IMG/VR virus record: IMGVR_UViG_3300046529_000758
Location: 1 to 40,398 of that record
DNA length: 40,398 nt
Reading direction: 5' to 3' (one strand)
Source: a virus
In this document: in pieces, positions 1-40,398 of the stretch
Numbering within the stretch: position 1 is the stretch's first letter
How the letters are laid out: each line of letters starts with the position of its first letter
Notes under the pieces: model-generated
Told to the model about the DNA's origin: nothing
What the model saw: only the letters and a program-made list of their open reading frames with translations
Database searches by the model: none
Program-made: the position numbers and the translations under genes

Positions 1-315
1 GTCGGGGCTGGCGTGTGCGTTAGCGATGGTCGGGTGCGGGATGAGGCCGATCTCGCGCACCGGCAGATTGGTCAGGAAGCTATACGCCGCGCGGGCCTCG
101 GGTTCGTGCTCGGCGCCCCACTTCGCGGCGTTGCCCCATCCCTTGGCCTGCCGAGTCAGACGCTCGGCGGCGATCTCGTACATGAGATCCTCGCTGGACT
201 TGGCGCGGGCGCCGGTCTTCAGCTTGGCGATGGCCGAGCCGACCCGCGAAGCCCCCAGCGAGCCGCAGACGGCCAGCAGCCACTCGGGCGAGCGCTGAAC
301 GAGTTCGTCGTTCAT
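1..315 (-). CDS. YqaJ-type phage exonuclease/recombinase, C-terminally cut by window edge
   Basis: This is the N-terminal 105 residues of a leftward protein with no stop before the window edge. It begins MNDELVQRSPEWLLAVCGSL and continues GASRVGSAIAKLKTG. The pattern 'QRSPEW...GSLGASRV...' is the N-terminal signature of YqaJ/lambda-Exo-like 5'-3' exonucleases of the PD-(D/E)XK fold, which resect duplex DNA for phage recombination. The catalytic D and ExK motifs would lie beyond the edge, so activity cannot be judged. The ATG overlaps the stop of the zinc-ribbon gene (ATGA), which implies translational coupling. An ERF annealing protein lies upstream in the same operon, the usual partner of such an exonuclease. 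Confidence 0.8.
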   Translation of the reverse strand, partial: MNDELVQRSPEWLLAVCGSLGASRVGSAIAKLKTGARAKSSEDLMYEIAAERLTRQAKGWGNAAKWGAEHEPEARAAYSFLTNLPVREIGLIPHPTIANAHASPD

Positions 316-560
316 TTCGGCCTCGCCGCAGTGAAGCCCGCGCCGCGGGAGATCACGGCCATGAAGTTGCACCCGTCCTTTTCGATGTCGGTGGTCCCGC
401 CGCATTCCTCGCAACGCCCTGTCCGATAAAACTTGTTCTTCTCGGCCATGGTTTGCTTCTCGCCGCAGTGCACGCAATTGAACTGCTGGTGAACGTCCCA
501 GCCCTCGGCCACGCGATCGAAGGCGTTCTTGGACACCTCTTCGAAAGGGTGGAGCTTCAT
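312..560 (-). CDS. Small zinc-ribbon protein of the recombination operon
   Basis: An 82-residue protein with two CxxC pairs, C29/C32 (CVHC) and C50/C53 (CEEC), spaced as in a single zinc ribbon. No other domain is visible. It lies between the ERF and exonuclease genes, with 4-nt overlaps on both sides (its ATG within the ERF stop, its TGA within the exonuclease ATG), so it is cotranscribed and probably translationally coupled. A role with the recombinase pair or as a small regulator is possible, but only position and the zinc motif support it. Confidence 0.75.
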   Translation of the reverse strand: MKLHPFEEVSKNAFDRVAEGWDVHQQFNCVHCGEKQTMAEKNKFYRTGRCEECGGTTDIEKDGCNFMAVISRGAGFTAARPK

Positions 561-1162
561 GACATCCTGCGCTTCTTCTGCTCGAGCATGCTGATCGCGC
601 GTTTAAATTGTTCGACCGTCATCTCGGCGACCGAGGGCGCCCCGACAACCGCCAGGAAGGCGGTGAGGTTCGAGTCGGTATCGCGGACGAGCTGCTCGAC
701 GAAGGCGATCTGGTCGACGTCGATGAGCGGGCTTGCGGTGGACGCTGCGTTGCCGTCGTCGTCCTCGTCGGCGCCTGCGATGCCGACCAGCGAGAACAGG
801 GTGTAGCGCTTGGCGTAGGTGAGGGCCGAACCCATCTGCTGCGGGGTGAGCTTGGCGTAGGCCCCGACCGGCCAGGTCGCGTCCAGCGTCTGGCCTGAGA
901 CGGCGTGGATGAGGCTGGTGGTCAGCATCAGGATGTCGCCGTCGATATGGGTGATCTGCACCCACGCGACCCCGTGCTTCGACAATGGCCCGCGAATGGC
1001 CGCGATGCCGTCGGCGAGATTGGTGTATTTCGACTTGAAGTGCGGGTTCTCGGAGCCGCGGGCCGGGTTGCGGATTTCGCCCTGGGCCTTGGCGAGGGCC
1101 TCGGCCAATTTGCCGGCGGCGCCTGCGCGCTCGCTGAGCAGCGTCTCTTCGATATCGTTCAT
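557..1162 (-). CDS. erf: ERF-family single-strand annealing protein
   Basis: The protein has 201 residues. Its N-terminal half carries the ERF signature: 'NPHFKSKYTNLADGI', then 'PLSKHGVAWVQ', then 'GSALTYAKRYTLFSLVGIAG', followed by the acidic DEDDDGN stretch. ERF proteins (phage P22 Erf type) bind single-stranded DNA and anneal complementary strands after exonuclease resection, in the infected cytoplasm. An in-frame ATG 24 nt upstream exists, but the start at 1162 follows a strong ribosome site (AAGGGGG, about 6 nt away), so I use 1162. The C-terminal part (about 150-201) is less conserved, ends in KKRRMS and may contact DNA or a partner. A promoter/operator-like site lies just upstream (1188-1214). 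Confidence 0.9.
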   Translation of the reverse strand: MNDIEETLLSERAGAAGKLAEALAKAQGEIRNPARGSENPHFKSKYTNLADGIAAIRGPLSKHGVAWVQITHIDGDILMLTTSLIHAVSGQTLDATWPVGAYAKLTPQQMGSALTYAKRYTLFSLVGIAGADEDDDGNAASTASPLIDVDQIAFVEQLVRDTDSNLTAFLAVVGAPSVAEMTVEQFKRAISMLEQKKRRMS

Positions 1163-1187
1163 CGCGTCCCCCTTGTGAATGCGCATG

Positions 1188-1214
1188 GTTGCGCTAACCG
1201 CACCGCATTGTCAA
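1188..1214 (-). promoter_or_regulatory. Promoter/operator-like unit upstream of erf
   Basis: On the minus strand TTGACA occupies 1214-1209. After 4 nt comes an imperfect 17-bp palindrome at 1188-1204 (plus strand GTTGCGCTAACCGCACC), one base from the GTTGCG-N5-CGCAAC pattern. The same TTGACA, 4-nt gap, palindrome order occurs at 2199-2225. A -10 box at 17 nt spacing would read CAACCA, a poor match, so the promoter call rests on the -35 and the repeated layout. Confidence 0.5.
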
Positions 1215-1224
1215 TAGGCTTCAG

Positions 1225-1450
1225 GCGCCTAACCATACCGCAGCCGACCAGACCCAACCGGACCCGACCATTCCCGAGCCCGCCACGCCCGGCCTGGCCC
1301 GTGCGGACGCGCCCCCTGCTTGCCCTGCCACGCCTTGCCTTGGCCAGCCAAGCCAACGCCGAGGCCAGCCAAGCCACGCCATGCCGCTGCGCGCCGGCCC
1401 CGACCCCGCCTCGCCTCGGCATGCCTCGCCGGAGCGAGCCCAGGCTCACC
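1225..1450. repeat. Irregular GGCnnGGC-type intergenic repeat tract (copy 1)
   Basis: The gap between erf and the gene upstream of it is made of irregular short units. On the minus strand these read as GGCATGGC, GGCTTGGC, GGCAAGGC and GGCGTGGC, with a near-duplicated unit around TTGGCTGGCC. No protein of normal composition is encoded: every frame gives repetitive Arg/Ala/Gly/Pro sequence. A second tract of the same style lies at 2086-2190 in the next gap of the same operon. Confidence 0.75.
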
Positions 1451-2060
1451 TAACGTCATAAGCGATAATGCCAAACCGTCCGAACGTCGGTCGAAAATCA
1501 GCCAAGCCAATCAACCGCCCAGCCTCTTCGATCGCCTGCCGAAAGGTGATCGGGTCGAGGTATTCGGCCAGAATGATCTGAAACTCAAAGGTCAATCGCC
1601 ATCCCGCCAACATGGCCGGGCGAACGCGGGTGATGCCCGCGCGCTGCACCATGACTCTGCGCTTGTCCAAATAATCCCAGTCAGTTTTCCCGAAGCTGGC
1701 CAGCGGCGTGAGCGAAACGATGGCGGCCTTGTATAAATCCTGCGCGCTCTTGCGCGGCGATCGCGGGTCCTGGCGGAACTTGGCGGCGCCGAGGATGGAC
1801 TGTCGCAGGTATTCGCCCGGCAGGCAGACCTCGCCTTCGGCGTTGCGGTACACATAGCTCTCGACATTGTCGCTTTTCTTGGCCTTCGAGCCTTTGGCGG
1901 CCTTGCCCTTCGCCTCAACGCCATCGACATTCCATCTATGAAACAGCAGGTCCGCTGACCCCTCGATCGTCACTGTGGCGATGTACGGCTCGCCAGCCTC
2001 GATGGTGACCTTGCCTGCATTGCTCACTTGTTCACTGTTCACTTTCACATTCTTATTCAT
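1446..2060 (-). CDS. Conserved phage protein of the recombination operon, function unknown
   Basis: The protein has 204 residues and starts MNKNVKVNSEQV. The frame stays open upstream, but that part is repeat-derived low-complexity sequence, and the ATG at 2060 is preceded by GGAGGAA at good spacing. Features in order: a beta-rich opening 'PYIATVTIEGSADLLFHRW', a Lys-rich linker (KGKAAKGSKAKK), a middle with 'GEVCLPGEYLRQSILGAAKF', and a C-terminal motif 'LIGLADFRPTFGRFGI'. I recognise this layout (FHRW, PGEY/R, DFRPxFGRF) from phage proteins encoded near annealing proteins, but I know of no assigned function. It is first in the leftward operon, behind a 17-bp operator and a TTGACA box. Confidence 0.8.
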   Translation of the reverse strand: MNKNVKVNSEQVSNAGKVTIEAGEPYIATVTIEGSADLLFHRWNVDGVEAKGKAAKGSKAKKSDNVESYVYRNAEGEVCLPGEYLRQSILGAAKFRQDPRSPRKSAQDLYKAAIVSLTPLASFGKTDWDYLDKRRVMVQRAGITRVRPAMLAGWRLTFEFQIILAEYLDPITFRQAIEEAGRLIGLADFRPTFGRFGIIAYDVR

Positions 2061-2085
2061 TGGTTCCTCCCAGAACCGCGCGCCA

Positions 2086-2190
2086 TGCCATGCCGATCCG
2101 CACCTCGCCCCAGCAGGCCTTCGCCTAAGCCGACCAAGCCACGCCTGGCCTTGCCTCTGCTTGCCGCGCCCACCCTGAGCCGACCCAGCG
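2086..2190. repeat. Irregular GGCnnGGC-type intergenic repeat tract (copy 2)
   Basis: On the minus strand this tract carries GGCAAGGC, GGCGTGGC, GGCATGGC and close variants, the same unit style as 1225-1450. It lies between the operator/promoter and the ribosome site of the first leftward gene, so it would form the 5' untranslated leader of the operon. Confidence 0.7.
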
Positions 2191-2198
2191 CTCACTAA

Positions 2199-2225
2199 GT
2201 TGCTAGAGCAGCAACCCATTGTCAA
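2199..2225 (-). promoter_or_regulatory. Operator palindrome and -35 box for the leftward recombination operon
   Basis: A perfect 17-bp inverted repeat, GTTGCTAGAGCAGCAAC, occupies 2199-2215 (6-bp arms, 5-bp spacer). On the minus strand a consensus TTGACA lies at 2225-2220, 4 nt upstream of the palindrome, so the palindrome fills the -35/-10 spacer and -10 region, a classic repressor position. A -10 at 17 nt spacing reads CAACTT, which is weak. The divergent XRE gene starts at 2266, so it is the obvious candidate binder, for itself and for the recombination genes. Confidence 0.65.
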
Positions 2226-2265
2226 GCGACTTGCCAAAACGGTGCCGTGAGGGCATCTTTGCCTC

Positions 2266-2523
2266 ATGTCTTGGCCTGCTCCCCCCACCAAGTCCGACCG
2301 CGAGATCCTCGCTCATCATCCCAACGCCCGCCTCGGCCTGATTCGGGCGCGCGAAATGCGCGGCATCAGCCGCCCCGAGCTCGCGCGGCGGCTCGGCGTC
2401 AACCGCTCGCAGGTGTTCCGGTTCGAGACGGGCGAGTCGTCCCCGCCGCTGGCGTTGGCGCTCAGGATCATCGACCTGCTCGGGCCTGGCGCCACCTTCG
2501 ACATGTTCAGGACTGCGGCGTGA
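2266..2523 (+). CDS. XRE/Cro-type helix-turn-helix regulator
   Basis: The protein has 85 residues. Residues about 23-72 form a Cro/C1-type helix-turn-helix, with 'ISRPELARRLGVNRSQVFRF' as the core and 'ETGESSPPLALALRIIDLL' closing the five-helix fold. Such proteins bind short palindromes as dimers. It has no protease or dimerisation domain of the CI type, so it is closer to Cro or antitoxin-like regulators in size. The gene diverges from the recombination operon, with a 17-bp palindrome between them. The next gene's GTG overlaps its stop, making the regulator first in a rightward operon. Confidence 0.85.
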   Translation: MSWPAPPTKSDREILAHHPNARLGLIRAREMRGISRPELARRLGVNRSQVFRFETGESSPPLALALRIIDLLGPGATFDMFRTAA

Positions 2524-2786
2524 TTTCGTGGCCGGTCACCATCGCGCGCAATGGCAGGCCGTTCCATCATTTGGGCGGCGTTCAGTTCGGCCGGTTAATC
2601 GCGGCTGAACTCGATGAGCCAGGCGCGCGTGGAGCAACACGCTGGTTCTGCCACTGCGCCTGCGGCAAGACGACGGTTGTCTCGACCAGGAATTTGATCA
2701 CCGGGCGCAGCCGTTCGTGCGGGTGCATAAAACGCGAGACAGCATCAGATTGGGGTCGGGCGAATCGCAAGCGCGCGAGAGCGTAA
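2520..2786 (+). CDS. Small Cys-cluster (zinc-binding) phage protein
   Basis: The protein has 88 residues from a GTG overlapping the XRE stop (GTGA). A longer reading of the frame upstream runs antiparallel to the operator region and through the XRE gene, so I reject it. Residues 24-69 show the pattern 'GRLIAAE...W-C44-H-C46-A-C48-G...L..G...S-C67-G-C69', a compact zinc-binding module seen in many small phage proteins and beside HNH or AP2 domains. No HNH residues are present here. The tail is basic (KRETASDWGRANRKRARA), consistent with nucleic-acid binding. Its stop overlaps the next ATG (TAATG). Confidence 0.75.
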   Translation: MISWPVTIARNGRPFHHLGGVQFGRLIAAELDEPGARGATRWFCHCACGKTTVVSTRNLITGRSRSCGCIKRETASDWGRANRKRARA

Positions 2787-3196
2787 TGACCGCTCCCTTA
2801 CAGGTCCAGCGCGGGCCGCGGGGAGGCTTCCTGCGGCGCACGCCGGCGCTAAGTCCGCTCGAGAAGGCCATTCAAAGGGCCGTAATTGACCACTGGAAGG
2901 CCCTCGGCCTCCCGGATACCCTGGTGGCGGCGATTCCCAACCAGGGCGCCCTGGGCCAACCTGGGCTCACGGCGGGCGTCGCCGACCTCCTGGTGATCGG
3001 CCCCAACCTGCCCCATGGCGCGAGGGCGGGGTTCATCGAGCTCAAGCGCGACCCGTGGTCGAAGGTCAGCGACGCCCAGCGCTCATTCGGCGAACTGTGT
3101 TTCAAGCTCGACATCCCGTTCGCGATCACCGTCGGCCGGGACCAGCCGATCGAGGTGCTCGAGGCCTGGGGCGTGGTCCGCAGGGCGCTGGTATGA
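2786..3196 (+). CDS. VRR-NUC domain endonuclease
   Basis: The protein has 136 residues. The VRR-NUC pattern is complete: 'AIPNQGALGQPG' (50-60), 'GVADLLVIG' with Asp67, 'GFIELKRD' with Glu85 and Lys87, and 'VSDAQRSF' with Gln98. These form the PD-(D/E)XK active site. Stand-alone phage VRR-NUC proteins are structure-selective nucleases, thought to act on branched recombination or replication intermediates. I choose the ATG at 2786, which overlaps the preceding stop, over an earlier in-frame ATG at 2717 lying inside the preceding gene. It belongs to the same coupled operon as the XRE regulator. Confidence 0.85.
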   Translation: MTAPLQVQRGPRGGFLRRTPALSPLEKAIQRAVIDHWKALGLPDTLVAAIPNQGALGQPGLTAGVADLLVIGPNLPHGARAGFIELKRDPWSKVSDAQRSFGELCFKLDIPFAITVGRDQPIEVLEAWGVVRRALV

Positions 3197-3312
3197 GCCG
3201 CATGATCGCGGCTGTGGATAGCTGTGGACAGGCAAAATGGCGCTTGCCAGATTCCGCGAATCACGGCACAAATGACGAAGGGGCCGCGGCAGTCGGCCAC
3301 GGCCCCCGATAG
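3193..3312 (+). CDS. Possible 39-residue ORF coupled to VRR-NUC gene
   Basis: An ATG overlaps the VRR-NUC stop (ATGA) and opens 39 codons with no recognised motif. The last part of the frame is made by a GC-rich inverted repeat (3280-3306). The coupling favours translation, but composition and length do not show that it is a gene. Confidence 0.25.
   Translation: MSRMIAAVDSCGQAKWRLPDSANHGTNDEGAAAVGHGPR
3280..3306 (+). terminator. GC hairpin after the VRR-NUC gene, no U-tract
   Basis: GGGGCCG (3280-3286) pairs with CGGCCCC (3300-3306) around a 13-nt loop. No T run follows, so it is not a standard intrinsic terminator. It may end or protect the upstream transcript, or act with Rho. Confidence 0.35.
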
Positions 3313-3372
3313 TCGCCGATCGCGCCCTGATGGGGGCCACCGGCTGTCACTCTAACCTACCAGGGAAAATAA

Positions 3373-3588
3373 GTGACAAGCCCCAACATAGCAACCCGCA
3401 AGCCCCCCAGCAACCCTGGCGGCGCCGCGAACTTAGTCCGTAACCGTACGTTTTCGCCGTGGATCAAGCTCGGCGATATCGCAGTGGGCATCCGAGACAG
3501 GATGAACGCGGCGCACGAAGACGAGTGCGAATCGGCCGCCATGGCCGTTTTGCGCGAAAAGAAGCGGCGGGGAACCACCAAGTGGTGA
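3373..3588 (+). CDS. Small hypothetical protein
   Basis: A 71-residue protein from a GTG preceded by AGGGA at workable spacing. The N-terminus is Asn/Pro/Gly rich; residues about 30-60 (IKLGDIAVGIRDRMNAAHED) look like one amphipathic helix, and the tail is basic (REKKRRGTTKW). I recognise no family. Normal composition and an upstream ribosome site support a real gene. It is the last gene before a 230-nt gap. Confidence 0.55.
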   Translation: MTSPNIATRKPPSNPGGAANLVRNRTFSPWIKLGDIAVGIRDRMNAAHEDECESAAMAVLREKKRRGTTKW

Positions 3589-3820
3589 TCCTCGCGCGCG
3601 TATACGCTAAACTTTGTTAGTCCAGTACATAAGCTTTATCCGGATAGCGCACTGAACTTGTTGGCATCCTCCTTCTCGAATGCCCCTTGCTCCGCTGATC
3701 GCTAGCCGCCATCGTCGATGACGCGCGCTTAGCCCGCTCCGTCGTAGAGCGCAGCCCTCACCACGGAGGGGTTACTAAGTCTATTAGAAACAGAGAGTCT
3801 AATAAGAAAGGGAGAAATAG
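3589..3820. other. Intergenic gap with hairpin elements upstream of PC4-like gene
   Basis: No gene is seen here. Base composition is lower in GC than the flanks. It holds a short inverted repeat CCCTC/GAGGG around 3755-3771, a 13-mer TTCTCGAATGCCC at 3673-3685 that recurs at 5737-5749 in another intergenic gap, and the inverted repeat 3782-3804. I find no convincing -35/-10 pair. Confidence 0.5.
3782..3804 (+). promoter_or_regulatory. Inverted repeat just upstream of PC4-like gene
   Basis: TATTAGA (3782-3788) and TCTAATA (3798-3804) form perfect 7-bp arms around 9 nt. The ribosome site (AAGGGAG) and the ATG at 3821 follow immediately. It could be an operator or an RNA hairpin in the leader that affects translation. 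Confidence 0.45.
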
Positions 3821-4069
3821 ATGTCAGATTCTAGGGATCTGAATGTCGTCCAGGGGCCACCGATTACGGTGATCGAAAAAAACAAGGGCGAGCAGTTTTG
3901 GATCCAAGTCAGGGAATTTCGAGGCCACAAGCTCCTGAACTGCCATGTCTGGTATCGGAGCGCTGATGGGCAAATGAGGCCAGGAAAGAGCGATTTAAGC
4001 GTAAAAGTTGAGAAAGCCAGAGATCTGTTAAGCGCGATGCAGAAGGTATTGACTGAAGCGGGATTTTAG
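3821..4069 (+). CDS. PC4/p15-like single-stranded-DNA-binding protein
   Basis: The protein has 82 residues. Residues about 25-78 match the PC4-like fold: a curved sheet 'FWIQVREFRGHKLLNCHVWY', a turn 'GQMRPGKSDLSVKVE' (the PGK-G/S-ISL motif of this family), then one helix 'KARDLLSAMQKVL'. PC4-like proteins dimerise and bind ssDNA or melted duplex. In eukaryotes they are transcription coactivators; bacterial and phage versions are thought to act in replication, recombination or transcription. The gene has a strong AAGGGAG ribosome site and is lower in GC (50% over 3841-3900 by hand count) than its neighbours, which suggests recent acquisition. An inverted repeat precedes it. Confidence 0.8.
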   Translation: MSDSRDLNVVQGPPITVIEKNKGEQFWIQVREFRGHKLLNCHVWYRSADGQMRPGKSDLSVKVEKARDLLSAMQKVLTEAGF

Positions 4070-4087
4070 CCGCGCGCGAGGCAAAAA

Positions 4088-4339
4088 TTGGTTGACCGAT
4101 CTCCGATCATCCGGATCTCCGACCCAGCCATGGCGTGGCACGACATCGACCTCAATGACCTGCTTGGCTCGGCCAAGCGCGAACTGGCCTTCCGGCAGCG
4201 CATCTACCCCAAATGGGTCGACAAGGGCACGCTGAAGGCCAAGAAGGCCGAGGAGGAGCTTGAACTGCAGCGCCAGCTGATCGACTTCCTGACGCATTGC
4301 ATCTTCAAGGCGGTGACCCGCAGGGAGGCTCAGCAGTGA
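4088..4339 (+). CDS. Small helical phage protein, unknown function
   Basis: An 83-residue frame from TTG 4088 (GAGG seven bases upstream). An alternative ATG at 4130 gives MAWHDIDLND and lacks a clear ribosome site. The core 'AKRELAFRQRIYPKWVDKGTLKAKKAEEELELQRQLIDFL' is one long charged helical hairpin. Similar short proteins (RQRxYPxWV...A.ExIxxMxAI) are common in proteobacterial phages near recombination genes, with no known role. Confidence 0.7.
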   Translation: MVDRSPIIRISDPAMAWHDIDLNDLLGSAKRELAFRQRIYPKWVDKGTLKAKKAEEELELQRQLIDFLTHCIFKAVTRREAQQ

Positions 4340-4342
4340 TCC

Positions 4343-4540
4343 ATGGATCGTCCGCCCGCATCCGCGTTGAGCCTTGTGGCTTCGCACATGGACATGATCG
4401 AGAGCTTCGCGATCTCGGCCAAGGAGGCCGCGCGCCGGCACGACAGGGCCGAGCTCGAGATGCGCATGAAGCAGATCCGCAAGGAGCTGATGGACGCCAT
4501 CGCGGCCTTCAAAACCATTGACGACACCCTCGAATCGTGA
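4343..4540 (+). CDS. Small helical protein, unknown function
   Basis: A 65-residue protein, nearly all helix: 'SHMDMIESFAISAKEAARRHDRAELEMRMKQIRKELMDAIAAF' reads as two antiparallel charged helices, possibly coiled coil. It starts 3 nt after the preceding stop, and its own stop overlaps the GTG of the next gene. No family recognised. Confidence 0.65.
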   Translation: MDRPPASALSLVASHMDMIESFAISAKEAARRHDRAELEMRMKQIRKELMDAIAAFKTIDDTLES

Positions 4541-5016
4541 CCATTATCAATGGCATGGCCGAATACTTCACCCGCGCGACTTGGAGGCGAGGCAAGAAGC
4601 ATCCATGGTGCAAGCGCACCAAGCCTTACGGCGGATGCAAGACGGCGCCGCCTGAGCTTCTGGAGGCAGGCAAGGCCACCAGGTTCGGATCAGGCATCCA
4701 TAGGATCTGCTCCGCAACCACCAGGGCGGGCCATCCTTGCGGCAACATCGCCCTCAAGGACATGAAAGCCTGCGGATATCATGGAGGCTACGGCCAATGG
4801 GCTCGCCAAGGAAAGCTCATCCAAACGGGACGAGCAAAGGCTATCAAAGCCCAAAACCCAAAAACCTCGCCTACAAACCCTCAACTCATACTGATCCCTC
4901 AATACCAACAAGCTTCCCCTTGGGATCGAATCCGACTCGCCAAAGCTTGGCAAACTCCAGCCTGGCCACACCTCATCAAAACCCTGAAACAGCGCGATAT
5001 CGCGGCTTGCGTTTGA
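4537..5016 (+). CDS. HGG-motif zinc-binding protein
   Basis: A 159-residue protein from GTG 4537, overlapping the preceding stop (GTGA). Residues 57-84 carry the pattern C58-SATTRAGHP-C68-GNIALKDMKA-C79-GY-H82-GG, which matches the 'CxAxTRxGxPCxxxA...CxxHGG' core of HGGxSTG proteins, a short zinc-binding family common in phages and prophages. The STG that normally follows is YGQ here. Residues 110-159 are Pro/Gln rich and end in a Trp-containing helix. In related proteins this domain precedes or sits beside terminase-like small proteins, and here the next gene is a helical-repeat protein. Confidence 0.7.
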   Translation: MTIINGMAEYFTRATWRRGKKHPWCKRTKPYGGCKTAPPELLEAGKATRFGSGIHRICSATTRAGHPCGNIALKDMKACGYHGGYGQWARQGKLIQTGRAKAIKAQNPKTSPTNPQLILIPQYQQASPWDRIRLAKAWQTPAWPHLIKTLKQRDIAACV

Positions 5017-5225
5017 AAGCTGAGACTGCGCTCGAGGTCCTAGTGGTCGACGATTCCTGCCCTCCGAACGTCCGCGCGGCCGCGGCCCGCACCCTCCTCG
5101 AGCTGGTTGGAGCGATTGGCGCTAAGGCTCCGAAACATGAGGCGGATCAAGGGCTTGACGATAGCCTCGAGCCCGAGAGCCTGAGCCTAGCGGATATCGA
5201 CAGGGAGCTGAGACGGCTCAGTTAG
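5013..5225 (+). CDS. Small helical-repeat protein, possibly TerS-like
   Basis: A 70-residue protein from TTG 5013 overlapping the preceding stop (TTGA). The core 'AETALEVLVVDDSCPPNVRAAAARTLLELVGA' is a helix-turn-helix-like helical hairpin of the kind found in phage small terminases and in short proteins next to them ('AL..L...D..APP.VR..AA..LL'). The acidic tail (LDDSLEPESLSLADIDREL) could mediate contacts. The terminase large gene is far away (18877), so a small-terminase role is only a suggestion. Confidence 0.55.
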   Translation: MKAETALEVLVVDDSCPPNVRAAAARTLLELVGAIGAKAPKHEADQGLDDSLEPESLSLADIDRELRRLS

Positions 5226-5495
5226 CGGGCGGCTCTGACGGTTCAGGTGACGGTATTGGCGCGGCTTGCTCGGTGGGCGGCGAGTGATATCAATGGCTTG
5301 AGCGTCTCGTTGACAATGTAGGACATATGGTTCGCTGGCCGGGAAGGCCTAATCACCCCTCCCCACCCACGGAAGAGGGCGCACCCGCCAGTGCTATGCC
5401 CTCGCCCAAAAATTTCGTAGCGCGTGGACATTTTTCGTAACGTTCCGTTACGGGAACGGTTATTGTAACGCGTAACGCGCGTAACGGAGGGTTGG
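5226..5495. other. Intergenic region with GTAACG motif cluster
   Basis: No convincing gene is present; an 89-codon reading on the minus strand is low in typical codons and antisense to the motif cluster. The region carries TTGACA at 5310-5315 without a good -10 and, at its right end, the GTAACG cluster listed next. Confidence 0.5.
5436..5486 (+). promoter_or_regulatory. Cluster of GTAACG motifs upstream of a basic protein gene
   Basis: Five copies of GTAACG or its complement occur in 51 bp: 5437-5442, inverted at 5446-5451, then direct at 5465-5470, 5472-5477 and 5481-5486. The first two form a perfect palindrome CGTAACG-TTC-CGTTACG (5436-5452). The last copy abuts the ribosome site GGAGG of the gene starting at 5496, so a protein bound here could control both transcription and translation start. 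Confidence 0.6.
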
Positions 5496-5729
5496 ATGGG
5501 TGACGGTTTCAAGGCGCATGATCCGCGGCATGGCGGGCGGTATGGTCGTCAGGTACAATTAGGTCCGTTGGGGTTGGCTCGGCGGTATGTGGAGGTTTCG
5601 GTGGCGGAGGAGGAGCGTGCGGCTTTGGTGAAGGCTCGCAAGGGTGGTCGGCCGAAGCGAGCTGTTGGGGCGAGGAGTGCGGCGGAGCGGATGAAGGCTT
5701 ACCGGGAGCGGCGCAAGGCTGGGAAGTGA
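5496..5729 (+). CDS. Small basic protein, unknown function, possible regulator
   Basis: A 77-residue protein with a strong ribosome site (GGAGG, 5 nt before ATG). The N-terminus is Gly/Arg rich (HDPRHGGRYGRQ), the middle 'RRYVEVSVAEEERAALVKARKGGRPKRA' contains a strand followed by a helix, and the C-terminus 'SAAERMKAYRERRKAGK' is a basic helix. The strand-then-helix order with a basic tail is compatible with a small DNA-binding protein, but I do not recognise the family. The GTAACG cluster directly upstream makes autoregulation plausible. Confidence 0.65.
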   Translation: MGDGFKAHDPRHGGRYGRQVQLGPLGLARRYVEVSVAEEERAALVKARKGGRPKRAVGARSAAERMKAYRERRKAGK

Positions 5730-5814
5730 GGGGTCTTTCTCGAATGCCCTTGATGGGATAGACTGGGTTCGAGCGCCGTAGGCCGCTTCGGCAGCGGGTT
5801 GAGCTTGGCTCCCC

Positions 5815-8148
5815 ATGGGTACCTTTCTCCGGCCTACGCGGGTTTACGATTTCACGGCCTTTTCGCGTCGGACGCCTGCGTCGCCGGTTCCTGGCGATCG
5901 GCTGGACGCGCAGTTCAGCGCGCATGCGGATGCGATTGCGGAATTGCAGGCGGCGTTGGGTCGGGTTGACGAGGTTTTGCGGCGCCGGGACGAGGTGGTC
6001 GCGCCTGCGGTGTTGCGGCCATCGCCGGAGGAGGTCGAGGACTTCCGCTTGAAGGCGGCGAATGCGGATGCGGTCCTGGCGGAGGCGAGGACCGAGCTGG
6101 CTCGGGTTCGGGTTGAGGCGGCGCGGGCGCGAGAGGCTGCGGAGGACGCGCAGGCGAGGGCGGTAGCCGCGGCGCAGGCGGTTGAGCCGCCGGTCCCTAC
6201 GGAGGCGGCAGCCTCTGCAGTTCCGTTGGAGGCGACGAGCGCGCTCCTGGGGTACGGGGCGGGCGGGCCTTATGCGGTTGACGTTCCCGGCGCGACGGCG
6301 ACCTCGGCCGACTATGCTCAGGTGAGCATTGATTGGGCCGAGTTCATGGATGGGAACAGCACCATCCCGCCGAACATATTGGCGATCAACGCGATCAGCG
6401 GGGACCATTGGAGCTCGCGATGGTGGGCGAACCGGGCGGCGAGCGCGTTCGGGATGCTGGCGTGGTGGTACATGGGCGCGTGGCCCGGGATGCCGCCGAC
6501 GACGCCGAAGACCCCGACGGGGCAGCCTATCCCGGTTGGAGGAATGTTCTTTAACACCACGACCGGGACGATGATGGTGTGGAACGGCTCGACCTGGGTC
6601 AACGCCAGCGCGCCGCAGAAGGGGGTGACGGCCTCTTTATACTATGCGGCGACCGGGGGGCAGACGGCGTTCCCGTTGGGGACCGTCGATCGGCACGGAA
6701 ACACCTTTGCGTTTTCGGCGACGGTCCCCGAGGGGGTCGAGGTTTACATTGACGGCGCGGGCCGCCTCGAGCCGCAGTTTGACTATACGGTCAATTATGG
6801 GACCTCGACGGTGACGCTGGTGGCGGGAGCCCCTGCGGGGGCCATCGTGACGGTGGATGTCCTGGTTCCCGCCTTGGCGCTGACACCGTCGGGCAGCGCG
6901 AACACGCTTCTCATCAACGCGATTGTCCCCGACGGGACGACCACGGTGTTCTCGGGCCTGACCATTGCGGCGACGGGTGCGCTGGTCAGCGCGGCGAAGA
7001 GCGAGGAGCTGTTTGTTTCGGTCGACGGGGTCCCGCAGCAGCCGGGGGGCGCCTACACGGCGTCGGGGTCGAACATTACCTTCGCGGAGGCTCCCGCGGC
7101 GTCCTCTCTTATCTATATGGTGTGGTACGGGCCTCCGGTGCTGGCGGGGAGCGGCGGAGGGGGGATTGGCGAGGCCCCCAACGATGGGCAGTACTATGCT
7201 CGCCATAGCTTAAATTGGGCGGTGGCGCCCGGCGGGCTGACCGATGCGACGGTCGACGGCACGCTTTATGGGCGCAAGAGCGGGTCGTGGCAGCACGTCA
7301 CCCACAATGATCTCACCGATTGGGCGGCGACGATCGCGCCTTATGCGCCGTTGGCGAATCCGGTCTTCACCGGGGATCCCAAGGCCCCGACGCCGTCTCC
7401 TGGGGATAATGATACGTCGATTGCGACCACGGCGTTCGTGGCCACGGCGATCTCCGGCCTCGGAGGCGGGGGAGGGGGCATTGCGGACGCCCCCAACGAC
7501 GGGACGAGCTACGCCAGGAAGAGCCTTGGCTGGTCGCACCTGACCCACAACGACCTGACCGACTGGTCGACGGCCTTGGCTGGGTACATTCCGGTTGCAG
7601 GCGGGACCGCCACGGGGGCGTTGGCGGCGCCGGCGTTCAATTTGAATACCGGCGGTTCGACCTTGGGATCCTATTATTGGGATGGGGCCGACAATTCGCT
7701 CCATCTCCTGCATTCGGCCTCTGGCGGGACGGTCAAATTGGCCGCCGACGGTTCGTGCTCGATCAGCGGGGTGCTGAGCGCCGCGGGCGGGGTCCTGAGT
7801 GGAGGACTGACCGTCCAAGGGCCTGCGGATCTTAAGGTCCAGGCGGTGACCGCAGCCGCGACCACGGCAATTAATAGAAGTCTCGGCGAGAATGTCGCGC
7901 TGACCCTGGGCGTAGCGATCACCACGCTGAGCATATCCGGCTGGCCGGCGAGTGGGGTTACCGGCAAGGTCAGGTTGCTGATCACCAATACCGGAGGCAA
8001 TTCCATTGCTTGGCCGAGCGGGACCAAGTGGCCGGGCGGGACGGCGCCGACCCTGTCGGCCTCGGGCAAGGTCGATATCGTGCTGCTCATGTCCGACAAT
8101 GCCGGGAGCACGATCTACGGCTCGGTGGTCGGGCAAGACTATCGATGA
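5815..8148 (+). CDS. Tail fibre / tail spike-type structural protein
   Basis: A 777-residue protein. The N-terminus 'LRPTRVYDFTAFSRRTPASPVPGDRLDAQF' is the typical virion-attachment region of phage fibres. Residues about 40-135 are an Ala/Arg/Glu-rich coiled coil. Then follow beta-rich segments, including 'GGMFFNTTTGTMMVWNGSTWV', repeated 'APNDG..YAR.SL.W..LTHNDLTDW' modules (about 450-500 and 560-600) and 'PVFTGDPKAPTPSPGDNDTSIATTAFVATAI', a motif common in fibre repeats. The C-terminal 100 residues form a beta sandwich-like domain ending in GSVVGQDYR. It is expected to trimerise and sit at the tail tip or baseplate. The next gene starts inside its stop (ATGA), suggesting coupled production of a tip adhesin. 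Confidence 0.85.
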   Translation: MGTFLRPTRVYDFTAFSRRTPASPVPGDRLDAQFSAHADAIAELQAALGRVDEVLRRRDEVVAPAVLRPSPEEVEDFRLKAANADAVLAEARTELARVRVEAARAREAAEDAQARAVAAAQAVEPPVPTEAAASAVPLEATSALLGYGAGGPYAVDVPGATATSADYAQVSIDWAEFMDGNSTIPPNILAINAISGDHWSSRWWANRAASAFGMLAWWYMGAWPGMPPTTPKTPTGQPIPVGGMFFNTTTGTMMVWNGSTWVNASAPQKGVTASLYYAATGGQTAFPLGTVDRHGNTFAFSATVPEGVEVYIDGAGRLEPQFDYTVNYGTSTVTLVAGAPAGAIVTVDVLVPALALTPSGSANTLLINAIVPDGTTTVFSGLTIAATGALVSAAKSEELFVSVDGVPQQPGGAYTASGSNITFAEAPAASSLIYMVWYGPPVLAGSGGGGIGEAPNDGQYYARHSLNWAVAPGGLTDATVDGTLYGRKSGSWQHVTHNDLTDWAATIAPYAPLANPVFTGDPKAPTPSPGDNDTSIATTAFVATAISGLGGGGGGIADAPNDGTSYARKSLGWSHLTHNDLTDWSTALAGYIPVAGGTATGALAAPAFNLNTGGSTLGSYYWDGADNSLHLLHSASGGTVKLAADGSCSISGVLSAAGGVLSGGLTVQGPADLKVQAVTAAATTAINRSLGENVALTLGVAITTLSISGWPASGVTGKVRLLITNTGGNSIAWPSGTKWPGGTAPTLSASGKVDIVLLMSDNAGSTIYGSVVGQDYR

Positions 8149-9122
8149 CCACGGTGATCATCACGGCTTCGGGAAACTGGACGGTTCCGAACGACTTCGG
8201 GCCGGTCAACCAGGTGCACGCGATCGGCGCGGGCGGCGGCGGCATGTCGGGCTGGACTAGCGGGCCGCGTGGCGGAAATAGCGGCGGCGGCGGGGCTTAT
8301 GCGACCCTCGCTAACATTGCTCTGACTCCGGGAGCGTCGATCCCGGTCACCATCGGCGCGGCGGGGGCGGGCGGCATTTATGCCCTTACTCCAGGCTATG
8401 GCGACGGGACGGCGGGAGGGGACACCAATTTTAATTCGGGCCAAGTCATCGCCAAGGGTGGCGGGGGCGGAACACATATAGCGACAACGATTGGCGGGCA
8501 AGCGAGCGCCTGCACGCCGACAACGGGGGCATCCAGCGGCGGCGGCGCCGTGAATAATCCGGCTTTTATCGGCGGCATTGGCGGCGGCGGCGCGGGCGGG
8601 ATCAATGGCGCTGGCGCGGGAAGCGTTCAGGCGAACGCCGGGGGCGCGAGCGGCGGCGCAGGCAGTGGCGGAACCGCTGGAACGTCGACCGCGACGGGCG
8701 GCAACGGGACTGTAGGTGGAACAGCCTTCGATGGAACACTGGGCGGAACGGCTGGCGTCGGCGGTACGACCGGCAGCGCGGGAGGCGCGGGTTCGCACGG
8801 TTCCGGCGGCGGCAGCGGCGGATCAAATAGCGCCAGTACCGCTAGTGCTGGAGACGGGGGCGCTGGCGGCGCGGGCATCGAATGGGGGACGGCGGGCTCT
8901 GGCGGCGGAGGCGGCGGTGGCGGCGGTGAAACCGGCAACGGGATTACGACATCGGGGGCAGGCGGCGCTGGCGGCCTTTATGGCGGCGGTGGAGCCGGTG
9001 GAGGCTGGGCGGGGAACAGCAAAAATAATGGCGCCGGCGGCAACGGCGCTCCCGGCGTGATCGTCGTCGTCTACACGCCGACAGCCGCCAAAAGCGCGGC
9101 GGCCATCATGATGGGAGTGTAA
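8145..9122 (+). CDS. Glycine-rich adhesin-like tail protein
   Basis: A 325-residue protein. A short N-terminal strand region (MTTVIITASGNWTVPNDFGP) leads into about 270 residues that are very rich in Gly, with runs such as GGGGAGG, AGGAGG and a stretch of nine glycines, broken by Ser/Ala/Thr. It ends in a hydrophobic strand 'APGVIVVVYTPTAAKSAAAIMMGV'. N-terminal 'ASGNWTVP' plus Gly-rich body is the glycine-rich domain seen in phage tail proteins. In T-even phages similar Gly-rich motifs form polyglycine-II helices in the Gp38 receptor-binding adhesin. The gene is coupled to the fibre gene before it, so a tip-adhesin role is inferred. Confidence 0.75.
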   Translation: MTTVIITASGNWTVPNDFGPVNQVHAIGAGGGGMSGWTSGPRGGNSGGGGAYATLANIALTPGASIPVTIGAAGAGGIYALTPGYGDGTAGGDTNFNSGQVIAKGGGGGTHIATTIGGQASACTPTTGASSGGGAVNNPAFIGGIGGGGAGGINGAGAGSVQANAGGASGGAGSGGTAGTSTATGGNGTVGGTAFDGTLGGTAGVGGTTGSAGGAGSHGSGGGSGGSNSASTASAGDGGAGGAGIEWGTAGSGGGGGGGGGETGNGITTSGAGGAGGLYGGGGAGGGWAGNSKNNGAGGNGAPGVIVVVYTPTAAKSAAAIMMGV

Positions 9123-9126
9123 CGGC

Positions 9127-11268
9127 TTGAGCATTCAAACCCGCATCCAGTCGCTGCAGCTCGCCACCGCGGGTTTACGGCCGTCGGTCGGGTCGCGGCT
9201 CCCCGGCACGATGTACGTCAACCTGCCCGACTTCCAACTCGGCGCCGTCGATCCCTTCAAGACTCCGATCGACCTCCTGGTGGCGCGGGTGTTCTCGGCC
9301 TTGGCTCATTATACAATTGGGCAATATGTCTGGAACGGCGGCTTTCTCTACCGCTGCATCCAGGCGGTCGCGCCTGGGCCGTTCCTCGCCAGCCAGTGGT
9401 CGCAGGTGTTCACTTCGAGCGACGTCGCGGGCGTCTATATGCCGATCGCCGGCGGAGTGTTCACCGGCCCGATCCAGGCTCCGGCGGGATCGGTGATCGC
9501 TGGCTACATGCCCCTCACGGGCGGGACCTTCACGGGGCCGGTCACCCTTCCGCCAGGCTCGGCGGTCGCCGGTTACATGCCCGTCACAGGGGGGACGTTC
9601 ACCGGGCCGATCGTCACCACCGGCGGCTCGACCATCGTCGGCTACATGCCGATCACCGGAGGCGCGTTCTCAGGCGTCATTCAAGCCCCCGCCGGCTCAA
9701 CCATCGGAGGCTACCTCGCGCTGACCGGCGGCGCCATGACCGGCATCCTGACCCTCGCCGGGGACCCCGTCTCGAACCTGGACGCCGCCACCAAGGAATA
9801 TGTCGACGCAATGGTGGCTACGGGCGGCCCGCCGATCGTCGGCGGCACTTACCTGCCCCTGGCCGGCGGGACCATGACCGGGCCGATTGTCATGGAAAAC
9901 GCCGCGATGGGGTTCGACGCCCCGAGCGGCTATGCCAGTCGGATCATCTCAAGCTTCACCGGCGGGGTGAAACGCTGGGATCTGGTGCTGGGCACGACGC
10001 TCGCCGAAAATCCCGGAACCAACGCCGGCTGCAACTTCGGCGTCATCGCCTACGACGACAATGGCGCCCAACTGAGTTCGTGGAACACCAACCGCGCCAG
10101 CGGGAGACTGACCTTCAACGGCGTCGGCGCCGCTCCCCATACCGTCGACAATTACCCGCCTGACATCGGTTCCGCCACCATCGTCCTCAACCGCCAGGGT
10201 TCGGGCCACAACTGCGGCATCGTCGCCTCTTCCGGCGGAGCGAACCGTTGGGGGCTCAACCTCTCCGACGCCACGCCCGAGTCCCCAGGCACCAACGCGG
10301 GCTCGAACTTCTCAATTACCGGAATCGCCGACGATGGCCATACGCCGCTGGCCGAGCTCGATATCAACCGCATGAGCGGGCGGATGACCCTGAACGCCGT
10401 CGGCGCCCCCGTCCATTCGATCGTCACCTACCCGCCCGATGTCGGCTCGGCCACCATGGTCCTGAACCGGCTGGGTCCTGGCCATTTTTGCGGCATAGTC
10501 GCGGCCTCCGGCGGCCAGAACCGCTGGAACGTGGCGCTCTCCGACACCACGCTCGAAGGCGGCGGCAATGCAGGCTCGAACTTCGACATCACCGCCATTC
10601 ACGACAACGGCTCAACCGCGCTCTCGACCCTCAACATCAACCGCGCCAACGGGCGGGTTTCGATCAACGGCGTCGGCGCGACCCCGCGCTCCAATTCGCT
10701 CTATCCGCCGCTCGTCGGCAACGCCAACCTGGTCCTGAACTCGAAGGCGACCACCGGCGACAGCATCACCGCCGCCAACAACGGCCTGAACCGCTGGCAG
10801 GTGGTCATGAACGACGGCACGCCCGAGTCGAGCGGCAACAACGGCTCGAACTTCTATATCGCAGGCTTCACCGACGGCGGGGCCTTCCTCGGCGCCCCGA
10901 TGTCGATCTCGCGCAAGACCGGGCAAGTGAGTTTCCCGATCTCGATCGTCAACGGCTCCGACCGGCGCATGAAGCGCGACATCACGCCGCTCGAAGACGC
11001 GCTCTCGATCGTCAAGCAACTCGACGGCGTGTCGTTCAACCGCGAGCATCGATCGCGGCGCGAGATCGGCCTGATCGCCCAGGACGTGCAGGCGGTCCTG
11101 CCCGAGGTCGTCCACGAGACGAATCGCCCGCGCGATTCCGAGGGCAAGGAGATCGCCTCGGAAGCTCCGCTGCTCGGGATCTCCTACACCGACATCATCG
11201 CGGTGCTGGTCGAGGCGATCAAGGAATTGAGCGCGAAAGTCGCCGCGCTCGAAAGGAGGCCGGCGTGA
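9127..11268 (+). CDS. Tail fibre with C-terminal Peptidase_S74 chaperone domain
   Basis: A 713-residue protein from TTG 9127 (GGGAG upstream). Residues about 95-235 hold five 'GYMPITGG.FTGPI' collagen-like beta turns. Residues about 260-600 hold four tandem modules of 80-90 residues with the signature 'NRW.L.L.D.TPES.G.NAGSNF.I...DDG...L.IN..SGR...NGVGA'. From Ser611 (GSDRRMKRDITPLEDAL) comes the intramolecular chaperone domain Peptidase_S74: 'EIGLIAQDVQAVLPEVV' and a terminal coiled coil 'IAVLVEAIKELSAKVAALE'. In this family the chaperone assists trimer folding and cleaves itself off before the Ser. The one-TM gene that follows begins inside its stop (GTGA). Confidence 0.9.
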   Translation: MSIQTRIQSLQLATAGLRPSVGSRLPGTMYVNLPDFQLGAVDPFKTPIDLLVARVFSALAHYTIGQYVWNGGFLYRCIQAVAPGPFLASQWSQVFTSSDVAGVYMPIAGGVFTGPIQAPAGSVIAGYMPLTGGTFTGPVTLPPGSAVAGYMPVTGGTFTGPIVTTGGSTIVGYMPITGGAFSGVIQAPAGSTIGGYLALTGGAMTGILTLAGDPVSNLDAATKEYVDAMVATGGPPIVGGTYLPLAGGTMTGPIVMENAAMGFDAPSGYASRIISSFTGGVKRWDLVLGTTLAENPGTNAGCNFGVIAYDDNGAQLSSWNTNRASGRLTFNGVGAAPHTVDNYPPDIGSATIVLNRQGSGHNCGIVASSGGANRWGLNLSDATPESPGTNAGSNFSITGIADDGHTPLAELDINRMSGRMTLNAVGAPVHSIVTYPPDVGSATMVLNRLGPGHFCGIVAASGGQNRWNVALSDTTLEGGGNAGSNFDITAIHDNGSTALSTLNINRANGRVSINGVGATPRSNSLYPPLVGNANLVLNSKATTGDSITAANNGLNRWQVVMNDGTPESSGNNGSNFYIAGFTDGGAFLGAPMSISRKTGQVSFPISIVNGSDRRMKRDITPLEDALSIVKQLDGVSFNREHRSRREIGLIAQDVQAVLPEVVHETNRPRDSEGKEIASEAPLLGISYTDIIAVLVEAIKELSAKVAALERRPA

Positions 11269-11444
11269 CCCAGCTCGGCCTCGAGACGATCGGCGCGCTG
11301 AAGACCAGCCCGCTTCTGTTGGTCGTCGTGGTGTTGAATGCGGGAATGATTTTCGCGCTCCTGTACGTCGCCAACGTGCAGCGGGATGAGCGGCAGACGC
11401 TGACCAAAATGTTGATCTCGGACTGCGGCAGGGGGTCGCCATGA
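11265..11444 (+). CDS. Small one-TM membrane protein of the lysis segment
   Basis: A 59-residue protein from GTG 11265, overlapping the fibre stop, and itself overlapping the endolysin ATG (ATGA). Residues about 12-35 (TSPLLLVVVVLNAGMIFALLYV) form one transmembrane helix; the rest is polar (ANVQRDERQTLTKMLISDCG) with a near-terminal Cys. Proteins of this shape, directly before an endolysin, are frequent in alphaproteobacterial phages and may be holins or spanin-like partners. A single TM and a short tail do not decide between these. Confidence 0.65.
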   Translation: MTQLGLETIGALKTSPLLLVVVVLNAGMIFALLYVANVQRDERQTLTKMLISDCGRGSP

Positions 11445-12028
11445 TCGATCAAGCCGCTGCTGAGATCGACCGCAAGGCCTTCTTCGACAGCATTCGAATG
11501 TCGGTGTTCAATGGGGTCTTAAGCCAACGGCAGGTCGACGGCATGGAGTACTTGCTCGACGTCTGGGAGGGGAACTTCCGCAATAAGGACATCCGCTGGC
11601 TCGCCTATGCCATGGCCACCGTCTACCATGAGACGGCCGCCGAGATGCGCCCGATCGAGGAATACGGCCGCGGGCAGGGCAAGTCCTACGGCGCCCCGAC
11701 TGGGCCGCACGGCCAGTGCTACTACGGCCGCGGCCACGTGCAACTGACCTGGATCGAGAACTACGAGAAGGGCGAACGGGTCCTTACCGATAAGTACGGC
11801 GTCGATGCGCCGCTGGTCGAGTACCCCCACCGCATGCTCGAGGACGAGCCCTCGGCCCTGATCCTGTTCGACGGCCTTATTGAGGGATGGTTCACCGGCC
11901 TCGGCCTCCCGGCTTTCTTCAACGACGACACCGAAGATCCCTACAACGCCCGCAAGTGCGTCAACGGCCTCGACCGCGCCGACCTTATCGAAGGCTACTA
12001 CCATAGCTTCCGCGAGGCTCTCGTATGA
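11441..12028 (+). CDS. GH19 (chitinase-like) endolysin
   Basis: A 195-residue protein matching glycoside hydrolase family 19 endolysins: 'LAYAMATVYHETAAEM' with the presumed catalytic Glu64, then 'EYGRGQGKSYG', 'YYGRGHVQLTWIENYEK' (the family's YxGRGxxQLTW motif) and 'CVNGLDRADLIEGYYHSF'. Such enzymes cut the glycan chain of peptidoglycan. No signal peptide is present, so a holin is needed for access to the wall; the small membrane gene just upstream and two downstream (15156, 15440) are candidates. Both ends overlap neighbouring genes by 4 nt. Confidence 0.9.
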   Translation: MIDQAAAEIDRKAFFDSIRMSVFNGVLSQRQVDGMEYLLDVWEGNFRNKDIRWLAYAMATVYHETAAEMRPIEEYGRGQGKSYGAPTGPHGQCYYGRGHVQLTWIENYEKGERVLTDKYGVDAPLVEYPHRMLEDEPSALILFDGLIEGWFTGLGLPAFFNDDTEDPYNARKCVNGLDRADLIEGYYHSFREALV

Positions 12029-13473
12029 AGCGCTGGCTCGCCATAGCATTGATGTTGATCGCCGCAGGGACAAGCTCGGCGCTCGCAGACACGACGGCGA
12101 AATACGCCCTTTCCAATGCAGGCTGGACCGATCTGGGGCCGGGGCCGATGCTGCTGTCGTTCAACGGCCCAACCGGCGTGTTCGCTATCTCGGATGCGAC
12201 CCCGACCCTCAAGGCCGAGGGTTTCGGCAAAGCTCGCGGCGGCTCGATCCGGGTCGTCACGCCCTCTCACGTTTGGGCCACGGCAACCGGCAATTACGGC
12301 GTCACCGCCTATGTCGCGCCGATCACCGCGCCCGCCACCGGCGGGGCGACTTCGGTGTGGAGCGCCGCCGACGCGACCGCCAGCGGCATGACGTTGAGCA
12401 ATGGCGGGCTGACGGCGACAGGTCCGGGCGTGGTGGGTTATAACTCGATAAGAGGAACAATCAGTAAAACGTCTGGTAAATTATATGTTGAATTTCTAGC
12501 CGTTGCTGCTGGAGGCAACGGCGTGTCCAGCAATGGCGTCGCGAACAGTACAATCAATCTGGGCGTGCTGCTTGGCCAATCCAATTATTCTGCGGGCGCT
12601 GGATGGTCAACCCTCGGGTCAGCCGGATTTACAGTAAATTATGCTCTGGGAACGTGGGCAGGCACCGGGGCTGTTGTGGGCATGGCCATCGATTTCGCCG
12701 CTGGAAAAATGTGGATAGCGTTTGATAACGTGTGGTTTAACGGGAGCAATCCAGGGGTGGGTTCTCTTCCGATTTTTTCTTTTGTCCCGGCGACAGTTGG
12801 GGCGTTGTTTCCGGCGCTAACAATGTACAACGCCGGGGAAATCTGGACCCTCCAACCCACGCCCGCGTCACAAAAGTATGCTCCTCCCGGCGGCTTTCAA
12901 GCATGGGACGGCGGGCCAGTTTCAAAATGGACTGCGCTCGCGGCGACCTCGATTGGCACTGCCGGCCCAACCCCCGCCATCGACACGACCGGGGCCGATT
13001 TGCTGGTTGCCATTGCGGCTGGCGGCGGGGCGATTTCGGACAACAAGGGAAACACTTGGACGCTGGCCGGAACGTCGGGGAGCGCGGCGTTTTCCTATTG
13101 CCGAGGCTGTACGGTCGGAACGGGACACACCATCACTCAATCTAGCAGTACGTTTCCCGGAACCGCCTTCGCTGCTTTTTCCGGCTCGGCGGCAAGCCCG
13201 GCGGATCAGTTCCTCTATGGTGGGGTCGGGTCAGCGGGACCGATTACGCCAACGGTTCCCAACGCGCTGGTCGTCACCGGAAACTGCTCCAATGGATTAA
13301 GACCGGGAGATCCGCCGCCCGCTGGGTTTTCGACGTTGGCGACTGTGGGGGTCGGCGCGAATTTCGGCGCGGGTCTCGCTTATCAACAGCAAACCACGCC
13401 TGCCGCCGTGACGGCGACATGGGCTGGCGGCAACCCGTGCGGGACCACGATCATGTCGTTCAAGCCGCAATAG
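12025..13473 (+). CDS. Signal-peptide protein with N-terminal shared module and SPRY-like domain
   Basis: A 482-residue protein. Residues 1-21 (MKRWLAIALMLIAAGTSSALA) are a standard Sec signal peptide. Residues about 23-105 form a beta-rich module (WTDLGPGPMLLSFNG...FAISDATP...SHVWATATG...AYVAPIT) shared with the next protein. Residues about 150-275 look like a SPRY/B30.2-type fold: 'KLYVEFLAVAAGG', 'LGVLLGQ', 'GAVVGMAIDFAAGKMWIAFD', 'FPALTMYNAGEIWTL'. The C-terminal 200 residues are another beta domain with paired Cys. GC falls sharply at the module border (12301-12360 has 45/60 G+C, 12421-12480 has 28/60). Phage tail proteins rarely carry signal peptides, so periplasmic, surface or secreted action is possible. 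Confidence 0.75.
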   Translation: MKRWLAIALMLIAAGTSSALADTTAKYALSNAGWTDLGPGPMLLSFNGPTGVFAISDATPTLKAEGFGKARGGSIRVVTPSHVWATATGNYGVTAYVAPITAPATGGATSVWSAADATASGMTLSNGGLTATGPGVVGYNSIRGTISKTSGKLYVEFLAVAAGGNGVSSNGVANSTINLGVLLGQSNYSAGAGWSTLGSAGFTVNYALGTWAGTGAVVGMAIDFAAGKMWIAFDNVWFNGSNPGVGSLPIFSFVPATVGALFPALTMYNAGEIWTLQPTPASQKYAPPGGFQAWDGGPVSKWTALAATSIGTAGPTPAIDTTGADLLVAIAAGGGAISDNKGNTWTLAGTSGSAAFSYCRGCTVGTGHTITQSSSTFPGTAFAAFSGSAASPADQFLYGGVGSAGPITPTVPNALVVTGNCSNGLRPGDPPPAGFSTLATVGVGANFGAGLAYQQQTTPAAVTATWAGGNPCGTTIMSFKPQ

Positions 13474-13487
13474 GGAGCAGAGAACCA

Positions 13488-14795
13488 ATGAAACGTCTCT
13501 TTCTCGTCGCGTTGGCGCTGCTAGCGACGCTCGCCGCGCACGCGCAAACCGTCACCACCAAGTTCGCGCTGACCAACACCGCGTGGACCGACCTCGGCGC
13601 TGGTCCGATGATGCTGGGCTTCAACGGCGTCGGCGTCTACGCCATCTCAGACGCCACCCCGGCCATCGTGCGCGAAGGGTTCTCCGTCATCGCCGGCGAG
13701 AGCGTGCCGATCTCGACCACGTCGCACGTCTGGGCGATGATGAAGGACACGGCGAACGGCACCGCCTACGTCGCGCCGATCACCGCCGCTTCGGGAGGGA
13801 GCGGCGGCGGCGGCATCACCAGCATCACCGCCGGGACGACGCCGACGACCGGGTTCGCCGCCGGTCAGCTTTTGATGAGCGATGGGGCGAAGACGCAGGC
13901 GGTTAAGCCAGACACGGCTTATGTAAACTGGGGAAGCGCGAGCGTTCCGGTCTATATGGGCGGATCGGCTGCTTCTACTGGTAATTTGACAATTACAAGC
14001 GCCGGTGGTCCGTATGGAGCATACGGGCTTGGCATTAATTTTCCTGATACTGGCACGGCGGGAATTAATATAAACGATGGGGCGGGTCCGACTGGATATG
14101 TCGGGTTTACTTTCAGCAATAACTATACCTACAACGCCGCTGAAGCAGGTATAATGGGCGTTAGTCCGGGGGTACTCGCTGTTCGCACCCCCGCAAACCG
14201 AGCGAATGCTCTCCGCGTCTACAACACGTACACCGACGCCAGCAACGGCGAGTGGGGCGCGATGGACTGGCAGACGACGCCCAATGTGCTGACCATCGGG
14301 ACGCAGGCCAATGGGACGGGGACGGCGCGGAACCTGAAGCTTGTTTCCGGTGCGACAAATATTGCAGATTATGGCATAACCAATGGCGGGTCGTTGACGA
14401 TCGGCGTCGGCGCTTATTCCGCCTTTATAATTCCGACCATAGCTTCCAATTGGAATTTAGGCTCGTCCGCCGTTCCGTGGAATATTATCGTCGGCAACAC
14501 GTTTCAGTCCTCTGGAACCGCGCCAACCATCACCGGATGCACGGCTGGCACCAAAGTTGGCGGCCCGACAGCAGGGACCTTTCAGCTGGGCGCGGCCTGC
14601 GCCGCCGCCGCCACCATCGTCTTTACTGGCATGCCTAACGTAGCCAACGGTTACGCCTGCGACGCCACGAACAGAACCGTTCCCGCCATGCTGGCGCAGC
14701 AAACGGCTTCAACTACGACTGGCTTCACTCTGACTGTCGCAGGCACGTCTGGCGCGTCAGGCAACGTCGTCGGCTGGAAATGTATTGGCTACTAG
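13488..14795 (+). CDS. Signal-peptide protein, paralogous N-terminal module with different passenger
   Basis: A 435-residue protein. Residues 1-19 (MKRLFLVALALLATLAAHA) are a Sec signal peptide. Residues about 21-100 repeat the preceding protein's module (WTDLGAGPMMLGFNG...YAISDATP...SHVWAMMKD...AYVAPIT), then a Gly/Ser linker. The passenger (about 145-340) is beta-rich and fibre-like with no match to the SPRY domain next door. The last 95 residues (GTAPTITGCTAG...GWKCIGY) form a Cys-containing C-terminal domain that I know from phage tail proteins. The middle is lower in GC (13981-14040 has 28/60 against 47/60 at 13801-13860), which suggests passenger replacement. AGGGAG lies before the ATG. 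Confidence 0.75.
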   Translation: MKRLFLVALALLATLAAHAQTVTTKFALTNTAWTDLGAGPMMLGFNGVGVYAISDATPAIVREGFSVIAGESVPISTTSHVWAMMKDTANGTAYVAPITAASGGSGGGGITSITAGTTPTTGFAAGQLLMSDGAKTQAVKPDTAYVNWGSASVPVYMGGSAASTGNLTITSAGGPYGAYGLGINFPDTGTAGININDGAGPTGYVGFTFSNNYTYNAAEAGIMGVSPGVLAVRTPANRANALRVYNTYTDASNGEWGAMDWQTTPNVLTIGTQANGTGTARNLKLVSGATNIADYGITNGGSLTIGVGAYSAFIIPTIASNWNLGSSAVPWNIIVGNTFQSSGTAPTITGCTAGTKVGGPTAGTFQLGAACAAAATIVFTGMPNVANGYACDATNRTVPAMLAQQTASTTTGFTLTVAGTSGASGNVVGWKCIGY

Positions 14796-14808
14796 CGGAG
14801 CAACCCCC

Positions 14809-15156
14809 ATGAAACGCATCCTCCTCGCCGCCATCCTCCTCGCGCCGCTGCCCGCGCTGGCTGAAGACATCACCGTCAGTGTGGGAGCCGTCTCGGAAGT
14901 CTGGACGCTCGCCACGACCGACAGCCAAAAATTCGAGGCATGGGTGAAGACTGCTTACCCGTGTATGCCCCTCGGCTCTGTCCAGTGCAACGATCCGCTC
15001 GACGCTCTCGCTGCTTCCGAAAGCGCGTGGGCCAAGGCGACGCTGCAAGGCACCGCCGACAACGTCACCCGGTTCCAGAACCAAGTCGCCGCTGCGGCGG
15101 CGGTGCAGGCGACCACGCCGATTGGGTTCAATGTAGGGACGAAGGCGAAGAAGTGA
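14809..15156 (+). CDS. Small exported protein with signal peptide
   Basis: A 115-residue protein. Residues 1-18 (MKRILLAAILLAPLPALA) are a Sec signal peptide; it is the third gene in a row opening MKR plus hydrophobic core. An earlier in-frame ATG at 14785 lacks a better ribosome site, while CGGAG precedes 14809. The mature part has two Cys (PCMPLGSVQC, a likely disulfide) and Ala/Gln-rich helix. No family recognised. Its stop overlaps the start of the next membrane protein (TGATG). Confidence 0.65.
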   Translation: MKRILLAAILLAPLPALAEDITVSVGAVSEVWTLATTDSQKFEAWVKTAYPCMPLGSVQCNDPLDALAASESAWAKATLQGTADNVTRFQNQVAAAAAVQATTPIGFNVGTKAKK

Positions 15157-15443
15157 TGATCCCGCTCGCGATCGAGATCCTGTGGTTCATCATCGGCGTC
15201 ATCATTCTCGGCGCCGTGGTGTGGATCGCCCTCTACGTCCTGCATAGCGTCTTCCCCCAAATGCCTGCGGTGGTCGATCGCGCGGTGTGGGGCGTGTTCG
15301 GCATCCTGTGCCTGATCTACGCCCTGATGGTGATTACCGGCCAAGCGCCTTCCTTTCGTCCGCGGCTCTCAGGATCGGCCGGAACTGCCCTTGCCGCGTG
15401 GCGTTCCCGATATCTGCCCGACCTGCGGGGAGTGACGGCATGA
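15156..15443 (+). CDS. Two-TM membrane protein, possible holin
   Basis: A 95-residue protein. TM1 is about residues 4-28 (LAIEILWFIIGVIILGAVVWIAL, in parts), TM2 about 44-63 (GVFGILCLIYALMVITG), then a polar Arg-rich C-terminus. Size and two TMs fit class II holins, and related small proteins are common in phages after endolysins. It is coupled to both neighbours by overlaps. The start is the ATG that shares its A with the preceding stop. Confidence 0.6.
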   Translation: MIPLAIEILWFIIGVIILGAVVWIALYVLHSVFPQMPAVVDRAVWGVFGILCLIYALMVITGQAPSFRPRLSGSAGTALAAWRSRYLPDLRGVTA

Positions 15444-15604
15444 GCGTCAGCCTGATCCTCCTCATCCTCATCCTCGTCATCATCTTCGGCGGCGGTGGGT
15501 ACTACGCCCATGGCGTCTATGGCCCCGCCTACGGCGGCGGCATCGGCATCGTCGGCCTCATTCTGATCATCCTCGTTATCCTGTTCCTGACCGGACACGT
15601 CTAA
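15440..15604 (+). CDS. DUF3309-like membrane peptide
   Basis: A 54-residue peptide: TM1 'SVSLILLILILVIIFGG', a Tyr/Gly loop 'GYYAHGVYGPAYGGGIGI', and TM2 'VGLILIILVILFLTG'. This two-TM pattern with an aromatic/Gly loop matches DUF3309 peptides, common in Rhizobiales and other proteobacteria and of unknown role. A holin-like or membrane-modifying function is possible in this context. Its ATG overlaps the preceding stop. Confidence 0.65.
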   Translation: MSVSLILLILILVIIFGGGGYYAHGVYGPAYGGGIGIVGLILIILVILFLTGHV

Positions 15605-15614
15605 GGAGAGCTCC

Positions 15615-16466
15615 ATGACGATCGGTGACAAGTCCGCTCAGTCCTACGGATGGGGCACGCGCCTGGAGGCGTCCGTCCCTGACGGTGGGCAGATCGTGAT
15701 CCCCACCCCTGGGATCGACCAGCGCTATACCGACACCGAGCACGCCGACATAACCGCCGCCTCGACCGGCAGGGTGTTTCGGGTCGGGCAGGGCATCGAC
15801 GCCGCCTTCGACATGACCGAGGGGGCCGAGGCCGTCACCCTGACCAACCATACCGGCCAGACATGGCCGCAAGGCGACCAGGTCTACATCTTTTGCCCGC
15901 ACGTCCTGGCCGAGGGCGCCAACGAATATGACCTCAAGGGCCAGATATGGGACCTGCAGCAGGCGGTGAGCGCGCTTCAAGGAGGCGGGTCCGGCGGCGA
16001 CTACCTGCCGTTGGCCGGTGGAAAGCTCACGGGACCGCTGACGATTGAGAATGTAAGCGGAACCGCTTTCAAAGTGGTCCCTCCGGGCGGGCTCTACTAT
16101 CCGAGTATCTATGCCTACACGAATGTCGCCACTGGAGGCGTCGAAGTCAAAGGCTGTCCCGACATCGCAAAATCGACGGCTTATTTTGCGGTGATCGGCC
16201 AAACGCAGACCAATCCGAGCTGGAAGATTTTCATGCCCAACGCCGATCCGAAATCGGGCGTCGATACCGGCTCTAATTTCGAGATCCACGCCGTCAGTGA
16301 CGTAGGCTTGGATATGCCGGCGGCGTTGAAGCTAGATCGCGCCACGGGCCGTTTAACCATCAAAGTCCCCACCGACGCTGTGGACGATGCGGCGGCGGCG
16401 GCCGCTGGCGTGCCGGTCGGGGGCGTCTACCGCAATGGCTCGGCGCTGATGGTGCGAGTGGCCTGA
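15615..16466 (+). CDS. Fibre-like structural protein sharing a module with the S74 fibre
   Basis: A 283-residue protein. The N-terminus 'YGWGTRLEASVPDGGQIVIPTPGID' and 'FRVGQGIDAAFDMTEGAEAVTLTNHTG' are beta-rich, followed by 'DYLPLAGGKLTGPLTI', the turn motif found in the 9127 fibre. Residues about 190-255 carry one copy of the repeated module seen four times there (W.I.M.NADPKSGVDTGSNFEI...L.LDRATGRLTI). The C-terminus 'DDAAAAAAGVPVGGVYRNGSALMVRVA' is a tail I know from phage fibre and capsid-associated proteins. A virion role in the tail is inferred. SD is AGGAGA. Confidence 0.75.
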   Translation: MTIGDKSAQSYGWGTRLEASVPDGGQIVIPTPGIDQRYTDTEHADITAASTGRVFRVGQGIDAAFDMTEGAEAVTLTNHTGQTWPQGDQVYIFCPHVLAEGANEYDLKGQIWDLQQAVSALQGGGSGGDYLPLAGGKLTGPLTIENVSGTAFKVVPPGGLYYPSIYAYTNVATGGVEVKGCPDIAKSTAYFAVIGQTQTNPSWKIFMPNADPKSGVDTGSNFEIHAVSDVGLDMPAALKLDRATGRLTIKVPTDAVDDAAAAAAGVPVGGVYRNGSALMVRVA

Positions 16467-17173
16467 TGGCGACCTTCGTCTGGGATCCGGCCGTGCGCTG
16501 GCCTCCGCCGGCCAACATATTGCTTGCGTACGATGTCGTCCCGCCTGACCCGCCTGCGGCGTCACTCAAGGACGGCCCGAACGTGCTACACACATTCTCG
16601 CCAATCCATGACGCCTTGCGCGTCTCGGTCGTGAAGGACGAAGCTTCAACAGAGGAGAAAACGCCAGTGCCCAAGGTCGTCATCGTCGGAGAGCTCTACG
16701 AACAGAATGTCCAGGTCGGCGGCGGGCCGATGCCCGGCGGCGGCGGCCCCGTCGATCCAGGCTATGGCCGCCCGGATTGGGGGCAAGGCCATCCCGGCAA
16801 CCGCCCCCCAGGGAGTTGGTCAGGCAATTACCCGAGCGGCGGCCCCGTCTATCCCGGCGGCCCTACGGACCCCGGCTATGGCCAGGGATCAGTCGGCGGA
16901 CATCCCGGCAACCGGCCCCCAGGCTCATGGGAAGGCCACCCCGGCAACCGACCGCCGGGAAGCTGGAGCGGCGAATATCCGAGCGGTCAGCCCGTGCCAG
17001 GCGGCGAGCGCCCCGACAACTCGCTCCCCGAATTGCCGCAAGGCGGCACCGATGTGCCTGCTGACGAGTTTCAGCCTGAGCCGCCGCCGGAGGACATCTA
17101 CTCCCAGGTCGTCGTGTCGGTCTGGGATCCCAGGACGACAAGCTGGACCACCAAGTCCTATCCGCCGCGCTGA
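16466..17173 (+). CDS. Gly/Pro-rich repeat protein
   Basis: A 235-residue protein with a normal N-terminus (1-75, FVWDPAVRWPPPANILLAYD...) and C-terminus (215-235, VVVSVWDPRTTSWTTKSYPPR) around a low-complexity middle. The middle has three copies of 'GHPGNRPPGSW' with 'SG(N/E)YPSG' after two of them (DNA copies start near 16787, 16898 and 16934). It is probably disordered. No known family. Its ATG shares an A with the preceding stop, so it belongs to the same coupled group. Confidence 0.65.
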   Translation: MATFVWDPAVRWPPPANILLAYDVVPPDPPAASLKDGPNVLHTFSPIHDALRVSVVKDEASTEEKTPVPKVVIVGELYEQNVQVGGGPMPGGGGPVDPGYGRPDWGQGHPGNRPPGSWSGNYPSGGPVYPGGPTDPGYGQGSVGGHPGNRPPGSWEGHPGNRPPGSWSGEYPSGQPVPGGERPDNSLPELPQGGTDVPADEFQPEPPPEDIYSQVVVSVWDPRTTSWTTKSYPPR

Positions 17174-17188
17174 GAAAGGATAACCGCC

Positions 17189-17755
17189 ATGGCCAACCAT
17201 CAGCCCCCGAAACCCCCGCCCGGCAAGCCGCCGCAGCACACTCCCCCCAAGTCGACGGCGACGCACCAACCGCCCCCTGCCCCGCCGAGGCAGCCGACGC
17301 AGCCCGCCCCCCACCACGGCGAGCCTCAGCAACCGCTGCAGCCGCCGTTGCCGCCCGCGCAGTCGTCGCCGCCGCGGCAACCGGCCCCCGACCCGCCGCC
17401 AATGCCCGACGCGCCGCAGGGGCGCGACAACCCCTCGCGGGAGGATGACCCGAACGCTGCGGTGGCCCTCACCCCAGAGCAGGCGACGGGGCTCGTCACC
17501 ACCCCGCAACCGCCGAAGAAGTACCGCAGGCCTTTGCCCCAGCCCGGCGACAACGACTATGTCTCCGGCCAGCCCGTCAACGAGGAAGAGGCCGCGCGCG
17601 TCGAGCAGGAGGATGAGGAGCGCTACAACCGCGCCTTGGCCCTCGCCAGGGAGGCGGAGGCCAGACGGTCCCCCGCAGCCGCCAACCCGCCCCAGCGCGA
17701 GCAACACCCAGCCTCGCCCCCGCCCAGGAACCCTAAAGGAGATAAAGACAAATGA
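17189..17755 (+). CDS. Proline-rich disordered protein
   Basis: A 188-residue protein with an AAGGA ribosome site. The first 80 residues are Pro/Gln/Ala rich; residues about 85-165 are more ordered (PNAAVALTPEQATGLVT, EEEAARVEQEDEERYNRALALAREAE is a clear helix), then a basic tail. The gene's second and third reading frames are also open, as expected for GC-rich low-complexity sequence, but the ribosome site and overlap with the next ATG support this frame. No family recognised. Confidence 0.6.
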   Translation: MANHQPPKPPPGKPPQHTPPKSTATHQPPPAPPRQPTQPAPHHGEPQQPLQPPLPPAQSSPPRQPAPDPPPMPDAPQGRDNPSREDDPNAAVALTPEQATGLVTTPQPPKKYRRPLPQPGDNDYVSGQPVNEEEAARVEQEDEERYNRALALAREAEARRSPAAANPPQREQHPASPPPRNPKGDKDK

Positions 17756-18027
17756 TCAAGATCGACCCGAAACACCCAGGTCAGTCGACTGCGGGCGATG
17801 ACTTCTGCGATCCGCACGGACACGCTGGCGGCCCCGGCTCTGGCCCGCACGCCGGCCTTGGCCGCAGCGACGACGGCACGTTCAACAACTCTTCGTTTTC
17901 GCTCGGCGGGCGTAGCCCCGACGGCGAGGACATGGTGGCGAAGTACCGTCCGAAAGGGCGCTCCTCCAGTTCGGATGAGATCCCCGAGGGCTACGAGCTG
18001 AACGAGGACGGGACCGACTACGCTTAA
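17752..18027 (+). CDS. Small His/Gly/Ser-rich protein
   Basis: A 91-residue protein overlapping the preceding stop (ATGA), with AAGGAG upstream. The N-terminus is His/Gly rich (HPGQSTAGDDFCDPHGHAGG), then 'GRSDDGTFNNSSFSLGGRS', ending 'EGYELNEDGTDYA'. No family recognised. Its last codons have a duplicate at 18460-18489 (see that entry). Confidence 0.55.
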   Translation: MIKIDPKHPGQSTAGDDFCDPHGHAGGPGSGPHAGLGRSDDGTFNNSSFSLGGRSPDGEDMVAKYRPKGRSSSSDEIPEGYELNEDGTDYA

Positions 18028-18039
18028 AGGAGAAACGAG

Positions 18040-18441
18040 ATGCCAGGTGTTGAAGCGCAGGCGATCGTCGCGCCGGTGAGTGCGGCTGACCTGACCTATA
18101 TCCAGGGACATCCGACCGCCGTCGTCAAAGGGCAGAAGCCTCGCCTCAAGGTGGTCAAGCAGAACCATGCCGCGGGCCTTCCAGTCTGCACCGTGGCGCC
18201 TGCGGTGACCGGCACGGTGACGGTCGGCCAGGTCCTGACCTCGAACACCGGGACCTGGCTGAACTCGCCGACCTACGCCTACCAGTGGCGGCGGGCCGGG
18301 AAGGGGAATATTTCCTCCGCGACGGCGGCGACCTACACCCTCGCCGCCGCCGACCAGGGCTACGTCGTCGAATGCGAGGTTACCGCGACTAACGGCGCTG
18401 GCTCCGCGACCACCAAGAGCAATGGGTCATTGGTGCCGTGA
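18040..18441 (+). CDS. Ig-like domain protein
   Basis: A 133-residue protein, AAGGAG before the ATG. Residues about 52-130 match bacterial/phage Ig-like repeats: 'APAVTGTVTVGQVLTSNTGTW', 'PTYAYQWRRAGKGNISSATAATYTLAAADQGYVVECEVTATN' in parts (W at the core, then Y.L...D.G....C.V.A.N). Such domains decorate phage heads or tails and bind host-surface glycans weakly. The N-terminal 45 residues are not recognised. It lies in the group between tail and terminase genes. Confidence 0.75.
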   Translation: MPGVEAQAIVAPVSAADLTYIQGHPTAVVKGQKPRLKVVKQNHAAGLPVCTVAPAVTGTVTVGQVLTSNTGTWLNSPTYAYQWRRAGKGNISSATAATYTLAAADQGYVVECEVTATNGAGSATTKSNGSLVP

Positions 18442-18459
18442 ACGGAAAAGGGGCGAACG

Positions 18460-18489
18460 GTGAACGAAGACGGGACCGGCTATGCCTGA
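18460..18489 (+). pseudogene. Nine-codon remnant duplicating the end of the 17752 gene
   Basis: From GTG 18460 the sequence reads V-N-E-D-G-T-G-Y-A-stop, almost the same as the end of the 17752-18027 protein (NEDGTDYA-stop). DNA similarity is high across this stretch. It looks like the leftover of a duplicated gene, lying directly before and overlapping the start of the 18482 gene. Confidence 0.45.
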
Positions 18490-18880
18490 TGTGCCGATGA
18501 CGCTGGCGCAGATTGCGCAGCCCCCTCCTGCGACGATTGATTCGCTCAATTTAACGCCGCAGGAGCAGTACCTTTATCAGATGCACCTGCAAAACCTGCT
18601 TGGGCCTGGCGGCGTGACCAACTTTAATGGCAGCCGTTCGACCCTGCGACAGATGAGTACGGATGCTAACGGCCGGACCTACAATGTGCCGACCGTATGG
18701 GGCGGCCGCATCCTGCCCCCGGATCAGGCGATGGCGCAGGCGCGGCAAGCTGGGCTGAGTAATTTTCCCGCTTACGCCAACCCAGACCAGGCCGAGGCGC
18801 GCTATCAGCAAATGCATGGTTTCATGGATCAGGATGTCCAGAGGGCCAGAACGCTGCCGCTGCCTCTGGGGTCCTGGTGA
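18482..18880 (+). CDS. Phage protein upstream of terminase, unknown function
   Basis: A 132-residue protein. After a Pro-rich start, residues about 60-125 carry 'STDANGRTYNVPTVWGGRILPPDQAMAQARQAGL' and 'FPAYANPDQAEARYQQMHGFMDQD'. This 'N.PT.W.G..L....A...A...G...P.Y....EA....MH..M..D' pattern is a small domain that recurs in phages, often fused to or near virion lysozymes and internal proteins. No enzymatic residues are evident. Its stop overlaps the TerL start. Confidence 0.65.
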   Translation: MPDVPMTLAQIAQPPPATIDSLNLTPQEQYLYQMHLQNLLGPGGVTNFNGSRSTLRQMSTDANGRTYNVPTVWGGRILPPDQAMAQARQAGLSNFPAYANPDQAEARYQQMHGFMDQDVQRARTLPLPLGSW

Positions 18881-20442
18881 TGAACGAGGACGACAAGCGA
18901 CGCCTACTGCTGACCCGCAAGAAGGCGATCCTCCAAGCGCGCGATCAACTGATCCCGTTCGCGCGCTACATGGCGCCCGACCCTGACTTGAGGGCCGACG
19001 CCACGCGCTCGGCCTATGAGGTGGCGCGGCACCACCGGGTGATCGCCGCGGCGCTCGAGGAGGTCGAAGCCGGGAGGATCAAGCGGTTGATCATTTCCTG
19101 CCCGCCCAGGCACGGCAAGACCCGCTTGGCCAGCATGCTGTTCCCGGCGTGGTATCTCGGCCGCAACCCGCAAAAGAGCGTGGTGTTCGCCACCTACAAC
19201 GACAAATACGCCGTGGACGTCGGCGGGGTGGTCAAGGCCCTGCTGCAGAGCCCGCTCTACGCCCATGTCTTCCCCGAGCTCAAGCTCGACTATGGCGGGG
19301 CCTCCGCCGACCGCCTGCGCATCGCCGGAGGAGGCGATATGTTCTGCGTCGGCGTCGGGGGCACCCTCACCGGCCGCGGCGGCGATATCAATCTCCTCGA
19401 CGATCCGATCAAGAACCGCCAAGAGGCGGACTCCCTCATCGTGCGCGACAAGTTATGGTCCTGGTATCAGAACGTGTTCCGCACCCGCATGATGACCCAG
19501 GAAGCGCGCCTGGTGCTGATCGCCACGCGGTGGTCGGAGGACGACCTGATCGGCCGCCATATCGATCCCGCCAACCCGCACTACAACGAAGAAGAAGCCA
19601 GGACCTGGAAGATCATCAACCTCCCGGCTCTGGCTGAGGAGGATGACCCGCTCGGGCGCGCGATCGACCAGCCGCTGTGGCCCGAGCGATTCGCCGAGCC
19701 GTTCCTGGCCGACCAGCGCCGGAGCGACCCGCGAGGCTTCACCGCCCTCTACCAGGGCAGGCCGACGCCGGCCGAAGGCAGTTTCTTCAAGAGCGGCTTC
19801 CTGCGCACCTACAACAAGATGAGCGACATGCCGCCGCCGGAGGCGATGCGCTTCTACGGCGCGAGCGACTTCGCGGTAGCGACCCGGCAGGAGAACGACA
19901 AGTCCTGCCACATGGTGATCGGCGTCGACGTCGACGACAACATCTGGGTCATGCCCGACATTGTGTGGTCGCGCCTGCCGGCGGACATGAGCATCAACGC
20001 CGTCATCCACTTGATGGCGAAATACAAGCCGATGTTTTGGTGGGGCGAGCGCGGCACCATCTCGAAGAGCATCGGCCCGTTCCTGCGCAAGCAGATGCAG
20101 GAGAAGCGGGTCTATTGCTCGATCGACGAGATCACCCCGGTGGCCGACAAGCTCGCCCGCGCGCAGAGCATCAACGCCCGCATGAGCATGGGGAGGGTGT
20201 GGTTCCCCGGCTTCACCCGCTGGTGGGCGGACGCCCGTGAGCAACTGCTTAAGTTCCCGCATTCCGGGCAGGACGATCTGGTCGATGCGCTGTCGCTGGT
20301 GGGCCTGGGGCTGATGAAGCAGATTCCGGCCAAGGGCAAGCCCAAGCCCAAGGCGATCGAACCGGGAGTGTTTACGTTGGGCTGGGTGAAGGCTCAGACC
20401 AAGCGTGCGGAGCGTGAAGCGCGTCTAGCGAGTGGATGGTGA
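18877..20442 (+). CDS. terL: Terminase large subunit
   Basis: A 521-residue packaging motor. Walker A is 'SCPPRHGKT' (residues 74-82), Walker B 'INLLDDP' with Asp175/Asp176, and the coupling motif is near 'LIATRWSEDDLIGRH'. The RNase H-like nuclease begins around 'GASDFAV' with Asp331; late acidic residues are 'SGQDDLVDALSLVG' (Asp466, Asp467, Asp470). It hydrolyses ATP to drive DNA into the prohead and cuts concatemers. Length is normal for the family. The ATG overlaps the preceding stop, and its TGA overlaps the portal start. No adjacent small terminase is evident. Confidence 0.95.
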   Translation: MMNEDDKRRLLLTRKKAILQARDQLIPFARYMAPDPDLRADATRSAYEVARHHRVIAAALEEVEAGRIKRLIISCPPRHGKTRLASMLFPAWYLGRNPQKSVVFATYNDKYAVDVGGVVKALLQSPLYAHVFPELKLDYGGASADRLRIAGGGDMFCVGVGGTLTGRGGDINLLDDPIKNRQEADSLIVRDKLWSWYQNVFRTRMMTQEARLVLIATRWSEDDLIGRHIDPANPHYNEEEARTWKIINLPALAEEDDPLGRAIDQPLWPERFAEPFLADQRRSDPRGFTALYQGRPTPAEGSFFKSGFLRTYNKMSDMPPPEAMRFYGASDFAVATRQENDKSCHMVIGVDVDDNIWVMPDIVWSRLPADMSINAVIHLMAKYKPMFWWGERGTISKSIGPFLRKQMQEKRVYCSIDEITPVADKLARAQSINARMSMGRVWFPGFTRWWADAREQLLKFPHSGQDDLVDALSLVGLGLMKQIPAKGKPKPKAIEPGVFTLGWVKAQTKRAEREARLASGW

Positions 20443-22955
20443 TGGCAGGCCCCAACGATCCGACCCTCGACCCGGTCGAAGCCCTGTTCGGAACCCCCGC
20501 AGGCATCTCCGGCCCGCAGATCCTCGGCGAGGGGATCAAAGACGCCAAGATGATCGAGCGCGACCGGCCCGAGCCGTCGCAGTCGCGCAAGGCCCTGGTC
20601 ACCGCGTGGGCGGCGGAGGTCAAGCACGCCCGCAAGCACTGGAAGCCCTCGTACGACAAGATGCGCGAGGACCAGGACTTCGCCCTCGGCAAACAGTGGT
20701 CGAAGAACCCGAAAGACAAAAGATACGTCGCCAACATCACCCTGCGCGAGATCACCCAGCGGGTGAGCTTCCTTTACGCCCGCAACCCGAAGGCCGTGGC
20801 GAAGAGAAGGGAGATGATCCTTAATACCGTCTGGGACGGGACCGAGCAGAGCCTGCAGGCGATCCAGCAGGCGGCTCAAGAGGCGATGGCGTCCGGCATG
20901 ATGCCGGGGCAGATGGGAGGGCCGCAGGCAGGCCCTGCAGGGCTTCCGCCGCCTCCAGGCGCAATGCCCCCGCCAGGAACGCCCGGGCCGCCCGGCGGGC
21001 CTCCAGGGCCTTCAGGGATGCCCGCAGGACCTCCTGGAATACCTCCAGGGCCACCTGGGATGGGAGCGCGTCCAGGGCCTCCAGGCATGCCAGGAAGTCC
21101 TCCTGGCTTAGGTATGCCGCCGCCGCCACCTCAGAACCCCGCCATCGGGCAGGTGGTCCAGCAGGGCATGGCGGTCATCCAGGACGCCTCTCGGGTCAAG
21201 CAGCAAGTCGAGATGCTCGACAAGATCGCCAAGACGTTGGAGCTCCTCTACGCCTACAACGTCTCACAGCAACTGCACCCCTTCAAGCAGCTCCTGAAAA
21301 TGACGGTGCGCCGGGCGCTGACGGTCGGGGTGAGTTACGTGAAGCTGGGCTTCGAGCGGGTCATGCAGAAAAGACCCGACGTGGTCGCGAAGCTCTCCGA
21401 CATCAGCGAGCGCCTCGGCACGCTCGAGCGCTTGGCGGCCGATATCGCCGACGGCGAAGCCGACCCCAATTCCGCCGAGGCCGAGCAGCTCAAGCTTATG
21501 GTGCAGGACCTGCAGGGGCAGTCGCAGTTCGTCGTGCGCGAGGGCTTGGTGTTCGACTACCCCAGTTCGTTCTCGATCATCCCCGACACCAAATGCGTGC
21601 ATCTTCGCGGCTTCCTCGGCTGCGACTGGGTGGCGGAAGAATATATTCTTTCGCCCAACGAGGTGAAGGAGATCTACGGCGTCGACGTCGGCAAGTCCTA
21701 CATCAGCTATCGCCGCCCCGATGGCGGCCTCGACGTTTCCGCCCGCTCGAGCCTCGGGCCAAACGAGAAGGAGAAAGGCACCGGGGACGATCGGCAGTGC
21801 TGCTGTGTGTGGGAGATCTACAACAGGAAGGATGGCCTGGTTTACCTGGTGTGCGACGGCTACGTGGAGTTCCTGCGCGAACCCGCGGCGCCCGAAACCC
21901 CGCTCGAGCGCTTCTGGCCGTGGTTCGCGTTGACCTTCAACGAAGTCGACCACGAGGACGAGGTGTTCCCGCCGAGCGACGTGCGTCTGATGAAGGATAT
22001 GGCCTTAGACTACAACAAGGCCCGCCAGGGCCTGCGCGAGCACCGCCGCGCCGCCAGGCCCAAGACTGCGGTTTCCGCCGGCGCCCTCGACGCCGAGGAC
22101 CTCGAGAAGCTGGAGAGCCATCCCGACAACGCGATCCTGGAATTGAATGGGCTTCAGCCGGGGCAGAAAATCGATGACCTCCTGCAGCCGTTCACGGGAC
22201 CCAAGATCGACCCGGCGCTGTACGATATTGCTCCCTATTTCCAGGACGTGCAGCGGGTCACCGGCTTCTCGGAGGCCAATCTCGGCGGCACTGGCGACGC
22301 GACGGCGACCGAATCGCAGATCTCCGAGGCGGGCCGCACCACCGCGAACGAGAGCAACGTCGACGACCTCGACGACCTCCTGACCCACCTCGCCAAGTAC
22401 GGCGGGCAACTCCTGTTCGCCAATGTCACCGAGGACACCGTCAAGCAGATCGTCGGCCCCGGCGCGGTCTGGCCTTCATTGACCGGCCAGCAGATCGCCA
22501 GCGAGATCTGGCTCGAGGTCGAGGCGGGTTCGTCCGGCAACCCGAACCAGGCGGTCGAGATCGCCAACGCGCAGAAGATCTATCCCCTGATCATGCAGTT
22601 GCCGAATGTCGACCCGGAGTTTCTCGCGCGCGACTTGATGAAGCGCCTGGACGACAAGCTCGACCTCACCCAGGCCTTCAAGTCTCCGCTGCCGTCGATC
22701 GTGGCGATGAACACCATGGCGCGGGGCGGCGGGGCTCCTGGGGCGCCAGGCGTGCCGGCTGGCGTCGGGCAGATGTCGGCGCCGTCGAAGGGCGCGACCC
22801 CGCCGAGCCCGCAGATGCAGGGGCCGGCTGGAGGGCAGAACGCCGGGCAGAACCCGCGGCCCGGAGGCTCGTTCCCGCCGCCGACCCCAACCCCTGGCTC
22901 GGGGCCGGCGACGCCGGTCCCTGGAATGCACCGGCTGACAGGGCCGACGCACTAG
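20442..22955 (+). CDS. Portal protein with collagen-like insertion
   Basis: An 837-residue portal from the ATG overlapping the TerL stop (TGATG); an ATG six bases earlier is also possible. The N-terminal part (to about 150) includes 'HWKPSYDKMREDQDFALGKQW' and 'ANITLREITQRVSFLYARNPKA', the usual portal opening in this type of phage. Residues about 153-231 are a Gly-Pro-Pro-like run (PPGTPGPPGGPPGPSG and onward), followed by the normal body: 'LKMTVRRALTVGVSYVKLGF', the wing/crown region, and 'DIAPYFQDVQRVTGFSEANLGG' with 'TATESQISEAGR' in the stem/clip part. The C-terminal 100 residues are again Pro/Gly rich. The dodecamer would form the head entry channel and bind the tail. Confidence 0.9.
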   Translation: MAGPNDPTLDPVEALFGTPAGISGPQILGEGIKDAKMIERDRPEPSQSRKALVTAWAAEVKHARKHWKPSYDKMREDQDFALGKQWSKNPKDKRYVANITLREITQRVSFLYARNPKAVAKRREMILNTVWDGTEQSLQAIQQAAQEAMASGMMPGQMGGPQAGPAGLPPPPGAMPPPGTPGPPGGPPGPSGMPAGPPGIPPGPPGMGARPGPPGMPGSPPGLGMPPPPPQNPAIGQVVQQGMAVIQDASRVKQQVEMLDKIAKTLELLYAYNVSQQLHPFKQLLKMTVRRALTVGVSYVKLGFERVMQKRPDVVAKLSDISERLGTLERLAADIADGEADPNSAEAEQLKLMVQDLQGQSQFVVREGLVFDYPSSFSIIPDTKCVHLRGFLGCDWVAEEYILSPNEVKEIYGVDVGKSYISYRRPDGGLDVSARSSLGPNEKEKGTGDDRQCCCVWEIYNRKDGLVYLVCDGYVEFLREPAAPETPLERFWPWFALTFNEVDHEDEVFPPSDVRLMKDMALDYNKARQGLREHRRAARPKTAVSAGALDAEDLEKLESHPDNAILELNGLQPGQKIDDLLQPFTGPKIDPALYDIAPYFQDVQRVTGFSEANLGGTGDATATESQISEAGRTTANESNVDDLDDLLTHLAKYGGQLLFANVTEDTVKQIVGPGAVWPSLTGQQIASEIWLEVEAGSSGNPNQAVEIANAQKIYPLIMQLPNVDPEFLARDLMKRLDDKLDLTQAFKSPLPSIVAMNTMARGGGAPGAPGVPAGVGQMSAPSKGATPPSPQMQGPAGGQNAGQNPRPGGSFPPPTPTPGSGPATPVPGMHRLTGPTH

Positions 22956-23005
22956 CGTATGATGCGCTCGCCGCCACCACGGCGACAGACGCCATCAGAC
23001 GGTAG

Positions 23006-23029
23006 TTGACAACCGCATATGGATATGAT
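23006..23029 (+). promoter_or_regulatory. Promoter-like boxes with short spacing before the ParB-like gene
   Basis: TTGACA (23006-23011) and TATGAT (23024-23029) match both consensus boxes well but are only 12 nt apart, too short for a standard promoter. They lie in the 120-nt gap upstream of the ParB-like/radical SAM cassette, so an atypical or degenerate promoter is possible. Confidence 0.3.
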
Positions 23030-23075
23030 CGGTTGCCTACGCAGGCCGACTGTGGCCCGCGTGGAGGAACCGATT

Positions 23076-24146
23076 ATGACAAATGGAAACGGCAAGCAGC
23101 AAGTGTTCGAGACGATCATGCTGCACAAGCCGCCGCCGCTGAAAATTCAGCACGCGCGGGTCCCGACCGACAGGGTGAGGTTCGATACTGAGAACCCCAG
23201 GCTCAAGTACCAGAAGGAGCTCTTCCCGGATAAGACCGACAAGGAGCTTCTGTTCAAGCTCCCCGACACCAACTGGCTGATGAAGGACGTCGAGGAGAAG
23301 GGCGTCCTGGAGGCCATCTACGTCAAGGAGGAGCTCCTCAATGGCGTGGCTTCATTCGTGGTGATCGAAGGCAACCGCCGCACTGCAGTGATGCAGGAGC
23401 TGCAAGCCAAGCATCCTGATAACCCCAACTTCGCCTATATCCCGGCCAGGATCCTGCCGCCGGAGACGACGCCCGAGCAGGGCGCCATCCTGATGGCTTC
23501 CCGTCACGTCGCGGGGCTGATCAAATGGGACGCCCATGAGAAGGCGGGCCATATCTGGCACATGATCAACGTCCTGCACATTCCCGAGTCGGAGCTCATC
23601 AACACCCTGCACATGGGGGCGCCGGCGATCAAGAAGGCGTCCGAGGCCTACGGCCTGCTCGACCACTACAAGCACTGCGATGGCGGTAAATACGCCGCGC
23701 AGGCCGAAGGCAAGTGGTCGTTCTTCGCCGAGTTCATCAAGGTCAAGGAGTTCTACGAACGCCACAAGAAGGGCCAGGACTTCGACGATGACTTCTGCCG
23801 CTGGGTCGGCGACGGACGCATCCCGAAGGCCGAGGACGTGCGCGACCTGCCGGCGATCCTCAAGTCCGGGAAGGCTCGCAATCTCTTCTTCAATGAGCCG
23901 GCCGAGCACGCCTTCGAGAAGGCCAATGCAGTGGTCGACAAGTCCGACCCGAGCCGCCGCTCCAAGTTCTACAAGGACGTGGAAAACCTGATTGCCTCGG
24001 GCCGCGGCGCCTCGCTCAGCGACCTGACGGAGGCGGGCGACAACGAAGTCGCCCGCGACAATCTCCTCGAGGCGCATTCGGTCCTGTTGTCCTTCATGGA
24101 GAAGGCCGGCGTCCGCATCCCCGCCACCGCTCGCCGCGTGGCCTAA
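23076..24146 (+). CDS. ParB-like nuclease/Srx-fold protein
   Basis: A 356-residue protein; the ATG at 23076 follows GGAGG at 7 nt, so I prefer it to an earlier in-frame ATG at 23019. Residues about 22-125 match the ParB N-terminal (ParB/Srx) domain: 'VRFDTENPRLKY' and 'VIEGNRRTAVMQEL' with the GNRR box (99-102) that binds CTP or forms the active site in this fold. Residues about 150-290 are helical, including a possible helix-turn-helix 'IPESELINTLHMGAPAIKKASEAYGLLD'. No plasmid-partition partner ParA is present. Phage ParB-like proteins are also found as nucleases and with DNA-modification genes (DpdB, DndB-like). The radical SAM gene starts 2 nt after its stop. Confidence 0.8.
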   Translation: MTNGNGKQQVFETIMLHKPPPLKIQHARVPTDRVRFDTENPRLKYQKELFPDKTDKELLFKLPDTNWLMKDVEEKGVLEAIYVKEELLNGVASFVVIEGNRRTAVMQELQAKHPDNPNFAYIPARILPPETTPEQGAILMASRHVAGLIKWDAHEKAGHIWHMINVLHIPESELINTLHMGAPAIKKASEAYGLLDHYKHCDGGKYAAQAEGKWSFFAEFIKVKEFYERHKKGQDFDDDFCRWVGDGRIPKAEDVRDLPAILKSGKARNLFFNEPAEHAFEKANAVVDKSDPSRRSKFYKDVENLIASGRGASLSDLTEAGDNEVARDNLLEAHSVLLSFMEKAGVRIPATARRVA

Positions 24147-24148
24147 CC

Positions 24149-25162
24149 ATGCATGTCCGCATCACCCAGCTCGACGGGAAACTGCCGAACCTGGCGCTGA
24201 TGCGGCTCGCTCACTACCATCGCGAGCGGGGGGACACGGTGCATTTCATCAAGTCCACCGCCCGCGATGCCTTCGAGCCGGCTTATGACCGCGTCTATGG
24301 CTCGGCGATCTTTCAGCAACCGAAGTCAATAGCCCGGATCGAAGAGCTCAAGGCGCAATTCCCCGGCGCTATCATCAGCGGCACCGGGATCGGCTCGCCC
24401 CACCTCACGGTCGAGGACGTCATCGGCGAGCACGACGGCGTCAGCTACGACGGCTATAAGTTCGATGGCTCGATCGGCTTCACGCAACGCGGGTGCCGGC
24501 TGAAGTGCGGCTTCTGCGTCGTCCCGCGCAAGGAGGGCAAGAACCGCACCGTCGCGACGATCGCCGACATCTGGCGCGGCGCCCCATACCCGAAGCACAT
24601 TCACCTGCTCGACAATGACTTCTTTGGCCAACCGCGCGAGCAATGGGAAGCCAGGGTTCAGGAGATCATCGACGGCGGTTTCCAGATCTGCCTCAACCAG
24701 GGCATCAATACCCGGATGATCGACGATGTCTCGGCGGCGGCGCTGAAGCGCATGGGCTACTGGGACGATTCTTTCAAGGTCAAGCGCCTCTACACCGCCT
24801 GGGACAACATCGGCGACGAGGGGCGGTTCTTCAAAGGCGTCGACACCCTCGAGGCTCACGGGATCCCGCCGTCGCACCTCACCGTCTACATGCTGATCGG
24901 CTATGACAAGCGCGAGACATGGGAGCGCGTGCTCTATCGGTTCGACAAGATGCTGGCGCGTCGCATCCGCCCCTACCCGATGGTCTACGGCGATCGCAAT
25001 GGCCTTCTGCCGCTCGGCGGGTGCAATCAGCGCGTCGCCCATCGGACGCTCGGCGAGTTCCAGCGCTACGCCATCCGCCGGCTCTACTCCATCTGTCGGT
25101 TCGAGGACTACGATCGCGGCAATCGCGACACGCGCGGCCGCCCCGATCTGTTTGCGTCGTGA
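24149..25162 (+). CDS. Radical SAM protein with cobalamin-domain-like N-terminus
   Basis: A 337-residue protein. The N-terminus 'HVRITQLDGKLPNLALMRLAHYHRERGDTVHF' followed by 'YDRVYGSAIFQ' and 'IISGTGIG' is a Rossmann-like segment resembling the B12-binding-type domain of many radical SAM enzymes, though no DxHxxG box is visible. The radical SAM iron-sulfur motif is C116-RLK-C120-GF-C123, followed by 'HLLDNDFFGQPREQW', 'GGFQICLNQGINTRMID' and 'TVYMLIGYDKRETWERVLYRFDKM', normal TIM-barrel elements. I recognise this family from phages and prophages with the 'PNLALMKLS.(Y/W)H...GD.V' opening. Its substrate is unknown to me. It lies between ParB-like and unknown genes and overlaps the next gene by GTGA. 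Confidence 0.85.
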   Translation: MHVRITQLDGKLPNLALMRLAHYHRERGDTVHFIKSTARDAFEPAYDRVYGSAIFQQPKSIARIEELKAQFPGAIISGTGIGSPHLTVEDVIGEHDGVSYDGYKFDGSIGFTQRGCRLKCGFCVVPRKEGKNRTVATIADIWRGAPYPKHIHLLDNDFFGQPREQWEARVQEIIDGGFQICLNQGINTRMIDDVSAAALKRMGYWDDSFKVKRLYTAWDNIGDEGRFFKGVDTLEAHGIPPSHLTVYMLIGYDKRETWERVLYRFDKMLARRIRPYPMVYGDRNGLLPLGGCNQRVAHRTLGEFQRYAIRRLYSICRFEDYDRGNRDTRGRPDLFAS

Positions 25163-25620
25163 GACGCGAGCAGCACGATCGCCACTGCATCATGAACGTC
25201 GCCTGGCGGCCGTGCCGGATCCAGGCGATCCGCGACGATCAGATGATCCTCGTCAATGAGGCCGGCCAGCAGGTCTACTCCCCGCCGCTGTCGGAAATGG
25301 AGTGGGAAGCCTATTGCGACGAGGCGGCGCGATGGCTCGCCAAGGAAGGCAAGCGCCTCGAGAAGGAGAGGCAGGAAGACGCCGAGGCTTCGAAGCGGAT
25401 GGTGGTCGCCGAACTTCTGGGTGAGCGGATCTCGGCGCAGGAGTACTATCGCGCGATGCTGGCGCGTGAGCAGCTCCTGGCCAGCGGCTACGGTTCGACC
25501 GACGACCTCGAGCGCGAGGTGGTGCTGGTCGACCTCGAAGACACCGACCCGGTCCCTATCCTCGAGGTCGATTGCCAGATGACGCTGGACGAGCTCCGGA
25601 GGAAAAATTCAGAGTTCTAA
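25159..25620 (+). CDS. Third gene of the ParB/radical SAM cassette, unknown function
   Basis: A 153-residue protein from GTG 25159, overlapping the radical SAM stop; an ATG at 25192 would give 142 residues. The first part 'NVAWRPCRIQAIRDDQMILVNEAGQQVYSPPLSEMEWEAY' is beta-rich, then a long charged helix 'DEAARWLAKEGKRLEKERQEDAEASKRMVVAELL', then an acidic tail (VVLVDLEDTDPVPILEVD). No family recognised. Tight coupling to the radical SAM gene suggests shared function. Confidence 0.65.
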   Translation: MRREQHDRHCIMNVAWRPCRIQAIRDDQMILVNEAGQQVYSPPLSEMEWEAYCDEAARWLAKEGKRLEKERQEDAEASKRMVVAELLGERISAQEYYRAMLAREQLLASGYGSTDDLEREVVLVDLEDTDPVPILEVDCQMTLDELRRKNSEF

Positions 25621-25626
25621 CAATGC

Positions 25627-25643
25627 GTTGCGAGACGCGCAAC
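25627..25643. promoter_or_regulatory. 17-bp palindromic operator-like site
   Basis: GTTGCGAGACGCGCAAC is a perfect inverted repeat (6-bp arms, 5-bp spacer) in the 89-nt gap between the cassette and the scaffold gene. It has the same architecture as the sites at 2199-2215 and 37656-37672. I see no convincing promoter around it: a downstream TTGCCC and ATAAGG pair is weak. As RNA it would be a short hairpin without a U-tract. Confidence 0.6.
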
Positions 25644-25709
25644 ATCTAGAAGGTATTGCCCCAAGCCCCCCGAAAGCATAAGGATTGCGTCTACCCATGA
25701 GGACGCCCC

Positions 25710-26756
25710 TTGGAAGACACGACGTCCGGTGTCGGCGAAACCCCCAGCACCTCGACCCCGGCGCCGGCCGGTTCCGAGGCCCCCGCCACTACTGACGTAT
25801 CTCCGGGGTCGTCGCCCGATACTTCCGGCCATGAACCGTCTACGGCTGAAAGCCGCAAGTCGCTCTTGGACGTCGTCCGTGAGGCCGCCCCCAGACGGGG
25901 TGAGCCTGGCCAGACGGCGCCCGGCGACCTGCGGGGAGCTCCGCCAGCTCCAGGCGCGGCACAACCAGGAGAAGACCTAGGCCCGCTGACCCAGCAGGAA
26001 TACGACGCCTACGTACCCCGTACGCAAAAGCGCATTCGCCAATACCAAGAGCAGATCAGGAAACTGAACGACCACATCGGTCCGCTCGAGAACGCGGCGA
26101 AGACTACGACCGAGCTACAAAATTTCTTGCGGCAATCTGACATTGCAAAAGAAGATTTTGGGCTCGTTCTCGACCTGGCCGCGGCGATGAGGCGCGGCGA
26201 CTTCAAGACGTTTCTTGAAGGGGTCGGCCCCTACGTCAAACTGGCGCAGGAGAGCCTCGGGATCCAATTGCCACCTGATCTGGCCCAGGCGGTCCAGATG
26301 GGGCATATGACCCAGGATGCGGCGCGGTACACGGCCCAGGTGAGAGGTTCGCAAGCTTTGGCTGCGAGCCAACTCCAACGGGTCCAACAGGAGTCGTCGC
26401 AACGCGACTACGCCACTCAGGTGCAACACTTCCAAGCCTCGGTGGCCGGCGCGGTTTCGCAATGGGAACAGCAGGTCAAAAGAGCCGATCCTGATTATGC
26501 GCGCAAAGAGCCCGTTGTGCGGGACCTCTTGCACGCCGTCGTCCAGGAACGTGGTCCGCCGCGTTCGCCCGCAGAGGCTGTCGAGATCGCTCGGCAAGCC
26601 TATGAGCGAGCGAACGCCGTCGTTAGCCGCTTCGTCCCGGCCCCGCGGTCAACGCACCAGGTCCCGAGCAGCATCAATCGGGTCAACGGCGCGCGGGCGG
26701 AGCCACGGAGCCTCAAGGAGGCTGTCCATCTGGCGATCGAGCGTGGAGCGCGTTGA
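25710..26756 (+). CDS. Scaffolding protein
   Basis: A 348-residue protein from TTG 25710 with GAGGA upstream. It sits directly before the capsid gene, the usual place of the scaffold. The first 90 residues are Pro/Ser/Thr/Ala rich and disordered. The middle is helical and Gln/Lys/Glu rich (TQKRIRQYQEQIRKLNDHIGPLE; residues about 105-135 look like coiled coil), and the end is basic (RAEPRSLKEAVHLAIERGAR), as in scaffolds that bind capsid through a basic C-terminus. The role rests on position and composition, not on a clear sequence match. Confidence 0.75.
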   Translation: MEDTTSGVGETPSTSTPAPAGSEAPATTDVSPGSSPDTSGHEPSTAESRKSLLDVVREAAPRRGEPGQTAPGDLRGAPPAPGAAQPGEDLGPLTQQEYDAYVPRTQKRIRQYQEQIRKLNDHIGPLENAAKTTTELQNFLRQSDIAKEDFGLVLDLAAAMRRGDFKTFLEGVGPYVKLAQESLGIQLPPDLAQAVQMGHMTQDAARYTAQVRGSQALAASQLQRVQQESSQRDYATQVQHFQASVAGAVSQWEQQVKRADPDYARKEPVVRDLLHAVVQERGPPRSPAEAVEIARQAYERANAVVSRFVPAPRSTHQVPSSINRVNGARAEPRSLKEAVHLAIERGAR

Positions 26757-26763
26757 CGAACCT

Positions 26764-26780
26764 GCGCTCGGAGCGCTTTT
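26764..26780 (+). promoter_or_regulatory. Small hairpin with T run just before the capsid gene
   Basis: GCGCT (26764-26768) pairs with AGCGC (26772-26776) around CGG, followed by TTTT and then the capsid ATG at 26786. The only candidate ribosome site (GGAG, 26770-26773) is inside the hairpin and 12 nt from the ATG. It resembles an attenuator or translation-control element but is too small to be certain. Confidence 0.35.
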
Positions 26781-26785
26781 AAGCC

Positions 26786-27895
26786 ATGGCCTTCACGGCT
26801 GGTGAAATCACCAATATCGCCAATGCGGCGTTGGACTACTACTGGGCGCGGCCGGAAGAGTTCTTCCAGACCCTGCAAGACAAACCTCTCCTCAAACTCT
26901 GCGAAACCAGCCCCAAGAAATTCCCCGGGGGCAAGGGCAATATCTCAGTCGCGCTGCACGGGAAGTTCGGCGATGGCAGCGGCAACGATGTCCTGAAGGG
27001 GTACACCCACAATGACACCGTCGCGTTCTTCACTCCCGCCAATATCGTTCGCGGCAACTACCCATGGCGCGAGCATCACCTCGGCCTGACGTTGACCCAT
27101 ACCGAACTGAAAATGGACGGCATCTCCGTGGTCGACACCAATGGAGAGGAGACGGTCGAGCACACCGATCGCGACGAGACGGTGCTCGTGAATTTGTTTC
27201 AGGATAAACTTTTCGAGCTCGGCGAGCAGTATAGCCGCGGAATGAATGGTCTGTTGTGGGGCGACGGCACCGCCGATCCGAAAGGGCTCGCCGGCATGCA
27301 GTTCCTGATCTCGGCTGATCCCTCTGTCGGCACCGTCGCTGGCCTCGACCAGTCGCTGGCGGCCAACTCCTGGTGGAGGAACAGGGCGCGCACCACCGCC
27401 TTCGGCATCAAGGTCGGCGGCACGCCGGCGCTGGCGGCCTGGGGTGGAGACTCGATCACCACCAACCCGGCCAACGGCGGCGCGCTGATCACCGTGCTGC
27501 AGACCGAGTACCGCCAGCTCATCCGCTACGGCGGCAAGCCGACGATCGCGCTGTGCGGCTCGGACTTCATCGGCGCGATGGAGACTGAGGTGAGGGCCAA
27601 CGGCAACTACAGCATGACCGGCTTCTCGTCGTCACGCGACGTGGCGGTCGGAGCGCTGTCGTACATGGGAACCAACTTCACCTATGACCCGACCCTCGAC
27701 GACCTCGGCTTTAGTAAACGATGCTATTGGTTCGACCCCAAAAAGGTATTTCTAGTACAAATGACAGATGAATGGAGAAAGGACCATACCCCAGCGCGGC
27801 CCGCTAATCAATTTGTATTATATAAGTCAATCACGAGTACTGGGCAGATGGTGGCAACTCAGCGCAACAGTAGCCTCGTACTCGAAATTAAATGA
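26786..27895 (+). CDS. Major capsid protein
   Basis: A 369-residue protein following the scaffold gene. It opens 'MAFTAGEITNIANAALDYYW', an alpha-helical N-arm, and contains 'LHGKFGDGSGNDVLKGYTHNDTVAFFTPANIVRGNYPWREHHLGLTLTHTELKMDGISV' (in parts) and 'FQDKLFELGEQYSRGMNGLLWGDGTADPKGLAGMQFLIS', as in capsid proteins of podovirus-like phages with the HK97 fold. Length is typical for a protein without a cleaved delta domain. No strong ribosome site precedes it. The last 60 codons (from about 27709) switch from GC-rich to AT-rich synonymous codons (27601-27660: 40/60 G+C; 27721-27780: 22/60), ending next to an HNH gene. Confidence 0.9.
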   Translation: MAFTAGEITNIANAALDYYWARPEEFFQTLQDKPLLKLCETSPKKFPGGKGNISVALHGKFGDGSGNDVLKGYTHNDTVAFFTPANIVRGNYPWREHHLGLTLTHTELKMDGISVVDTNGEETVEHTDRDETVLVNLFQDKLFELGEQYSRGMNGLLWGDGTADPKGLAGMQFLISADPSVGTVAGLDQSLAANSWWRNRARTTAFGIKVGGTPALAAWGGDSITTNPANGGALITVLQTEYRQLIRYGGKPTIALCGSDFIGAMETEVRANGNYSMTGFSSSRDVAVGALSYMGTNFTYDPTLDDLGFSKRCYWFDPKKVFLVQMTDEWRKDHTPARPANQFVLYKSITSTGQMVATQRNSSLVLEIK

Positions 27896-27901
27896 CGCTT
27901 G

Positions 27902-27959
27902 CCTCCGGCAGTTCGTTTGCTATATCCTCCCCTAGCCGAACGATTGCCGGAGGGTTTTT
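27902..27959 (+). terminator. Strong hairpin plus T run between capsid and HNH genes; also hides the HNH ribosome site
   Basis: CCTCCGGCA (27902-27910) pairs with TGCCGGAGG (27945-27953); inside it GTTCG (27911-27915) pairs with CGAAC (27937-27941) and GCTA (27919-27922) with TAGC (27933-27936). Five T follow (27955-27959). It has the form of an intrinsic terminator after the capsid gene. The 3' arm also contains the GGAGG ribosome site of the HNH gene starting at 27960, so readthrough RNA would be poorly translated. Confidence 0.65.
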
Positions 27960-28580
27960 ATGTTCAGATGCACGAAGTGTGGGAATGAGTGTGGTGATCA
28001 GCATCGGGCATCGGGCGGATATGCCCAATGCCGCGACTGCCGGGCGGCCTATCTCAAGGAGTGGCGGGCGAAGAACCCCGGCCGCAATGCCGCGCTATGT
28101 CGCGCGAGAGCGCAGCGAGATCCCGAACGGGTCAGGCTGGAACAGGAAGCCTACCGTGCTGACCCGACGCACAAGGAGATCGCCAAGCAAAAAGCGAAAG
28201 AATGGTATCGAGCAAATAGGGAGCGCGCTCTGCAATGGGCAAAAGACAACCTTGAGCGTCAGCGGCCACTCAAAAGGGCGCGACATCGAGAACGGTTTGC
28301 GTCTGACCCGGAGTATGTCGAATATCAGCGACGGCATAGTCGCGTCACGCGCGCCAAGCGCCGCTGCGCCGAAGACAGCCGCTTGGCCGACCATTTCCGT
28401 AATGAGCTCAAGGCGTTCTATTTCGCCTGCCCAGCCGGGATGGAAGTCGATCACATTCACCCGCTGCTTGGTCGCAACGACAAAGGCGCGCATATTGCTT
28501 CAGGACTGCATGTCCCTTGGAACCTGCAGTATCTCTCGATGAGAGAGAACCGCAGCAAGGGCGCTAAATTGGAGATCTGA
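27960..28580 (+). CDS. HNH endonuclease, free-standing homing type (copy 1)
   Basis: A 206-residue protein. Residues 4-27 carry a zinc-binding pair (CTKC and CRDC), residues about 40-135 are a long charged helical region (basic, Arg/Lys/Glu), and residues 161-206 form the HNH core: 'MEVDHIHPL' (Asp164, His165, His167), 'VPWNLQYL' (the N of HNH) and 'NRSKGAK'. Such proteins cut DNA as free-standing homing endonucleases in phages. The ATG follows GGAGGG-TTTTT at ideal distance, but that site lies in a hairpin. It is inserted between the capsid gene and a conserved small gene. A relative lies at 32972. Confidence 0.85.
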   Translation: MFRCTKCGNECGDQHRASGGYAQCRDCRAAYLKEWRAKNPGRNAALCRARAQRDPERVRLEQEAYRADPTHKEIAKQKAKEWYRANRERALQWAKDNLERQRPLKRARHRERFASDPEYVEYQRRHSRVTRAKRRCAEDSRLADHFRNELKAFYFACPAGMEVDHIHPLLGRNDKGAHIASGLHVPWNLQYLSMRENRSKGAKLEI

Positions 28581-28958
28581 ATGGACTGGGTTACAGCAAA
28601 GATCGCCCTCGGCGGCGAAGCCACGCAGGTGCTCTATCGCGGCCCTGACCGGCCCGTGTCGTGGCCGGAGGTGCTGGTCCTGCAGGCCCTGCACGGCGAA
28701 AGCAATGTGTTCGACGCGGACTTTCTCATGTCGCAGCCGTCGAACATCCAGGAAGAGAAGAACCGCCTCCTCGGCCTGTACGGCAAGGATATCGTCGACC
28801 AGTGCTATCCCGGCTCGAGGCCGGCGATGGAGCTGCAGTGGCCAGGCGAACGCGATGAGAGCGCCGCCGTCCAGAAGCGCGCCCCTCGGCGGCCGCTGCC
28901 GAGCGCCGACGACGATGAGCCGGTGCTCGACATGACGCGAGCGCAGGGGAGCGCATGA
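28581..28958 (+). CDS. Conserved-type small head protein, unknown function
   Basis: A 125-residue protein starting directly after the HNH stop. It reads 'DWVTAKIALGGEATQVLYRGPDRPVSWPEVLVLQALHGESNVFD' then 'LLGLYGKDIVDQCYPGSRPAMELQWP' and ends in an acidic Pro/Arg-rich tail. Its place between capsid and connector genes is where podovirus-like phages carry short conserved proteins. No function is known to me. Confidence 0.7.
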   Translation: MDWVTAKIALGGEATQVLYRGPDRPVSWPEVLVLQALHGESNVFDADFLMSQPSNIQEEKNRLLGLYGKDIVDQCYPGSRPAMELQWPGERDESAAVQKRAPRRPLPSADDDEPVLDMTRAQGSA

Positions 28959-28959
28959 T

Positions 28960-29691
28960 ATGGGGGTCGGGGTTTCGCTCGCCGACCTGCGCTATCAACT
29001 GAGAGCGGAGATCTACTCCTCGCTCCTGCCCGCGCACGGACTGAGTTCGGTCGACATGCAGAACATCATCCTGGACCGGACCCAGCACGAGCTCTGGAAC
29101 CTGTACCAGTGGCCGCACCTCGACTACCGGATTGATTTCACCGCGCCGGCCAACGGCGAATATATCCAGTATGACCCGACCATGCCGTTTAAAAACGTGC
29201 TCGGGCTCTGGTACAACTATAACCCCAACTCGATGCAGCCGTGGGCGCCGCTACGCTACGGCTTCGAGGATTGGATCAACGAGACGCTGCATTCCTTTCC
29301 GCCGCAGCGCTGGCGCCACGTCGCCGTCGTCAGCCCATCGACCGGGATCACTGACCCATGGGGCCGGGCGCAATTGTGGCCGATCCCCAATCAGGCCGCT
29401 CATATGCGCTGGCGCGGGCAGGCGCCGGTGACGCCGCTGCTGGTGGACTCGGACCTTTGCACCATCGACTCGGAGGCGATCGTGCTGACCGCCGCAGCCG
29501 AGCTCCTGGGGGCGCAGAAGAGCGAGGTGGCGACGCTCAAGGGGCAAAAGGCCCAAGCCTATATCCGGCGCTTGCTGAGCCGCCAAGGAGCCAACAAGCG
29601 CGACATCGCCGCGATGGGGCAGGGCAGGCGCATGCAGCCGACCTATAACCAGACCTCGACGCCGTGGATCGATTACATCCCAGGCCCCTGA
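28960..29691 (+). CDS. Head-tail connector (adaptor) protein
   Basis: A 243-residue protein: 'SLADLRYQLRAEIYSSLLPAHGLSSVDMQNIILDRTQHELWNLYQWPHLDYRIDF' in parts, 'WAPLRYGFEDWINE' and 'AEAIVLTAAAELLGAQKSEVATLKGQKAQAYIRRLLSRQGANKRDI' in parts. This layout (N-terminal helices with LWNLYQWPHL, beta core, C-terminal helices) matches adaptor proteins of T7/P22-type tails, which form a ring under the portal. It lies directly before the nozzle gene, as expected. ATG 28960 lacks a strong ribosome site. Confidence 0.8.
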   Translation: MGVGVSLADLRYQLRAEIYSSLLPAHGLSSVDMQNIILDRTQHELWNLYQWPHLDYRIDFTAPANGEYIQYDPTMPFKNVLGLWYNYNPNSMQPWAPLRYGFEDWINETLHSFPPQRWRHVAVVSPSTGITDPWGRAQLWPIPNQAAHMRWRGQAPVTPLLVDSDLCTIDSEAIVLTAAAELLGAQKSEVATLKGQKAQAYIRRLLSRQGANKRDIAAMGQGRRMQPTYNQTSTPWIDYIPGP

Positions 29692-29692
29692 G

Positions 29693-31114
29693 ATGCCCGC
29701 CTACAACATCCAGGACTTCAAAAACGGGCTCGACCTTCGCAAAGGCTATGTGACCGCTCCTGCGGGCTCGCTGCGCGTGCTGCGCAATTGCGTGATCTCG
29801 GCGGGCGCGGAGATTGAAAAGCGCACGAACTTCTACTCCTGGGGGACCTTCCCCGTCGGCAGTCTCGGACTCTTATCGCGCAATGGGTTGATCTACACGG
29901 TGGTCAACGGCGCGTCGGGGATCACTGAGGCGACCGGGACAGCGCCAAACGCCGTCCCCGGCATCATCTCGCTGCCGTTTCCGGCCGGCATTACGATCAC
30001 CAGGGTTGCGGACTGGGACCTGTTCAACGGTCTTTTCTACGTCGTGCTGGCTGGCGCGGATGGCCGCTTTTACCACTACTTCAATCAGGTTCGCGTCACT
30101 GACGCGATGGCGACGAGCTCGGCGATCCGCACCTACGGCTCGAAGATGTACGGCGTCGACGGCCGCCTGCTCAGGTTCTCCAAGATCGGCGACCCGACCA
30201 TCTGGACGCCCCCGGTCGCGCCCGCGACCAACGACGGCTCGGGCTATATCGACCTCTCCGCGCAGGACTCCGACTCGACCAACCTCGTCGGGCTCGAGGT
30301 CTATTACAGTCAAATGGCCATTTTCTCGAGCCTGAGCACGCAATTCTGGAAATTGGACCCCGACCCGGCGCAAAACCAGTTCCAGCAACTCTTGCGCTCG
30401 ACCGGGCTGATCGCCACCAATTCGACCACCCAGTACGGCAACGGCGACGTGATGTACCTGTCGGCGCACGGTATCCGGTCGGTGCGGATCCAGAACATTT
30501 CGTTGACTGCTGGGACCACCGACTTGGGCACCCCGATTGACGAGGAATTTCGGGCTCTGATCATCAGGTACGGAACGGCCTGGTTCGCCAACGCCCGCTG
30601 CCTGATCCAGCCGCGCAGCGGCCGCCTGTTCGTGGTCCTGCCCGATCGGATCTATGTGCTGTCGACCTTCCAAGAACCCGCGATAACGGCATGGTCAACC
30701 TTTGACGCGCCATTCTATTTCGTCGAGTCGTGCGTGGCCGACCCCTGGGTAGTCTTCCGCGGCGATGACAACCACGTCTACATCTACGGCAGCGAGGTTG
30801 CGTCGACCTATGACAACACCGAGGTCGAGGTGATCACGCCCGCGCTCAGTTGCGAGAGCCCGAGCAAGACCAAGTTGTTCCATAGCTTCGACGTCGGCTG
30901 CGAGGGGACGTGGACGATGTCAGTCGGATGCGACCCGGCCAACCAGGCCACGGAAGAGACGGTCGCGACGTTCACCGGCCCGACCTACGCCATGACCACC
31001 ATGACCATGCCGGAGCAGAGCACGCATATCTCGTTGCGCTTCCGCTCCACCGACGCGACGCGGGCCAGGCTTGGGCACGTCGTGATCCAGTTCGACGATG
31101 GAGAGCAGGGTTGA
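29693..31114 (+). CDS. Tail nozzle / stabilisation protein
   Basis: A 473-residue protein, beta-rich with several strand-turn motifs: 'GLDLRKGYVTAPAGSLRVLRNCVIS' opening, 'MYGVDGRLLRFSKIGDPTIW', 'DVMYLSAHGIRSVRIQ' and 'DRIYVLSTFQEPAITAWSTFD'. These are typical of propeller-like nozzle proteins (T7 gp12 / P22 gp10 type) that close the tail tube below the adaptor. Length is shorter than T7 gp12 but normal for this group. The next gene starts inside its stop (TTGA). Confidence 0.8.
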   Translation: MPAYNIQDFKNGLDLRKGYVTAPAGSLRVLRNCVISAGAEIEKRTNFYSWGTFPVGSLGLLSRNGLIYTVVNGASGITEATGTAPNAVPGIISLPFPAGITITRVADWDLFNGLFYVVLAGADGRFYHYFNQVRVTDAMATSSAIRTYGSKMYGVDGRLLRFSKIGDPTIWTPPVAPATNDGSGYIDLSAQDSDSTNLVGLEVYYSQMAIFSSLSTQFWKLDPDPAQNQFQQLLRSTGLIATNSTTQYGNGDVMYLSAHGIRSVRIQNISLTAGTTDLGTPIDEEFRALIIRYGTAWFANARCLIQPRSGRLFVVLPDRIYVLSTFQEPAITAWSTFDAPFYFVESCVADPWVVFRGDDNHVYIYGSEVASTYDNTEVEVITPALSCESPSKTKLFHSFDVGCEGTWTMSVGCDPANQATEETVATFTGPTYAMTTMTMPEQSTHISLRFRSTDATRARLGHVVIQFDDGEQG

Positions 31115-31590
31115 TCCAGGGCCTCACTGCGATTGGCCTCGAGTACGTGCTCGGCAACCTGCGCCCCTCCGACGATGATGAGATCAGAGCCACGGTCTGG
31201 CTGGGTTCGGCGAAGGCGACGGCCGAACTCATCGAGCGGATTCCCGGCCCGAAATGGGAAGCCCGCACGGTTGGCGGCGAGCCTGCAGCGATCGGCGGCT
31301 TCGTGCCGGTCTGGCCCGGCCTGGGCTCGGGGTGGATATGGGGCACCGATAAGTGGGACGAGGTCGTGATGGAGGTGACCAAGGCCATGCGGCGGTCTAT
31401 ACTGCCCTCGCTTGACCGTCGCGGGCTGCACCGATTGGAGGCCCGTCCCATGGCGGCCAACATCGCGACCATCCGCTGGCTCGGGCTGGTCGGGTTCAGT
31501 TTTGAGGCCGTCACTCCCCGATTCGGCCGCGGGGGCGAGGACTTCGCCCTGTGTGCGCGGATTACGGATGACAAGGCCCAGCTACACTGA
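31111..31590 (+). CDS. GNAT-fold internal virion protein
   Basis: A 159-residue protein from TTG 31111 overlapping the nozzle stop. The fold reads as GNAT: 'LGNLRPSDDDEIRATVWLGSAKATAELIE', 'AIGGFVPVWPGLGSGWIWGTD', and the end 'ARPMAANIATIRWLGLVGFSFEAVTPRFG' (the N...A..WL..LGF motif) with 'GGEDFALCARI'. Small GNAT-like proteins at this position are known as internal virion protein A in podoviruses. An acetylation role is uncertain. A second GNAT-like gene overlaps its 3' end. Confidence 0.75.
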   Translation: MIQGLTAIGLEYVLGNLRPSDDDEIRATVWLGSAKATAELIERIPGPKWEARTVGGEPAAIGGFVPVWPGLGSGWIWGTDKWDEVVMEVTKAMRRSILPSLDRRGLHRLEARPMAANIATIRWLGLVGFSFEAVTPRFGRGGEDFALCARITDDKAQLH

Positions 31591-32056
31591 CCAAGGCAGA
31601 CTGACGCTTCGCACCGGCAAGCCCGAGGACGTGGCGGGGTTGATCTCCAAGTACGGCGAGGACCATTTCCACGAGGGCGGCTTTGACGCTTTCGCGACCG
31701 TCGACCTCGAGCGCGCCACCCGCGAAATGACCCGGCTGGTTGGGCAGGACGATACGCCGCTGATCATTGCTGAGGTCGCGGGGGAGCCTGTCGGCTGGAT
31801 TTCCTGGACGATGATGCATGTTTTTAGCGTGCAGCCGATCGCCGTCCTATGGACGATCTATGTTGCCCCCGAGCATCGCAATAGCGCCGTTGGGCGGATG
31901 CTGGTGTGGTCCGCCGTCGACATCGCCAAGCACGAAGGCGCGTGCGCCTTCTTCGCCACCGTCGCGCCGACCAGCCCAGGCGCGATGGCTCTCTGCCATC
32001 TCTTCCGCGGGTTCGGCTTCGCGGACATGGGCGGCGCCTTCTCGAGGAAGCTCTAG
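31568..32056 (+). CDS. Second GNAT-fold acetyltransferase-like protein
   Basis: A 162-residue protein from ATG 31568, overlapping the preceding gene by 23 nt. The GNAT core is clear: 'LTLRTGKPEDVAGLISKYG', 'LIIAEVAGEPVGWISWTMMH', 'AVLWTIYVAPEHRNSAVGRMLVWSAVDIAKHEGACAFFA' in parts (beta4, acetyl-CoA loop RNSAVGRML) and 'FRGFGFADMGGAFSRKL'. It keeps the acetyl-CoA loop better than its neighbour. It could modify a virion or host protein, or be a structural ejection protein. Confidence 0.75.
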   Translation: MTRPSYTDQGRLTLRTGKPEDVAGLISKYGEDHFHEGGFDAFATVDLERATREMTRLVGQDDTPLIIAEVAGEPVGWISWTMMHVFSVQPIAVLWTIYVAPEHRNSAVGRMLVWSAVDIAKHEGACAFFATVAPTSPGAMALCHLFRGFGFADMGGAFSRKL

Positions 32057-32968
32057 ATGTCCGGGAGCACGCCCACCAACAGCCAGGCCGTCGACTTCGA
32101 GCAGCAGCAAGCGGCGCAGGCGGCGCAGAAGGAGGCCGATCGGCAAGCGCGCCTGCAGCAAGGCACGGACGCGATCAACAAGATCTTCGATTTTTCCGCG
32201 GCGACGCCCGCGAGCTCGAGCCAATTCGACTGGTCGACCTTCAAGGCCCCCGAGCAGATGCCTGACGTGATGTCGCAATGGCTGGCTGCTAACCCTTCAG
32301 CGACGGCGCCGACCTTCAATACGACGGGCACTGTGCCGACGGGCTACACTGCGGTGCAGACGGGCGGCGGATGGGGGTTACAGGACTCGAGCGGCAAGGT
32401 CACCAAGCAGGGCGATCCGCTCACCATCAACACCCCGGCGACGGCCGAGGGCGGTTTCGGGCCGAGCTTCTACGACGCCTACAACCAGAAGATCCTCGAC
32501 TACTATAACCCGCAGGAAGCCAAGCAGTATGCCGAGGGCGGGCGGGACCTGACCTACAACCTGGCGCGGGCGGGTTCGCTCACCTCCTCCGTCGCCGCCG
32601 ACAAGCAGGGCGAACTCGCCTACCAGGACGCCTTGGCGAAGGCCGATATCGTCAACAACGCCAACCAGCAGACCGGGCAACTGCAGACCCAGATCCAGGG
32701 CAACAAGCAGTCCCTAATCGACCAGCTCTATGCGACCGAGGACCCGACCTTGACTGCGGACCTGGCGCAGTCGAGCGCCAACGCCTCGCAACTGCAAGAC
32801 CCGACGCTGACCCCCTTGGCCGCGTTTATCACTCCCGCCGTCACCGCCGTCGGCGGCGCCGCCAATGTCCTCACCAGCCCGTACCAATACGGAACCACCA
32901 GCTATGGCCAGCAGGGACCCACCCCGCCGGCGGCGAACTCGTCCAGCGGCAAACTGAGCGGACAATGA
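32057..32968 (+). CDS. Internal virion / DNA-ejection-type protein
   Basis: A 303-residue protein starting next to the preceding stop. It is Gln/Ala/Thr rich with few charges, a long helical start (AVDFEQQQAAQAAQKEADRQ) and a middle 'YDAYNQKILDYYNPQEAKQYAEGGRDLTYNLARAGSLTSS' in parts, seen in phage ejection proteins. Composition and position between GNAT and other internal genes support the call. A free-standing HNH gene follows. Confidence 0.65.
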   Translation: MSGSTPTNSQAVDFEQQQAAQAAQKEADRQARLQQGTDAINKIFDFSAATPASSSQFDWSTFKAPEQMPDVMSQWLAANPSATAPTFNTTGTVPTGYTAVQTGGGWGLQDSSGKVTKQGDPLTINTPATAEGGFGPSFYDAYNQKILDYYNPQEAKQYAEGGRDLTYNLARAGSLTSSVAADKQGELAYQDALAKADIVNNANQQTGQLQTQIQGNKQSLIDQLYATEDPTLTADLAQSSANASQLQDPTLTPLAAFITPAVTAVGGAANVLTSPYQYGTTSYGQQGPTPPAANSSSGKLSGQ

Positions 32969-32971
32969 TCG

Positions 32972-33463
32972 ATGTGTGACCGAGTATGCACCCGATGCGG
33001 CGAGAGCCACCCGGAGACGTTCTTCAACAAGGACCGAACGCGGCCCGATGGGATCTATCCGCAATGCAAGAACTGCTCACGTCGCGCCGCGCGCCGTAGC
33101 TATGAGACGCATCTCGATGAGCATCGGGCGCTTAAGCAGGCATGGAAGAATGCGAACCGAGAGCGCCATCGAGCTATCAGTCTGGCTTGGCAAAGGGAAC
33201 ATCCTGAGAAGGCGAGGGCTAACACGGCGAAGTGGAAGGCTGCGCTCGTGGCGGCCACGCCTCCTTGGGCCGATAAAGCCGCCATTCGGGAGTTCTACAA
33301 GCACCGTCCACCTGGTCACCACGTTGACCATATCGAGCCCCTACAAGGCAGGGACCGCTGCGGACTGAACGTGCCGTGGAACCTCCAATATCTTCCGGCG
33401 GAAGCCTCGTTCAGAAAAAATAATTGGACAGAGGCTAAACTATTGTACAGTGGGAGGGTGTGA
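32972..33463 (+). CDS. HNH endonuclease, free-standing homing type (copy 2)
   Basis: A 163-residue protein with an N-terminal zinc site (CTRC and CKNC, residues about 6-38), a charged helical middle, and the HNH core 'GHHVDHIEPLQGRDRCGLNVPWNLQYL' in parts (His117, Asp119, His120). Both ends match copy 1 at 27960 (C-terminal 'VPWNLQYL' identical). The end is AT-rich (33411-33450). Its stop overlaps the GTG of the next internal-protein gene, which also uses its GGGAGG as ribosome site. Confidence 0.85.
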   Translation: MCDRVCTRCGESHPETFFNKDRTRPDGIYPQCKNCSRRAARRSYETHLDEHRALKQAWKNANRERHRAISLAWQREHPEKARANTAKWKAALVAATPPWADKAAIREFYKHRPPGHHVDHIEPLQGRDRCGLNVPWNLQYLPAEASFRKNNWTEAKLLYSGRV

Positions 33464-34131
33464 TCTGCGACCCCATTTCAGCCATCGCTCTTGCAGGAAG
33501 CGCCATCTCGGCGGGCGTCAGTTACATGGGCCAGCAGGACACCCTGGCGGCGCAGCAGAACGCTAATGACCAGTGGGTGGCGCAGCAGCAGCAGGCGGCG
33601 CAGGACGCGGCCGCCAAGGATGAGGCCAACCGGCAGAAGGCGAGCGCGGCCGAACAGGATACGCTCAACAAGGTCAGCCCGCAGGCGCAGACGGCCAATC
33701 AGCAGACGGCCCAGGCCAACCTCAACACCCAGATGCTGCAGGGCTCGCCAGCCGCCCCGGACTCCAACATCAGCGTGCTTGGCATGGAAAAGGGGGCCGA
33801 CACCTCGGTGCAGCAGGACATGGCGCAGCGGATAACCGCTGCGGCGCGGGCGGCGCAGGGACGCATTGCCGCCCAGGCGGCGGTATCGTCCTACGGCGGC
33901 GGCTACAACGACATGGGCCAGCAGGCGACGCAGGCGATCACCACCGGCAACCAGGCCATTAACCTGGCGAGCGACATGCGCAAGGGCGATACGGCGACCC
34001 TCGGCGTCTACCAGAAGATCCAGCCGGTGCAGTACACGCAGGGCAGCAATATTGCGGGTTCGCTCGCCGGTTCGTTGGCCAATATCGCGGGCAGCGCTTT
34101 CGGCTCCTCAATAAAACCGAAGGTGACGTAA
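33460..34131 (+). CDS. Internal virion protein (gp14-like)
   Basis: A 223-residue protein from GTG 33460 (GTGA overlap, GGGAGG upstream inside the HNH gene). It opens with a hydrophobic helix 'DPISAIALAGSAISAGVSYMG', then is a long Gln/Ala-rich helical stretch 'QNANDQWVAQQQQAAQDAAAK', then a Gly/Ala C-terminus. This is the pattern of T7 gp14-type proteins that insert in the outer membrane during ejection. Sequence match is by pattern only. Confidence 0.7.
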   Translation: MICDPISAIALAGSAISAGVSYMGQQDTLAAQQNANDQWVAQQQQAAQDAAAKDEANRQKASAAEQDTLNKVSPQAQTANQQTAQANLNTQMLQGSPAAPDSNISVLGMEKGADTSVQQDMAQRITAAARAAQGRIAAQAAVSSYGGGYNDMGQQATQAITTGNQAINLASDMRKGDTATLGVYQKIQPVQYTQGSNIAGSLAGSLANIAGSAFGSSIKPKVT

Positions 34132-35418
34132 ATGCCTGGGCTTTACATCAACGACGGCGGCGCGACAGGCAGCGCGCTCAGCTCTGCGCTGGCGGGCATT
34201 GCCAACAACTTCAGCCCGAAGACGCGAGCCGAGGCCGAGCTCCTCCGCCAGCAGACCGAGGCGGCCGATCGGAATAACTGGCTCTTAAGCACGCGGCAAC
34301 GCGGCGTCCTCTCCATTCCAGGGGTCACCGGCGCTCCTGGGGTCAATGCTGACCCAACCGCTAGCGCAGTTCCAAGCGTTGCGGACACGCTTGCTGGCGC
34401 TGCGGTCCCTCCAGTCGCCGCCCCCTCGACGGCATTGGGCACGCGCGATCAAACGGCTGGCTTTAGTCCCTTCAATGCGGTGCTGGCGGGCAGCTACGCC
34501 GCCGATCCCTCGATGGGGAACCTGACGACCGGCATCAACCTTGGACGGAATGCAACGCTGGGGCCAGGACACGGCTTCGATACGGGGAGCGCCATCGAGC
34601 AGGCGCAGAGTACGCCGCAGCATATCGCGCCGGGTGACACCCTGGTGATCAATCCGAAGGCCGGCAACGCCCCCGGCAATGTCGTTTACGGCGGCGATCC
34701 CGCAGCGGCGAAGGCTGAAGAGCAACAACGAGTTTCAAACCAAACAGACGCCGATCGGCGGGCGGGGCTGGCGGAGAGCGCGAGCCAGCAACTCCCGGAA
34801 AACGACCGCTTGATGGAGATCTACAACCGGCTCGTTAACACCCCTGGCACGTCGGACACCGCCAGCGTCATCGGCTCAGAGGGCATGAAGCTTCTGTCGC
34901 GTTGGACAAACGCCGATCTTACTCGGCTCAGCCCGCGCGAGGGCGCGATCCTGGCGATCCAGCAGCGCTTGGGCGCCGTGGTGAATGCCCAACTGCAATC
35001 GACCCAGGCTGGCGATCCTGTCCGCGGACTGCTGAACAGGATTCAACCGCCAGATCCGGCCAGGCTCGATCCCGAGCAGTTTCGCGCGGCGATGGAGCAA
35101 TATAAGCGGGTCCTTAAATATCAGGCTGAGGAAGGCTCGATCGCTTACGGCTTCCGCACCTCGGGCAAGACCAAGGCTGACAGCGATAAATATTTGGCGG
35201 ACCTCAAGGCGCATGCTGATGCTGTTTTCAAAGAGCAGCAGGCCGGCAGTGGCGGGGAAGGAGGCGGAGGCGGCGGCGGCGGCGGCCAAGTCCATGTTTA
35301 TACCAGCGAGGCTGAAGTCAACGCCGATATCGCGGCCGGAGAGCTGCACGACGGAGATAAAATTCGAATTGGCAGGGGGCCGAACGCCATAACCGGCACA
35401 GTGGGCCAATTAAAATGA
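34132..35418 (+). CDS. Internal virion protein, ejection type
   Basis: A 428-residue protein directly following the gp14-like gene. The N-terminus 'GGATGSALSSALAGIANNFSPKTRAEAELLRQQTEAADRNNWLLSTRQRG' in parts resembles ejectosome proteins. The middle is Ala/Pro rich, then helix-rich 'LSPREGAILAIQQRLGAVVNAQLQ', and a Gly-run (eight Gly) near residue 380 before a beta domain. Its ATG immediately follows the preceding stop. No clear enzymatic motif. Confidence 0.65.
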   Translation: MPGLYINDGGATGSALSSALAGIANNFSPKTRAEAELLRQQTEAADRNNWLLSTRQRGVLSIPGVTGAPGVNADPTASAVPSVADTLAGAAVPPVAAPSTALGTRDQTAGFSPFNAVLAGSYAADPSMGNLTTGINLGRNATLGPGHGFDTGSAIEQAQSTPQHIAPGDTLVINPKAGNAPGNVVYGGDPAAAKAEEQQRVSNQTDADRRAGLAESASQQLPENDRLMEIYNRLVNTPGTSDTASVIGSEGMKLLSRWTNADLTRLSPREGAILAIQQRLGAVVNAQLQSTQAGDPVRGLLNRIQPPDPARLDPEQFRAAMEQYKRVLKYQAEEGSIAYGFRTSGKTKADSDKYLADLKAHADAVFKEQQAGSGGEGGGGGGGGGQVHVYTSEAEVNADIAAGELHDGDKIRIGRGPNAITGTVGQLK

Positions 35419-37394
35419 CCCTGGGTTTTGTCCCGGACGCGAAGGCTCCCGCGCCAACCCCGAAAACCGGAACGACGCCGGATGGCGGGACAGGTTCAGG
35501 CAACAACCTTCAATTCATCCCGGACCCGGTCCCGGAGGGTTGGGGAGGGTGGGCCTTGCGCAATGCGGAGGCTGGCGCGGAGGCTGGCGGCAAACTTCTC
35601 GCGCGCACTGGGGTGCGTCTCGCGACGGCGTTGCCGAACCTTCTGGTTGGCGGCTCGCAGGCGATCGGCGCGGGGGCGGAAAAACTCGGCGTTCCTTTAG
35701 TGCAGACGCCGGAGCTGGGGCCGCTCGACACTTGGTTGAGCAAGCTTGGCATCCCTGAGCATACGGGAAACCTCTACGACAATGGTCAGCAGCTCACGGG
35801 CCAGGGCGCTCCCGCGCAACCGATGCCCAGCGAAGACCTCATCAATAAGCTTCACCTGCAGATGGATCCGAACGCCAGCACGGCGATGAAGGTGGCGGAT
35901 TACGTCGCGCCGTTCGTTCTTGGCGGTCTTCGCGGGGGCGTAAACCGTGTCAGCGAAGCATCAGGCTTGGTCAATAAGACAGCCCAAGGTCTGGGCTACC
36001 TGACCGGCGCAGGCCTCGACGCCGCCGGTAACTATGTCGGCTCGGATATCGGGCAATATATTGGCGGCCCGACTGGCGCATTTGTCGGTTCGCTATTCGG
36101 TGGAGGCGTGCGGCCGCTCGTTCAGCGAGGGGTCGGCTATGCGGGGCAGAAGACGTACGGCGCCCCTGAAGGCGGCGACGTTTTCGACGCCATGACCAGC
36201 CAGCAAGGACCGAATGCGTTTCCGACCTTCGGCCAGGTCACCGGCAATGAGGGCAAGCAATTCGAGAAGGGCGTCGGCTCGATTCCAATCCTGAAGTCTG
36301 GGGTTCAGGCGGCGCGGGACACTGCAGAGCAGGGGATGGCTAACTCAGTCGCCACCGGCGTCAGCGAACTCGGGGACCGCGCTCCCAGCCTCGGGCCGGT
36401 CGGCAAGGATGTCACCGGAACGAACATCATCGGCGCCGCGCGCGACACGAACCTGCGGTTGGGCGAGGAGCGCAGCGCCGAGCAGCAGGCGCTCGAGGAC
36501 GCGATCGGAACGAACAGGCCGACGAATGTCTCGCCGTTGGTCGAGACAATGAGCCGGCTCTCGAACGATAGCGCTGCCCCGATCCAGCGGGTCGTCGCGC
36601 CGCGCACCGCCGATCTTTATAAGTCCTTGAATGCGGGACCGGCCGGCCCAGAGGATCTGACCGCCCCTTACGGCCACCTCAAGGTGCTGCGGACGGACCT
36701 TGGCGAAAAGACGGTGGCCACTGACCCGATGAAAGGGCCGCCTCTGATTGAGGCCCGCCAGGGCTACACTGACGCCATGCGACAAGCGGCCCATGAGGCT
36801 GACCAAGGGCCTGAGTTCGACGCCGCCAACCAGCGCTATACGGCCTGGAAGAAGGTGCAGGAGCCATGGCTCGATCTGCAGGGCGGAAGGCTCGAGTCTG
36901 GGGCGCCGCAAGTCCACCCAGGGCCGATCGCAGGCCGCGCGGACGCCATGGTCGGAACAGATCCCGGCTATCTCGCGACGACGCACGAACTTCTCGGCGA
37001 GCCCGTTGCGCGCTCCGCGCTTGCGGATGTCCTGAGCCGACAGGGCCGGATCAGCGAACGGTTTACGCCGTCGCAATGGGCGAAAGACTACGGTAGCGTC
37101 AACGATCCAGCGAAAGCATATATTGCGGCGCACGCGCCGGCGGCCGTGCCCTATTTCGAGAATGCCGCAACGGGGGGCAGGGCGTTCGATCTCGCGCCGG
37201 AACGGCCTGGGCAGAGCAATGCCATGGGCGGGGTCGCGGCCACGGCGGCGCTCTTGGCCAAGTATCCGCGACTGGCGGTTGCGCTCGCGGGCGGAATGGA
37301 GACGCCGTCGGTGATCCGCGCGATGGCGGGCCGCACGGATATTCCGGCGGTGGTCGCTCAGTATCTGTTAAGGCAGGGGGCGGCGCAGCGCTAA
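35415..37394 (+). CDS. Large internal virion / DNA-injection protein
   Basis: A 659-residue protein overlapping the preceding stop (ATGA). Residues about 40-110 are small-residue helices (AEAGAEAGGKLLARTGVRLATALPNLLVGGS in parts), followed by 'DYVAPFVLGGLRGGVNRVSEASGLVNK' and a Gly-rich region 'GYLTGAGLDAAGNYVGSDIGQYIGGPTGAFVGSLFGGG' in parts, consistent with membrane insertion. The C-terminal half is helical and polar. Composition and place fit P22 gp16/gp20-like injection proteins. Its 3' end overlaps the leftward membrane gene by 27 nt. Confidence 0.65.
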   Translation: MTLGFVPDAKAPAPTPKTGTTPDGGTGSGNNLQFIPDPVPEGWGGWALRNAEAGAEAGGKLLARTGVRLATALPNLLVGGSQAIGAGAEKLGVPLVQTPELGPLDTWLSKLGIPEHTGNLYDNGQQLTGQGAPAQPMPSEDLINKLHLQMDPNASTAMKVADYVAPFVLGGLRGGVNRVSEASGLVNKTAQGLGYLTGAGLDAAGNYVGSDIGQYIGGPTGAFVGSLFGGGVRPLVQRGVGYAGQKTYGAPEGGDVFDAMTSQQGPNAFPTFGQVTGNEGKQFEKGVGSIPILKSGVQAARDTAEQGMANSVATGVSELGDRAPSLGPVGKDVTGTNIIGAARDTNLRLGEERSAEQQALEDAIGTNRPTNVSPLVETMSRLSNDSAAPIQRVVAPRTADLYKSLNAGPAGPEDLTAPYGHLKVLRTDLGEKTVATDPMKGPPLIEARQGYTDAMRQAAHEADQGPEFDAANQRYTAWKKVQEPWLDLQGGRLESGAPQVHPGPIAGRADAMVGTDPGYLATTHELLGEPVARSALADVLSRQGRISERFTPSQWAKDYGSVNDPAKAYIAAHAPAAVPYFENAATGGRAFDLAPERPGQSNAMGGVAATAALLAKYPRLAVALAGGMETPSVIRAMAGRTDIPAVVAQYLLRQGAAQR

Positions 37395-37616
37395 ATGACG
37401 ATCCATCCAGGCATTGAACCCATCCATCCAGACGTCAGCGTCCTGCTTTACGGGTGCGCGGACGCCGCGCGGCTTGCAGATCCAGGTCATCAAGGCGCCA
37501 GCCGCGATAAGTGGCCCATAGAACAGCCAGTACATGGCATAGATCAGAGGGACAGCGAGCAGCCCCAGGGCGAGCATGCCTACCCAGGTCAGGATAAAGA
37601 TTGCGATAAAGGACAC
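37368..37616 (-). CDS. Small two-TM membrane protein, leftward
   Basis: An 82-residue protein from GTG 37616 with GGAG about 8 nt upstream. TM1 is about residues 2-20 (SFIAIFILTWVGMLALGLL) and TM2 about 22-45 (VPLIYAMYWLFYGPLIAAGALMTWI), then a polar basic and acidic tail. It is antisense to the 3' end of the 35415 gene (27 nt overlap). A promoter and 17-bp operator lie upstream (37656-37700). It is the only leftward gene outside the recombination operon. It could act in immunity or superinfection exclusion, but function is unknown. Confidence 0.6.
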   Translation of the reverse strand: MSFIAIFILTWVGMLALGLLAVPLIYAMYWLFYGPLIAAGALMTWICKPRGVRAPVKQDADVWMDGFNAWMDRHLALRRPLP

Positions 37617-37655
37617 GTCGAGGCTCCAGGAAAAATTGCGGCATGGCTTAAGTGC

Positions 37656-37700
37656 GTTGCGCCGTTCGCAACATATACGAGCCTAAGTCCCCTTCCGCAA
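37656..37700 (-). promoter_or_regulatory. Promoter and 17-bp operator for the leftward membrane gene
   Basis: On the minus strand TTGCGG (37700-37695), 17 nt, then TATATG (37677-37672) give reasonable -35 and -10 boxes. The perfect palindrome GTTGCGCCGTTCGCAAC (37656-37672) begins at the last -10 base and covers the likely start site. Its architecture equals the sites at 2199-2215 and 25627-25643. Confidence 0.6.
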
Positions 37701-37827
37701 GACCCGGAGAGGCAGACAGCCCATCCATGCGGCGTGAGGTCCGCCCGGCAATATGCGCCCAAGCGGTGCGTTACGTCAGACCGTATCCACGCGCTGCCAT
37801 TTTCCCCGGCTGGCCAGACCGTCCGTC

Positions 37828-37853
37828 GGACCATCTCTGTGGTCCCTTGTTTT
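37828..37853 (+). terminator. Terminator-like hairpin after injection-protein gene
   Basis: GGACCA (37828-37833) pairs with TGGTCC (37840-37845) around TCTCTG, followed by C-TTGTTTT. Stem is short but the U-rich tail is good. It would end transcripts from the head/ejection block. Confidence 0.5.
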
Positions 37854-38100
37854 CGCCGGTGGTCCGGCTTGGTTCTCCTTACAAGGCGCGAGTTCTGGAC
37901 GCCTCACGGCGTTCGGCTCGGAAGGGGTGAAGAAGCCCGGTCGTCTACACGCGGGGACGCGCCGCGCTTCGGGCTAAGGTGGAAACCAGCTCGATCGGCC
38001 CTCGAATGGAGCCGGGCCGCCATCTTGCTCCTGTCAAAGAGAGGGGTTATTTCTCCTGACAGTGGTTCGACCGATGGCCTCGCATTGGTTGGTCGAATCC

Positions 38101-38138
38101 GGCCGCGCCGGCTTAGCGACGGCGCGGCCATCTTTTGT
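38101..38138 (+). terminator. Strong intrinsic terminator upstream of SleB/M15 gene
   Basis: GGCCGCGCCG (38101-38110) and CGGCGCGGCC (38120-38129) form a perfect 10-bp stem with a 9-nt loop, followed by ATCTTTTGTT. It is well formed in the plus direction only. It separates the ejection-protein block from the peptidoglycan hydrolase gene. Confidence 0.75.
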
Positions 38139-38173
38139 TCCCCATTTCATCCCATCGCGCAAGGGGGCAGCTG

Positions 38174-39751
38174 ATGCCCCTCTCTCCGGCAGCGCGCGAT
38201 CTGGTGATCCGGGTGATCCTGGCCGAGGCCGAGGGCGAGGGGCCGGAGGGCCAGCTCGCGGTCGCCAACGTCATCAACAACCGCTCGCTCAGCGGCGCCT
38301 GGGGGGATCGCGAGACGGGCGGCCTGACCCGGCTCCTGACCTCCAAGGGCCAGTTCGCGGCGCCCAAGAACGTCAGCCAAGACGATCCGATGTATCGGCA
38401 GGTCGCGGCGATCGTCGACCGCATGGCGACAACGGGTGCGCCTGACAACACCGGCGGGGCGACGCACTTTTATGCCCCGCAGGGGATGCAGCCTGTCGGG
38501 CGCGTCCCGGACTGGGCCGTTGGCCGGCAGGGGCGGAAGATCGGCAACCAGCTGTTTTACAGCCTGCCCCTGAACGCCTCGAACACCGCGGGCGCGGTCG
38601 ATCTCCACGCGCCCCCGCCAGGGGCCGCGCCAGGAGGATCTGCCAAGGATGACGGCTCGAAGGCCTTTCTCTCGAGCCTCAGCGCCCACACCGACCGGCC
38701 TGGCGACACCGCGAACCTCAACCCGCAATTTGCGACCAGGCTCGCCTCGGCGATCAAGCAGGCGCAGGCCGCGGGCCTCAATGTCAGCCTCGAGTCGGCC
38801 TTCCGGGAGCCGGGGCAACTGAAGGAAAAGGGGGATACCAGCCAGGCCTCGGCCTATGACGCCGGCGGCAATAGCTCGCACTCCTATGGGCTGGCGGTCG
38901 ATATCCGCGGCCTCGACGGGCCGAATGGCCCCATTACCCAGCGGTGGGCGCAGATCGCGCAGGCCAACGGCCTCAATAACCCTTACGGCGTCGGCAACGC
39001 CAAGGAGTTCAACCACTGGCAATTGCCTGCGCAGCCGCTCGAGCGCACTCCCCAACTCCTGGCGTCGCTCAAGGCCGCCAAGGCGAGCGGGGACGTGAAC
39101 GCCGTCTGGAGCGCTTATTCGGGAGCGTCTCCCGAGAGCCAGGTCGCGACCCGGCAGAGCTATCCTCCGGTGGCCTCGGCGGGGGCAGCGCCAGCCCCGG
39201 CCCCTGCGGCGCCCGCTGACGTGCCTGCGGCTCAGGCGCAGCCAGTGTCGGCCAAGGCGCCTGCAGGCCAGCCAGCGGCCTCGCTTAAGGCTTCTGACGC
39301 CAATGCGCGCTATCAGGTCCTGCAGGGCATGACGACAGGCGGAGGCGGGCAGGGCGGCCGCAACCCGTTCCTGTACACCGCCATGAACCTTGCGCCTGGC
39401 GCGGGAACGCCCGCAGCGCCCGCGCCTGCCGCCCAGACCGCGCGGCCTGACTTGGCGCAGCGCGCTCCGCTCGACCAGGCCCCTCAGCCTCCGGCGCGTC
39501 CCGCGAACCTCGGTTCTCAACCCACGACCACGGTGGTCACGCCGCCCGAGCGGCCAGGCTCGCCGATGTCCTCGCTCGTTCCGAACTGGGGCGCGACCGT
39601 TCCGAATGATCCGAACACGTTGCCGGGCCGCGACGTCAACAATGAGCTCGCGATGACGCCTGGCGGCCCATCGATGGGCTATCCTGCAGTGACCAACCCT
39701 TTTGCCGACAGCATGCAGCGGTTGCTGCAGGGCCTGTTTCCAACCCGGTGA
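38174..39751 (+). CDS. Two-domain peptidoglycan hydrolase: SleB-like plus M15 peptidase
   Basis: A 525-residue protein from ATG 38174 (AAGGGGG upstream; an earlier in-frame ATG at 38135 is less likely). Residues about 7-130 match SleB/Hydrolase_2: 'VIRVILAEAEGEGPEGQLAVANVINNR', 'ATHFYAPQGMQPVG' and 'KIGNQLFYSLP'. Residues about 185-290 match M15 zinc peptidases: 'SAFREPGQ', 'SSHSYGLAVDIRG' with His236 and Asp243, and 'KEFNHWQL' with His281. The last 200 residues are Ala/Pro rich and disordered. It could cut glycan and peptide links, from inside the virion during entry or at lysis. It follows internal virion genes but lies beyond a terminator. Confidence 0.8.
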   Translation: MPLSPAARDLVIRVILAEAEGEGPEGQLAVANVINNRSLSGAWGDRETGGLTRLLTSKGQFAAPKNVSQDDPMYRQVAAIVDRMATTGAPDNTGGATHFYAPQGMQPVGRVPDWAVGRQGRKIGNQLFYSLPLNASNTAGAVDLHAPPPGAAPGGSAKDDGSKAFLSSLSAHTDRPGDTANLNPQFATRLASAIKQAQAAGLNVSLESAFREPGQLKEKGDTSQASAYDAGGNSSHSYGLAVDIRGLDGPNGPITQRWAQIAQANGLNNPYGVGNAKEFNHWQLPAQPLERTPQLLASLKAAKASGDVNAVWSAYSGASPESQVATRQSYPPVASAGAAPAPAPAAPADVPAAQAQPVSAKAPAGQPAASLKASDANARYQVLQGMTTGGGGQGGRNPFLYTAMNLAPGAGTPAAPAPAAQTARPDLAQRAPLDQAPQPPARPANLGSQPTTTVVTPPERPGSPMSSLVPNWGATVPNDPNTLPGRDVNNELAMTPGGPSMGYPAVTNPFADSMQRLLQGLFPTR

Positions 39752-39757
39752 CTTGAA

Positions 39758-40398
39758 ATGGCAGACAGCGGCACGGTAATACCTGATACGAGTAAGTCGG
39801 TCGCCGATCAGTTGGCGGCCACGGCCCTGCCCCCGGTCAAGAAAAAGACGACTGCGGCGAGCGCGATCGCGCCGCTCTTCACGCCAACGCCCATTGGACC
39901 GCCGACGGGAGCGGCCGCGCAGGCCTTGGCGCCCAAGGACACGACAGTGGCGGCCGCGCCTGCTCCTGCGCCCGATGCCCCGGCTCCCGCGCCTGCTCCT
40001 GCGCCCGCGCCTGCGCCCGATGCCCCGGCTCCCGCGCCCACCACCGCGAGCGCGCCCGTAAGCGGGTTGCCGCAGGCGCAGCAAAGCGCCCTTGGGCAAT
40101 GGGGACCGGCGCTCAGCGAGCTCGTCGGCAACTACCAGGCTACGCCAACTGGCCAGGCCCTGGCCAACAACCCCAACACCCCCCTGATATATTATATTCA
40201 GGGGCAGGATCAGAACCTCCAGGCGTACCCGCAAGGGAACTCAGGCGGTTTCGGATCCGGCAATAGTGGCCCGTTGAGCGGGGCGCAGCGGGATCAATTG
40301 GTCAGTAACGCCGCGCTGCTCCAGGGCCTATACAATCAGCAGCAACCAACAACCTCCCCCCCCACCCCCCCCCCGGTGATGGACCGAGAAACTGGCGA
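39758..40398 (+). CDS. Ala/Pro-rich protein, cut by window edge
   Basis: An open frame of 213 codons runs from ATG 39758 to the window edge without a stop. It begins MADSGTVIPDTSKSVADQLA, contains a long Ala-Pro run (residues about 68-98, with APDAPAPAP units repeated), then a more normal part 'ALGQWGPALSELVGNYQATPTGQALANNP' and 'PLIYYIQGQDQNLQAYPQGN'. The last part is Gln/Ser rich and enters a poly-C stretch. No family recognised. It is probably a virion-associated or disordered protein following the hydrolase. Confidence 0.55.
   Translation, partial: MADSGTVIPDTSKSVADQLAATALPPVKKKTTAASAIAPLFTPTPIGPPTGAAAQALAPKDTTVAAAPAPAPDAPAPAPAPAPAPAPDAPAPAPTTASAPVSGLPQAQQSALGQWGPALSELVGNYQATPTGQALANNPNTPLIYYIQGQDQNLQAYPQGNSGGFGSGNSGPLSGAQRDQLVSNAALLQGLYNQQQPTTSPPTPPPVMDRETG
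39957..40041 (+). repeat. Ala-Pro coding tandem repeat
   Basis: Units such as CCTGCTCCTGCGCCCGAT and GCCCCGGCTCCCGCG recur at least twice in tandem and encode alternating Ala-Pro. The sequence is prone to slippage in replication and to assembly error. Confidence 0.6.
40350..40398. other. Poly-C stretch at the window end, possible assembly artefact
   Basis: Runs of eight and about ten C with only an A between them lie in the last 50 bases, followed by sequence of different character. Such ends arise from homopolymer error or chimeric read ends, so the final codons of the last gene should be treated with care. Confidence 0.5.

Follow-up and report, generated by a model that had tools for sequence, protein, structure and literature searches.

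Lambda-like repressors exclude RNA polymerase from a promoter at the spacer and -10 element or at the -10 element and start, and in phiC31, with its conserved inverted repeats, and in P1, with its C1 operators, one repressor acts at many dispersed promoter sites. The stretch of viral DNA analyzed here, 40,398 nt in length and referred to throughout as the window, carries a scattered set of symmetric sites whose sequences and repressor family differ from those of phiC31 and P1. Operator scatter under one regulator is a known kind of phage control, and this probable regulon is a fresh example of it.

The likeness to OL and OR, the sites of lambda CI and Cro, lies in 17-bp imperfect dyads placed over promoter elements with the gene of a small XRE regulator adjoining. 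In the window, the symmetric operator stands in register with a -35 box or overlaps a -10 box, and the XRE gene adjoins the operators and has a site at its own promoter, as is also the case in the related genome IMGVR_UViG_3300046533_000670 (G001; 47.8 kb, with a 127-bp repeat shared by the contig ends). Unlike those at OL and OR, the sites in the window and G001 are single, have a different sequence, and extend to the promoters of capsid and membrane genes. As for the divergent CI gene and integrase of a lambda-like switch, no CI-like gene, S24 peptidase or tyrosine integrase was found in G001 or in the window, which lacks about 8.5 kb present in G001; the arrangement as found is therefore not a complete lysogeny switch.

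The stoperators of Cluster A mycobacteriophages are asymmetric, are oriented with transcription, number about 24 per genome, and lie mostly away from promoters (PMC6550527), and the lytic phage D29, in which part of the repressor region has been lost, still has its repressor sites (PMC6550527; PMC5712189). The window resembles the Cluster A phages (the L5 operators and stoperators, and D29) in having many related intergenic sites with a consensus that drifts between relatives. Unlike stoperators, however, the window sites are symmetric, few, and all located at promoter-like elements, and judged on sequence they are not stoperators.

Palindromes at promoter elements in the window

Exactly three copies of the pattern GTTGC-N7-GCAAC are present in the window, against a mean of 0.07 and a maximum of 1 in first-order Markov copies of it, and across the whole window the looser GTTG-N9-CAAC returns the same three places only. 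Each perfect palindrome is 17 bp long with 6-bp arms, and the spacers differ. All three lie outside genes, in the non-coding DNA that makes up about 8% of the window on our hand-made gene map (p ~5e-4), and no further perfect copy falls within a gene. The first-pass annotation had listed these three copies with their arms and differing spacers, and had called them intergenic and rarer by chance than seen, all of which holds; it had also listed a one-mismatch copy at 1188. When up to one mismatch is allowed, six sites are found in the window where 1.5 are expected, and by count alone the 1188 copy is not significant. We accept it as real because it stands in the TTGACA register and has a perfect copy at the equivalent place in G001. 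The one-mismatch matches at 17365 and 40066 were rejected as chance copies, since they lie inside long ORFs used as genes in the hand-made map.

Table 1 Proposed operators, regulator and target genes in the window
Feature	Position	Strand	Details
ERF single-strand annealing protein, target gene	557..1162	-	PF04404, 71.7 bits
Operator copy with 1 mismatch, ERF promoter	1188..1204	-	Minus strand GGTGCGGTTAGCGCAAC; -35 TTGACA 1214-1209; -10 position CAACCA 1191-1186; perfect in G001 at 22813
p204, target gene	1446..2060	-	phrog_4652 (function unassigned family); absent from G001
Perfect operator, leftward p204 promoter	2199..2215	-	-35 TTGACA 2225-2220; -10 position CAACTT 2202-2197
Degenerate operator with 2 mismatches, XRE gene's own promoter	2241..2257	+	TTGCCA 2231-2236, 4-nt spacing; place and spacing alike in G001
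85-aa XRE/HTH_3 protein, proposed binder (Cro-like)	2266..2523	+	PF01381, 38.6 bits (cut-off 23)
Perfect operator, upstream of scaffold-position/capsid operon	25627..25643	+	CTAACA 25617-25622; identical in G001 (45635), G005 and G006
Scaffold-position gene, first of capsid operon, target	25710..26756	+	No family match itself
Major head protein, directly after scaffold-position gene	26786-27895		phrog_9953
Small hydrophobic (membrane-like) gene, target	37435..37644	-	From ORF list and sequence; no family match; start probably GTG 37620
Perfect operator overlapping -10 of leftward promoter	37656..37672	-	-10 TATATG 37677-37672; TTGCGG 37700-37695; geometry kept in G001 and G007

At three of the sites (1188, 2199, and 25627) the palindrome begins 4 nt downstream of the -35 box (TTGACA, TTGACA, and CTAACA, respectively), fills the -35/-10 spacer, and overlaps the -10 position with its right arm, a geometry that we call class I. 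The minus-strand sequence preceding the 1188 and 2199 sites is TTGACAAT, with TTGACA ending 4 nt upstream, and the 25627 site has CTAACAAT on the plus strand in the same 4-nt register; beyond the ERF promoter come AAGGGGGA, which resembles a Shine-Dalgarno sequence, and the ATG at 1162. TTGACA occurs six times on the two strands of the window, twice in the operator register, and a scan for the class I promoter-operator gives four matches in the window where 0.03 are expected. The fourth class I case, which was absent from the first-pass annotation, is the promoter of the XRE gene, TTGCCA-AAAC-GGTGCCGTGAGGGCATC (2231-2257), which departs from the consensus at two bases; its counterpart in G001 is TTGCCA-AAAC-GATGCATCAGGGGCATC. 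The promoter elements around the sites were read by eye, and the -10 boxes are weak at the class I promoters.

The 37656 site has the second geometry. On the minus strand it lies at TTGCGG-N17-TATATG, facing the small membrane gene, and the operator begins with the final G of the -10 box. No promoter was returned for 37300-38300 by a sigma-70 consensus scan. We conclude that the palindromes are very probably promoter operators for a small phage repressor.

Two non-coding features were observed beside the sites. The gap from the 37656 site to the endolysin gene contains a candidate structured ncRNA of about 460 nt (37678-38140), 82% identical to a stretch of the relative G007 (L104, 9097-9567) and absent from G001. 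This candidate folds better than shuffles (z -3.3) and matches no Rfam family, and its terminal stem is terminator-like and shows a compensatory pair change. Additionally, degenerate period-5 repeats (GGYNN on the sense strand) flank p204 at 1215-1445 and 2065-2198, with lag-5 identities of 0.53 and 0.45, where the window as a whole gives 0.26, and similar repeats (lag-5 identity 0.42) stand upstream of the 60%-identical p204 homologue of phage DSL-LC04.

The palindromes in relatives and other phages

G001 carries four perfect sites, three of them at the positions of window sites, and its XRE protein is 87% identical to that of the window; sites and protein are thus both present in this relative, in keeping with the first-pass annotation, which had tied one to the other. 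The G001 counterpart of the 37656 promoter is TTGCCG-N17-TATATG, and one more G001 site, at 28586, lies at TTGAAC-N17-TATATG ahead of a gene for 76 aa. The more distant IMGVR_UViG_3300045120_000249 (G007) lacks GTTGC palindromes. Where the 37656 site aligns, it carries GTTGGAATTACCCCAAC, a GTTGG-N7-CCAAC in the same 17-bp frame with the same flanks and the promoter TTGCGG-N17-TATATG, and before its scaffold-position gene stands GTTGTGGCATGCCCAAC; a GTTGG copy at 14800 lies inside an ORF and is probably due to chance. As read from these alignments, the place of the operator is constant and its half-site changes between relatives, from GTTGC to GTTGG. G007 also has five HTH_3 matches, and its main immunity genes are accompanied by TTCAC-N5-GTGAA-like palindromes; one of its five XRE proteins shares 46% identity with that of the window across 56 residues. 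In distant relatives, the DNA ahead of the scaffold-position gene showed no 17-bp palindrome of the GTTGC kind.

The surroundings of the 25627 site differ among these genomes. In G008 (L063, near 7185-7225) the equivalent border has an inverted repeat with 12-bp arms, GTGTTGCGTGTC-N16-GACACGCAACAC, and a cassette (22957-25620) between the portal-like and scaffold-position genes is present in the window and G001 and not in G007, where the two genes are ~110 bp apart.

The promoter-operator TTGACA-N4-GTTGCG-N5-CGCAAC has matches in nine IMG/VR contigs. As at lambda OL and OR, the sites in G004, G034, and G036 flank CI- and Cro-like genes: in G004, four sites surround genes for a CI-like protein of 200 aa and a Cro-like protein of 87 aa, with a promoter-operator at 7169 that is nearly identical to the window's at 2199, and in G034 and G036 the sites lie on both sides of the CI-like gene, with the Cro-like gene divergent. 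Some matching contigs have a 265-aa repressor-like protein near the sites, read as S24-type by eye, and G032 has six dispersed sites, among them those beside the genes for a RecB-like nuclease and a small HTH-like protein. With a looser pattern the raw IMG/VR counts show nothing, because its 69 loci are no enrichment over the 77 of a rearranged control, and only clustering and adjoining XRE genes separate real sites from chance. Extra palindrome copies near the loci number 23 for the real pattern and 4 for the control, and an XRE gene lies within 900 bp at 11 of the 69 loci against none of the 77 controls, where the HTH profile took its seeds partly from six of the 11 and the other five are independent.

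At one locus, L175, an in-register operator precedes a gene, divergent from a CI-like gene, whose 72-aa product is homologous to the window XRE protein (42% identity across 64 aa, with a C-terminal D-x-F-R-T motif in common); homology and position place the window XRE protein in the Cro role. A search with an alignment of the XRE subfamily returned four loci, namely G001, L175, G007, and an unrelated AT-rich contig (L298), which has an XRE relative and no such palindrome. Scanning a genome collection for the promoter-operator gave 31 loci in random-looking taxa, identified no host or lysogen, and revealed a second nearby site only at L120. Literature searches for a published GTTGC operator returned nothing usable.

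The likely binder and its rivals

We consider it probable that the palindromes are Cro/CI-type operators through which a phage XRE repressor acts at five places in the genome, with the 85-aa XRE protein (XRE85) as the likeliest binder. XRE85 matches the XRE/HTH_3 family above the curated Pfam cut-off, and it is favored because it is the sole HTH_3 protein in the window, as its homologue is in G001, because its own promoter carries a weakened in-register site, and because its L175 homologue is in the Cro position. These points support the first-pass proposal that one regulator, most simply the XRE protein at 2266, serves distant units, and one phage XRE regulator would be the most economical binder. 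We infer the role of XRE85, and the five XRE genes of G007 together with its changed half-site weaken the assignment. A recognition-helix code was rejected, as the helices do not sort by half-site. Also rejected as a binder was p204, whose homologue in phage DSL-LC04 is annotated as an HTH regulator, since G001 has no p204 yet keeps the sites. Elsewhere in the window, an 82-aa protein (3821-4069) has a match to PC4 (transcriptional coactivator p15) that exceeds the Pfam cut-off.

A dimer bound at the ERF, p204, XRE, and capsid promoters would cover the spacer and -10, one bound at the membrane-gene promoter would overlap the -10 and start region, and occupancy in either geometry would exclude RNA polymerase. 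We infer both repression, as the sign of control, and its timing: XRE85 would shut down the recombination genes and p204, would hold back transcription of the capsid and membrane genes, and, through the degraded 2241 site, would weakly limit its own synthesis.

As the window and G001 show neither S24 peptidase nor tyrosine integrase, the latter being present in G002, G007, and G008, the sites could instead be operators bound by the CI of a related resident prophage, in which case the phage has lost its own CI and integrase and is subject to foreign immunity. In other phages this operator is associated with CI-like proteins, and D29 provides a published precedent (PMC5712189). We nevertheless think this unlikely, as the phage keeps a Cro-sized regulator with a site at its own promoter, so that self-regulation suffices, and the genome-collection scan found no lysogen with matching sites. 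That unrelated phages with different repressors have the GTTGC half-site and -35 register in common could also point to a host regulator rather than a phage protein. Such a binder is very improbable, however, given that the half-site differs between close relatives at the same promoter, that the sites in other phages cluster at phage repressor genes, and that the taxa returned by the genome scan were scattered and revealed no host regulon.

With their 6-bp stems and 5-nt loops, the palindromes might act not as DNA sites but as RNA hairpins, serving as attenuators or processing sites; the 25627 copy does come after the stop codon of the previous gene, and G008 has the longer GTGTTGCGTGTC hairpin at that border. 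We give this reading hardly any credence, as no T run follows the palindromes, the loops vary freely, and the palindromes hold a fixed place relative to promoter hexamers and not to stop codons or starts; the predicted start of the membrane-gene promoter even falls within the palindrome.

A probable dispersed regulon in an uncultured phage group

Control by XRE85 through these operators could allow one regulator to co-switch early, capsid, and membrane-gene operons that lie far apart. A more speculative and rather doubtful extension is that, in a phage that lost its CI and tyrosine integrase, a single Cro-sized regulator on early and structural promoters acts as a genome-wide lytic timer, whose half-site evolves jointly at several promoters between relatives (GTTGC to GTTGG). 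The sites offer a testable regulon for an uncultured phage group for which no close reference phage was found. Furthermore, the relatives provide a natural series in which the operator changes while the promoters stay in place, useful for following the drift of immunity specificity, and lysogens with matching repressors may be able to block phages that have these sites.
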